Source of the DNA: Heterotrichella gracilis
Lineage: Eukaryota > Sar > Xanthophyceae > Tribonematales > Xanthonemataceae
Reading direction: 5' to 3'
Length of the DNA stretch: 64,000 nt
Assembly: GCA_032358255.1 (NCBI GenBank)
Contig: JAULBX010027163.1
Span: forward strand, 154,891 to 218,890
Shown here one piece after another: positions 1 to 64,000 of the stretch (within the stretch, counting starts at the first letter, position 1; each line of letters opens with the position of its first letter). Made by a program: the position numbers and the translations under genes. The notes beneath the pieces were generated by a model that made no database searches, was not told the origin of the DNA, and saw only the letters and a list, made by a program, of their open reading frames with translations.

Positions 1-361
1 TTAGGGTTTGTGGCTACGGCTGAGGACAATGCATTTGTGGATAAAATCGTGTGTGGGGCGATTGGGCGCTTCGGTCTGGTAGGGTGTGAAGTTTACAGGT
101 GCACCTGGGGGGGGACAAGGGGGATGTAAATGCACACACAGTGGGCCACAAGGGGGCATCATGTGCAATCAATGGGTATGGTATGTCATGGTCAGTGCAC
201 ATCCATCTTGTCATTGGCAAGCACTTTTGGTTTTATGAACCCACCCACGTTTGTTTTTTACGTCATGCGCAACCACTGCCTGTTTGCGTGTCCTGCATGA
301 GCCGGTGTGCATCTCATGCGTGCGTCGTCTCGTGGTTGACGCCCCTCGTCTGCTTGCGCAG
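1..361. other. Intron or upstream part of the SET gene
   Basis: No reading frame here continues the SET fold towards its N-terminus. The stretch ends in a pyrimidine-poor acceptor (cgcag, ending at 361) and is best read as intron. It starts with a single telomere-type unit (ttaggg). Confidence 0.4.
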
Positions 362-812
362 AACCACTGCTGCTCCCCCTGTATGTACACCAAGGTGGTG
401 GAGTGCGACGGCGAGCACCGGCTCATGTTCTTCACAAAATACGACATACGTGCGGGGCAGGAGCTGACGTACAACTACAGGTGGGGCGTGCACATACTTC
501 AATCTGCAGGGGTACCCATTGCCCATTGCCCAACTGACATGTCCAAGAACAGGCTGCATCTTTGATTTCTTTACCTTTATCTTGCAACTACAGATGGGAC
601 CAGATCGCTTGCCGCGCACATGTTCAACAAAACGCTGCATCAATTGATTGTTGTTCATGTTCCTTTGACAATGCACATTGGGACAGGCTTTGGGATTTAT
701 GGGATTTCAATGTGAGTGTGTTGTTTTCTTGTACAGGTTCAAGGAGGAGGAGGGCCCAAACAAGCTGCTGTGCCAGTGCGGGGCACCAACGTGCAGAGGT
801 TACATGAACTGA
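362..812 (+). CDS. SET-domain histone-lysine methyltransferase, C-terminal exons only (trithorax/SET1-like)
   Basis: Two exons are visible, 362-480 and 737-812 (stop TGA 810-812), joined in phase through a split Arg codon. The first carries the end of the SET domain: an NHCC Asn-His motif and the ELTYNY block with the catalytic-site Tyr. The second carries the post-SET zinc motif CQCGAPTC followed by RGYMN and the stop. SET enzymes transfer methyl groups from S-adenosylmethionine to histone lysines in the nucleus; the post-SET cysteines complete the active site. The ending resembles trithorax/ATX and SET1 proteins, which methylate H3K4, but subclass cannot be fixed from about 65 residues. The exon with the RF(I/L) half of the motif must lie upstream of the window. 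In the usual NHSCxPN motif the last Asn is Cys here (NHCCSPC). Confidence 0.8.
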
Positions 813-1522
813 GCAGCTGTGCTGGGTATTGCTGTGCGGGTGTAGAGCGCCTAGTAGGGTAGTAACATAGGGGGTTGGGAGGTGGGGGGAGGGGTACATG
901 GGCTGGGCGGTGCAGCGGGTGCAGTGCGCTGGAAAGTTAATTTTTGCTGGGTGGGTGGGTGCAACTGCCCTTTTGGCTGCAACCTTTCAGGGGATGTCGT
1001 TTTGGAGGCATGTTTTAAGCTTTCCAACTCTGCAGACTCTGGGCATAATGCCTTAGGCTTTTATGAGATATATCTATTTTCCTTATGTAGCCGTTTGCCG
1101 CAAGAAGTCTGACTTTGAAGCCTTCTCATAGGACCAGACATCACATTGACAGTGAAATTCAATGTAATTAATCATGTCGCAATATCCACAGATTGAATCA
1201 TATGCCGCTGCAGTGCAGCCTGTGAATTATTATAGCTACTATGATGGCTACATATTGGCTAGTAGCCAATATATTCGATTGGCATGCCAGCCGGGCTAAC
1301 AAGTCCATCATGGCAATGCCATAAACTATGACGAAGTCTACAAAATGGGTGCCACGAGAGCCTTGTGGATTAGAACCCTAATGGTGCATTGTGGAGGGCC
1401 TGGCAAATTGGATGGCCACAGTTGAATGCCTGAGTGGTCACTGCAAGGCAACAAATGGTATCAGATTCTGTCCCTGGATCAATGCGGCATGTCCTCTAGA
1501 CCTGAGGCAGTACTGCTCAAGC
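813..1522. other. Convergent intergenic region, no gene seen
   Basis: This lies between the stop of the SET gene (+) and the stop of the bestrophin gene (-). It should hold both 3' untranslated regions. It is G-rich near 870-960 and AT-rich around 1140-1340. No coding pattern, tRNA or long repeat was recognised. Confidence 0.5.
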
Positions 1523-4500
1523 TTATATGTCCTGAAAATATCCATTATGGCGTTTGTTTGCATTCAGGAATGGCTCGTCGTCGCGTCCTGCGTCGTCCTC
1601 CACCTCCCACTGGTGCTGGTGCAGCTGGCTGCCAGTGGTACTGTTGGCAGACACGCAAAACGCGGTGCCTGCCCGCTGACCAGCCTTGGGTGTCGCCCCA
1701 TTGGATGTCGAACTCCCCTCGCCCACATCCCGATTTGTTGCGCTTTCATTTGTGAAAATGTCACCAGATTCCTGGTGCACAATGCCTGGCTGCTGGCTCT
1801 GGTTGTGGCAGCCCCGCTTGGCCATCATGGGGTTTGCCACACCTCCCCCTGCTGGTCCACCAACCCCTGGGGCGCTGATGGGACCTTGGAAGCACGAGTC
1901 CAGAATGGTGGCGCCCAAATCCACTGTGGATGCGGGCCGGTCTTGCAGCACCGCCTTGGTGGCGTGCAGCAGCCGCTCGTTGAAATCGTGCTGCAGCATC
2001 ACAGGCCATTCAATGAAGTTCAAATCAACTCAGGGAAAAATCATTCTAACTCAAGGCAAAAAGAACCAAAAAATGCAGGGATTACCATACCTACCTTGCC
2101 CAGCCTCAACAGGGCTCAGCCTGTGCATAAGACACAGTCTTGCCACTGCCAGAGCCAGCAAGCATCGCTCTCATACCTACCTGTCACATCCGATAGCAAT
2201 GTCTCTACCCAATCACCCTATTAGGTGGCTAGTAGCTCCATCCTCTGACAGAGTCGTCTGCTACAGTGTATACCAGGACAGTACATCTGCAGGCCCTAGC
2301 GCACGTGCTCACCTGCATCCTAGCCAGTGGCAGCTCATTGGGCTCGCACACAAAGGGGTCCTCCAGGTCACGCGCCACCTCCTCCACACTCCAGTAGGCC
2401 AGCACTGCCAGGAAACTGGACAGCAGCTCCAGTGCCAGGTGCTCGTGGCTGGCAACCACCAGTAGCGGGAAGGTTATGGTGAAGAGGATGAGGATGAAAT
2501 TCACCGCTTGCGCCCACGGGAAGGGGAACTGGAAATGCGCCAGGGACCTGCAGAGCGCAAACAAGTACTTGAGCAGCATGCCACCTGTCTTTATCCTAAG
2601 GCGTGCTGGTGGAAGAGAGGATATAGCAAGTGGAAGGTGGCAAAGTTGAGGGCAGACCCTGTCAGGAAGCCTCAATCCCAACAGGAAGCCTCAATCCCAA
2701 CAGGAAGTCTCAATCCCAACAGGAAAGACTGTAGAGTATTACATTTCTACTTATAGGGTTTAGGTTTAAACCCTAAGGCCAGAGACTAACCCTCCTGTCT
2801 ACCCTCTTGTCACATGTTTGTCGCCTACCTGCAGAGCTCGAATGAGCCCATCCCACTGACGATCCAGTTGTATATCTGCCCCCGCAGGGGCCCCTCAACA
2901 TTTGCCAGCCCACCTGCTCGATGCCTGCGCTCCACCTCGTGGTAGACCCAGCTGACGCACATGGACACCCGCTGGTTGGCATTGGGCACGTAAATACCTG
3001 TGATGTAAATGGCCTTGGTCGCCAACAATGCAATGCACTATTTGCGTTGGAGATTCATGGAGAAATGTACTCATGTTGCAAATTGACATGCAGTCTATAA
3101 CATGACTGCATGTCGTAGACTTGAAAATGCATGATTCATTGCAAGCAAACTCATGATGGCAATAATATTGTCACACCGTTGATGCAAATCATCACATGGC
3201 CAGATATCGGGAGCATGTACCTGTTTTGAACCACGACTGGCGGCCCTTGGGGGTGTTGTCTGTGAGGATGTCACACCCCGTCAGCATGCTGCAGGTTTTG
3301 GGTCGTGCTTTATCCAAGTCCCCACTCAATATGGCTTGCTCCTCTTCACTGATATCGCCCAGGACTGGAATGCTCATTTTCCTACACTCAACAAGGCACC
3401 CACTTCAATTTTATTCCTGGAATATTGTGGTTTAGGTGTACACCACATGTACACGAACAGTTGCAAAAGTTTGTTGATTGTGCTCAATGTGGTCTCACCT
3501 GTAATACTCACGCAAGCCACCCAAGTCTGAGCCCAGGACAAAATACTTGTGCAGATTTTTCAATCTATCCCAGCCCCGCATGAAGGCAATCGAATCCTAC
3601 AGCAACACACAAAAAGGAGACAATTCCATATTTTATATGAGGAAATACAAAATTTGAAAAGAAAGGAATGATTTAAATAATGATTTAAATCATAATTAAA
3701 GAGTCTTATATGAACTATGGAGCAGCACGCAGTCTGTTTTCCTGTGTTCTTTCAAGTAGAAGTATACCATTTATTGCCATAAGTACGGTCCATGTATCCA
3801 TCGCGGCCCCAAACGGATGTGCATAAAGTGCACAAAAACATGGCTGGACCACCTACCATGGGTGGTGGCAAATCATCCTCCCTGTGAGCCTTGAGATGCG
3901 AGAGCTCCCAATCGCTGCGCAGGTGCAGGAGGGACAGGCCATGCAACAGGCTGAAAAGGTGAATGATGTCTTCTGCAAACTTCCTGGAGCTCTGAATGGC
4001 CTCTGGATTGGAATAGTCTTCCATAGGCAGGTTCCAGAACTCGTAGCTCACTAGGGAGACAGCAGCATTTGCCCAGAAGTTGCTCATGTACCTGCAGTAG
4101 GGTTTGCGAGTTAAGGGTTTTGGGGTTTCAAGAAGTCCATTGTGTACATTCAGCTGGTGGCAGGAGTACCACCTTGTCCCTCCTGAAATAAACCTACTGT
4201 CATAGGAGACCTGAACAGGTGTTGCACATACAGCATTGCTGCAGCATTTGACGCACAATTGAGCGACATCCACAGCGACATCCAAGGCGACATCCACGAG
4301 CGACATCCACAAGGCAGCATTACAAGTGAATCAAAGCGGCCAACCGTACGTGATCTGTGTGCGCCCCTCCCAGAAGCGTGAATACCCAATCTGCGTCCTG
4401 CAGAACGCACATTGGACACATTTAATCCCCTGTTGTGGGTTGCTCATGGATCATGAGGCATGAATTTACCAACATTCAATTGATTAATTCTGGAGAAGGT

Positions 4501-5084
4501 TGAGGAGCCACTCAGTAGGTGAAGCACTCTCCTATTATCTGCAGCTTTCACCTCCATCTGGGTCCAGGATGCAATCAACATGAAAGTACAGGTGTGCGCA
4601 GCGACTTCCAAGAATGGTGGCGTCGAGTGAGGAAGATACTTAGTGAGAGAAGGCCAGCCTCCGAGGCTGGTCATTCCCTCATGTATACCTATCAGCACCT
4701 AGGATTCAATCCTTTGGGCTCCAAAAGACCCGCACCTGCACCTGCATCCGCACGCCTGTGTGCAACTCAAACCCTAAACCCTAAACCCTAATACCTAAAC
4801 CCAGAATGCAACTCACCTGAAAACCACTAAGAAGCCCAGCAGGGATGCGAACAGCTGATACGTGAAAAACTGCGCCAAACCTGCAGAGAAATGGATCAAA
4901 GGGGTTGAGTTCAGCCATCAATCCGGCTGACTAGTTAGCAATGGGCCCCTTCCATCCCCCAGGGTAAATGACACACCCCCTCACCTCGTGAAGCATGTCT
5001 TGATACTTGTTGTGGAAAATTATGGTCAAGACGGCACTCAAAACAGCCCATGGCAGTGCCTTGGGAATGGCAGAACCATATAGT
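1523..5084 (-). CDS. Bestrophin-family (UPF0187/VCCN-like) anion channel, 5' end unresolved
   Basis: Nine exons join in phase: 4985-5084, 4817-4869, 4350-4397, 3857-4091, 3499-3596, 3221-3381, 2829-2997, 2313-2547 and 1523-1990 (stop 1523-1525), giving about 520 residues. Family signatures appear in order: a hydrophobic segment ending in FRTQIGYSRFWEGR, the PFPWAQ block before a long hydrophobic stretch, and EVARDLEDPF with NELPL, followed by FNERLL. These match plant and algal bestrophins (voltage-dependent chloride channels of thylakoid or other membranes), which pass chloride or bicarbonate. The last 150 residues are polar and disordered, as in algal members. A second acceptor at 4881 would give a longer exon but breaks the frame, so I used 4869. 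The first exon, with start codon and any transit peptide, was not found; it should lie between 5085 and about 6400. It is head to head with the RING gene. Confidence 0.85.
2663..2725. repeat. 19-bp tandem repeat in a bestrophin intron
   Basis: Three full units of caggaagcctcaatcccaa (the third has one substitution, agtct for agcct) at 2663-2681, 2682-2700 and 2701-2719, followed by a partial unit (caggaa). The repeat lies in the intron between exons 2829-2997 and 2313-2547. Confidence 0.9.
4261..4312. repeat. Imperfect 12-bp tandem repeat (gcgacatccac)
   Basis: Four copies of a gcgacatcca-type unit in the intron between bestrophin exons 4350-4397 and 3857-4091. The open frame running through it on the minus strand comes from the repeat and is not an exon. 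Confidence 0.75.
4769..4791. repeat. Interstitial telomere-like tract (CCCTAAA)3
   Basis: Three consecutive CCCTAAA units lie in intron sequence just 3' of bestrophin exon 4817-4869 (minus strand). Confidence 0.9.
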
Positions 5085-6495
5085 CTGCAGAACGTGGGCA
5101 GACTCCAAAAAGCTTTGCTGCACAGGCAAAACAGCTGGGGTCAACCAGGGACAGGTGTGTCAGGCAGGTCTTGCAGACATCGAGGAAGAAAGGAAAAGGT
5201 AAGGAACAACTGGAATGCCATCAGTCGGGGTACAGTCGGGGTACAGGTCACATGGGACACACACATACACACTGTGTGGGAACAACCTGTATGTGATCAT
5301 CCTGGCTGTATTTGCTGATACTGTAGTGGCTGAATGACTGTGCTATGGTGGTCTGGAGTAAAGCTGGTTTTTGTTGCAACTACAAGTCAAAGACAGCTCT
5401 CTGGGTTACAGAACTCAGTGGTATCGTGGTGCATTAGTGCCTTTTAAACCCATAGGTGGCTGTCCGGAGCAGCATGAATCACTCATGGGTGGCATGCCGT
5501 GTGCCCACATCGCTGCCCATCTACCAGATTGCGCGTTAAACGTGCCTTCACACCCCGGAGCTTGCACGAAAAAGAATTAAACTGCGCATGGTATGGCTGT
5601 TGTCTCGTTGTGTGCGAAGAGTTCAGCCCCAGCCTGTGAAGAGGTGCTACAGTGCCACGGGAGAGGGACCCACATTGAAACCCTAAAACCCTGGTCTTAT
5701 CCGCCACCAATATAGGTTCAAACTCCACTGGAGGAGGCAGGCGCCCACTAGCGCCTTCACCGTGATACCGGCCAGCTTTGCTCGAAGCGACGCTGTTTTG
5801 GTTTCCGTTTTGGGTGGACGACGGCGTAGTGCCGAAATAGTTACTGCCATAGCGACTGGTGATAGTAGCCAACCAGCCTCCATATCTATAGTAGTGTGGG
5901 TGTCCCTCGCAGCCAACCAGCAGGGCACTTGAAGCTCTGCTTGCTGCATGCGCCCGAGGACACGGCCTACTGTTTTCCATCTGACGGTTAAGTCTCTGTT
6001 TCCCGCGAGTTGCGCGTCACTGAGAGAGCAGCATTTGCATGCACCAATATGCATGCATTGCCCAGGTGCAGTGATTGACATCGGACGTGGGACCTCAGGA
6101 GTGGAAAAAGAGCCAAGGTACGTGTTTCATTTGCAAATATCCCTGGACCGCACCAACCATGCGGTGTATGGCACTGCTCAGCAGGATGGGTGTGGCTCGG
6201 GCATCTGAAGGACCCTTTGCATGCCGACACCGCTCACCATACCTTGGCTGGCTGTAGCAATGCAGCAGCCGACAAGCGCTGCACCCTGTGCATATTGCAC
6301 GCTATGTCACTCGTGGTATTCTTCCCTGGGCTGCTTGAACACCATACGAGCACGTTGGTCCCGACCGCAGGCATGTGTTGCCTACCCCATTTGTGGCCAA
6401 GGCCCGAGCCTTACACCCCTGCTTGCCAAGCCACACCTTGGGCACCTGATCCCCACGTATAACTTTACGTTTCACTCTTTCCCTCGCTGCCACAG
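5085..6495. other. Divergent intergenic region; probably holds 5' exons of the bestrophin gene
   Basis: This separates the first assigned bestrophin exon (-) from the RING-gene start (+). Several minus-strand frames are open between 5480 and 6230, but none shows bestrophin similarity, so no exon is called. The promoters of both genes should be here. No conserved element was recognised. Confidence 0.4.
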
Positions 6496-9400
6496 ATGCC
6501 CTCACGGCGCAAACGCCAGGCGCGGGGCAACTACGACGCTCAGTATGATTACGACGATGCCTACTCCCAAGAGCGGTTCGAGCAGTACCAGGAGCGTTTC
6601 GAGCGGTTCCATGACTACATGACCGCTAACGGTGGCGGGCCGCGCAGGAAGGACCGCCGCAGCTGCTACTGCATCACCGCCACCATGCTGCTGCTGCTGT
6701 TCTGCGTCTACATCGTGGCCTACCACGGTTCCTCCTCGCCGAAGGACAAAACCCTCCAGGAGCCTGACGTGGGCAGCGAGCACGAGACGGTGGGCCAGGG
6801 CGCAAAGCCCAGGAAGGGCAAACCCAGCGCTGGTTCGCCCAAGCACGGCAAGGGTCACGACAGCTTTGAAGCCCAGCCCAGCAAACCCGCCACCACCACC
6901 CCCAGCTGCAGCAGGAGGAGAAAACCCTCCTGCCCCGTGCGGGTGGCAGATTACTGGGGCCTGCCACCCAACCAGTGCAAGGCGGATACCACCTCGCCCT
7001 GCACCGAGGCGGCCTTCCCCACCCTGTACCTCCCCAACGACCACCTGCCGCCAGATTGGACCTGCGACGAGCTGGATGACAACAGCATAGGTGCCGAGGA
7101 GGCAGTGGACCTGTATTCCACGGTGCTGCTGCAGTTTGCTGTGGAGGTGCTGACGGAGCTGTCGGGGCTGCTGGAGGACCCTGTGCATGGCAGGGCTGAG
7201 GTGGTGAAGCGGTGGACGGTGATGACCCCAGAGGGGGTGGGGGCCGACCCCTACGACCCACAGGTAGGGGAACGGTGGAAACCCTAAATTCTAAACCCTA
7301 AACCCTAAATCAGAGTGATGACCCCAGAGGGGTTGGGCGCACTGGACCCTAAACCCTAAACCCTAAAGTGCAGGCAGGCGAAACAGTATATGTGACGGCC
7401 ACGCCTTCATTTCTTCCTCAACCAAACCCACCTGTTCACATTCAGGCTGCGCATTTAGAAATTAATGTATCTATTTCTATCAACCTCAGGTGGTGCGCAA
7501 TCTGCGCTGGCTGGCGTGCGTGCCCAAGGAGGAGGTGGACAGGATTATTGAGATGAAGCGGAGCGCAATGGCCAAGATAGACTTTGGCCGCTTTTTCTAC
7601 TTCCCACCAAACACAAAGTCTGCGGTTGGCTTCACACTACTCAGTAAGTTTAGGGTTTAGGTGTTGGGCTGCTGCAAGTTTAGGGTTTGGATTTAGGGTT
7701 TGGGCTTCAGGTGTAGGGTTTGGGGCTTCACGCTGCAAAGTGAGTTCCTTTTCCTGCCCCTGCCGCAATTTTAGGGTTTGGGTTTAGGGTGTTGGGGTGG
7801 TCGAGTCGCAGCTTTAGGGTTTAGGTGTAGGTCGAGGGTCCCGCAGTGCGCCTTGCCAAGAGTGCACTTGCACGCCAAGGCTGACTCGTGCACCCTGTCT
7901 GGGACCCGGCCCCACTGCAGTGCACTGTGGATGCATCCTGGAGCATGGGCATATAGGGATGTTGAGCATTTGGGAGCACGGCCATACATGCGCCTGGGAA
8001 CAAGGATCATGAACCACAGGCTCGCAGGTGACGATGGTGGTGCACGCGCAGGTTTGGCGGAGGTGGCGACTGTTGCGCACTTTGCCTACACCATGGCGGC
8101 GGAGATCGCGTGGGTGGTGTATGGGAGCTCGCTGCCAAGCTGGTGGGTGGTGGCTGGGGGTCCTGTCCAGGGGTGTGTCTGGCCAGTTGAGCGACTGCCT
8201 CTCTAGGGTTTAGGGTTTAGGGTTTAGGGTTTAAAGGCAATTTAATGAACGGGAGCGCGCTGCCCAGCTGGTGGGTGATGGCTGTATACGTTCTTTGAGT
8301 GAAAATGCAGGAGTAATCCTGGCTCGTTGCCTGACCCGCGCCCTGCCTCACAAGTTGCCAGTTACTGGTTGCGTGGCCGGCTGTTTAGGGTTCAAGGTGT
8401 AGGGCTTCCTACGGAGCGCGTCACCGAGATGCTCCACTCCACTCACTACCTCGCAGGTTCAGCGACGCGCCCGCGGACGACGGCCGGCCCGCCTTTTTTG
8501 TAGCGGTGGCCGCCCGCCTGCAGTCCCTGCTGCCCATGATCAACACCCTGGCGGTGCGCAACCTCATCCTGATAGTAGCCACCGCGCGCCTGACCCTGGC
8601 CAGCCCCTGGATGCCCTGGGCGCTGGTGCTGATGGATAGCTATGAGCGCACCTACGTCAAGCCCACGGTGGCCAACATGCGCAACCGGCCCGGGGACATG
8701 TTCCCGCAGTTTGTGGGTACGTCCAGGGTTTAGGATGTAGGGTGTATTCCCAAACCCAAGGGATTCATCGATTGCGGTCGATACATGGTGGCAGCAGCAG
8801 GTTGACCAAGCCAAACTCAGCCAATTGACTCCTTGCATTCTTGATATAACATCAAATCAACTTCCTCAGGAGGCTCCTGTCTCTTCAGTGCGATGACAGG
8901 AAACCGACTTTGAACTTACCCTCCCGTCCCTCCCGCAGGCCTGTTTGCCTCCATGCGCCTGCTGTACATCCCCCTGGGGATATCCATCTGGGTGCCATTC
9001 GCCCTGGTGGCATTCAAGTGGCTGCACTTCTTAAAAAAAAAAATTAGGAGGAAATCCTCTTGTTTTGATCACTTTCACTTCATACCGTGATGACATGAAA
9101 TTGAACTTGACTATTAACTTCCTGGCCCCCCTGCAGGCCTGTTTGCCTCCATGCGCCTATTGTACGTGCCCCTGGGGATCTCCATATGGGTGCCCTTTGC
9201 CCTGGTGGCATTCAACTGGCTGCACCGCATGGTGCGGGTGGATATGGTGCCCGTGGCGGTGCTGCTGGCGCAGATGGGGTACTGGGTGGGGGCGCTATTC
9301 TATGCGCTGCACGCCGCACATGAGCTAATGGGCGTGGCCCAGGTGGCGGGAGGTAGGGCAGGGCTTTTGTAGGGTTTTGAAGGGTGGAGGTAGGGTTTTC

Positions 9401-12400
9401 GAAGGGTTTTTGAAGGGTGCATTTGCATGGGCGGGATGCTATGGCATGGGCGCGGGGATCAGGTTTTGCTGATGGGGTTTTGGGTGGGGGTGCTGTTCTA
9501 CCTTGATCTGTAGGGTTTGGAGGGTGGAGATAGGGTCTTCGCAGGGTGCATGCGCATGGTTTTGCAAGGGTATTGCAAAGCTCTGTTGAGGGCAGGAAGG
9601 GGGTCTAGAGGGATGCATGCGCATGCCTTGACTGGGGCTGCTCAGGTAGGGCGATGGCGCAGCATGCTGATTTTCCAGATGATTCACTGGGTGGTTATGC
9701 GCTGCATGCGCAGAAAGAGATGCTCAGCATGACCTAGGTGGTGGGAGGTAGGGTTTCATCTAAGGTTGCTGAAGGGCAGCAATGTGGCATGGGGTGGATG
9801 CGCTGCTCAGCGCAGTGAAGGGGCATGTGGCAGGGAGTAGATATGCCTGCCCTGGTTTCAGCTTGGCTGCTTGGCTGAGGCGGTGTTATATACACGGCAG
9901 GCAGGTTGTCAACCTCATGCCAGGTGTTAAATTTTTCATGATGTAAAGGATCCCCGTTGCAAGCGGGTGTTGCTCCCCTTCATCCCCCCCTCTCACCCCT
10001 CACCCCCCTTCCACCCCCCACTCCCGCAGCCGCCTGTGCGATGACGCAGGAGGGGGAGGGGAGGGGGCTGGTGTCCCGGTGGTGGTGCGAGTCCAGCCAT
10101 GCCAGCCTGGAGCTGGCGCAGGCTGTGTTCAACCCCTGGGGCTACCCCGGGCTGCTGTCGGTGCTGGTGGTGGCGCATGCATATGACCAGCTGCTCCAGG
10201 TGAGGGGGAAAGTAGTAGTTAAATGGGAATCAATAGGAAGTAAATTGTGAATCAGCTCAATTTATACAGTTTAAGAATTGAACCAACTCAATTTACCATC
10301 GGATGTGTTGCAGGATTGGATTGCTGAGGAGACGCGCGACCACTCCGCCCTGGAGATGCCTATGCTTCTATAAACTGTGGCAAGGTTTTCCAACAGCATT
10401 CCGTTCTGTTTGCAGGATTGGATTGCGGAGGAGACGCGCGACAGCTCTGCCCGCTTTGTGCGCCTGGCCCGCCTTGCGCAGCACCCTCACAAGACCATGT
10501 GGGTGCTCAACCTGACGGAGGACGCGGTGGAGGTGCTGCTGAACGTGGCGCAGGATGTGCAGGAGCAGGAGGCCGACAGGGACGAGGTGCGGCCCCGTAA
10601 TGGCTGTTATGTTTGAACTAGGTGATGAAGTTGGGGGAAATTGTATTTTTTTGTGGCTAAGCAAGTATGTGCAGGAGCAGGAGGCGGGCAGGGATGAGCT
10701 GCGGCCACTTTTACGGTTTTTTGTTCATCTACAGTGCAAGAAAAAAGACAGCTCACAATATCCGTAAGAAACATTGGAATGTACAGTAATAAAAAATCAT
10801 GTTCAAATGTTTGATAGGTATCTCACACACATAAACATACATCAACATGTCAGTTAGATTGATGTTTAATTGTATGCAGTCTCACAATTCAGCCCCATTT
10901 AGCAGCCAGCATGGGGTTAAATGGGGCAGCGCAGGTCATGCATGCCACCCATTGCAAGTCCCTACTTCCTAAACCCTACCCGTGTGCAGGACGAGGGCGT
11001 GGCCCCTGGGCGCTACCCCACTGGGCGAGTGCTCAGCGCCTGCGCCATCAAGCTGCTTGACCTGGCGGTGTTCCACCTGGCGGCGTTTGGCCTGCGCCTG
11101 GTCATGTTCGCAGGTGCGGCCTGTCACCCTTGCTAGGGTTTTGCTGGGGTTGTGTGAAAGTAGCCCGTTCAGGTTTTAAGGGTAGTCTCCGTTCTTTGTC
11201 TGCGCTTTGCTCCAGGGTGGGTAGTGTGGTAGGGATTGCACAGGTGGCGTGGGGATGGGGTTGAGTTTCAGAACAGGAGGGGATGCGCCCCACATGTGCA
11301 GTTCCAGCACAACATTTGGTGCCGTAAACATGGAAAAAAGCTGTTCCTGCGCCTGGTCACCTGAGCTGCTAATTTCTGTGATTACTTGCTTGTGGTCATT
11401 TTGACAGGATGCTTGTAAAACCATTTGTATAATCCCTTCCATCCCCGCAGGCGAGTTCTTCCTCCTCACCTTCTCGGAGTTCCTGTGCCCCATCGCCCGG
11501 GGGGTGGCCCTGGTCTTCTTCCTCCTCTATCTCCTAGTCACCCGGGGCTGCTATTTCCTCCTGGACTGCATCGAGGACCCCGACTACGCAGCAGACACCA
11601 TCGGCAAAGGCTTCTCCCGGGGATTGGGCTTTTTCGGGAAGTGGACGGGGGCCACCTATGCTTTGGCGGTGCTGGTGACCCTGGTGACCCGGGTGGTGGT
11701 GGCGGGGCAGCCGTGGGTGGCGGCGGCTGCTGCGCCGGTGGGGGCTGGGGTGGCGGCGGTGGGGCGCGGGGTGGGCGGCGTGGCGGTGGCGGTGGCGCAG
11801 GGGGTGGCGGCGTCTTGCAGAGGTGTGGCGGGGGTTAATTGGGGATGTGGGGGGGTGCATTGCAATGTGTGCCGGGGTGGGGGGGTACTCTGGGTCATAG
11901 TGTGGGGTTCCCGTGTGATGCATGCATGTGGTTGGGAGCCAGTGAACTGATACGCAAGCGAGGTGTGCACTTGTTTGTCTGGGGATTGCTTGGAAGGCAC
12001 GTGTGTGTGATGGGGAGCCCAGTAGGGCACGCCCGAATCCGTGTATGCAAACCAAATTATCATGTTGTGTCAAAAACCCTAATCAAGGGTGCAAGCAAAC
12101 CCTAACCAGGGTATCTGTGGCATCTGCAGGAGCTGGCTCCCGCATGCAGCGGGTCGTGGACCTGGTGGTCGAAAAGCTGGAGGGAGACGGGGATGACAGG
12201 CAATCCCCAACCGAATCCAGCACCGCCCAGGGCCCGGCGCGCAAGGGGGGCAAGCCAGCCACCGCCGCCAAGGGGAAGTCGCAGCATGCCAAGGGGGCGC
12301 ACGCCCCCCCTCAGCAAGGGAAGAAGGGCAAGAAAGGCAAGGGGGGAGGCTACGGCGGGGGTTCGCGGGCCAGCAGCGACATGGGCCAGGCGGAACAGCG

Positions 12401-14917
12401 CGCTTCCTCGGACCTGCCAGGGGTGCGTGGTACTGAAGACGACGTGGGGGAGTCGTTGCCGGAGGGCGGGGATGCGGGGCCTATTCCCGACATTGTGCGG
12501 GAGCCTCAAAGGCAGGATTCCCACGAGGCGGCGAGTACCACCGCACCCCAACCGCGGCCGGCGCCAGCCCCAATCCCCACTGCAATCCCCACTGCCACCG
12601 TCGCTGTGGAGCAGCAGGGGGGTGGCAAGAAGCAGAAGGGCAAGGGGAGGAAACCCAGTATCCCCAACAGCGACCAGGGCACAAACCTTACCGTAGGGCT
12701 TCAACCACTCGCGCCCGCCCCTCCTCCGCAGCCGCACAAACCCTTTGCACCCCCTGCACCGCCTGCCAGCCGGCCGGCCCTAAACCCTAAGCAGCCAGCC
12801 ATGCCGGCCCTAAACCCTAAAGAGCCGATCAAGAAGAAGCCCAGGCAGATCATCCCCATCCCCCCCACCACAACCCCCCATCCAGGCCCCCGCGCCAAGC
12901 AGCCGCACGCGCGCACCCCGCAGCCTGACCTCCGCCTCCCCCGTTCCCCCAAGTCCTCCCACAGCGTCACACCCCCCTTGTCCCCCCACCACCCGTCCAG
13001 GGCAAGCAGCGCCTCCTCCCCCTCCTCCACCAACGTGCACTACGCCCCCTTCGCCTCCCCAGCACCCCCCACCCCCTCCTTCGCCCCCCCCCCACCCTCC
13101 GCCCCCACCTCCGGGGTGTGGAACCAATGGACGGCCTCCACTGCCTGGTCCCAGGGCATGCCATCGGTGACCTCCCCGCACGCGGCCCCAGGGGGGGCGA
13201 AACCCTTTGCACCCCCTCCCATTTCCACCACACTCAGCACGCACCCCTTGGAGCAGCCAACCTGGCAGCCGGGGCCGATTTCATCAAATTTCCCCCCCTC
13301 CTCCTCCGCCCCCTCACCCCTCATCTCCCGCAATTACGACCCCATGCACTACAGCCCAACCCCCGTGCAGCCCAGCGGGGATGCGCAGCACAACAGCTTC
13401 TTTTCCTACACACCCACCTCCCCAGCCACCTCCCCCACCACCCACCCCGCACCAGCCACCACCCCCACGTCGTGGGCCACTGCGGTCTCGGGCAGAGGGA
13501 GTGGGGGGGGTGGAGCCTCCCACCCCCCACCGCCGCCCCAGGAGTCCCCATCGCCCGCCGGCAGCTCGGGCCTGAGACCCTTCGCCGCGCCCTTTGTCCC
13601 CACCGGCACACCCTCTGGGGTAAACGCGCAGCGCCAGCTGGCACTCGACCCCTCCCTCCCCTCCTCCTCCTCCTCGTCTTTCTTCTCCTCCGCTCCCCCC
13701 CCTGCCTCGGGCTACGGCGCGCGCGGGGATCACGACGGGGACGGCGCCTACCCTATCCCAATGCCGATGCCGGTGCCGGTTCGGGCCCCGATCCTGGATG
13801 TGCTTCCGGATAGCTTGCTGGGTGACTCGGTGGGCAGCTATGGGGGCCGGCTGCCGGACGAGCTGCAGTGCGTGATGTGCATGGATGAGTACCGGCCCCG
13901 CGTGATGTTTGCAAAGTGCGGCCACCGCGCCATGTGCAGGTGGGTGGGGTGGGTGGGGTTGGGGGTGGGGTGGTGGTAGTGTAGGTGGTGGTGGTGGTGG
14001 TGTGGGTGGTGGTTGTGGAGTAATGTATGGCTGTTGGCTGTTTGCCCTGCACAGAGTATTAGAATTGGATGGTAATGCTGTGCATGGCGTGGGGTAGCCA
14101 CTAGCGCGTGACACTGCTCACTTCATTGCACAACATTACTCACAAACCTTAAACCCAAAACATGTTACATGATGCACCAACGGACTGCACATACCCGGCC
14201 CTGGCCTTAGCCACACAGTTCCATAAAATCACCTACCCTGACCCTGCCCACACAATCATGGGCCTAGTACTTCACTTACTATCCTCGCAAATTCGCAAAT
14301 CCACAAATGTTCAAATCCATGACCCTGTCCACAGCCCATGGCACTGACACGCCTGTTTCCATTACCCTGCTGTAGGGTTTGCAGTGAGCACTACATGCTG
14401 CGCTACGCCCACGAGCCCAATGGGGCGCCCTGCCCATTCTGTCAGCGCAGGTAAGGCCTCATCACGCACCTGCCAGTGCCATGTCAGGTGAAGGGTTTAG
14501 GGTTTAGGGCATCGCACAGGCCCACTATAGAAAAGGGTTGCTGGGTGCGGTATCAGTGACCGTATCCTTGTGGCTGAATGTGATTCTCCACTTGAAGCCC
14601 AAACCCGTATGCATACTCCACAGCCAGCTGCATGTGTCCCTACACCGCACTTTGCAGCGCTACTGTGCATCTGCACCCTAACCAAAACCCTTGCACATCC
14701 CTACTCCATCAATGCAGTGCTGAAGTCTTATGCCCTTGCCCTTGCCTTTCATTCCCAACACAGTGCGCTGAACCCTAGCTAGGGTGCTGTGCCCGCATGC
14801 ACAGTGCAGTGCCATTGCCCCACTCCAGCCCTGTGGCACAACCCCCCTCTTATGTGTTTGTGTGCGCTCCCCTGCCTCAGGATTGAGAGCTGGGTGGAGC
14901 GGGAGTACGTGGTGTGA
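6496..14917 (+). CDS. Large multi-pass membrane protein with C-terminal C3HC4 RING finger (putative E3 ubiquitin ligase)
   Basis: Twelve exons join in phase to 1423 residues: 6496-7263, 7490-7643, 8028-8142, 8457-8716, 9137-9352, 10030-10199, 10416-10586, 10990-11113, 11451-11822, 12130-13939, 14376-14450 and 14881-14917 (TGA). Residues 1-55 are charged; a hydrophobic helix follows at about 57-76. A middle part has several more hydrophobic segments (for example in the exons at 9137 and 11451). Exon 12130-13939 encodes about 540 residues of Pro/Ser-rich, probably disordered sequence. At about residue 1363 a RING begins: CVMC, then CGHRAMCRVC, then CPFC. RING domains recruit ubiquitin-conjugating enzymes, so a membrane-anchored ubiquitin ligase is the likely role; substrate is unknown. 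I do not recognise the membrane region as a named family. The chosen ATG directly follows an AG (ccacag), so an upstream exon is possible. Confidence 0.8.
7279..7367. repeat. Telomere-like CCCTAAA tracts in RING-gene intron 1
   Basis: Two tracts, 7279-7310 and 7347-7367, each with two to three CCCTAAA units, flank a partial copy of the exon end (a short gatgaccccagaggg-like stretch near 7316-7331 repeats exon sequence near 7222-7237). The tracts begin within 20 bases of the splice donor at 7264. Confidence 0.85.
7649..7829. repeat. Degenerate TTTAGGG-type tracts in RING-gene intron 2
   Basis: Scattered TTTAGGG and TTTGGG/TTTAGGTG variants on the plus strand begin just after the donor at 7644. 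The unit has the opposite orientation to the tracts in intron 1. Confidence 0.75.
8204..8233. repeat. Interstitial telomere-like tract (TTTAGGG)4
   Basis: Four perfect TTTAGGG units in the intron between RING-gene exons 8028-8142 and 8457-8716. It is the longest perfect telomere-like run noted in the window. Confidence 0.95.
8931..9029 (+). pseudogene. Truncated copy of RING-gene exon 9137-9352
   Basis: Sequence from the acceptor (cccgcag, ending 8938) through 9029 repeats the first about 91 bases of the exon at 9137 with roughly nine substitutions. It then breaks off into an A-rich run and an in-frame stop (CTTCTTAAAAA... region 9030-9042). Similarity also reaches some 40 bases into the preceding intron. 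The downstream copy is full length and its phase fits the neighbouring exons, so this upstream copy is treated as a dead exon fragment. Confidence 0.8.
10311..10352 (+). pseudogene. Truncated copy of the 5' end of RING-gene exon 10416-10586
   Basis: The acceptor plus about 40 bases (gattggattgctgaggaga onward) repeat the start of the exon at 10416 with a few substitutions, then diverge. It could act as a decoy acceptor, because both copies keep a usable tgcag. Confidence 0.8.
10666..10706 (+). pseudogene. Truncated copy of the 3' end of RING-gene exon 10416-10586
   Basis: About 40 bases (gtgcaggagcaggaggc onward) repeat the last bases of the exon ending at 10586 and a little of the following intron. 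The donor GT of the true exon (gacgag|gtgcgg) is changed to ct in the copy (gatgagctgcgg). Confidence 0.8.
12778..12821 (+). repeat. Telomere-like units inside a coding exon
   Basis: Two ccctaaaccctaa stretches (12778-12790 and 12808-12821) lie in the long Pro-rich exon of the RING gene. In frame they read ALNPK twice, so a telomere-type tract or its remnant is translated. Confidence 0.85.
13940..14010. repeat. GGTGGGT/GGTGGT microsatellite at a splice donor
   Basis: A run of GGTGGGG/GGTGGT repeats starts at the donor of RING-gene exon 12130-13939 and fills the first 70 bases of the intron. It is strongly G-rich on the transcribed-sense strand. Confidence 0.85.
14493..14509. repeat. Short TTTAGGG tract in the last RING-gene intron
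   Basis: GGGTTTAGGGTTTAGGG, two and a half units, in the intron before the final exon at 14881. Confidence 0.85.
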
Positions 14918-16468
14918 GCTGGGTCCCTGGCGCTCCCTTGCTGACCGTGCACCGTGGATGATGCTCTGGGACTGACACTCTATCTGCCTGTGCTATGCGG
15001 AGGGTGCCGGAATTTGTGCACATGATTTTGGTGTGGTCAGATGGTCCAGTGCTGGTGGGGCAGGTGGTGTGCAGCGTGGTGCGGGAACCGCGTGTGGAGT
15101 TGCGGGTGGCAGGTGTTGGAAGGGAGCCTGTGGATCGGGGATCGTGGAATTGCCTGGTGGGATGTGTGCGGCAAGGAGTGGCTGCGTTTTGCTGAAGAAA
15201 CGTTGTAGGTCACTGGAGAGAGTGGGGATTGGTGGTGAAGTGCAGGGGATAGCTATTGCTGACAGTGTGCACTGTTTTTTGCACTCCATTGTGCGTGGTC
15301 TTGACGGCTGTGGCGCACAGGGGGCCATGCCGTGGATGATGATATGGGGGAGTGGGCTCGGGTGGATCGACAGCATGCAAGTTGCATTATATGGGGATGC
15401 CAGAGGGGGGTGTATAATTACCATTATGATAGGTACAGGTTTAGCTTAGCTCTGTGGACAGAGAATTTGGTAGGATATATTGCCATAGATTGCCCTTGGA
15501 ATTAAACAATGTCATTCAGCCTGCCACACTGTGGCGCCATGCCCTCAAGCCTTGAAATAACTCCAATTATGTTTTCAACTCTCTTGCCCACTGTGGTAGT
15601 TGGTACTGCTTGAAAATGCAAACCTGGAACTCAATAGTGCCTCCATGCAGAGACTGCAAGGAGTAGGGTCACAAGTTTTTTCAAATGCCTGCTTCGCCAT
15701 ATATGCAGGTCATGAGCCGGGCCTGCTGGGCCCCAGCAGCACACATTCTTGACAACTGATTCAGGTTTTAACTCGTTGCGAACGAGTTGGTTTCATAAAA
15801 TATATGGACTCCATCGGGAATGTCACATTGAATGGACGCCAAGTGTCGAATTGTGCACACGCCACAGTCTGCCTGATCCTGGGACTCCGAGGAACTGAGC
15901 ACTGAATGGTCCAGGAGCAAACAGTGTATTGCTGGTTACTCGTAAACTTCAAGTACTCGTGAATTAAACTCAATATAATCCATTACAACAGTGGCATTGG
16001 CGCTTTCCCTTTCTATCATTTCTTGCTTTCAACAGCTCCTTGGCACACCCCAAAGACCAGGCTACAGCATGCTGCGCTATGATGCCGTATTGCTACGATC
16101 ATCGATGATTTTCAGTCCAATGCACATGACATTGTGTGGGGCACGCACGTCTGGCATGGCAATCTTTCAAAACTGACAACAATTGCGTGTGTTATTTTTT
16201 TATGATGAGCTTAGTGAAGAGCAATGTGGAACAAACAAGTGAAAGACAACAGGCGCCCCAAGGGTGCACCACTAGAAGCGGGAATCACCGCGGCATGCGT
16301 TGCACAATAGGAATGATAATATGTCACAATTCGTCGTATAGAAAACAACCAAGGTCACAAAAAATCAACTTCAGAAAAATACAGGTATTTTTCTCAATCT
16401 CAACAGGCTGCGAGGAAAAGAGGAAGAACGGCCACGGAGAACAGGTAAGGTGGAGAAAAAAGCAAAAT
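14918..16468. other. Convergent intergenic region, no gene seen
   Basis: This lies between the RING-gene stop (+) and the stop of the secreted cysteine-rich gene (-). Frames open near 14995-15450 have no recognisable product and no consistent splicing. The part from 15480 to 16450 is AT-richer. It should hold both 3' untranslated regions. Confidence 0.5.
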
Positions 16469-19400
16469 TTAGCACTTGAGCTTGCCCCAGGGACAGGTGA
16501 CGGTGGCGCCACAAGTGGTGAGCGCCTTGCGACGCTGGACGGCATCACTCCTGGGGTTGCTTCCCGCCACATCCGCGCCCCAAGCGCTGGTGTCCATGGC
16601 GTTGCCAGCTGGCGATTCCAAGGCAACGCCACCGTGAGCGCCTTCACCTGATTGGCTGCTGCTGCTGGTGGTGGTGTCATCCTCTGAATCAGATTTGGCC
16701 TCCTCAGTGGGTAGTGTGACACCTGGCGGCTGAGTTAGGGCATCTGGGATATCACTCTGCAGCTTCCGGCCGGTGAATACGGGGAAGAAGAAGCGGGCAA
16801 GTGGCGGCGGTGGCGGGCTGGGTGGCTTGGGGCTGGGTGGTGGGCTGGGTGGGAGGGGCGCGGGTGGCGGGGAGAGAGCTGCAAAGAGCATGAAGGGGGT
16901 GGGTTTAGGTGGGTGGTGGGCGCTGTGACGCTGTGCAGCCTGTGCATGGTTGCAAGTCGCAGACAGCCCGCCCCTGCATGTAGCCACTGTTTAAGGTTTA
17001 CGGCTTAGCGTTTCAGGGTTTAGGGTTTGCACAACAGCCACCGTGGTGGCATCACTCCAAGCTGTTGTGTGGCTGTTGTGTGATTTGCATGTACTACTGG
17101 GTTGGGCAAAATTGCAACTGGTAGGTTTCTCTGACATCTGCCATGGCAAATACTAAAAATGGCATTTCCTTGCCCTACCATGGATTGCAATAAACAAACA
17201 GAAACCCTACACTGTGGTGCAATCGCCAGGCAAACCCAATCTGTGGTGGATCCCTCCCCTCTCACCTGACGTGGCATCCCCCTTGACAGAATACATGATG
17301 ATGGTGGGGTTGGCGTCTGTGAGGTTGAAAATGTACCCCACATCACCATTGGGCAAGGCACTCCAGCCACTCGTGTACTCGTTGAGCACGATACTGAAGG
17401 GGGCCGCGGTCGAAGAGGGGTAAACCCTAAGGAGGGTGTACTTCACTGCCTCCTTGCACCCGTTGGGGAGGTTGCCTGCACAGCTGAACCGGAAGAAAAT
17501 CTTCTTGCCAGCAAAATCGGTGTTCACCTGCGATGTATTGGTGAAAGTGTAAGGCCAAAGACGCAGACCACCCGATTTGATTTCCCTTGAACGCAAGCGC
17601 TGCTAGATACAGCAGGGGGAATGATAAGGGGTTATCCTGTTGAAAGCATGATCATAGTCTTCACAGGCACGCATATAATCATGCAGGACAGGCGGTTTGG
17701 GTTTGCACGCTCTTGCCAAAACCCTCATGTAGGGTTTTCTACTCACCGCGGAGTCTGGCTGCTGGCGCAGCACAGAAGGGACCACTTCCGCCCAGTAGGG
17801 TGGCAGGCGATACCCTACGGAAGTTTTTGCAACAGGCAAGCAATTCTGCTGCAGCTGGGTGTTGGAGGCGGTGAGCGGGTCAAAGCTGGCTGGGCACAGG
17901 GTGAGCGCTGTCACTACATAGGGATCTGCAACCACATAGGGTAATTTGAGCGGATTGGCAGCACATTCAGGTTATGGTCAGGTTCTGGAAATTGACATGT
18001 TGGTTGACATGGGCGCTTTGCATTGGTGCACTTTGCGTTGTTGGACTGGCACTTTGCTTTGCAACAACAATCGTTTTTGGAAGCCCCAGGCACAACTCCC
18101 AGCAAACTTCGAATTGCTGCACACAGGCACGTACCATCCTTGGGGTAGGGGAAGTAAATCACTTCCAAAAAGTTGTACCCCGCGGTGGCCAGCGGGAACT
18201 GGCTCATGCTGTAGTCGCTGAACCTGCAGGGGCTGCTGAGGCTGCAGGTATCCAGCGAGGGCAGCAACTGTGTGGGGTACATGGGGATAGGCTGCGCGTC
18301 TGTGTTGCGGAAGGCCAGGGCAAGGTTGCTGAGCACCGAGGAGCATGTTGCTGCAGAGGCGGAGCATGAGCAGCCGATGCTGAAGTCGGCCAGGTTGGTG
18401 TATTTGGACTGCGGTGCAAGAGAGGAAGGGAGTTGGTGGGGCAGGGAGGGGATGGAGGAATTGGGCCCGCGCAGGGGAGGAGCCACAAGTGTTTATGGTT
18501 AACTTTGCTAGGAATATTGCTTTGTGTGACAAGGCGAGAGAGTACAGTCAGAGCCTTGTCCTTGTTCCAGGCGCGAAGCATGCCCAGCGCTGAGACACTA
18601 CCAGTCACACACCCTGCCACATGGGCAGCATGGCTCTGGCCATTTAATATATTGAGCCCCGCCCCCGTCTCTCCCCACACACACCTGGCGCGGCAGCCTT
18701 ACGGTCCAATATGCACTGCTGGTGTTGCTGTTGAAGGCCACGCTGAAGGCATCAAGCAGCCCCGCCTCACTGAACAGGTTGACCTGGCACTTGACGTCCA
18801 CGTTGACACAGGTGTCCCAATAGGACCCGCTGGGGGGGCCATTCGATGCTGAGCCCTGCTTGCACACCCCGCCGAGGTCCCTGACCCCACACCAGGGCGT
18901 TTCCTGGCGCTGGGGGTCCAAGGGGGTCCCCAGGCACCCGCCTGCTGCGGTGAACACCGGCGTGATGGCGCGGGTGCCTTCCCCGGGGTTGTATTTGAAT
19001 GGGGACTTGCAGGTGCACAGCTTTCCTGTGGACGGCGCCCGCGTGTCCATGCAGTAATCCAGGCTCTGCGTTGTGCTGCTGACTGTGTTGGTCAGCTGGG
19101 GCAGGGCCTGGCAGGTGGAAGTGTCCACCACGCACTGTGGATACCCTTCGTTAGGGTATGCGAAGAAGCACTGCGAGGCGGGGCTGGCGCCCAGCAGCAG
19201 CTGCCCCCGGTAGAACCTGTTGTAGCTGTAGGTGAAGGTGCTGTTGGCGCACTTGCAGCCCAGCGGGGTGATGGAAGCTGTGGGGGCGAAGGCTGTGGTC
19301 CCTGGGAAACAAGGGAAGGAGCAGAGTTGAAGTACATGGGGAGTACAGCAGCAGCTCCAAAGGTTGAGGAGCAAGTTGCAAGTGCTTTTAATGGTAAAGC

Positions 19401-19622
19401 CAGGATTGAGCCAAGTAGCCTTCCGAGATTAGTCAGAGTTTGGCAAGCTGCAGACTGCCAGAGCGAGAGGTGGGCGATGCCACGTTGCATCTATGATTGC
19501 ACATGCCAACACGTGCAGAGCGGCCAGGCTGCAGTACCTGCTGTGAAGCAGAAGAGGATGAGCAGCCAGGCCCCAAGACCCTGACAACATCTCGTTTGCA
19601 GGCTTCGTTCTTGGCGCATCAT
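16469..19622 (-). CDS. Secreted cysteine-rich protein with Pro-rich spacer (unnamed algal family, paralogue 1)
   Basis: Six exons join in phase: 19538-19622, 18685-19301, 18135-18408, 17747-17925, 17266-17599 and 16469-16878, about 632 residues. The ATG pair at 19622/19619 follows an in-frame TGA and opens a signal peptide with a WLLILFCFTAG hydrophobic core, so the protein should be secreted. Exon 2 has paired Cys motifs (CKC, CTC), GGCLG and TPWC; later exons have CSC and a LTLCP block. A (S)PPPSPKPPSPPPPP spacer typical of green-algal hydroxyproline-rich wall proteins precedes GRKLQ, an acidic Ser-rich stretch and a final CPWGKLKC. The donor of exon 2 could instead be the stronger GTAAGG after 18703, which also keeps phase and drops six residues. 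The gene at 20465 encodes a homologue. No named family was recognised; an extracellular-matrix role is inferred. Confidence 0.75.
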
Positions 19623-20464
19623 CTTATCTGGTACAGCAGTCCCCGGACTGGATTGTTGCCCTCAGAGCTGCACCTTCCTGGGTCCTGGGCGACTCAACGA
19701 CACCCGCACGGCTGTTGCGATTCAATAACACAGACTGCTGCGAGTCAAGGGCACTAGGGAAACCTTCGAGCGCGCCACAGGTACAGGGTGTTTTGGTTCG
19801 TAGCCTTCAAGTGCCCGCCGAGCTTGGCGGGGATGGCGCCATGGGTGGATGCGAGGGTTGATGGTGAGGGTACTTGCTACACACAAAGGATGAGGGCGGT
19901 TTTGCTGGACGTTTAGTTTCAGGATGCCTAGCAGATTAAGGGAGTTGCAACGTTTACCGACAAAACGTTTTTCCGAAAGTTTCCCGCAACGCCGACTCTG
20001 CAAATCATAAGCCAACTGGCATTTGCATTTGCGCCCCCTCCATTTACCCCTATCTGTCAAAATGTCAATATAGCCATGGTTCGAGGGTCCACCTCTGGTT
20101 TCACCCTCGACATTCGCTGCTAAACTTTCTAACCCCACAAACAAATATTGTCGTTTCTGGGGTCCAAGACAACTGGCATCTCTGTTCCTCGACAACTGGC
20201 AGGATACCTTCATCTTATAAGGAAGCACAGTTTTTGAGCTCGACAAAGTTCGGAACGGTGTTCGTGTTCCCGCTGTTCGCACTTGCATCGCTATCGCTTG
20301 ACGCATCCCTAGCACCCCTCTCTACCCACGCATCGCACTGCACGCAAGCGTATACACAGCAGCTACAGCTTTTGACCACCGTGATAACACGAAGCTTCCC
20401 GCAATACATGCATGCCATCTAAACAAGCCTCTTTGCAGCCAATACCCAGTTTGTAGCCCAAATT
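19623..20464. promoter_or_regulatory. Shared upstream region of the divergent secreted-protein pair
   Basis: 842 bases separate the two start codons of the head-to-head paralogues. No gene is seen here; minus-strand frames around 19722-20315 show no signature. The region must hold both 5' untranslated regions and both promoters, possibly a bidirectional one. No specific element was identified. Confidence 0.45.
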
Positions 20465-23400
20465 ATGGCGGCACGACACGTTCAGGGTTCACACCAACCA
20501 TTCTACTGGTCGACAGTCATCGCCATTGTGGGCTGGGTTGTGTTTGAACAAGGTGCGAGTCAGAATGCGGGTCTGCATGGCATGCCACGCGTAAGCCTTG
20601 GCCGCCACTTGGGCGACCCAACGGCAACGACCAGGGCCTGGATGTCTCACTGTGCACTTAATCTTCCTCGCATCCTGTTGTCATGTGGGTTTCCGAGCTA
20701 CAGCCAGCCTGCGCAAGGCGCTGTCCACCATTGCTGCAATCATCACCCGGTCCTTACAAAGTGTCCCTGCGTTGTTGCAGCTCGACCAGCAACAGGGGAT
20801 TTCAACCTAGCAGTGGACCGTACGGCTCGTGACTGTAGCTGCCTGAATGGTAACTGGACGTACCACGGTAGCTTAGAAGGCCAGTCGCTGGCATCGCCTG
20901 TGGCTGGGCCAGCCTGCACCTTTCCATACCCGTCAACAACTTACCCAGTTTGCAAAGTGGACCCGGCAAGCTGTGCGGTGACGCCATCTAGCTCCAACAA
21001 CAACGAGGTGTACGACGCCTGCATAGGTAAGGCGATGGAACTACTTCCTTGCACCCATGTCAGGCCCAGGCTGTATACCAATGCCAACATGTATACCAAT
21101 GCCAACACCCACATGCAAACATTCTGCAGGCACCACCGCCAAGCCAGGCAGCGCTGCGGGTTGCATCTGCAAGAGGGTTTACAACTATGGGGCGCCTACA
21201 AAAAATCTGACATTCACATCATCTGGTGGATGCCTTGGGTACCCAGCGGATGCCACCAAACCAGCAACCCCTTGGTGTGAGAAGCAAGCCAGCCCTACCT
21301 GCGGTGCAAGCCAATACATGCCTTGCGCAGGTGAGCTCTCGAGAAAGGCAGGCTGCCCTCTTAGATAAATACTTTCCTGAGCGCTTCAACGCCACCTGCT
21401 GTCACAAGCACAGCACGCCCTAGTGTATGTATGTACTCCCCTGCTGCAAAACTAAGCCCCTGCCACCCCCTCTCTGCAGCCAACTTCGTATGCCAAGTGG
21501 ACTTGTATAGCGCCACAGCCAAGCTCACAACATGGAGCTTTGGGTTTTCTACTGCAGACAACGCAGCCTTCTTCAAAGCTGACTGGAGCAAAAACGTGAG
21601 TTTTCCTTGAATAGGGTTTTGTGCTGTCCTCCTGCAGCTGCTATAATTTTATTTTTATTTTTACCGTGTCCACATTTGCAGCTGCTATCACCAACTCCAG
21701 CCAACCAAAGCCCAAACAGGCTCTTATTACATGATTTATTTTGCAGGCTGATTTCAGCGGCAAGCTGGCGACGTTCAACATCTCCTGCAGCTGTACAGGC
21801 AGCGCCACCAACTGCGCTGCAGCGGCGACTGCGACAACCATCAGCTTTCTGGACCCTGGCAGCGAGCAGCAGCAGCAGTGGTTGCCGCTGTACGCCACCG
21901 ACTACTTCGACCTGAACTCCTGCTTAGGCACCACCTGCAACTTTGACAACCTGGCGCCTGTAATTTGGTACCTGGGGTACGGCTCCTTCACAAGCATGGA
22001 GGTCACCATGATGAAGGGGTCCCTGCAAGGTGGGTACTATATTATTGAAATCTGGGAAATTGTTGCGGATATGACAGACACAAGGCATGCGCATCAGCGC
22101 GCACAGCATGGTCAAAGCACACGGGACGGCAGGCAATGCCGCATCGCAATGGGCATGTGGGCACGCGTAGAGGCTGGTAATTGCACATCTGAATATGCAC
22201 GCACCATGTGGCTGCATTTGTGCGCCATGAGACCTACCCAGTCATGTTTGTATGGCATGCCACATTTATCGCCGATATTACGTACTTCCCTTGCATGCAT
22301 TCCAGCAATGCAGCAAAGATTTGCAGCGAGTTTCTCAGCACATACGTGCGGCACCAAGCATGTCAGTCTTGGCACTACCTATACCATTTCGTGCACAAAT
22401 TGAGGCCTGCTGGTTGCTCATGCACATTACCTCGGATAATAAAATCCTTCAAATAAGCAAACCCTATATTACAGTTCCTTGTGTGCTCCTTCAGCCCCCT
22501 TCATCATGACCTCAGCGGTGCTGTGCCCAAGCGGCGTGGATGCTGCCACCGCCAGTGACGACCAGCTCCTGGCCTCATGCACGCCCGCGCTCAAGAGCTT
22601 CTGGTCCTACAACCTCACCGCCTACAACACCTTCCTCAATGTGCCCGCCATCATCAGTCGGCTGGACACCCCGGTAAGCGGCTCTGCACTATTGTCAACG
22701 CAAGAAACATGGATGATGGCCAACTGCGACATGGAATGTCCATGGTTGTAACATAGGAGCACAACATGCAGTGCCATTCACGTTGCATGGGTAGCCTAAA
22801 CCCTAAACCCTACACCCTACACTCAGACTGGCTATTGGCAATGTGTGTCTTACTACTGTGGTCAATGCAGGCATACACGGGCAGCGCTTCAGCGTCCGAC
22901 CCATGGCCCGTGCGGTCGCTGCGATTGAGCTTCTTCTGCACCAATGGCGCAGCATCGTGCCAGCAGGCGGTGGAGTCGAGCACCCTGCAGCTGTACTATG
23001 CAGGGGAGACCCAGGTGGTGGCATTCAGTTCCTACAAGCAGCAGCTCTCATGCTCCAACTCAACCCTGTGTACCTTCACATGGGCAACCTCAGCCACTCC
23101 CACCTCCATCAGATACAAAGTGCTTGGGCAGTTCAACAATGGTAGGTTGCCTGTCCTGCAATCTGGCATGTGCCAATGTGATCAGGAGTGCAATTGCAAC
23201 AGCCCCTGGGTGTTCATCATGCTGCTTGTCAGCAGGGGTATACTAATATACTAACAATTAGTATAGTTAAATACCCCTGATGTCAGCAGCTACTGCCTGT
23301 ACTTTTCAAATATTTTCGTCGGGCTAACACGGATGTTCTGCTTGCAGCTTTTGAACCTGCGGTACAAGGCAGAAAGCTACAGTCGTCAGCAACAACGCCA

Positions 23401-23517
23401 TCGGCTTCCACAACTGGCGATGTCAGCTGGCTAGAAGAGCTGCTGCCATCGCACCAAAGAAAATTGCAAACAACCGGCTGTGGGAAGAAGTGTCCTGGCG
23501 TAAAACCAAAGTGCTGA
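20465..23517 (+). CDS. Secreted cysteine-rich protein (unnamed algal family, paralogue 2)
   Basis: Eight exons join in phase to 517 residues: 20465-20552, 20781-21026, 21130-21330, 21480-21595, 21747-22029, 22495-22673, 22871-23141 and 23348-23517 (TGA 23515-23517). The ATG is the first after an in-frame TAA and starts a signal peptide (STVIAIVGWVVFEQG). The protein matches the minus-strand neighbour along its length: CSC and CIC pairs, GGCLG, TPWC, a CQVDLYS block (CQVNLFS in the neighbour), ISCSCTGSATNC, and AVLCPSGVD (LTLCPASFD there). It ends with GRKLQ, a second QRKLQ and a Cys/Lys tail (CGKKCPGVKPKC). The Pro-rich spacer of the partner is missing. The 179-bp exon 22495-22673 has the same length and phases as exon 17747-17925 of the partner. 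Function is unknown; secretion and a disulphide-rich matrix role are inferred. Confidence 0.8.
22797..22816. repeat. Telomere-like CCCTAAA tract in an intron
   Basis: Two CCCTAAA units followed by CCCTACA variants, in the intron between exons 22495-22673 and 22871-23141 of the plus-strand secreted protein. Confidence 0.85.
23233..23279. mobile_element. 47-bp foldback element with CAGGGGTAT termini (MITE candidate)
   Basis: The element starts CAGGGGTATACTAA and ends with the inverse (ATACCCCTG). The two 22-base arms agree at about 18 positions around a three-base loop. tgtcag occurs at 23227-23232 and again at 23281-23286, a likely target-site duplication with one base offset. It lies in the intron before the last exon of the secreted protein and shares termini with the element at 60438. 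Confidence 0.55.
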
Positions 23518-25216
23518 TATACCTGGGTGTCGGCCTGGGTCTCGGCTATATCATATGACTGACAATATATTCCAAACGCATGCAGCAAATTTTGGTCCCG
23601 AGTTGGCCTACCTTGGGCGATGGCTCTTCATCCTTTTCATTTAGCCTTCTTGCTTAAAGAAAACTACCAACTGAAGAACCTATTCGCTTATCTTTCCCTC
23701 TCTACTTCATATCTGATTTTGCTCCTGTCGCGACCCAATTTTGGCTGAGAGTGCTTTTTGCTCATCAGGGCTTAAATTAAGGTGCCATTTTCTGCCTGGA
23801 ACCTTCAATGACACTGCGTGTTTTGGTAGGAGAGGCTTGGGAGAAAATCAGCCACATGCAATCTGTCTCAAGCCCATCGAATGTTCCAACGATTGGGGAT
23901 GATTAGGGGCCTCCCCAGGGGACCAGCCCGTACCAGGTACTACATGGTAGGGGCCTCCCCAGCACCCCCCCCAGGGGAGCTTACAGGGCTCTCTTACTCC
24001 GCCGCTGTGGTTTCCCTTTTGTTTACTTTTTTCCTTCACGAATAAGGCTTGCTCTGGTGGTCCAAAGGGTGACTGCTAATGCTTGACAAGTGCAATGTAA
24101 CTAAATAAATAAGTTCATTTAACTGATTACGGTACACCGGCTGGCCATACAAAGATGTCAGTGGAATTGTTGATGCTTTGGCTGGAACGCCTTTGACCAT
24201 GGCAGTGTTTTGCGTTAGTTGCCGACTCTGTAGCAGATCTGTAGCAAATTATGCATGTGTGCTTCGCTAGACAGCTACATGCTGCAGCTGTAGCTCTGGC
24301 TTGAACTCTTATATGCATATGCCAGCAGTGATGCATCCCGGGATCCAGTTGTCTGCTTTGCTCACCTGTACCTACACTTGCGGCCACCACTCTGGAATTT
24401 TCTGAGTAACTCAGTTCCGGCTGGGAATGCCTTTTGTTTGTTTGTTTTGTAACTCAGTTCATCCAATTTCAAAGGGCACTGGCGCCAGTGGCAAGCTGCA
24501 GCTGTAGGCTACGCCAGTGGGTTCAGCATCACCTCCCACTGCAACTTGAACTAGCCACCCCCAAGGGCCTCGTAGAAATAGAAGGTTTGCGTTGAGAGAT
24601 TCATGCTGTGTGCAGCAAGGAATAAAGGTGCACCCCCTGGCTTGGTCTCTGGTCCTTTGCCGCATTGTCGAGTGGGCTAGGTGTCCTGGTGACCACACAC
24701 TGAAGTAGTCCTACACTGGTATTTCTGTCTCCCTTAGCTTAAAGCTATTTGACTCTGTAGCTGGTCAGTGTACGCACTCGCATGCACCGGCATGTACATC
24801 GGACACCTTGGACACGTGGGCCCAAGGCAGGTGTTGAGGCGAGGGTACCGCCACCAACCCATTGCCCCGCTTCCTCTCAACACCCGGGGTCCCTCCTCCT
24901 CTGTCGTTAACACCGGGCAGGGTCCTCCTCGAGGTGGCAGCAGCTCGTTCATCTCACATTGATACGCGTGTCTGACGCTAAGCCAGAGCTTCTGCACCTC
25001 TCAGCTTCTGGCAGAAGCTAAGTGTTGGCCATGACCTGGTACTTGCTTTATCACCGTACCGGCGCGCTGTTCGTCCAAGGTTTGTGTGAAAAGCCGTAGC
25101 ACAACCCCTTAATTGCTGCAACCAACGTATCTGTTCTCTCCTGCCCCATCCTGTTCAGTTTGGAACCACGATTGTTGATAGCCACACGGGGTTTGGTTCT
25201 TGAGTTTTGAGCGGTC
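23518..25216. other. Intergenic region, no gene seen
   Basis: This 1.7-kb stretch lies between two plus-strand genes. A taggggcctccccag motif occurs twice (about 23904-23919 and 23946-23961). TGTAA, the usual green-algal polyadenylation signal, occurs near 24096. The part before 25217 should contain the promoter of the dehydrogenase gene. No further coding pattern was found. Confidence 0.5.
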
Positions 25217-28200
25217 ATGTGCACAAGACTACTGGGCAGGGGCAGACTCCAGCTGCTCCTGCTTCAGGCCTGGTGGGTTGCCACGGCCTTGGATGCAACC
25301 TTGGATGTCAACTTCGCGCTTTTAGAGCTGCCACCGGGATTTGCCTTAACACTTTACTATAACGAGAGAATTCCCAACGCCCGCATGCTCACCCTTTCTG
25401 GAGACACTAACGAGCAGCACACCATCGTCTATGTTTCGAACAATGACGGAGGCGATAAAGTACGATCTTGCACCCAAAAGGGTTGGTTTTACTTTGGCAT
25501 CTACCTACTGCGGGCATTCCAAGGTTGAACTGTATATATGTGAGCCACTATCTATGCATGCATATGCTGCTTGTCACCTTGTATCACTCATGCAGGCTCC
25601 AATGCAGGCATCATATAAAAAGAAGTGGTTGCTGGATATAAGTTGCCTTGAACCCACTCCTCCCTATATATACACTAAACAACAAATATTACCCACAATA
25701 TATCCTGAATGTCTTTCCATACGGTCAGGTGTATGCACTAATAGACGACAACAACGATGGCACCGCCAACCGCATAACTACAATAATTTCTGGCGTCAAG
25801 AACCCACAAGGCATTGCCTGGCGCAATGGATCCCTTTTTGTGGCACAGCCGCACAGGGTGATGCGGTATGACAACGTGGATCTCTACGCATTGAATGGCC
25901 TGGTGAGTGTGCAGTGCTGGCTTTCATGCAATCTATTGTTATTTTTTTTACATTTGTGTGCACACCTTGCAAGATGTGTACAGGGTGAAATATGCTGATT
26001 GTTTTTGTGCTGGGTTGGCCTCGTGGAGTTGGTGCATGGCGCGAGCAAGAAATTGTGCCTTGTTGCATGCCCGCCTGTGCAGCTCTAGGCATACTGCGCA
26101 CCCCTTTGCAAGCAGTATTAAGTGATGCCACACCAGTTCAAAAATCCTGGTCACCATCGTGGATTAGTGCATGGTGTAAAATGGCTATCTTGCTGTTTGG
26201 TGGAGGCCCATCTGTGCAGCTCCTATTTACAAGGTGATTTGTGCATCGTAGACGTATGATGCCCCGTCCGCCATTATCAGCCAGGGGACACCAAACCAGG
26301 ACACCCACAGCGCCAAGTTCATAGCTTTTGGGCCCGATGACAAGCTGTACATCCCTGTTGGCGCCCCTTGTAACGTTTGCCCCTTGGAGTCATATGGCAA
26401 GATCAGCTATGGGTCGATCAACCGCATGAATCCAGACGGGACTGAACTGGAGACCTACGCTACTGGTGCGGGAAATTGCATCACACGCATTTCATGCACT
26501 CTGAAGCCGTGCTTCATCAAAACAGTTGTGCATTTTGTAACTAAAGCCCCACCTGCATGTGCCACTGGCAGTGGCCCACATAAGAACCTGCATTACAAAA
26601 GTTCGCTATTGTCAGGCCAACGGCGAAATATTCTCTTTCAGTAGACTGCAACAACTGAGGCATGAATCGTTCGTGCAGGCATACGCAACAGCGAAGGCTT
26701 TGACTGGCACCCAGTCACCGGGGAGATGTATTTTAGCAACAACGGCCGAGACAAAATGGGCAACGACCGGCCTGACTGCACGGTGTCATGGGCGCCGGAG
26801 CCCGGCATGTTCTTTGGGTTCCCTTACTGCCACAACAGTGGTGATGGTCCTCCTGAGGATCGGTACCCCGGGGTTGGGGACCCCATTTTTGACCCGGACG
26901 TCAACGCCGAGGGGCAGGTCTTGGATTGTTCAGGTAATAGTGGACTCAGCATGTGCATGCTGCAGTGAATTTACCAGTAGGCGCAATTCTGCCGACCGGC
27001 TGCTGGAACATGTGTCAAAGGACTGATCATGTCTACCCCGCCGCATCGTCAGCATTCCCACTCTTTTGCTGCATTGGGTGGTCGGAGCTGGACTTGGAGC
27101 AAAGTGTATGACCATGGTAGTCTGCATTACATTCTTAACATCCCTATCACTCCGCAACTTCTGCCAAGTTCAATGAAAAACCAGAAAAATAGAACTAAAA
27201 AGTTCAGAATATTTTGGAACATAGGGGAGAAAGTCAAAAGAAAAATAATGCTATAATTTTTATATTATTTATCCCTGGCCTGCAGACCCTCAGTCATTCA
27301 CGCGCGCGATCCAGGGCATGGGTCCCCACGTAGCACCCTTGGGCATGAAATTCTACACGGGGACCATGTTCCCCGAGGAGTATCACAATTCAATATTTGT
27401 GGCAGGTGGGTGCTCACATTCCCTCACGGCACGTTGCAGCACAGCCAGTGTAAGTTGAGCCTCAGCGTTGTGGTGCCTGGCACTGGTGTGCTACCGTACT
27501 TAGGCATGGAATGCTCACGAGGAAACACTGACGTTCTCCGGCAGCATAGGTGGTGGTCCACCCACCATTGCTTTTGTCACACCTGCTGCAGTATTTGTGT
27601 CCCCACGTGGCATGCGTCAATGGCGCATCATCTCTCTGGCCCAAACTCTCGGCGCACCCAATCTGGGGTGCGGGGCAGCACCATTAATATCTGCATGGCA
27701 CGCCCCTCACGGTGCGGCCCACTGTAGGGGTTCTGCAGTTGTGCCCGCATTGCCCCACTAATGCACCTGGTGGTCCACCTGGCCCCCCACCTCAAAATTC
27801 CTGGCAGCCTTACCCACTGCCATGTGCCGCGCCTGCAGAGCACGGCAGCTGGAACCGTGACAACCTGATTGGGTACCGTGTGGCCAATGTGAAGCTTGAT
27901 GCCAACAGCAGTGAGGTGGTGGACCACGAGGTGTTCATGCAGGGCTGGCTGCAGAACGAGAACACGCCGCAGCAGAACGCATGGGGTAAGTGTGGGCGCC
28001 AGGGTTTGTCCAGGCCCTGGGACAGTGGGGTTTGGGATGGCTACAGATAGGGCTAGCGCATGGCGTTCCCAGGGATTAGAGTTAATCCCTGGGGATTACA
28101 AGTATATTTCAGGTTGGTGGACTCTACGAAGCCTTGCAGACTTCCCAGACGAGGTAGCTGGTGTTAACCTAGCTACAGCGCCGTGCACCCCAATTGCTGG

Positions 28201-28598
28201 TAGGATTTACTGTCAGTTACTGTACTCCCACAGGTATACGACGTAGAATAATGTGCAGATTTAGCTGCCGCATGCTGTCATGCTCAGCTGCGGCTGCTGT
28301 CCTGTTGCTTCCCCCTGTACAATCCCTCCAATTGCAAATTGTAACCATTAACCGCAAGGGGGCATGATGCGTTTACCCAGCTAAGCTAGTCTCCTTGTCT
28401 TGTCTCCTTGTCTTTGCTGGAAATTGCCTTTGCTTAACAATTGCCTTTCCTGCAGGCCGCCCCGTTGCTGTGCTGGTGCTTCCTGACGGCTCCCTGCTTG
28501 TGAGCGATGACAAGGTGGGCGCGGTGTACCGCGTCACCTACGACCCGGAAGGCGCTGCCAATAGTGGGGCGCTCAACTACAAGCTGGGCAGCCGCTGA
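25217..28598 (+). CDS. Secreted sorbosone/glucose dehydrogenase-like beta-propeller (GSDH family)
   Basis: Eight exons in all: 25217-25459, 25729-25902, 26252-26465, 26679-26933, 27286-27405, 27839-27985 and 28456-28598 are certain and join in phase as seven coding exons to 431 residues (read the first word as seven). An N-terminal hydrophobic segment (LQLLLLQAWWVATA) looks like a signal peptide. Family blocks follow in order: NPQGIAWR, SEGFDWHPVTGEMYFSNNGRD, FFGFPYC, MGPHVAPLGMKFYTG, EHGSWNRDNLIGYRV and a final VLVLPDGSLLVSDD with YRVTYD. These match soluble PQQ-dependent sugar dehydrogenases and L-sorbosone dehydrogenases, six-bladed propellers that oxidise sugars or sugar aldehydes outside the cytosol. 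Substrate and cofactor cannot be read from sequence. Start is the first ATG of the open first exon. Confidence 0.85.
28069..28092. repeat. Perfect 10-bp-arm hairpin in an intron
   Basis: ccagggatta, a four-base loop (gagt), then taatccctgg, in the last intron of the dehydrogenase gene. Confidence 0.9.
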
Positions 28599-29060
28599 TG
28601 TGCATGCCTTGGGTACCACTGCTGATGAGTGTGTGAAGGCAGCGCATTGGCAGGCAGATGAGGGCAGCGAGGAGTGAATGTAGGGCAGCGGGTACTTGCA
28701 TGCCTTGGGCACACAATTGTTGGCAAGGGCTGGTAGCTTGCTGGCGCCATTGCGCAATAGCAAGTGCACCTCCCAGGTTGAACCTACAGTTTACTGCAAT
28801 CCATTCATATCATGCATGGGGGTGCCACATGGTGGTTACACTAGCCTAGAGGCGCTGCACGAGTGGTTGGCAGGTTTACTACGTCAGCCAATGACTCAGC
28901 TGTCAGTCTGGTGGGGCTTGAAAGGGTGCTGTTGCAGCTGTTGCACGATTCAACTGGGATCAAGGGTCAAGGATTCTTTCTCTCTCACAAGGTCACGCGA
29001 TCTCATTCAGTTATTTTCTGCCGCATTCGCTCAGTTTTCGCTATTATTGCTGGGGCAAAA
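28599..29060. other. Convergent intergenic region, no gene seen
   Basis: Space between the stops of the dehydrogenase (+) and the cyclophilin (-) holding their 3' untranslated regions. Nothing else was recognised. Confidence 0.55.
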
Positions 29061-31371
29061 TCATTCCCGGGAACCTTCACTGGATGACGCATCGCTAATA
29101 TCACCCAGCATTGCATCAAGCATGGCCTTCTTGCCACGTGCGGCGCCTGGCCCTGCGCCTTCACCGGTCCCTGCCTTGCGCTTCTGGCCCAGGGCTGTGG
29201 TCAAGGCTTCCCTGCAAAACAGGCAGTCAGCTGGAATCAATTGCACAAAGCATGATGGGTCAACTAGGAATTTGTTTTTGGGAGGGCGGTTCGGAATGTT
29301 AGTGGTCCACTTATAGACATTGTTAATAAACCTGTGTAATTGCATTAGTTTTGTCGTGGTATAGTTACTAAGCTGTTTGAAACCGGCATGTGCATAGTCG
29401 ATAGTTAAGGACGATGTCTCGTACGCAGTACACGACAGGGGAGCTATTCCCTATTCTGTAAATGAATCAGGTGCATCGCTACCAGTCGTTGCACCAAATC
29501 CAGGGAACCCAGGGCGCTTTGATTACACCAAATGGACGACGAAAAGGCAATCATTTTGCAAGGAAAAAAGGTATTTCTGACCATACCTGACAGCATCCCT
29601 GGTGGTGTCCGATTCCAGCCGCAGCCTCTGTGCCGTCTCCTCCGGCGTCTCCCTGCCGCCGCTGGGCCCCGCGCCCTCCAGCGATTCGTGCACCCCCAGG
29701 TGGTTGGTCACCCCGCACCCGCTTACCACCACCTTCTGCACCGGCACGTCTATGGAGTCTGTTGGCACGTCGTTGATGGCCAGCAGGGTGTCGTTGCCCA
29801 TGTGCACCCTACCCACCACCTGCATGGGTTGTAGAAGTTGCCATTCATGTGTGCGTTCATGTGAGTGGGTGAGGGGGGGTGCCCACGATTTTAATGATAG
29901 GCTTGCTTGGCCAGCCATACAGTGCATGTGGTATGCATTTTATAATATAATACACCACCTGGCGGTGGGCACCAATACCTTGTGGCACATGCATTTGACA
30001 TGCACTATAGCTAGTTGACATATCCCAATTGTGATTGTGATCGTGAAAGTGATTGGCAAATGTTGAGCAGCTGGACTGGGTTGCTACTGCAGATCTGCAT
30101 GCTGGAAAGCGACCTGAGCCCTACAAATGATGTACATGCTGGTATGTCATGATGGACGCCGTATGTCACCGACCACAAATGCACATGCACATTCTGCGGC
30201 GCCATCCGGCATCACCACCTGATGCGTGGCATCCAGGGTCAGCGCCTTGGTGAGCGCGATGGCAAACTCCTGGCCATCTAGCGACACCGACACAGTGCCT
30301 GGCTGCACATGCCGTAGCTGCGCCACCTGCTTCAGATGCAGCGCAGAAGGCTTCCTGGACAGACAGGGGAAATTCGGTCCATATTTAAGTCAGTGCATTA
30401 TTTACTTTTTCTCTTTTTGTAAATTAATCCCTTACAATTTGCAGGGAAGTGGCGCGGTGATACAGTATTAATATGCAATATATGATACGTCTTATGTTGC
30501 TTGCTGCAGCTGCATGCATATTGCATGGCCGGGAACAACGGCCGGCGATGGTGCAGTGTCATGGGTAGATGTCGGGGGATGGCGCCCCTTGCATGGCAAG
30601 CAGCGGGTTGTTCAAAGGCCTTGCATTGCGCGGTGGTGGTTGCGGCAGGGCTTACTTGGTGCTGGCGCCCCCAAAGATGGCAAGATCTGGGATGAGCTTG
30701 TGCACACATGTGTTGTGGAAGGTGATGGGGGTGCCCTTGGCGCAGCGATTCCTGAAGTGGTTGGCTGCACTGGGCGCCACGTCATCAAACAACTCGATGA
30801 CCACACGCCCTGCGTGCATATACATGGGCACACTTACACCAGGGGTCAACTGACGCCCGTTTGAGCTGCAGAGCTGTCTTGGCATCTGGTGGCGCCCGAT
30901 GCGCATGGTCAAGCACATGCAAGGGAAACACCGGGGTCTGTGGGGAAGGTGTGGGTCAGCTGGTTTCTGGTAGGGGTTGCTAGGGCAGGCCTACCCAGTT
31001 GGCGCCCCCCGATGCGGAACTCCAGAAACACATATGGCCGCGTTATGGCGTGCTCGGGCAGTGGTGGGAGGAAGTTTGCGGATGCCTGGCGTGCATTCTC
31101 AATGTCAGGGTGCTGCCCAGTCTCTATAAAAGTCTCCATGTTCTTCTTCATCTCCTTGGATGTGTACCCTGCGAGTATGCAAGCCGAGTGGGCGTACATG
31201 CACAGCACTGGTGCATATGCATATGCATGCATATGCACATGCATGCATATGCACATACTTCTTGTAAGAGCTCAAGAATGCAGGTTGGTGGGTGCCATGC
31301 TTGCCTGTTATCTTTCGCCCAGCCCTGTTACCAATGGCATCTCCCTCAAACTTTGTGCCACCTTTCCCCAT
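29061..31371 (-). CDS. Divergent cyclophilin-type peptidyl-prolyl isomerase-like protein
   Basis: Six exons join in phase to 304 residues: 31305-31371, 30995-31168, 30656-30809, 30219-30354, 29587-29819 and 29061-29211. The first junction needs a GC donor (ACAG|gcaag); every GT alternative breaks the frame. Cyclophilin blocks are clear: YVFLEFRIGGRQLGRVVIELF, DVAPSAANHFRNRC, VHKLIPDLAIFGG, VVGRVHMGNDTLLAINDVPT and VVVSGCGV. Cyclophilins isomerise Xaa-Pro bonds, but key positions differ: FHR is VHK, so the catalytic Arg is Lys, and the QGG Gln is Phe. Catalysis is therefore doubtful, and a scaffold role is possible. A lysine-rich N-terminal segment of about 45 residues and an acidic Ser-rich C-terminal tail (DISDASSSEGSRE) flank the domain. 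No transit or signal peptide is evident. Confidence 0.8.
31204..31258. repeat. CATATGCATGCA-type microsatellite
   Basis: Alternating purine/pyrimidine run of catatgcatgcatatgcaca units in the first intron of the cyclophilin gene. It is strongly self-complementary. Confidence 0.85.
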
Positions 31372-32142
31372 GGCTGCAACACTGCCGACCCAACCGAGGC
31401 TTAAATCAGCTGTAATGTGGAGATGTTACAAAGGTTTATGTCTCAGCGCGAGCCTGCAGCGCTATCACTGATACCGTGCCAAGTTATGCTGGAAGGGACG
31501 CTTTGAAGGGCTGTGCCACAGCAGGTTGGAGACGCTAGCCTGTCGTGGGTTCAGGCGTTGGTGGGTGGAGTGGCAATTACACACTATTTACACACGGTAG
31601 CAGATGTGAAATAGGCTCCAGAAACTTATGAGGGACGGCAAGTACACCTTCAACCTCTCATTTGAATGTGGCCTTTCACTTTATATGGTGATAAGCCTCC
31701 ACCCTGGAGTCACAGTGGCCCACAGTGGGGTAGCTGAAACCCTAGGTGTACCCAAGGAACCGTGAGAACTCTAAAATCTGGGTCCTGGCAAACAAGTGTG
31801 GGGCCATTGCACCACCCCTTGGAAGCAGGGCGTGGTTTGCACTTCACCAGTGCACCTTGTTGTGCTGCCAGGCCACCATGCGGGGATCTTCTGGGATATG
31901 CACCACCGCATGGGGATGGAAACGGGCGGGTTCCACATGCATGGTTGCTATCACAAGCACCAAGGTGGTGGTGAATCAACGGCTCTCAAGGATAGTGGGT
32001 TGTTACAGTGCTTGGCAACAGGCTGAAGTCTTCACGGTCACACCACATGCATACATCAGTGGATTCTTGGCTGCTCACTGCTAGCACAGCATCTGGTAAC
32101 TTTGCTGCCTGCTGTCCTTAGCACTCGTCATCAACCGCATTC
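31372..32142. other. Intergenic region, no gene seen
   Basis: This lies between the cyclophilin start and the COX7a-like stop, both on the minus strand. Plus-strand frames near 31746-32084 show no signature. The part next to 31372 should be the cyclophilin promoter. Confidence 0.5.
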
Positions 32143-32420
32143 CTACTGATCTCCCTTGCCGATGCCACGGTACATGTTGTGGAGCCCGTAGAACTGCAGC
32201 AGTGGCCAAGGCATAATTAGGGGCGACGTGACAAGCAGGGCACCATCCTCATGCACAAGCAAAAGTTAGGTCAGCTCACCAGAGAGCAAGCCGCAACGCT
32301 TGCGAAGGCCAGAGGCAGAGTGACCGACGTCAACCTGTCGCCCTTGCCCTTGAGGAAGGTGAAGACCTGGGGGTTAGACTGGTAGTATTTCTGCAGGTCC
32401 AACACTGGGTTCTTCGACAT
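32143..32420 (-). CDS. Cytochrome c oxidase subunit 7a-like small mitochondrial protein
   Basis: Two exons, 32280-32420 and 32143-32193, join in phase 0 to 63 residues. The start is MSKNPVLDLQKYYQ; a single membrane helix (SVTLPLAFASVAACSLFYGL) follows a basic KGKGDR segment, and the protein ends NMYRGIGKGDQ. From memory, the layout and the closing (Y)NMxxGIGK match the plant COX7a-like family, a one-helix accessory subunit of respiratory complex IV in the inner mitochondrial membrane. The protein is too short to stand out in a frame search. It is divergent from EMC2, whose ATG lies 502 bases away. Confidence 0.75.
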
Positions 32421-32922
32421 CTTGGCGTGCCTTGCAAGTACTAACGGGTATTCCTTCGGTTACCCGCCTGGTGACGGAGTTGTACAAGGCTGTTGGGCGT
32501 GCCAACTTGTGCTGGGAGTTTTCAAAGTGGCAATACCTTGTTATGGGTGGAGGTTTCAAAGGGTTTGGTACATATCTGGCCAGTCTCGACCTGCCTGACA
32601 AATTTGCTTAAGCCTTTATTGGGCGAGACTTCGGAAACTCTGCATATGACATACATTCGATAGGTCCACAATAGTTGTATTCGTTGTTTACCTTTCGTGC
32701 ACTGTTGCGTCTACCGCCGTTGGGTCCCCTATTGTCCTCCCTTCAATTGTTCCATCCGTTCTATCTGAATTCTACTCCAACAGATCGGTGCGAGCTTTGC
32801 CCGCACATCAGCCAGTGCGAAACGTGTTGACTGATCTATTATACAACTATACCTGTGTCACAACCTGCAACCCGCAACACGCTGTGAACGGGTTGCTGTT
32901 GGGCACCCACCCTATTGGAGCC
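32421..32922. promoter_or_regulatory. Divergent promoter region of the COX7a-like gene and EMC2
   Basis: 502 bases between two outward-facing start codons. An open frame with GTG-type starts runs into EMC2 from 32788, but the EMC2 ATG has the better context (gccATGGCG). No specific element was recognised. Confidence 0.4.
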
Positions 32923-35158
32923 ATGGCGGACAGGGAGGAGTACGAGGCTGCCTTGGCTATTGTGCTGGGTAAAAAGCAACCTTCATTTGCAGACTTGAAG
33001 AACTTGCTGAAGCTGGTATGTCTAGCTTGCACCGCGTTTTTGGTGTGCAATGCATGCATATGGTGCTGATCGCATGAACGTGACAAGCTGTGGACCTTAT
33101 GTGTGTACTGTAAGCATAGCAAGGAAGCCTGTGTCGGTGTGTCTCAAAAGCTCGGAGTTCTTGCAGGCAAGGGAGTCAAAGGTCAGGGATTCATACCACG
33201 TTGCAAAGTATGGAGGGCAGTTTCTCAAGGCACATGCAAGGAAGGTGAACCCTGAAGAACGTAAGTGCCCTCAGTGCTAGCTGTGGTGCGGGGTCATATA
33301 TGAAAAGGCCATGCATTGAACTGCTCTTGCTAATTGTGGCCATGTTGATGCAGTATGGCTCATGTACGAGCAAGTAGCTATCGCTGCAATGGACTGCGGG
33401 GCTTTGGATCTGGCTTTCAGTGCAATTGACGGCATCCGGATGCAGTTCCCAGATAGCACGCGCGCACGGAGACTCATGGTAATGCCTGTTGTACGCATAT
33501 TATATGCGGCATACTGCATGCCTCACTCTGCAGAGATGTCCCTATTGCTGATTGTGCACACTGTGTGCTCAGGGCATGTATTTGGAGTCTCGAGGGAAGG
33601 TGGACGAGGCAGAGGACTTGTATGACTCGATATTGGAGGACAAGCCTGGCGAGTCGTTGATTCTCAAACGCAAGGTGCGCAGGCGTGTACTCCTTGCTTA
33701 GACAAGCACACGCCAGTTCCTGATGGGCACGCAACTGGAACGTCAACATTTGTAATGGTTGATGCATCTTACATCATATCCTTGCAATATGTACATGTCC
33801 TTGCTCCTGGCATCACCATGCCGGCGATGGTGCAGGTTGCGGTTGCAAAGACGCGGGGAGATCTGCCCACTGCGATTGATCGGCTGAAAAAGTACCTGGA
33901 CACTTTCATGCTGGATCGGGAAGCATGGGAGGAGCTCGCTGACCTCTACCTGCAGGTACTTGTAATGTGGGATGCAAATGCATGCGGCGTTGGTCAGGAT
34001 CAATGCAAGATACCTCTGCGTGTCAGCATGAAATATAGTACCAAATCACACCGGTTCTTCACCTGTGGCGGTGGGTTGTCAGATGCAAGTGCACTGGATT
34101 TCCTTTGCACAATATCTTATTAATTTATTTAGGTCGCCATGCTCCATGGTGTGGGCTTGATTGATTTATGAGCTGGCGGGTTAGATCATAAATCAGGTTC
34201 TAGATTATCAGGCAACCCAGCTTGTGCTGGAATGAGATCAGTTGAGCAAAATGGAATTGGCCATTGAGACTGTGCCCTTTTCCAATCTCACGTACCCTAG
34301 ACTCAGATTCTGTGTACGTCAGATAATTATCATAAGAATTGTCGTTATGCAACCCAGCATGTGTAGGCAGCAAGGCCATGTGAAAGAAGTCACCATGACT
34401 GCCTGTGTGCTCCTCCTTTCACTCTCCCTAATCTTAATCTTCATCTATTTCTAGGTCCAGCTGTACCCCCAAGCAGCCTTCTGCTACGAGGAGCTGCTGA
34501 TGCACAACCCAGGCAGCCCAGGCCTGCACCTGCAGCTGGCGGACGTGATGTACACAATCGGGGGCGGGCCCGCGTGGCGCCAGGCGCGCTCGCACTATGC
34601 CGCAGCCATCAAGCTGACTGAGGGAGGCACCGCCCAGGCCTTGTATGGGGTGTGTGCCTGCAGCGCACAGCTGTCGGGTTTGAAGGTGCGTGCTGCTGTG
34701 TGGTGGCCCATTGATGGGTGGTGCATCCATTGGACTGTGTATGCGGTCCTGTGTGGTATGAAAGCACATGATGAACTCCTTGTTGCACGGCACGCAAGAT
34801 TTAGCAGTTGCATACCGTATGTAGTGACATGTCAAACCTGCTGCTGTGGGCAATGCAAGCTGCTCACCCTATGGTGGGATGCATGCAACCGACGGGCACA
34901 CATGCAATTACATTACATGCAACTAGCATTACTACGTAAGGCACGTCCAGCAGTACATCCAGCTACGTGTCGTTGCAGGGAAGGGACAAGGACCCAGGCG
35001 ATGAGAGTGACCTCACTGGGCTGGCAGCAGCCATGCTGGTCAAGACGTATGCAGAGGATGCACCCGACAAGCTCCCGCTGGTGGACAAGCTGCTGCAGTC
35101 GCAGGCCATCAGCACCGAGGGGGACGCCGTGTCAAAATTCAAGGCAATTGGGAGGTAG
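32923..35158 (+). CDS. EMC2: ER membrane protein complex subunit 2 (TPR protein)
   Basis: Seven exons join in phase to 314 residues: 32923-33015, 33167-33260, 33354-33478, 33573-33674, 33836-33955, 34455-34685 and 34979-35158. EMC2 is the cytosolic TPR scaffold of the ER membrane complex, which inserts tail-anchored and multi-pass proteins. The sequence shows tandem helical repeats with the family's blocks: LAFSAIDGIRMQFPDSTRAR, LYDSILEDKPGESLILKRKV, DREAWEELADLYLQ, YPQAAFCYEELLMHNP and a further repeat ending ALYGVCACS. Length is close to animal EMC2 (about 300). The start follows gcc and precedes MADREEYEAAL; upstream frame has no better ATG. Confidence 0.9.
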
Positions 35159-36218
35159 CGCTGCGGGTGGGGGGTTGCATATGGGTATGCAATTAAGCCA
35201 GCAGCTGTCAGGTTAGTGAGGGGGTTGAGCAACAAGGGAGGGGCAGGGAACCATTAGAAGCATGCGCCTGGGTAGTGTGTCTGCTTTCAAGTCGGGGCAA
35301 AGTTTGAACAAAACGTCTTTTGGAACTGTAAGCTGTGAGATCTCAGGTGTACATCCAAGCTCTACAGTAGCACAAGGCGCAGGCGTGATCTGCGAGCTCT
35401 TAGTGAAGGAGATGGGGGTGAGATACGAGGATTGCCACCTTGTTGAAGCTCACTGAATTAATTGCGCTTACAGTTCAGAATCTGTGAGACTCATGACTCA
35501 CACCTCCGGACATGTCACTCAGTGGGAGTGCAAACATTATCATGACAGCCAGCAGCTGTTGCCAACCGGCTGCAAGTTCATTCTTGTAAAATTTCATCGT
35601 GATGAATCAGATTTTGATACGCATGGTGTCACTGACAAGAGCTACAGACTCCTGAGTGGCACCACCGCCAGGCCCCATGATGTAGGCAAAATTTGAATAC
35701 TAATTTGAAGTTTCAACTATTGAATCAGCAACGTTTTGTGCTGCCATCATACTGCACATTCTACTGCCCACAAGGGCATGGGCCACAAGCCAGGGTGCAC
35801 TGCATACTGCAAGCAGAGCACCCCCACTGGCTGACGATACCATCGAGTAGGTCCAATTGAATGCTGCCATTATCCATTGGCATCCTGCACACAACATACC
35901 TTGCACCACCTCCCTATACTGAACATCTCTACACAGTTTGTGAATTAAAGAACACTCTTACCTCCTAAAGCTAAACTAAAACCCAACCAGAAAAATGCAA
36001 ACAATAAGAAAACAACGACGTTTGCATGTGCACCCCACCGCTGCACAGTGTCCAATGTGCGGTGGACGATGCGCCGCAGGCCCCGACCCTGCCGCTCCTC
36101 TACTCCCCATGCGCATCTCTAAGCGCTAGGTTTGATTTCGGCGCCCTTCTGCCCTAACTTGCTGTGGCTGTGGCTGTGGCAATGCTGCACTTCTCCACAT
36201 GGCATGGCCCTCCCTGCC
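35159..36218. other. Convergent intergenic region, no gene seen
   Basis: Holds the 3' ends of EMC2 (+) and the bromodomain gene (-). TGTAA at 35327-35331 is a possible polyadenylation signal for EMC2. Nothing else was recognised. Confidence 0.5.
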
Positions 36219-39200
36219 TCACTGTGGGGGAATTATAGTGGGCATTGCTGGCACTGGCAGGGGCCCCTGCCCGCCACCCATTGCAGGCACAGGTGCAGGT
36301 GCGGGCTGCATCCCAGGCCTCGCTGGCGCTCCTGTCTGTGGCTTGGCCAGAGAAAATGGCACAAACGGCGCCGCGTTCACCGTTTTTACTGTGTTGGGTA
36401 TGTTGGCGTTCGGGAGACCCGCTGGGGGTAGGCTCACTGCCGGCATGCCAGGGGCAGCGGTAGACGCCATCGGCGCGGCAGCCACGGGTTGCTGTGCAGG
36501 GCGCACCACCGGTGGTACAGGGGCGGCAGCTGAAGGGGGAGGCCCCGCTGGGGAGAAGGGGGGCCGCGGCAGCCCCAGGCCAAGCCCTGCCGGCTGCACA
36601 TGTGGCTGCTGCGGTGCTGAGGTGGCGGGCGGGGCTGTAGTGGGCACGGGTACTGCGGGCTTGACCTGCAGGGGAAGGTGGCAGTGGCATGAGCATGTGC
36701 ACCCAGTGGGAAAACTATATCGCCCACGCAGGCAGCCTGACTCACTGCATCTGATGCATGCACATGGAGGGGAAGGACCATGACCCGCCAGACACACCAA
36801 GCAGTGCAGGCAATCCCGCACAACCCTGGGCGGATGGACCCTTTGCAATGGGGGTGATGAGAGGATGTCACATGAGACAGCAATGTTAAGTTGCTCAACG
36901 GGCCACAAGCCCTCCATGCTCAATCTGCATCGGCGGCACCACCACACAGCCAACAGCCCTCTGAAGCACCAGGCGCCTGGCGGTGCCATGTAAGGGCACC
37001 CCAAACCCTGATCCCATAAATTCGACCCCAAACCCCATAGCACCCACCTGCAGCGGCGGCACCACCACACAGCGCGCAGCCCTCTGAAGCACCAACCGCC
37101 GCGCGGGGCCGCTCAGGCGCATTGCAAAACGCGCCAGGCTCTGCACGTAGCACTCCAGCGGGTTTGCGTCCACGCAGGGCTTGAGCACGTAGGGCAGCGT
37201 GGTGAAGGGCACGCCCTCGGCTGACGCCCCGTTGAGCAGCGCCTTGAGCTTGACCACCGCGGGCTCGCGGCTGCGGGGGCGGAAGGTGTTGCGCACCAGC
37301 TGCTCCGGAAGGAGGTCGTCCTGCACGAGGTACTAGTGATGATTTGATGACATTGAATACCTTTTGCTTTCCAATCACTCCATATATTGTGCACATACAG
37401 GTGCACCGCCTCAAGAACCCCTGCACAAGGCCACGCCATGCATGCTGCCCTAGCAACCAGCGCCAGGCCCGCCAGGACACCACTACATTGCCAACACAGG
37501 CACCATTCTCGGCCCAATCAGATCCCCCTTGTGCACCCACCTTGTTGCCTGTGATGCGCACAGGGATCTTGAGGTGCTTCATGGAGGTGACCTCCAGCCC
37601 GTTGGCCCCGCCCTCCTCCGCCCCCTCCTCGCCCCCTTGCCCCATGAACTGCGCCAGGTTGATGCCGCTGGCAGCAACGCGCTGGGCGACCTTGGCGGCG
37701 CGCGCAGCTGCCTTCTCCGCCCTGCAAGAATTTATAATGATTTTTAGAGCAATTTACAAATATTAGACGACAAACTCTACCTACTGGTGTGAAGACACGC
37801 CCACCACCGTTTCATATGAATGCTATGTATAAATAAAAGTTGAGAGGAGATTCATTTTGTGAACAAGCACCCTTCCTTTTCCTTCACCCATGTTGACCAC
37901 CACCTCAAAACGCCTGCCAAGACAGAGCTAGGTGCATAACCCCAACTGCTAACCCGACTGCACTGCTGGGACGCATGGTGACTAGGTAATCCCAGCGCAA
38001 CCCTGAACTGTAAACCCTAAACCCTAAACCCACCTCCCATCTGCTCGCCGCTTCTCCCGCTCCACCCTCTCCTCAGCAGCCAGCGCCGCGTTCTGCTGCC
38101 GCGTGATCTGCGCCCCCTTGCCCCGCATGTCCGTGATTCCCTGGCGAGCCAGCTCAAGCAGCTTGGTGGCCATGCTCAGCAGGTTGCGCGCGTGGCGGTA
38201 GAACACCGTCTCGGGCGGGTTGTAGATCATGGCGTTGTTGAAGATGAGCTCAACATCAGCTTGGAAGGCATCCCAGGTGGTGTAGGCCCCGGCGGTGAGG
38301 TTGGTGCGCAGGGTGGTGAAATCCATGGGCCGCTGGATGGTGATGGAGTAGCCAGGCGCCTGTGGTGCACAAGGGGTGAGCGTTATGTCACTGTAAAGCG
38401 ATTGACAAAATGGCCTGGGTTTTATGTACTACAATTGAACTCCATTAACAGGTCCTTAGACACATAGGCTTGACCGTCCTGTGTTTACTTCTAAGCACAG
38501 TCGATGCAGGGTATGCCATACACAGATAGTGGGATCCACTAGGCCATACACAAATAGTGGGATCCACATTGGTTAAAAGCAAGGGGGCACCATCACACAG
38601 GCGCCGTTGACATTTGCCGCAGCTTACCACTTCATCGGTCACAGGGTCCTTGAATATGTCGTGCACATCCTTCTTCTGTATCCGGTCCAGCACCTTCTCC
38701 ATGTCCTTCTGCTTGGGAGGCTTGGCGGCCACAGGCGGTCCCCCCAACAGCGGTTGGCCCCCCAGCGAGGGCAGCGACTTTGTCCTCACCACAAGCCTGA
38801 GTGGCTCAGGCGCTGAGGGCGTCCCCGCAGAGGAAGGCATGGGAGGGGTGAGGGAGGGCGTGACGGTGGTGTCTGAAAACGTGGCGTCTGACACAGCTGC
38901 TGAGCGGGGCGACATGGAGGCACCAGACTCGAACCGCACCCGCTTGCTCCCTGGGTCCTGGTCGCTTCGGAAGGTCTGCTGGTTCTGCAGGGTAAGCAGC
39001 TTGGCCCGGTGCTTCTCCTGTGCCTGCTTGAGCCTCTGCAGGTCCCTTTCCCGCTGCTTGGCGTCCTTCGCCTGCTGCTTGGCAAGCATCTTCTCCAGCT
39101 TCTGCTTTTCCTTCAGCTCCTTTTGGCGGGCTTTCTCCGCAGATGCCAGGGCCTTGCTGGCCAGGGAGGAGGCCGATGTGAAGGAGGTTGGCAGCGTGAT

Positions 39201-39809
39201 GATGACCGAGTTCCTCCCCGGCAAGGAGGAGGACGCATAGGGCTGTGAATGCTGGTCAGGCCTGGAGTAGTGCTGCTGGTCAGGCCGGCCGTACAGCTGC
39301 TGCTGGCGGTACTGCTGCTGCTGCTGCTGCTGGCCATACTGCTGCGAGTCAGGCCTGCCATACTGCTGCTGTTGCTGGCCATACTGCTGCTGATCAGGCC
39401 TGGCGTAGTGCTGGCTGGTACTCTGCTGCTGGCCTCCAAACTGTTGCGAGCTCGGCCGATGGGGATGTTGCTGTGCAGGTTGGGACTGCACCTGCTTTGG
39501 CAGCTTGATACTGATCTTGGGGAAGGAGTTCTGGGATGGCTGGGGCTGCTGCCCGTGTGGATGGCTTGATGGCCCATTGCTGTTGCTGTTCAGGATGTTC
39601 GGCAGCCGAAGCTTGATCTTCTTTGACCCGTCCGACGGCGCATCATGGCCGAAACCGGAGGAAGACGCACTTGCGTGCAGGGCAGCCCGGTCGGGCAGCC
39701 CTGGCTGTTGCTCCTCCGCAGGTCGTTTCCGTTTCTTGAGGGGCTCGGGGATGGGTGGCTCTGGGGCGTCTGGCCGTGGGACCTTGGGAAGTTTGAGAAC
39801 AATCTTCAT
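36219..39809 (-). CDS. BRD7/BRD9-type bromodomain protein (SWI/SNF accessory subunit candidate)
   Basis: Five exons join in phase to 802 residues: 38628-39809, 38034-38359, 37541-37721, 37048-37320 and 36219-36665. The first 370 residues are basic, with a Gln/Tyr-rich low-complexity tract (39250-39420) and a KQQAKDAKQRERDLQ coiled coil. A bromodomain follows: VLDRIQKKD, FKDPVTDEV, APGYSITIQRPMDF, and the acetyl-lysine-binding Asn in NNAMIYNPP. The DRIQKKD and PMDF(T/S)T forms are typical of BRD7/9, which bind acetyl-lysine within SWI/SNF remodellers; the C-terminal DUF3512-like part (LVRNTFRPRSREPAVVKLK onward) is less certain. The last 149 residues are Pro/Ala-rich. I chose MKIVLKLPK at 39809; an in-frame ATG at 39956 would add 49 residues. 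Confidence 0.85.
36928..36990 (-). pseudogene. Truncated, diverged copy of the 3' end of bromodomain-gene exon 37048-37320
   Basis: Sequence with ggcggcaccaccacacagc and ccctctgaagcaccag repeats the end of the exon (37057-37100) inside the intron that follows it on the minus strand. The donor of the true exon is replaced in the copy. Confidence 0.75.
38011..38032. repeat. Telomere-like (CCCTAAA) tract beside a splice donor
   Basis: Three units end directly at the donor (minus strand) of bromodomain-gene exon 38034-38359; the donor sequence gtgggttta overlaps the last unit. Confidence 0.9.
38515..38568. repeat. Two tandem 28-bp copies (gccatacacagatagtggga)
   Basis: A gccataca(g/a)atagtgggatccac unit occurs twice, at 38515-38540 and 38543-38568, in the intron upstream of exon 38034-38359 of the bromodomain gene. 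Confidence 0.9.
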
Positions 39810-40717
39810 ATTGGACTTTCCATATGGAAACAAGGTCTGGCAGAGCAAGGGGACGAGGCCAGGCGTTGCAGGACAGCTGAGTGAGTTTGTGCAGCAAAAC
39901 ACAAACTCACTTGCAGTGCGGCCCAGTTTGGTGATATAGCCGGATTTTGGCGTCACATATCGCTCCCGCTGGCTTCCATATGATGCTCACCCTCTTAGAA
40001 CCCTAGCTAAGGTTTTGTTGCTCATAAACCCTAGGGTTTTGTGGATCCCCAAATTTTTAACAGGTTTTACAGCTCTGCCCAGCTAGCTGCCAGTGTGTTG
40101 GGCGTTGCGTTTTATTGAGACCGTTCCTGAAACTGGCTGTAGAAAGTATCCAGCTCAACCTGGTTTGTGTAAACAGATCCCGGACCGGGCAAAATTGGGC
40201 CAGCCACGGCATGGTGGCAACCGTGCACAACTGCTTTCATTTTAGTCCCTCCTCGCAGCAAAACTATCTGTGCAACAACACTCTGTGGGCATTGCTCTAC
40301 GTCAGCCTGAGGGTTCAAGGACTTACTGTAGTGTGTGGGGCCAGACCCAAAGAAAAAATGGCTTGCTACTTCCTCAAAAAGCCAAGGTACACTTCCCTAA
40401 ACAATCACTGCAGTGTATACGTGTAATTAATCACAGCAGCATTGATAGCATCCGCCAAAAATACAGAAAGCATGCTACACATCAAACACGCCCTGTCTAG
40501 AAAGTCAGCGAGAAAATCAGGTCCATTCATGCAGAGGACAAAAAATGGTAAGTAATAAATCCAATGAAGGATGGATGCCTTCCACCCAGAGTACAGATAC
40601 CCAGTTGATTGATCTGTGCCAGTGCCATGATCTCAGTGCAAAAATATGTACCGATGCCCAATGTACGATAAGGTACATGACAAGTTCAAAATTGTCAGAT
40701 TACACCACTGCCCTGCG
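39810..40717. other. Intergenic region with bromodomain-gene promoter
   Basis: Between the bromodomain start and the alpha/beta hydrolase stop, both minus strand. The bromodomain frame stays open to 39956. TTTAGGG-like units occur near 40020-40040. No other gene was seen. Confidence 0.5.
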
Positions 40718-43700
40718 CTACCCAACGTTGGAGGCCAGTGACAGCTCCACAACGCTCCCATCAGACACCTCTGACAGCCGCGTGTTGCTGCCAAACACCT
40801 TATTCTGGCCTGCGCCCGCTGCAAATCTCTCTTCGCTGGTTGATCGCAGCGGGTGCATGGCGTATTCCTCCAGCCCGCCTTCGCCAAACTGATCGGAGTG
40901 CAGCACAAACCTCTGCGGCCACGGCATGCGAGTGAGCTGGCATAGGGTTTAGGGTGAGTGGGCATACGGGGTAGGGCCTAGGGTTTAAGGGCGAGGGTGT
41001 GCGGGCATCAGGTTTTCGCAGGTGGGATGCAAGGTCAGCTACAAGGGATGGGGATAGGCGTACTTGACTGAACTGCTGGAATGCAAGTAGCCTAAGAAGT
41101 CAAAGGGTATGCTGCTGCATCCCTGCCTGGGTGCTTCAGCCACATGTGCCACATTGTACTGCACATCCATGTGGTGAATACAAAATGGGAGGAGGTTTTC
41201 CAAAATATGATACCATATAATGATATAAGTATTGCATCATTGAATGACACCTTACGTGAACCCTAAACCCTATAAAGCATGCCACTTGACCCCCGGCGTG
41301 GTGGAATACCATACTGAGTGCATGTGCAGTACAGCCACCCATCGTGGCGGAAAGGCCACTTGGCACAAGCGGAAAGGCAACAGGATGTGCACCCCAGGCT
41401 GTCAAAGATGGCAGAATGACCTTGGTGACAGTAGGATTCCAAGCAGATGAGTGCGAAAGCAGTGTGCGCACCTTCCTGCCTTCCTCCACCACAAAGCCAG
41501 AGTGGCCAATCGTGTCAGCAGGTAACCGGAATGGGCCCTGCAACACGATGACGCACGTCACGGAAGGGGGCATAGTCAACAGATGGGCAGTGCTTTTTCT
41601 TTCCCACTGCTCATTTGGGCACCCCTCGCCCCGCCAGGTAGAGTGGCGCGTACCTGTGCAAGTGAGCAACCCTCCGATCCCCAGCATGCCCCAGGCCCCA
41701 CGCACCGTGATGTGGATGATACCTGCCAGCATGCCATTCACAATGGCCGCGCCATCCAGCAGCACACAGCCAGCGCCTCAGCATACCTGAACAGCGCCAC
41801 TATGGCCTACCCCTACCCTCAGCCTCCACACCAGTCCATGCACCAGCCAGTGCCACACACACCACTCCTAGCCCCCACCCACCGTGGTGTAGATGATATC
41901 GGCCAGCATGCCATTGACAATCGGGGCGCGTTCCCGCGTGATGAAGTGCGCGCCATCCAGCAGCACACAGGGCGCCGCCAGCCGCGCAGCCAGCGCCTCG
42001 GCATACCGCGGCAGCGCCACTATGTCCTCCCTGCCATGTAAGATGAGCAGGCGCATGCGGGAGGCGGAGATGGTCGCCACCTCAGCGGGGGTGGGGCGGT
42101 GGGTCCACACGGCGTGGAGCTGGCCCTGGGAGGGTATGCGGGTGTGGTTCGGTGGGGGTGTTGGTGTGGGGGCGGGGATGTCCAAGGGTGTGGTTGTGAG
42201 TGTGCATTGATGGAGATACGGAGTGTGTATGCGTGTGTGCGTGATACGCGTGGTATGCGCCATTGTCGAAACATGTGATACCCCCCAAAAAACTTAAATA
42301 AAAATCACGTGATACCCCCAAAAAGAAGTTAGACCATGCGAGTTGCATTCGCACTGAGCGCTGCATCGTTAACCTTAAGTCCTACACCCTATGCCTTGCA
42401 GCCTCACATTCAATCCAGTGATTGGCTGTGGTGCCACATGGTCTCCGTGCTGCACATACTCTGAGCACAGGAGGTCCTTCCAGGGCTGATGCAGCTTTTC
42501 ATCCTGTGGACCGTGAAAAAATGGTTACTTGACAACCATTGCAATTTGTCAGGACTTTGACAAGCTCTTGCAGAGACAGCATGCGCAACCAGGGTTCAGG
42601 ATTTAGTGCGACGCAAACACATGGGTTGATGAGCTCTCAAGGATGGCAATTGCCATGCAATGTGTGGACATGGGCATATATCAAACTCTGCAGCACACGT
42701 TGCCTTACCCATTGGTTGAGGCTCTTTTTGGAGAAGTGCAGTTTCAAGTCCAGCCATGCTCGCCGTTGCTTGGTCTTTGCAAACACTGCCTGCACCATTA
42801 TGGAGATGGCGCGCCATTTCCGGGGGAACGATTGCCATCGTCCTCCAGTGATGCTGATCATGGTCAGCGAGTGCACCCGGTCAGGGATCATCGCAGCCAG
42901 CTTGAATGCAATCATGCCTCCCATGGAGTGCCCCACCACGTGGACATCATGCCATCCAAGGTGGTCCTGGAGGCAAGTACGAGTCATGAGAAATCAGGGT
43001 TTAGGTCTATGGTACCCTTGTCTCATGCCAGTGTGCCGCAGTAGCAACAGGTATGAGCGGGTGGCTACTGGTATGGTCCTAATGGCACACCGCGATGGAG
43101 TCACCAATCAGCACCCATGTACTGCTGCAGCACCATGTGATTATTGCAATGAGCGACACAACGTTTGCGTCAATCATATATGATAGTAGTCCTGAAGGCA
43201 CGCACCATGACCGCCATTGCATCTTGTGCCATGATGGTGGTTGTGTAGGCTGCTTTTAGTGCCGGTGAGGAGCTCCTGCCCACCCCCCGGTTGTCCAGCA
43301 GGAGGACAGTCATTGGTGGGCGCCCCGTGCACTCCTGAAGCAGCCACATGTAAGGTACTTGGCCCAGGGTCGTCAATTGCGATGCATTTCAACGTAGCCA
43401 GGGTGTAATGCAGCTGCATCGCGTAGCATAAGGTCCATGCCCTAGGTTGGATGCATTCCTGGGCACTACCCAGCTCATCCTTGGTGACCCAAGCTATCCC
43501 AAGCTATACCGGCCTGAGTTGGGTCCCTCTGTGAGCGTGCTCAGATGGGATGCATCCACCTAAGGTAATCACGTGCCATGCACCCCTATCCTTCCCGTGC
43601 CAATGCCACATGCGTCTCGTATGGGGGAGATGGAACATGATATGTTATCAATGTGAAGTACTCGTGAATAGATCAGTAGCGTACCGGTGGTTGCAGCATG

Positions 43701-44031
43701 TCCACCAGTTGCGGACCCCACGCCTCGTGGGTAGCAGCCAAGCCTGAATCATACAGATACAGCCATTTCACCACTTATTGCATACATGGGTGCATTTGAC
43801 GATTGAAACAGTACAATAGCAGCAAACATGCCATCAGTTGCCAGGTAACTGTCACTGAAGTCAGCCATTCAGAACCCGCATCAGCAGCAACCTTTGGCAG
43901 GCCGAACAGACAACGGGAATGCAGTGCTAATGCAATGCAGATGCCCAATCATGTGACAGAGAGCGAGAAAACGCAGGAGCGCACCCATCAGCATCACCAC
44001 CTTCGGTCCAGAATGTGCCGTTGCCTCTTCA
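40718..44031 (-). CDS. Alpha/beta hydrolase fold protein, 5' end unresolved
   Basis: Seven exons join in phase: 43985-44031, 43685-43743, 43206-43334, 42709-42966, 42408-42503, 41883-42125 and 40718-40936 (TAG 40718-40720), about 350 residues. Fold landmarks are all present: strand-3 GPKVVMLMG with GLAATHEAWGPQL, VLLLDNRGVGRSSSP, the nucleophile elbow VVGHSMGGM (Ser), the acid loop LHGREDIVALP (Asp) and GAHFI (His). The complete triad predicts an active serine hydrolase or related enzyme; substrate is unknown. The cap region carries PWKDLLCSEYVQHG and GQLHAVWTH. The first assigned exon begins in mid-codon, so an N-terminal exon is missing, probably between 44032 and 44400. It is head to head with MsrA. 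Confidence 0.8.
41640..41800 (-). pseudogene. Diverged partial copy of hydrolase exon 41883-42125
   Basis: The stretch repeats the catalytic-His end of the exon, including gccagcatgccatt and gcgccatccagcagcacaca, with an internal deletion that removes the GAHFI codons. It keeps a matching donor (gtgcgtgg). It lies in the intron that follows the true exon on the minus strand. Confidence 0.8.
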
Positions 44032-45033
44032 CTGCACATGCACATGCACACTGGGTTGGCATTCGTTGACCCACACGTACAGTCTGTACAGTCACAGCGG
44101 AACAGCAAAATGGTCATGCTGTGCTGTACCATACCTTGTGGTTAGCCCATTGCTATTCCGCTTGCTGCACCAAACCTCATAGTATATCTCAGCTGCTGCC
44201 GCTTTGGAGCCAACTGTGAGCGTAGGCATGGCTTACAACGGGCGGTGTACCGACGTACCAGTTCCAGTACAACTGGGTATGTTTTACAAACAAACATTTC
44301 CTTGCTTGAGTTGCCTAATTATGGCAGAGTTTGTGGGAGCATTTCTGCTCAACTTGGCTTCTCGAGCCACCATCGAGTTAGTCACCCTCTGAAAATAAAG
44401 TGCAGGAGTCCCCCAAACGATGCCTGACACCTTAAACAGCAATCAGAAGCAGGCTTCGCTCTTCCTTTCCTGCTTCGTAATAAGAAAACACATGCATGCA
44501 TGTGTTGTCGTGCGTGCATGTGTTGTGGTGCATAGCATGCATATAGAGTCGCATCCGACAAAAGTGCAGTGCTGTGGGCGCTTGAGACCTGTATAAAGCA
44601 CGACACTATACAAGCAATTCCACTCGTTAGCTATCCTGTAATGGCAGTTGCTGCTTATTGCAATGTGGGGAAAACGCTACGGTTTTTTGCCCACAACTCG
44701 AATGCCTGCTTGTAGTTTGCAGGTTGCAACCCGAAAAGAGGTGGCTAAAACAGCAGAGTTCAACGACTGATGCACCTCTAATCTTGGACAACGTGCTTGT
44801 GGGCTGTCTGAAGTAAGGTAGGGAGACTTGTGAAGACTGGTGCCGTGCGTGCTGCCCTTGTTGTCTTACCTAGGCACCACACCATCGGAACCACACACTT
44901 CTGCAACCACACATTCTTTAGGTATGCGTCGTCCAGAGCAAACGAAGTCTCCGCTTGCCATTTGTGCACGCGTTGGACTTACATAAACTACCGTATTAAC
45001 GTGACTGCAGGTATAGCTTTTGCAGCTGAACCC
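44032..45033. other. Divergent intergenic region; probably holds first exon of the hydrolase gene
   Basis: Between the first assigned hydrolase exon (-) and the MsrA start (+). A gcatgcatgtgttg repeat occurs twice near 44491-44530. The MsrA frame is open back to 44830, with an acceptor-like gactgcag at 45003-45010. No exon could be assigned with confidence. Confidence 0.4.
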
Positions 45034-46605
45034 ATGACTTCGGTGACGACTTCCCTGGGCTTCCGCAACATTGGACAGCACCTATCACGCAGGGGGGGTA
45101 CTAGCCAGAAAGCCAGGCGAGGCTTTATTGGACCAACAAGGAACCCAAACAGCCAACTTGGAGCACGCTACAGCACATCAGTTTTTGCGATGGACATGCT
45201 GAAGAACTTGTTTGGTGGCAGCAACACTGACAAGGCAGACAAGGTGGGTTTGAACCCAGGGTACCTTCAGGGTGTTGTGCAAGCCTGCAGTGGAAGGCAC
45301 TCAGCCGTCCAAGGAGCTCATCAGCTGCATGGAACAGCAGAGCACAATTGTGCGTGTATGTGGACATGCTCCTGTTTTGTCAGCCACCCTGCAGCACTTT
45401 CTGGAACGTTCCGGTGGCACTACCCTGCAGCATGGTGGTTGCGCTATCCCTCACTACGCCGCCGCGTGCTGGTTACACCAACCCACGCCATGCTGCTTGC
45501 AGGGCAAGGACGGCAGCGTCCTCCAGTGGGCACGCTCTGCCAAGCCCGGCACCGAGCTTGCGCCCGCCACCGCCCCTGAGGGCCTGGAGATCGCCACCTT
45601 TGCCGGGGGCTGCTTCTGGGGCCTTGAGCTGGCCTACCAGCGAGTGCCGGGGGTGACAAGCACCAGCGTGGGCTACACCGATGGCGCGGTCCCAAACCCC
45701 ACCTACGAGGAGGTGTGCTCGGGGAGGACAGGCCATGCTGAGGCTGTGCAGGTACGAGGTCTTTTGAAAGCGCTCTCGGCCTGTCCGCAATTTATGCAGC
45801 AGTACTGCAATTCATGCAGCAGTATTGCTGGGGGCTTCTAGAACGTTCCGCTGACTTGTTCAGTCTCGGCTGTGTCTTGTCACCTACCCTCTGGTTGCCA
45901 ATAGATGTGGATGCCAATAGATGCCAGCAGTTGTGACAGGCGGTATTCATTGTTACTCTATCTCTGTCCAGGTCTACTATGACCCTAAGGAGGCAAAGTA
46001 CGAGGACCTGCTGAAGGTGTTCTTTGACAAGGTGGATCCCACAACAAAGAACAGGCAAGGGAACGATATGGGCACACAGTACCGAAGCGCCATCTACTAC
46101 TACAACGACGCTCAGAAGCAAGCTGCTGAGAAGGTGGGTGCTTGCAACTCTCGTGCAAATGGCAGCAGCCTGCAAGTTGTTACGTGTAGCTAGACTGCGT
46201 ATAGCATCTTGAGGAGAGTTTTACAAACAAACATTTCCCCCCTTCAGGTGTGCGCGTGGCTGTCACACTGCCCATTGGCATATAAGGTCAACTGAAGTGA
46301 ACCAATTGACAGTTTTAGGCAGGCTCCTAGGTGCACCCATGGCTTGTCCTTCATAGCTGTTCAGACATGCGCTGAGCAGCACGACCGCTACATGCATGCA
46401 GGCGATAGCAGAGGTGAATGAGAAGCTGCAGAGCAACGCTTTCCGCCGCGTGCTGGGGTCCAAGGTTGTCTCAGAGCTGAAGCCAGGTACCGACTACTAC
46501 CTGGCAGAGAAGTACCACCAGCAGTATCTGGCAAAGGGTGGGCGTGGGGGACGAGCGCAGTCGGCAGCGAAGGGCTGCAATGACCCGATCCGCTGCTATG
46601 GTTGA
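45034..46605 (+). CDS. MSRA: Peptide-methionine (S)-sulfoxide reductase A, probably organellar
   Basis: Four exons join in phase 0 throughout to 274 residues: 45034-45243, 45503-45751, 45972-46133 and 46402-46605. MsrA reduces methionine-S-sulfoxide in proteins. The catalytic motif GCFWG is present in [14 protein letters not shown], followed by [24 protein letters not shown] and [10 protein letters not shown]. The C-terminus (CNDPIRCYG) has the extra cysteines of plant MsrA used for regeneration by thioredoxin. The first 70 residues are basic, Ser/Arg-rich and lie before the enzyme domain, which suggests a chloroplast or mitochondrial transit peptide. The start is the first ATG of the last open stretch; an upstream exon is possible. 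Confidence 0.9.
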
Positions 46606-47094
46606 GACTTCTTCAACACGATCTCTGTGCCATGCTGATTGTTTGGACTCGTAGTGAATAGCATTGATTTCTGATTGATTCAGAAGTATGGATGACGTTT
46701 CGCACTTTTTTGGCAACCTTTGCAATGCCAGCCACTTGAACCCTGCTACTAAGGTTTCACACAAACACTGCCTAGTTGTGTACTTGCGTCTGCACCAGTT
46801 TGCAAATGCACTGTCGGCAAGTGCAGTGTTCTTCATTACAGTCTGATTCCAATTTTTGGGTGGGACATGCTAAATCCATTAAGGCTGGAGTTGAATGGAG
46901 CTTGCCCGTGCATAGTATGCCTCCACACACCGTTCAAGGAAAAACCAGGGTGCTGTGTTTCCCCTTTCTACTACATACTGTCAAGACATAGTCATGCCAG
47001 TAGACAACCCCAGCGGTGCGCAGTAGTATTTTCAAGAGGATACTTGCCACAGTCAGTACAGGAATGCCCGCTGAACCAATGCAGAGTTAAGACT
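46606..47094. other. Convergent intergenic region, no gene seen
   Basis: Holds the 3' ends of MSRA (+) and PSAO (-). TTACA at 46836-46840 (TGTAA on the minus strand) is a candidate polyadenylation signal for PSAO. Confidence 0.5.
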
Positions 47095-48370
47095 CTATTT
47101 GTAGTAGCTCTGCTTCCTGGACTGGGCACCAATCTGGCCCAAGGTGAGAGCCAGAAACAGGCCGACGTGGTAGGTGATGAGCAGCAGCCTGCACACAAGG
47201 CCAGCACGTCAGGGGAGGAGCGGGGAAGTACATGCACTTGTTGATCGGAAACAATACTGATTGCGCACTGTGCAGCTGTTTAATTTCTGATGCACACTTG
47301 TGGCAGCGCCACATGGGTTGACCTTCTCCAGCAGGACCTTTTAAGTCGCATGGGATTAATAAGTGCTTCAACCAGTGCCAGGGAAGAGCTGCGTGGCGTC
47401 GCATGCGCAAGACTGCCTGCTAATCTGGCAGTATTGCTGGAAAGCATGTAACTAACTACCTAACTTGTAACAGCGTTCCGCACCAGAACTTGTCGGTCAG
47501 GGCTGGGCCCGTGGGCCAGTGGGAGAGCTCCTCTCCGATGCTCTGTGTGAACAACCCGAACAGGGAGTTGCCGTTGAAAGCAGGCACTGGGATGTTGGCA
47601 GGGATGGTCCACCTGCACAGGCAGCCACAAGGGTTAGACTCAACCCGGCAGCAACTCTAGGCAGGGTCAATGGGTACACGCTACAGTTAGATGGGTTGGA
47701 GCTGGAATTAATGCCATGGCAGATGCAGCACCACTATCGACAAGTCATCTGCAGCGGCAACTTACCCCAAGAAGCCAGCCACAAACACTAATGGGTCGCT
47801 CTTGATCCAGTCCTTGGGGAACTCGGAACTGCAGAACAGGCAACACCTGAGTACTGAGTACTTGAGCCTGGCAGTCATGAAGCGGCACACAGCAACACTC
47901 TGGTGTGGCGGGGTGCAGATGGGCGGTGTTGAAAATTCACATCGTCCAAAATAGAGGTAGGATGAACCACAGAGCTGAGAGGTTTGGCTACTGGTGGGTA
48001 GATGACCACATTATTGTAGTAGTAGATGCGCGGTTCCGGTACAACGTTCCGTGCCACGAACTCACGTCATTGTCACAGCCTTGCGGGTAGCAGTCCTGCT
48101 GACGCGTGCGCGCACGCTGACCCTCAGGGAGGAGCCAGCAAAGCCTGCAGGGCCATCGCATAGGTGTCAGGAATAGGTGGGCATCAGGTCCATGCCAAGT
48201 GGAGGGGACATTCACACATCATCTAGCTAGTCGCCCACCACCAACCAGGCTTCCAATAGCAAGGTGTGCGTCAAGACCACTGACTGCCTCAAACGCCAGG
48301 AGTGGGTCGAAGTACCTGAGCGAGCTGACACCCGCACTGGGGATCCACCGATAAGGGTTGCCATTGCCAT
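47095..48370 (-). CDS. PSAO: Photosystem I subunit O precursor
   Basis: Five exons join in phase to 139 residues: 48316-48370, 48066-48144, 47766-47828, 47484-47612 and 47095-47188. PsaO is a two-helix subunit at the LHCII-docking side of photosystem I in the thylakoid membrane. Residues 1-45 (MAMATLIGGSP, then Arg/Ser/Ala-rich to ATRKAV) form a typical chloroplast transit peptide. The mature part matches the family: DWIKSDPLVFVAGFLGWTIP, IPVPAFNGNSLFGLF, SIGEELSHWPTGPALTDKFW, and LITYHVGLFLALTLGQIG. The start is set by exon 48316, whose two ATGs open the transit peptide; the longer frame through it on another register is not used. It shows the organism is photosynthetic and of the green lineage. 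Confidence 0.9.
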
Positions 48371-49155
48371 GGTTGTCAGAGGTGGCGAAGGGGTGAGCAG
48401 GGCGCAACGAGGAGAAGGCTGCGGGGCGTGATAGGGACAAGTATGCTACCTATGCTGATCAAAGGGCATATCTCGGAGATAAGCACCGACTGTCGACACG
48501 AAAGTGTGGAAACAGGACTGCAAGAGTGTTCGACCAATCGGGAGGCAGGCCATGCCAGCAGTAAGATTTGCTGATTAGCAGGGTCCCCAATCGCTTTTGC
48601 AGGGATACGAAGTGGCTTTCTTCACCCCGGATGCTTTTCGGGCATGCAGCACGGGTCTCCAGTGTCCATCGTTACAGGAGGCTAGCCTAGTATCCCAAGA
48701 ATGCAAACTGACCCATCTCATCTGTGCCTTGCTGAGCTATAATACAGCAGTGCCATGCGCCGCCAACGCGCCCGGTGTGAGCAGGCCTGTGGAGCAGGTT
48801 GCCTGGCAGCCAGTTACTGCAAGGGTAGATATACATTGCAAAACGCGCTCAAAGAGGTACCCAAAAAAGGTTGCATTGAGATGCTGGAAATAGAAAGCTC
48901 ACTGAGCCACAACCTGTGCAGTGCCTCCAAGCTGGGTATTTCACTGGCACGCTTATTCACAACTTGCTTGGGATTGGCATTCACAACTTGCCATTAAGTT
49001 AGCAAAATCAAACGCCTAAGCAGGAGGTGGCACGCACGTAGGTATCTCAGAGCTGCATACTGTTCAAGCTGCGGGAGCAGAGTCATGCTGGTGGTAGCGC
49101 TAACCCACGTCTGTTGCTGTGGCGCACCAACCACCTCATAGTCGGTGCCGGGAGT
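48371..49155. other. Intergenic region, PSAO promoter side
   Basis: Between the PSAO start and the alpha-SNAP stop, both minus strand. Short plus-strand frames near 48597-48997 show no signature. Confidence 0.5.
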
Positions 49156-50163
49156 CTATGTCCAGTCGTCTGCCTCCCCAAACGCGCCGCTCTCCACCTT
49201 CTTCTTGACCCGCAGTAGCAGAGCTGTCTTCCATGGATCCAGGCGCGTCAAGGAGTCAAACTCAGCCAAGTGGTCCTGGAACTTGTCGACATCCCCCCCC
49301 TCCACAGCCTCAGCAAGGTCCTCCAGCAGCTTGCACTCCCTGCTGCCCGCAAAGGAGATGTCGATGTCCTTGTACTTCTCCACGGCGTTGCGCACCGCCA
49401 CCATGTCCCCCAGGCACAGCTGGCAGATCCCGGCGTTGAGCAGGTAGCCCTTGGCGCTGTACTTCAGCAGGTTGTTCTCCGCTGAAGACCGCGCCACATC
49501 CTCGTACACCTCGATTGCCTGCGGTGGTGTGAAAAGGGGGTTCAACAAGCGGTGGAGGCGAAGCAAGTGGATTATGCAACTGTGCACGGCGCCTTAACTG
49601 AGTTAGCTTAACTCCTGTAAAGGTGTGGGAACACGCAGGGAAACGCCTCCTACCTGCCCATATTGCTCGAGCTCTGCGCTGAACTGTGCAACCTTCAGCC
49701 GACACTTGTTAGCCTCTGCTGTGCTCTCCTCCCCAGAGAACAGGTCTGCAGCTTGCAGGTAGAACTGCATGCACTCCTCCTTCTGGCCCTGCTTCTCTTG
49801 CAACTCAGCTATCTCCTTGAGGTTCCTGGCTGCCATGCCCAGCCTGCCCATGTCACTGTATATCGCCACTGCACAGTTGAGGCACTTGATTGCGTCCTTG
49901 GTGTTGACCTTCATGTAGCACTTGGCAGCTTCAACAAAGGCTGTGGCAGAGTCGTGCTTGCTCTCAAGCTTGGCTTGTACTTCAGCCAGCTTCAAGAAGG
50001 CATTGCCAGCTTCAATCCAGTTCTTTGCGAGCTTGAACTGGTTGCCAGCCTTCTCCAGAAGATCAGCGGCATCGTCGTACTTGTTGCCGAAGAAGCCAAA
50101 GCTTTTCAGCTTCTTCTCTGCTTTTGCAATGTACTCATATGCTTTCTTCTCTGCGTCGCTCAT
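49156..50163 (-). CDS. Alpha-soluble NSF attachment protein (alpha-SNAP)
   Basis: Two exons, 49654-50163 and 49156-49518, join in phase 0 to 290 residues, the usual length. Alpha-SNAP links the ATPase NSF to SNARE complexes for their disassembly after membrane fusion in the cytosol. It starts MSDAEKKAYEYIAKAEKKLK and continues FFGNKYDDAADLLEKAGNQF, the N-terminal TPR-like helices. EAGNAFLKLAEVQ, EAAKCYMKV and AIEVYEDVARSS follow, and it ends in the conserved LTRLDPWKTALLLRVK block, the region that stimulates NSF. The single intron and strong conservation make this one of the safest calls. Confidence 0.95.
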
Positions 50164-50779
50164 GGTTGCTGTGGGCTCGGGCCACGCGTGGGCCTGTTAT
50201 ACACCCGCAAAAGAGAAAACAATGGGCAAAACTTGCTTCAACCACAGTGTTCCATGCCGCAAGCGCGCACAGCAAGGACACAAACTATGCAACGGGGTTC
50301 AGCCCTTTGGGGCACTGCCCAACAGCGTGCAGAGCAACTGACCAACTTGACAGGATCCAACTAGTCCCCACGACGTCTATTCAACGCGAGATAACAGGTG
50401 CATCGGGGACGTTTCATGTGGCACATCGGTGGATCAGGGACGTTGGGTTGGCTTTGTAGCCCCTCCACTCGTGTGCCCTTTCGCAGCTGCAAGGCATCGG
50501 ATGCTGGCATTTATATTTGCCGTGATGCGACCCCCTTGCAAGGGTTCCACCAATTAGGAATAAACTGGTAGGGTTTTTGGCAGCCTTGAACACCTCCACC
50601 CTCAGGGGCTGATGGCTCATATCATCACTGATATTACTTGCAGTCCATACTAATATACAACTCCGCAAATCGAAACTGAGAGGAAGAAATGGAACAGCGC
50701 AACCCAATGTCCAATAGAAAGCAAAAATGCAAACTCAATAAAACGTTTCAGTCTGTATAACATGGGAGTGTCCTACCAA
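50164..50779. other. Intergenic region, alpha-SNAP promoter side
   Basis: Between the alpha-SNAP start and the TraB-gene stop, both minus strand. No gene seen. Confidence 0.5.
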
Positions 50780-53104
50780 CTACTGCCCTGATGTGAACGC
50801 TACCCAGGCGCCATACAAGGCAATGCCCACCGCGCTATCCAGGGCCAGCCGACCCACCAGCCCTAGCACTTGGCGCTTCTTATTCCGCTTGCCATTCTTG
50901 CCATCCACCAGGTCTTTGAACTTGAGGTTGCTGCTGTCATGCACCAGGGCGTACACCACCCCGCGCATGTGCCCCTTACCAACAACTCCAACCACCCGCT
51001 TGGTGCCATTCACGGCCTTGCTGCGCTTGAGCGACCACGCGAGGTACAAGTCACGCTCGTGGATCAAAGGGGCAATCACCTGCAGGCAACAGCATCGGCC
51101 AGGTTGCAACAGTAACACAGAGTGTAGGCGGTAGATGTTTGCCTGCACATTGTGGATCTGCAGCTTTATTCTTTGCCAGGCTCATTCACCAGGTCAATTG
51201 TCACATCGGCACAGTAAAATCATGGTGCTATGCAGCACGCAGCATGCCAACCCTTTAGATCACTGCAAACCCACAGTCAATCCAGTCTTTTGGCTCATGA
51301 GCTGCCTATACGCACCTGTGGATACTCGTTTCCCAGCTCGTTGAAGATCATTGTGATGGCATCATCAGCCTTCAGCTGCTCCACCAGGGTCTCATCCAGA
51401 GCAGAACTGGACGTCATGCCAGTCAAAAGGTCCTTCCCAAGGCGCCAGCGCGCCCCCCAATCCAGAGCTGACCAGGCACGATCCAGGGTGATTTCAATTG
51501 GCCGATCCCCTGCCGCACCAGTGACGCCTCAATTTGCAATAGAGGCACTAACGATGGGTGATGTGGCATGGCACCAGGGTCTGCATCTAGCAGGTCTGCT
51601 CGGGAGCGATGGTGCATCACAACAGGAAATCATATATGCTCCAACATTTAGTTGATTGTGCACACCTTTTTATGCATTACAAAGTGTAATGGATGTATTC
51701 AGCACGACCTGTGGTTTATCGCGCGCTTTTGTTCATGCATGGCAAAATGACATGGGTGTACCTAGAACAATCTGTGCCCCAATTTCCTCAGCCGCCACCC
51801 GGGCAGCCCTGAACTCCCCTCCGGGACGCATTCCAAGCTTGGATGACAGCTGAGAAGAAATTGATCCTAGCAGCACACGCAGAAATAGCGCATCTTGGCC
51901 TCCCAAGCTCACAGCGCGCATCACTGCACCCCCCAGGCTGTCACCACTGCATGCACACACCAGATTTCAGGATGCACACATGCTTTAGGCGATGCACTAG
52001 GAGATGCAGCATGCATAAGGCAATGCACACATGGTAAGCGTGCTTAAAAATTTATGCATGAATGTGCCAAGCAGCATGAGCTCACGTTAGGCAGAACATG
52101 TGGCCTGTTACGCACATGCGATGGTATATGCAGATCGTTGTGTTGCTTCTCAGCGGCCATGAACGGTTACTGAGCCAGTTACATGCGCTCCAACCATGCA
52201 GCCAGCCTTGCACAACGTTATCCTTATCCCTAGCACTGCAAAGAATACATACCACCAATTTCCCTGGGCTGCAAGGCGCCTACCTCAACCCCATGGGGTT
52301 TGATGCATTGCGCCTGCCGGCGGCGGGTGCTGAAGTGCTTGTGCTAGGACCGGTGTCATCCCCAGGATCGTCGTCAGCATCGTCATACATGACGGCTGCC
52401 CTGCTTTTGCACAGCTCAATAACCACGTTCTCAGGCTGCACAGCATGGATCAGGCGCTTGACTTGGGCTATGGAGCGCCGGGACACGTGTGCGGTGCCAA
52501 GCAGAAAGACAAGCTCCGGCTCCTGTGCACGATAATTATAATTAAGCGTCACTCGAATGGCAGAACTGCAAGATGCACTGTATCCAATAAAGGCGTGGAG
52601 TGCCTCTCACTGTGACTAAATCGCAGCCTTTGTACATGTGTGATTACTTTATTATATACAATATTCGGGGATTCTTGCAAACTTGTTGAAAAGGGACTGC
52701 GTAAATTGGCTGGCATATATGTTTTTTTCAGTAAAAACATACCAGTGTCAAGTGATTGACCAAAGCCGACGTAAAATAGTTTTACCTGATAGCCGTCTGT
52801 CCGCCGCTCCTGGTAGTCAGCAGGCCGGGGTACCACAACAAGGTCCCCTGAACATACACAATAGTCCTGCGTCAGCTGCAAGCAAGTCTGCAAAGCCCAA
52901 AACTGCTCAGCAGGCAACACGCGTCCACCCGTTCAGATCATGCTCTCATTCAGCTACTCACCAGACTCCACTAAGTCGAGTAGTTGTGGATATTGGCTCG
53001 CTATGAGTGCCTGCGTGGTGGCTGCGGTGTCATCCCGGAAGTTGTATGTGGCAGGCGGCCCCTCTACTAATATACCATGCACAGTGACATTGGAACTCCT
53101 TGTT
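50780..53104 (-). CDS. TraB-domain (TraB/PrgY/GumN) protein, 5' end unresolved
   Basis: Six exons join in phase: 52962-53104, 52786-52847, 52284-52522, 51762-51946, 51316-51509 and 50780-51079, about 374 residues. The TraB domain starts ELVFLLGTAHVS, with VVIELCKSR after it, then GGEFRAARVAAEEIGAQIVLGDRPIEITLDRAW, broken by an intron between VLG and DRP; further on come LVEQLKADDA, HERDLYLAW and VVGVVGKGHMRGV. Plant and animal relatives sit on mitochondrial or ER-mitochondria contact membranes; the fold resembles metalloproteases, with the GTAHVS, ELC and GKGH positions conserved. A hydrophobic C-terminal helix (VGIALYGAWVAF) may anchor it. The first assigned exon begins in mid-codon; a start exon upstream was not found. 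Confidence 0.85.
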
Positions 53105-53888
53105 CTGGGTATGCTAGCGCAGCGTGTAGCCTGTGGTAGGAAGCCTCCCTTGTGGGGAGTGCTGCAGCGCAGCATGGTTCCAGGGCCTGTTGTTGGGCAC
53201 CAGGTAAAACAGTTACACCCCTGTACATTCCAAGGACGCAAAGCTGTTTTAAATAAGCCTGTTCACTGAAAGTTGTTTCAAGCTGATACAGAGCAGCAAG
53301 CAAGTTGTGGGGGCGATCTGGGTTATCAGAATGGGTGGGAACAGGACACTGTGTTTTGTAGCAACTTTTGTGGATATGCGGCACAAACTGTAGACCAAAC
53401 CAGAGGAAATACAGCAAGTTTACAGAGTTTTGACCTATGCATGCATGCAACCCGTTCTATAGATGTGTCGGAAAGGCGGGCAGCGTGGAACCATGGCGAC
53501 CATGTTTATAGCCAGGGTGACAACCCGTAGTGCCAGAGTGACTACCCCTGAAGTTCGAATAAACAGGTGTTTGCACCTTAGGAATAGCAAGCTCCATTCC
53601 AGCAACAGTAGTTGTGTGTTTACTGCCCTAAACACTGCACTGCTCATGCTTAAGCCTCGAGTCAAGGGCGTTGTGTTCTCAGGGGTCCGCATAACTACAC
53701 CCTGCGTCGTCTGAGAACCTACACCAGACATGCAAGCAACAGCCGCCCATAGAACAGAAAGGTACAGGACCTGTTTGTTCATATGCATGCATGGTGTTGC
53801 ATGCATGCATACGCTGCTGTGACTTCATACGGCGTTTTGGTAGGCGGTGCTGGACTAGGTGGAATGGAGGGAATTCAATTGTTTGCAG
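53105..53888. other. Divergent region between the TraB and SAC3-like genes
   Basis: Both genes lack their first exon, and both should lie here. Minus-strand frames (for example around 53435-53806) have a hydrophobic start but no clear splice partner. gcatgcatggtgttgcatgcatgcata near 53784-53812 is a self-complementary repeat. Confidence 0.35.
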
Positions 53889-56236
53889 GCGTGCTGAACC
53901 TCCCCGCCCGTATCTGCTACTTGGGAGCGTCGCGGAGTGCGAACGAGTCTTGCACAAACTGCAGACGCAGGCCCTGCCCTTGCTGCTCGAAGAGACCGAC
54001 GTTGCACAGGACGTGGGTACTGCCAGAGGACCCGACCTGCGTTCGCTGATCCCACGTATGTGTCGCAGCAAGGTAGTGGTGTGATAAATCTCTGAAAATG
54101 CCGCGATTCGGACACCTTTTGGGGTAGCATGCTTGCAACTTTCATAGCGGGTGGGAGGATATATGCTGCTTGCTTGCCCACTTGCTTGCCCAAGAAAGCC
54201 TCCTGGCCCTCTTTGCATGCATGCAACCCACCAAAGCGCCCATTTCAGGAGCAGGTACCTCAGAACCTTGTACCCATGTCGTGCAGACAAGGCCCTGTGG
54301 GAGCCGTTTGTGCCCAAGCTGCGGTTCCTGCGCGAAACTCTGAAGTCTGAGCACGTAAACAGCAGGCTGGTGGTAGAGGCATGCGAGCTGTCTGTGGATG
54401 CAAGCCTCAGAGCGCAAGACTTTGCCGAGTTCCTGAAGTCAGCCACACAGCTCACCAACGATGTGTACCCGCGCACCGCCTCACAAAATGGGGAGATCGA
54501 CCAGAGAGAACCCGGCAAGGTACCGGGTGGCAATGGCATGTGCACTGCACCTTGATTTTGATTTTTACGGTGGGTAGTTGATCACAAGCCAGTGAACAGT
54601 GGTTGCATTAGTCTGGTTTGCATGCAATTGCATCCAGCCAGTACTCCCAAAGTGGAACTTCCAGGGCAGGGCGGCAACAGCACTTGGTCTATGGGTCAAT
54701 CACAAACACCACAACGAATCCGCACCAAACGTTGCTACCCTACGCTAGGGTGCTTTACAATCACGTCTTAGGCACGATTTGCATTGATCAGAATCTGTGA
54801 GGTCAACGCAGACCGCGTTGCAATGTGCAGGACGCTGATTCAGCCAAAGCTCCACGAACCTGCCAAGGCACCACCTCCCGCTGGCCCGAGGTTGCCAGCC
54901 TGCTCATCCTCTACTTTGCATGCGTGCTCCCGCCCTCGGAAAAGACCTCCACCGAGATCTACCTCATCATGCAGCACCTGCCGCACGGCTTGCTTGGCAG
55001 CGCGGCAGTGCGGTTTGCCCTGAGTGCATGGCATGCGGTGGGTGGCGGGGAGTATGCGAGCTACATGCGCCTGCTGCGCATGGGCACCAGGAGCCAGCAG
55101 CTCTTGTTGGTGAATGGGGTGGCAAAGGTGGGTTGGGTAGTAGGAGCACACCTGCTGAATGTGGGATGCGCCCTACATGTGGCCAGCATCCTGGGGTTTG
55201 GTTGCAATATCCCAAGGTAGTAGGCAGCTCGGTTTGCGCTGAGTGCATGACATGCGGTGTGTGGCAAGAAACATGCGATGTACGTGTGCCTGCTGGGGTT
55301 TGGCACCAGGAGGCAGCAGGTCCTGCTGTTGAATGGGGTGGCAAAGGTGGGGTGGTGCACCGATGATGGGGTTGGGGGGTCGTTTGCACCTGCTCCTGTG
55401 CAGGTGCCTGCACAATGGATTGGTAAATTAGCCTACCCGATGGATTGGTAAATTAGCCACGGTATTAGGCATGTCCTGCAAGAATACAATGCTGGTCAAT
55501 GTTTGACCTTGTACATTAGAAAATTAAAAGAATTTTTCAGTCTGTGTGTGACTCCAGCCTGGTAGCGTCTGTCAACTAACAAGGTGCTATCAAATAATGA
55601 CATTTATTGAAGCAAGTATGTGCTAATATATGTTTGCTGCTTGCTTTCAGTTACTGTATGCCGCTGCAGAATGGGATATTACTACTAAAATGAAACTGTT
55701 TTACAATTGTACGCTGTGTGCAGGTGCGGCAACAGGCCCTGGTGGTCATGTCGCGCGCCTACCTGCGGATAGACAAGCAGGCTGTGCTGCGCATGCTGCT
55801 CATGAGCCACGAGCACCAGCTCATGGAGGCAATGCAGCTGGTGGCGGAAAGGTAACCAACTAGATGCTGACAGCTGTGCTCTCTTCCTCGCCTGTGCGCC
55901 CAATGTGGCTCCACCTGTTGCACACTCATTTAGTATCATTTACTTGAAATAGGGGATACCACCTGTACAAGGGGTCGCATGTGTTTGCGTCTAGCTTGAG
56001 GCCCAATACCTCATCAAGTCCTGTGCATGCAAGAGTGGTTACCATGGCTTTTCCCCTTGGTGTTGAACTTGCAGCCTATGGCCAGTGCCACCCTGGCAGG
56101 TTCCCCTGCTTGTTATGTGGGAGTTGGGACAAGGAAAAAACAACCAACATGTGGTGCTCTCCGCAGGAGCCCTTCATTGCAAAAGGCGCTGGATCTATTG
56201 CGGCAAGGCCAGGTAGACCTGGTTTTCAAGGGCTGA
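53889..56236 (+). CDS. SAC3/GANP/THP3-like protein (mRNA export or processing), 5' end unresolved
   Basis: Five exons join in phase: 53889-54055, 54287-54519, 54831-55127, 55724-55851 and 56167-56236 (TGA), about 298 residues. The all-helical sequence includes KLRFLRETLK, VVEACELSVDASLRAQDFAEF, SLLILYFACVLPP, an AVRFALSAWHAVGGGEYASY repeat, and VRQQALVVMSRAY, and ends LVFKG. The order (a ligand strand of helices, a reading-in of small helices around A(L)xxxxA, then a short beta ending in FKG) resembles the SAC3/GANP domain of proteins such as SAC3D1 and THP3, scaffolds for mRNA export or splicing factors. This is from memory of the family, so moderate confidence; another PCI-type helical protein is possible. 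The first assigned exon starts in mid-codon; the start lies upstream. Confidence 0.55.
55205..55350 (+). pseudogene. Diverged copy of the 3' end of SAC3-like exon 54831-55127
   Basis: gcagctcggtttgcgctgag through aatggggtggcaaaggtggg repeats the last about 125 bases of the exon, including its donor, with many substitutions and a frame-breaking indel. It lies in the following intron about 80 bases after the true exon end. Confidence 0.85.
55415..55458. repeat. Two tandem copies of atggattggtaaattagcc
   Basis: Unit at 55415-55433 and again at 55440-55458 with a six-base spacer, in the SAC3-like intron. Confidence 0.9.
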
Positions 56237-57376
56237 TCCTCTCGCCTTGGGTGGTTGTGAACCCAGGTTGTATTATATTTTCTTGCTTTTAATAGGCGGT
56301 CAGTGAAATTATGGAGTGTATTTACAATAAATGTTTTTATTGCGCGTGACCAATTTCTTTGCACTAGAACTCCTTCTGGAATACTGCAGTTAAATTCCGT
56401 TATTGACGACTGCTATATCACCATTATTTGGCATTTCACAATTATGTGGACAAGTGGAGTGGGCCAAGGGTGCTGCAGCATGGGGTGCAACAACGAGCAT
56501 TGCAGAGTGTTCTTATACCTGTTCCTAGGTATGCAGCGGTGCTTGGGACCTGCTCTGGAGACGTGGAAATTTGACCACTTCAGGGACAGGATGTAGCACC
56601 ATGCTCCTGAAGGGGTCAGTAGCCAATGTTCCCAGAGCAGGCCCCAAGTACCGCTGGATACGTGGGGACAGGTACGAGAACACTCAGCCAGCATTGCACC
56701 CCATAGTTGAAGAGTTGGCATTGCTGTGGGGTGCTGCATGGCCGGTACAGCATGATCAGAGCCAGGGACCATTTCCTGTGTGGTTTGGTGCAAAATGACA
56801 ATATCAGGTGACAAGCCAGGGGAAAGTGGGGTCGCCTGTTGCGTGTGCCCGGCCACATGGTGGATCGTGTGTTGAGTCGCAGACCCCATAACTGTTGGCA
56901 TGACTGCCACCCATGTGCACTGTCTGTCTGCTGGGCTGCATGGCAGACGGTGCATCAAATGCATGTGGAATACCTTTCTGAGGGGTGACCCCAACCTGGG
57001 GTGCACTGACCACTGATGAAAGTTAATTGATTTTAATTTTGGGTATGTGCTGCTGTCCTCGTTATCAATCCTGCTCTTTGTCCCTGGCTGCAATCGTGCA
57101 CGTGATTTCTTACGGGCACCCCTTTTTGTGGGCTTTTTTGGCCAGAAACTTTCCGACACAAACTCTTCGTGTTGGCAACGGTTGAAAGGCCTTCCTGTCG
57201 AAACTCGGGGGTTTAATTGCGGATGTTTAGTGGCCAATGCGTTGTTTTGGTTGCAACCAAACCTCCCCACTGCGGTTCCTACGCCTAAGGGCATAGCTGA
57301 ACCATGGGTTGCTGGGTCTGAACCCCCCAGCCAGACAGAGGGACACACCCCACATCAGCCGGATTTCTTGCTCGTC
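56237..57376. other. Intergenic region with a foldback repeat
   Basis: Between the SAC3-like stop and the start of the low-complexity gene, both plus strand. It contains the inverted repeat at 56479-56705. The frame of the downstream gene is open from 57047 but without an ATG before 57377. No other gene was seen. Confidence 0.5.
56479..56705. repeat. Foldback (inverted) repeat of about 225 bp
   Basis: The best-matching arms are 56505-56558 and 56632-56685 (54 bases each, about 85-90% identical), for example ccagagcaggccccaagtac against the inverse of gtgcttgggacctgctctgg. Weaker similarity continues inwards to about 56600 and outwards (gcaccccat at both ends), so the whole stretch can fold on itself. 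Confidence 0.75.
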
Positions 57377-60300
57377 ATGGCAGCCCCCGCAGGCAACGGC
57401 CCAATGAACGCGGTGGCAGCAACTTCTGCAGCGGATACCGCTCTATCCGGCGCTGTGGCTGAGGGCTCGCAAGGGGCTGGAGCTGACTCGCCGAGTTACG
57501 GGCACCATTCCCCCGTGAGTGACTCTGCCTGTGCGTTACAAGCTCTGGCTGGCTCGCCTGAGAGCTGCAAACGGTTGGTAATTGGCCTTTTCCGCGTGTT
57601 GCAGAGGGCTGCACGGAGCCAGGTGTCCACCGCCCTGTCGTTCGATGGGCCACTGCCTGTGGAAGGCTCTGCAGCTGCCCCGTCGAGGTCGGGCGACCAA
57701 GAAAGCGCCTTGTCTGCTGCCGAGCACGAAGGTGAGCCAAAACACGTCGGGTCTTCCCACACAGCTTTACTGGTGTTTGGGACAGGTTAAGTCGTTTCAC
57801 AAGCTGCGAATTGCTGTTGGGTGCAAAGCAGAGGACTCGTCTGTGGCCATTATGGATGTTGGCACAATGTGCTACCTAGAGCAGGGGCACTGTTGACCAA
57901 ATATGGTTTTGCCCACTTTGCAGTCCATCTCTAGGTTTTGCAGCTTACCTGCCGTCGTTTTGTCAGTCCTGTGATCCCACAAGTGTTATGGCTTTTCCAC
58001 TGCAACTGCCAATCCTTTTCCCTGTAGGAGAGCACTCTTCCAACCCTCTGCACGGCCTGCAAGTCACCAGTGCGCCTGGCTACTATGCACCACACGCCAC
58101 CGCAAGCCTGCTCTCGGCAGCTATGTCCTCAGCACCTGCTGCCGCAAGGCGGAAGCGCCAGGGCCAGCAGCACCTGTACCGCTCCAACAGCCTAGTCTCC
58201 CACGGCAGCGCCACCGGGGAGGCCACTAGGAGAAACCAAACCCAGGCCAATGCAAACGGCCAAGGACAGGTCAACCTGCAGGGCACCAGAAGCTTTGAGG
58301 ACGTGAGTGCGCTGCTTTGCTGCTGCACCTTGGTGTTGCTCTTCACCTGCTTTTTGGTAGTCATCAGTGTGCAATCTATTGCAATAGTATTGTCCAGCTG
58401 TGCAGCTTCAAGCTCGACAGGCCTTACAATTGTCTGCGTCCACCAGGCAAGTCAAGCTGGGTAGGCCTTTACCACATTCTTTTTGTGCTGCGCAGTACTC
58501 AGGTGCCCGGCCAAAGCACAGCAAGCGCCGGCTAGGCAGGGATGCTGGTGGCGAGAGTCAGGCCGACGCCACAGACCAGCAGCCTCACCAGCCTACAAAC
58601 CATGCGGTGCATTCCGCGCCCCGGTCAGCCCACCACAGGCCACCCACCAGCCTCTACCGGCCGCAGCTGCCAAACACGCCCCTGTCACAATTCCCAACGC
58701 ACTGGCAGCTGCCGCCACCAGAAGGGACCAGTAACCACAGGCCAGGGCTGAGGATGCACGCACAGAACAGCCGGTCTATTCCTCCTTCCGGCGTCCTCCC
58801 CCTTCCTCCCGCGCACCTGTGGCCGAGGTCAGAGAACGGCTATGGAGGCACCTCAGAGGCGCAGCAGTCCTTCCCACCCATGCTCACTGGCCAGTTGCAG
58901 CCTCCTGAACCCACTGCGGCTCAACAGCTGGCAAATGGGGGTGAAGCCAATGGCGCGGGTGCGTTTGGCGCGCTTCCAGGCATGCACCACGCGGGGTCCT
59001 TGGATACCAATGTGGCGCAGCAGCCATCCCTCTCTGTGATTGGCCTCATCACGGGGGATGGAGGGGTGCACAACTACTCTGATGTGGAGGACCAGCCTGC
59101 CCACCGCCAGCGCGGCAACAGGCAGTCGGTGTCGCAGCAAACCTACCCTCCCTCGGTGCCCGCCGACCAGGGCCAGCACCATCCGGCGCAGGCGCAGTCG
59201 GCCGCCGACGTCGCAGTCGGGGCGCGGTCGGCGTCGCCGCCGGCGGGCGGCGCGCTGTCCCGGGAAGGCAGCCGCGCCAACGACGACGTCGCCATGCTGC
59301 TGGACCAAACGGTGCAAGACCCTCATGAACCCATGGACATGCAGCAGCCTGGGGGGGGCAAGGGCACTGGGCAGGCGGCGGCGCAGGGGCACAGCCAGTC
59401 CCCGCACCGCCGCTCTGCGCCGGCCACCAGTGCGGTGTCGCCGAACCGCCACCACGCGCGGGCCAACTCGGAGTGCGTGGGGCCCTCCATCCAGCGCGAG
59501 AACTACCCGGGGCTTCAAGAGTGCACGGCGGGGTCCATGCCCATCGACCAGCAGTGTGAGCCAGGGTATGGCGGCCAGTCCACCCACGGCGCGGCATCCG
59601 TCCACGCCACAGTGCTCTCTGAGGACGACCCCACATCGGATTTGGACACCGACCGCTCCTCCATGCACCGCGCAGCCTCCGCCGCGCGGCCCGCGGCGGG
59701 CAGCGACCAGCTCCGCAGCTGGCAGCCGCATGACTACCACGGCTCCCGCCACACGGGTGGGGCCATGTCCCCGGCGCGCTCGGCCGCGGCGGCGGCGGCC
59801 CCCGAGGAGCACCCGCACCCCATGAGCATGAACACCACGGTGGGGCTGCTGGAGGTGGGGCAGGGCTTCCACGCCGCTGCGGACCAGGAGGTTGGGAATA
59901 ACAATAGTGTGGAGGCTGCGACGGTGGGTAGCCTGGGCCAGGCGCAGCACCAGCGGCACCCGCAGCAGGGCCAGGAGCAGCCACAGGCATCGGTGAGCGG
60001 GGCCACGCTGGCGTCGCTGCAGCAGCCGGCGTACGCGACGGGCACCGCGGATGGGGCGTACGCTGATGGCGGTGCGTGCATGCATATGGCGCATATGGTA
60101 AATGACTAGGTTTGTGCGGGTGCGCCTGCGCTGACAATGTGCCCCCCACCTTGAACCAGGTGTCTCCCCCGTTGTTTTGTGACCACCCGGTGCGCAAGTT
60201 TAGGTTGTGTGTGAATGTGGTGGTGGCTGCATGCAGGTGGGGAGGGTGGCGAGGCAGGCGGGTGCTCCGCCCCCATACCAGCTGAGCATGCGACTCCCTT

Positions 60301-62601
60301 TGAGGCTGACAGCACCTCCCGCATGAGCATGGGCAAGGAGCTAGGTGTGAATCCCGACACATGTCCCCTCTCCCCTTCCCTGTCACCGGTTCGCACCGCC
60401 TGTCTTATGCACACTCAGCAGGATGCGCTGCCATGATCAGGGGTACACCAAATGTACTATGTAGTGTTGAAGTTAGTATGCTTGATATGTACTAGTAGAG
60501 TAGTATACCCCTGCCATGATCTACTGCTGGCAGCTTGTGCATCCTGCTGCATGCGCGAGGGGGCGATCAGGTCTTGCCTTGCACGCATGCAACTTGGCAG
60601 CTGTTATTGCTGTGCGCCTCTTGTCCCAGTATGCTACCTGGCCCAGCAAGATATTAACGCTGAGGGAGTTAATTTTGATGTTCGATGGAGCTCACCCACA
60701 TGGGATGCCAGGGCCGTCTTGCTCAGTTAGTTGGTACATGTACTCAGCACAGGAACCAGTTCTACAGTCTGCATTCCATGCTTGACGCATGTCTGCCCTT
60801 TCCTGGCAGTTGCTCATTGCATCGTTCCCTTTTGTGTTTCAGGAGGCGGCGCCAGCAGCTACAAGCACGGGGGAGGCAGCGTGTCCCAGACCTCCCACAT
60901 GCACGCCCACGCGCCCGCCGCGGTGCAGTACAACATGTTTGCAACCAGCAACAGCACAACGCGCGCGGCGCTGGTGCTCGCACCCCCACAATCTGTGGTC
61001 ACCACCGCCGCCGCTCACATGCATGAGAGCCTGGCGCAAGGGGTGGTAGAGGGGCATCAGGATAACAATCCGGCGGCGGCGGCAAGCTCGGCAGTGCATG
61101 CTGCGGCGCTGGGGCTGATGCATCCTGACACCGCGGCGGGGCTCCATGCGGCGTGGTTGGCGGCAGTGCTGCAGGCTGCGCAGGGCAATGGCAGCCTCCC
61201 GGGGGCGCTGCCGGCCATGTCTGGCAATGGTGCAGGGAGCCACGCTGGGTAAGCATGCACTGTCATTATGAGCATTCATTTCTGCACTGCCATGTGTTGG
61301 CTTGCATATGGGCAGCCTCCCTTACACCCTCAATGATGCAAATCCTGTCTGGGTTCGTGGTGCTGCTTCCGTGTGCGCATCCACTGACCATCCTTGATTA
61401 TGATGGCGGGGTGGGCGGGGTGCCCTGCTTTGTGTGTCATGTAATCACGTGCTGATGTGCGCCTTGGCGTCATTCCTCTCAGGCATGCCGCACGCCACCA
61501 CACCGACGCCGCGCAGTCGCACCCACCCATCAGCCACCGCATGCTGCAAGCAGCACTGGAGCGGCACCCCCAACCCCTGCCGCACAGCCACCATTACGCT
61601 AACGGCCACGCGCCGCCTCTGCACCACCACCAACAGCATGGGTCGGCAGCCAATGGTGTCAGCCACGTGGGGAGCGCTCTGCCCCACCCAGGGCCTGCCC
61701 ATCACCAGCCACAGCCTGCGCTTACCATCGTGCAACATGCAGGTAGGCACCTCCAAGCGCTGTGCTAACTGTGGAATCATGTGCACTTGCCTGCACATTC
61801 GGGTATAACGCTTCCAACTCCCGCCAATGCGGCTCTGCCAAAGACTTTTGCCAGCACATCCAATTCATGTCAATGCATGCTGCCAACCGGAGTTTGCATC
61901 CATAGAAAATATAAATATTGCATGGGCAACCACGGGTGCATCCCCCTCCGCACGTGTTCACCCCCTCCCCTCCCAACCGCGCAGAGGCCGATGGACCAGG
62001 CGTGGACTCCCGCCCCCGCGCCCCTCACGGCGCCACCGCCAGCGTAAACGGGGCCCACGAGGAGAGCGGCATGCAAACCAGCGCCATGCAAAACAGCGCC
62101 ATGCAGATGGGGTCGCAGCACACTGCGGGGCAGGAGGGTGCGGAGGGCGCTGAGCCCTGCCCAGCTGACAGCACTGAGTTCACCTCTCCGTCCAAGGCGC
62201 TGTCACCAGGTGAGGCTGGCTTGGCGGTTTTCACAACATACAAATGGCTGAAAAAAAGGAAGGGTTTCATACTTCCATGTCTTTATCAACCTTGATTTAT
62301 TGTTCCTTATTAACGAGTATCAAGTATATCTATTTTTTTGTATTAATCTGTTATCAAGAGCTGTACTGGATATTTAAACTGATTAATGGCGCCAAAGAAC
62401 AAGAGCACACAGGCTCGACTGCTGGCCTCGTTGGAGCCACATGCGTCAGCAGGGTCTTGCTGTTGCCGTATCGCTAAGCTGCTGCCGCTGCTTTGCCCCG
62501 CAGGCCAGCGGCGGAAGGAGGGTCAGAAGCGCAAGCGCAGCGGGCGGGGGGACACCACCAGCACCTCCAACGTGCCAGAGGCGTGCTCAGGCATGGCGTA
62601 G
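57377..62601 (+). CDS. Large low-complexity, His/Gln/Ala-rich protein of unknown function
   Basis: Eight exons join in phase to 1100 residues: 57377-57731, 58028-58302, 58496-60071, 60237-60344, 60843-61248, 61483-61742, 61985-62209 and 62504-62601. The sequence is mostly Ala, Gln, His, Pro and Ser, with stretches such as HHYANGHAPPLHHHQQHG and a SAMQ repeat (TSAMQNSAMQMG). Basic clusters (ARRKRQGQQ, RRLGRD and KEGQKRKRSGRG near the end) look like nuclear localisation signals. The most ordered part is near residues 55-85 (CKRLVIGLFRVLQRAARSQV). A nuclear regulatory role is a guess; no domain was recognised. The donor at 60072 was preferred to one at 60098 because only it fits the next exons. 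Exon 60237-60344 has phases that allow it to be skipped without a frame change. The stop codon TAG is part of a TTTAGGG tract. Confidence 0.7.
60438..60513. mobile_element. 76-bp MITE candidate with CAGGGGTA terminal inverted repeats and 7-bp target duplication
   Basis: Starts CAGGGGTACACCA and ends with the inverse of CAGGGGTATACTA (11 of 13 matching). It is flanked on both sides by ccatgat (60431-60437 and 60514-60520). A CAGGGG-type end with a 7-8 bp target duplication is the pattern of hAT-superfamily non-autonomous elements. There is no coding capacity. It lies in an intron of the low-complexity gene and shares its ends with the element at 23233. Confidence 0.65.
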
Positions 62602-62613
62602 GGTTTAGGGTTT
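62599..62613 (+). repeat. Telomere-like tract overlapping a stop codon
   Basis: tagggtttagggttt begins with the TAG stop of the low-complexity gene. Confidence 0.85.
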
Positions 62614-63812
62614 GTGTAGCAATGACAGAGGCCATGGCAGGACTGTATGGGTTGTAAATATCAGTCTGAGTTTAAATCCGCCTTTTTGAAAGTGTGTTTG
62701 TGAGCCGCAATGTCTTACACAGCCGCAGCTTGTGGCATTATCACAGTGGCCGTACTATCTTGCCTTCTTTGTCAATGGGTTTCGTGCGCTGCCAGTGGTG
62801 GTTATTCTGGCAAGCTATGGGCAAAAGGTATCATCTTTGAATGGTGCCATGATGGGGAAGTACATTGCTGTTGCCATGGTTGCAGTGATGTAGACTGTGT
62901 TATGCTGTACCCAATGGCTGCAGACTTTGGCATCGTATATGAACAAGGTTCCGTCTTTGTAATATGCAGTTTAGTACGTTGCTTGTCTACCCAGCTGAAT
63001 GTGCACAGGTGCATAGCCTACATAGTTAACCCTAAACAGTTTTTTGGACGCATGCGCTGTGGGTGACGTCCTTTCCCCCTTGGGTTGTGGGCCATGGTGA
63101 CCTACATGGCGCCATGACCGTGAGTGTGCTTTGTTTATAGTCATTCAATCTGAATTGGGACTGAGCTTTGAGACCTCGTTGTAGCCTATGAAACATTATG
63201 ACCTAATAGGTAGTATGGCCTATTTGTGGCAACCGTTGCTTGCCGCTATGAGCATATACATATGTGCATACTTTAGTGACACTTCGAAGGTCAGCTTTAC
63301 TTTCTTCTGTCAATTTAATTTGATTCACACAAGAGTCTGAATCTGGTGGTGTTTACTGATCATGATGCATGGATGAATTCATGCTTAAGCTTCCTTTAGT
63401 GGATCACATCAGAGCTTGAGATCCTTGTGATAACGACAAACATTCAGAATGGTTGTCGTTTTGCACCCTCTGTGTGGCATTGCCAGTTGTGCACCCTCTG
63501 GTAGCGGCCACTCGCATCAGAGTGTGAGGCAATGATGGAAATTCTAAAGCATGCCAGGCCTGTAGCATGGGAAGCAGTACCAAAGAGTGGAAAATACGGC
63601 CATCTGCTGGAGGCCTTGAATCAAAAATACACTGCGAGCCAGACAGAGCATCAATACTCGCGATGTAATTGGATATTCTTTATTTTTTCAGGCTTGCCTG
63701 CCTGTATTAAAGATCAGGCAGTACTAGGTTATTAATGTCAGCTTATCAGTGGGTGAGCGGTCAGCGCGCAGTGAAGCACTCATGGACAGCGCAGCTACAT
63801 CAGTGGATTGCT
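62602..63812. other. Intergenic region, no gene seen
   Basis: Frames at 62710-63066 and 63532-63735 are open but show no recognisable protein and no consistent splicing. The stretch from 63100 to 63500 is AT-richer. Confidence 0.5.
62653..62657 (+). promoter_or_regulatory. Possible polyadenylation signal (TGTAA)
   Basis: TGTAA, the common green-algal poly(A) signal, about 50 bases after the stop of the low-complexity gene. Short motif, so weak evidence on its own. Confidence 0.35.
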
Positions 63813-64000
63813 ATGGATGGAGCTGAGGATCCGGCGTCAGGGGATGGAGTGACTCAGGCAGGGAACCACAGGCAGGGCGGCTACGGCTCCTCGGCCTGGT
63901 CCACCGAAACTCAATTAGAGCATGCGCACCCCCAGGCACATGGCCACAGACCCCTCGCGGGGGAATTGGTTGATGCCAGCGCGGTAGCAAGCCAGCCTTG
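63813..64000 (+). CDS. Start of an open reading frame running off the right edge
   Basis: An ATG at 63813 opens 62 codons to the window end without a stop: MDGAEDPASGDGVTQAGNH, then Gly/Ser- and His-rich sequence (GYGSSAWSTETQLE, AHGHRPLAGE). Composition resembles the disordered parts of coding exons in this window. No family recognised. The competing ATG at 63817 hits a stop within twelve codons. Confidence 0.4.
   Translation, partial: MDGAEDPASGDGVTQAGNHRQGGYGSSAWSTETQLEHAHPQAHGHRPLAGELVDASAVASQP

Follow-up and report, generated by a model that had tools for sequence, protein, structure and literature searches.

Two neighbouring genes, A and B, in a window of 64,000 nucleotides (the whole stretch of DNA that was analysed) encode cysteine-rich proteins which, judged by their sequences, are paralogues. 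The best explanation of the pair, which we hold at about an even chance, is that both products are secreted, disulphide-rich and N-glycosylated, with a structural or adhesive role in the wall or matrix of a photosynthetic and probably green alga, and derived from an old inverted tandem duplication, with A fixed by a proline-rich rod and B rod-less.

Gene models and intergenic region

The two genes lie head to head on opposite strands, gene A at 16469 to 19622 on the reverse strand and gene B at 20465 to 23517 on the forward strand, with 842 bases between their start codons (at 19622 and 20465) and with stop codons ending at 16469 and 23517, respectively. The original prediction had given both the outer limits and the head-to-head spacing, and these were exact. 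The genes were reconstructed by three-frame translation of both gene strands followed by splicing, and the exon limits were set by splice consensus and homology, other acceptors being possible, for example at exon 5 of A. The spliced open frame of A encodes 632 amino acids in six exons (19622-19538, 19301-18685, 18408-18135, 17925-17747, 17599-17266 and 16878-16469), and that of B encodes 517 amino acids in eight exons (20465-20552, 20781-21026, 21130-21330, 21480-21595, 21747-22029, 22495-22673, 22871-23141 and 23348-23517). All 12 introns, five in A and seven in B, are of the GT-AG type.

The 842-base intergenic region (19623 to 20464; GC 0.52) is a possible shared promoter. The word TATA[AT]A was absent from it on both strands, and a single CCAAT was found, on the forward strand about 26 bases ahead of the start codon of B. 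The spacing is permissive for co-regulation of the two genes, which may be co-expressed.

Regions along the proteins

The two proteins can be followed region by region. The N-terminal cysteine region of A, with two CxC stretches, GGCLG, TPWC and CQVNLFS, is carried by exon 2 (18685 to 19301, reverse strand) and aligned with exons 2 to 4 of B (20781 to 21595, forward strand, with two introns within). The second region, with the CSC, LCP and FSC blocks, spans exons 3 to 5 of A (17266 to 18408, reverse strand, with two introns within) and aligned with exons 5 to 7 of B (21747 to 23141, forward strand, also with two introns within). In translation, exon 6 of A (16469 to 16878, reverse strand) consists of a proline-rich spacer, GRKLQ, a Ser/Thr/acid stretch, RRKAL and a C-terminal Cys-Lys tail, and exon 8 of B (23348 to 23517, forward strand) carries GRKLQ, QRKLQ and a C-terminal Cys-Lys tail without the proline-rich spacer. 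The shared elements named beforehand, namely the CxC pairs, GGCLG, TPWC, CQV(N/D)L(F/Y)S, CSC, LCP, GRKLQ and a tail ending in Cys, were thus all found aligned in A and B, and the spacer foreseen in one protein is that of A, where about 24 residues of the SPPP/PPSPPP kind open the last exon and have no counterpart in B.

The tails read C-x(5)-CPWGKLKC or C-x(3)-CPGVKPKC in the two proteins, with Cys as the final residue, and the pattern C-x(3 or 5)-C-P-x-x-K-x-K-C-stop had only two matches in the six-frame translation of the window, one in A and one in B. That this pattern follows basic sites in both proteins, and that GRKLQ is retained while its flanks diverge, would suit a reading of A and B as precursors whose C-terminal segment is cut at the basic sites, freeing a Cys-Lys peptide with a signalling or antimicrobial role. 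We consider it unlikely, since the large cysteine-rich body is conserved lengthwise and the tail is therefore not the sole constrained part, and the tail is short, with three Cys and putative processing.

By eye, internal duplication was suspected both between the two N-terminal CxC stretches and between the two later regions, and repeats are not claimed here. Neither hhalign repeat score (11.1 and 11.9) reached the ten highest values from its own 30 column shuffles, which peaked at 19.9 and 15.8, respectively, and the global shuffle tests gave low tail fractions in three of eight cases (0.001, 0.019 and 0.022) and values of 0.17 to 0.92 in the other five. Repeats are possible in the later region of A and B. 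A fibronectin-II or kringle-like identity for the CxC...WC stretches received no support from Pfam.

Homology, cysteine framework and intron positions

The homology that had been proposed for the two proteins was borne out. In BLASTP, A matched B with 130 bits and an E-value of 1e-36, with 128 of 468 positions identical (27%), and the local alignment score was 426 in comparison to a top score of 86 among 1000 shuffles of B. Beyond the leader, Cys faces Cys in 24 columns, out of 25 Cys in A and 27 in B; the total for A is 28, of which three are in the leader and C175 faces a gap in B. When only the 475 columns with a residue in both proteins beyond the leader were counted, A had 24 Cys and B had 27, and 24 coincided in comparison to 1.4 expected, while the shuffle-and-realign controls (n = 200) gave at most 10 such columns. 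Outside the Cys columns and beyond the leader, 129 of 448 positions were identical.

The introns of A fall at alignment columns 44, 250, 347, 407 and 519 with phases 1, 0, 1, 0 and 1, and those of B at columns 41, 250, 347, 424 and 519 with the same phases, in addition to introns at columns 129 and 212 that are found in B only. Three introns therefore coincide in both column and phase (250, 347 and 519; phases 0, 1 and 1), and two further introns of A are matched in phase to nearby introns of B at a distance of 3 columns, in the leader, and of 17 columns. The 41/44 offset lies within the poorly aligned leader, and the 407/424 introns flank an 18-residue gap. The common positions and phases support the view that a single gene, already carrying introns, was duplicated to give A and B.

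Little similarity between the two genes remains in the DNA itself, which suggests that the duplication is old. The identity by codon position was 0.473, 0.507 and 0.366, and the NG86 estimates were 0.84 for dN and 2.06 for dS, the latter being near saturation, so that they indicate constraint only roughly. An inverted duplication was not supported at the DNA level by blastn of the two halves, which gave only matches of 14 to 18 bases with E-values of 0.038 to 0.13. In the best explanation, the pair would have come from one ancestral gene, in a probably green alga, through an old inverted tandem duplication.

The strong divergence of A and B, at 27% identity with the cysteine framework kept, could also be read in another way, as many recognition proteins combine diverged sequence with a retained cysteine framework. 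A and B might accordingly be recognition proteins, soluble outside the cell or placed at its surface (lectin-like, gamete-related or defence-related), the proline-rich stretch of A being merely a stalk, and the missing rod of B fits with such a role. No family match and no PDB sequence match to a lectin or receptor domain was found for either protein, and the low-pLDDT models give no fold evidence for or against it. We regard this role as a tentative minority possibility.

Leader and secretion

Signal peptides were called by hydropathy alone. Exon 1 of A (19538 to 19622, reverse strand) encodes a hydrophobic leader with a Kyte-Doolittle 17-residue maximum of 1.80 at residue 18, in comparison to a maximum of 1.32 past the leader, and is a putative signal peptide. 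Exon 1 of B (20465 to 20552, forward strand) encodes a moderately hydrophobic leader with a maximum of 1.36 at residues 11-12, scarcely greater than the later maximum of 1.29, and the signal peptide of B is thus less certain; the leader may be a signal peptide, a signal anchor or neither. Of the signal peptides attributed to both proteins beforehand, that of A was therefore clear and that of B was weak. Four N-glycosylation sequons were found in A and five in B. The attribution of both proteins to the secreted class is supported by this anatomy, that is, by the common Cys, the sequons and the leader of A, and is held back by the weak leader of B. Both proteins are putatively secreted, disulphide-bonded and glycosylated, with secretion being less secure for B.

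Searches for families, relatives and structures

In the Pfam-A hmmscan with E-values up to 10, B had no match and A matched only DUF2650, with an E-value of 0.24, below the cut-off and in the leader only. The NCBIfam search of A and B with E-values up to 1 gave no match. PHROGs gave nothing significant; its two matches, each with an E-value of 0.16 and falling in B, were taken as noise. Profile searches of PDB with E-values up to 10 gave no matches for the A-B alignment or for its central part, in which the first row has 249 residues. The expectation that the pair has no recognisable family was therefore upheld in the Pfam, NCBIfam, PHROGs and PDB sequence searches, none of which gave a significant match to A or B, and the further proposal of an undescribed family stands in so far as these libraries reach and says nothing beyond them. 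Among the matches listed in the literature search, no title or abstract opening was recognisably on the family of A and B.

No third member of the family was found in the window, where all 13 hmmsearch hits (E-values up to 1) fell within A or B; BLASTP gave three matches elsewhere in the window, with E-values of 0.10 to 0.67. Each scan of contigs for relatives was seeded with between two and six short peptide patterns. No relative of A or B was found in the viral contigs with the queries A1, A7 and B alone or with the GGCLG...TPWC DNA pattern, or in the prokaryotic contigs with the queries A1 and A7. As a control, one exon of the conserved eukaryotic neighbour alpha-SNAP also had no match in the viral contigs, so that the absence of relatives in these scans says little, and viral and prokaryotic contig collections are poor places for algal genes.

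Structure prediction gave low confidence both for exon 5 of A together with exon 7 of B (mean pLDDT 42.8) and for exon 2 of A together with two fragments of B (mean pLDDT 35.3), the latter from an alignment that left out the row of B exon 4 and was trimmed at the ends of exons 2 and 3 of B. These exon-sized models were not used because of their low confidence, and they lend no fold support to any role.

Genomic neighbourhood

The pieces identified by Pfam near the pair were PsaO, MsrA, alpha-SNAP, a bromodomain protein, COX7a and EMC2. The PsaO gene, which encodes a photosystem I subunit, is split by introns and lies on the reverse strand at about 47095 to 48370 (ends judged by eye), with a domain E-value of 3.8e-15. 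It matched 18 different PDB sequences of photosystem I subunits, the best of which are presumably Chlamydomonas entries and at least one weak match presumably a red alga, and its presence indicates that the contig is nuclear DNA of a photosynthetic eukaryote. The host is probably a green alga, although PsaO by itself is no proof of this. The alpha-SNAP gene is at 49165 to 50187 on the reverse strand, in two pieces with Pfam SNAP E-values of 3.9e-52 and 8e-47, and its best PDB matches were alpha-SNAP chains.

Downstream of B on the forward strand, the open pieces at 25211 to 28592 are probably one gene, with weak matches below the cut-off to glucose/sorbosone dehydrogenase (E 0.0026) and to DUF7133 (E 0.0001). 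A Pro/Ser-rich open frame of 580 amino acids at 12153 to 13892 on the forward strand had no Pfam match at E 0.001; it ends in CVMCMDEY, which may begin a RING-like motif. The telomere-like words CCCTAAA/TTTAGGG occurred 34 times in the 64 kb in comparison to a first-order Markov mean of 6.1 and maximum of 13 (n = 20), for example at 7282-7361, 7649-7813 and 8204-8223, some of them in tandem, and one lies within an intron of A (17019) and one within an intron of B (22801). No RNA families or tRNAs were found in the window, the GC content of which is mostly 0.50 to 0.60.

Possible function of the pair

If A and B are wall or matrix proteins, their products would enter the secretory pathway through the N-terminal leader, fold as disulphide-stabilised modules held by the 24 common Cys outside the leader, become N-glycosylated, and take on a structural or adhesive role. 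A would be anchored in the wall by its PPSPPP-type, hydroxyproline-like rod, and its partner B, being rod-less, would move more freely or be placed elsewhere. The C-terminal segment, with its basic sites (GRKLQ, followed by RRKAL or QRKLQ) and Cys-Lys end, may be cleaved on maturation or used for cross-linking. From sequence features, a location in the wall and the processing and function of the tail can be suggested for both proteins, and the wall role of the pair leans on A because B is without the proline-rich spacer. The extracellular-matrix family put forward in the original prediction is plausible, the spacer of A and the cysteine content being in its favour and the missing spacer of B against it.

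Many secreted green-algal proteins outside the volvocine models are without a named family. A and B plausibly make a candidate unnamed algal family, but proteins of this kind are already expected in green algae. We also put forward, as a rather unlikely proposal, that they represent an algal family not yet described, whose modular extracellular proteins share a fixed framework of 24 Cys and a cleavable, Cys-ended tail. The two would have been kept as a divergent head-to-head pair, with a hydroxyproline-type rod gained by one member or lost from the other to give wall-bound and free forms. With its fixed cysteine framework, common intron positions and the comparison of a rod-bearing with a rod-less member, the pair provides a starting point at the gene level, and its importance would grow if related proteins of other algae prove to keep the cysteine framework and the tail.

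Comparison with known wall and matrix proteins

Sequence of the SPPP/PPSPPP type, as in the spacer of the putatively secreted A, is of the kind that is hydroxylated and O-glycosylated in hydroxyproline-rich glycoproteins and extensin-like chimeric wall proteins. This spacer is short, at about 24 residues, B has none, and A and B are mostly cysteine-rich.

The pherophorins are green-algal (volvocine) matrix glycoproteins which combine globular parts with a proline-rich rod, a likeness that is found in A only. The photosynthetic and probably green host, the cysteine content and the spacer of A would be in keeping with A and B being diverged pherophorins, or members of some other known matrix family of the volvocine algae, overlooked by the profile search. 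However, no pherophorin model appeared in the Pfam scans of A and B at E-values up to 10, and such an origin appears very improbable to us. The profile concerned is PF12499, which we take to be that of pherophorin; it was unmatched by A and B in this Pfam-A search, in which the HMMER filters discard the majority of matches weaker than E 0.1 and which was run without a pherophorin as positive control.

As described in PMC9818292, the pherophorin layout is a dumbbell, with a rod between two globular domains. Compared with that description, the rod of A follows the cysteine-rich modules and precedes the tail, and B is rod-less. Judged by the titles in the references of PMC9818292, the Volvox VCRPs are titled 'small', in comparison to 632 amino acids for A and 517 for B, and by the same titles they are likewise extracellular, cysteine-rich and green algal.
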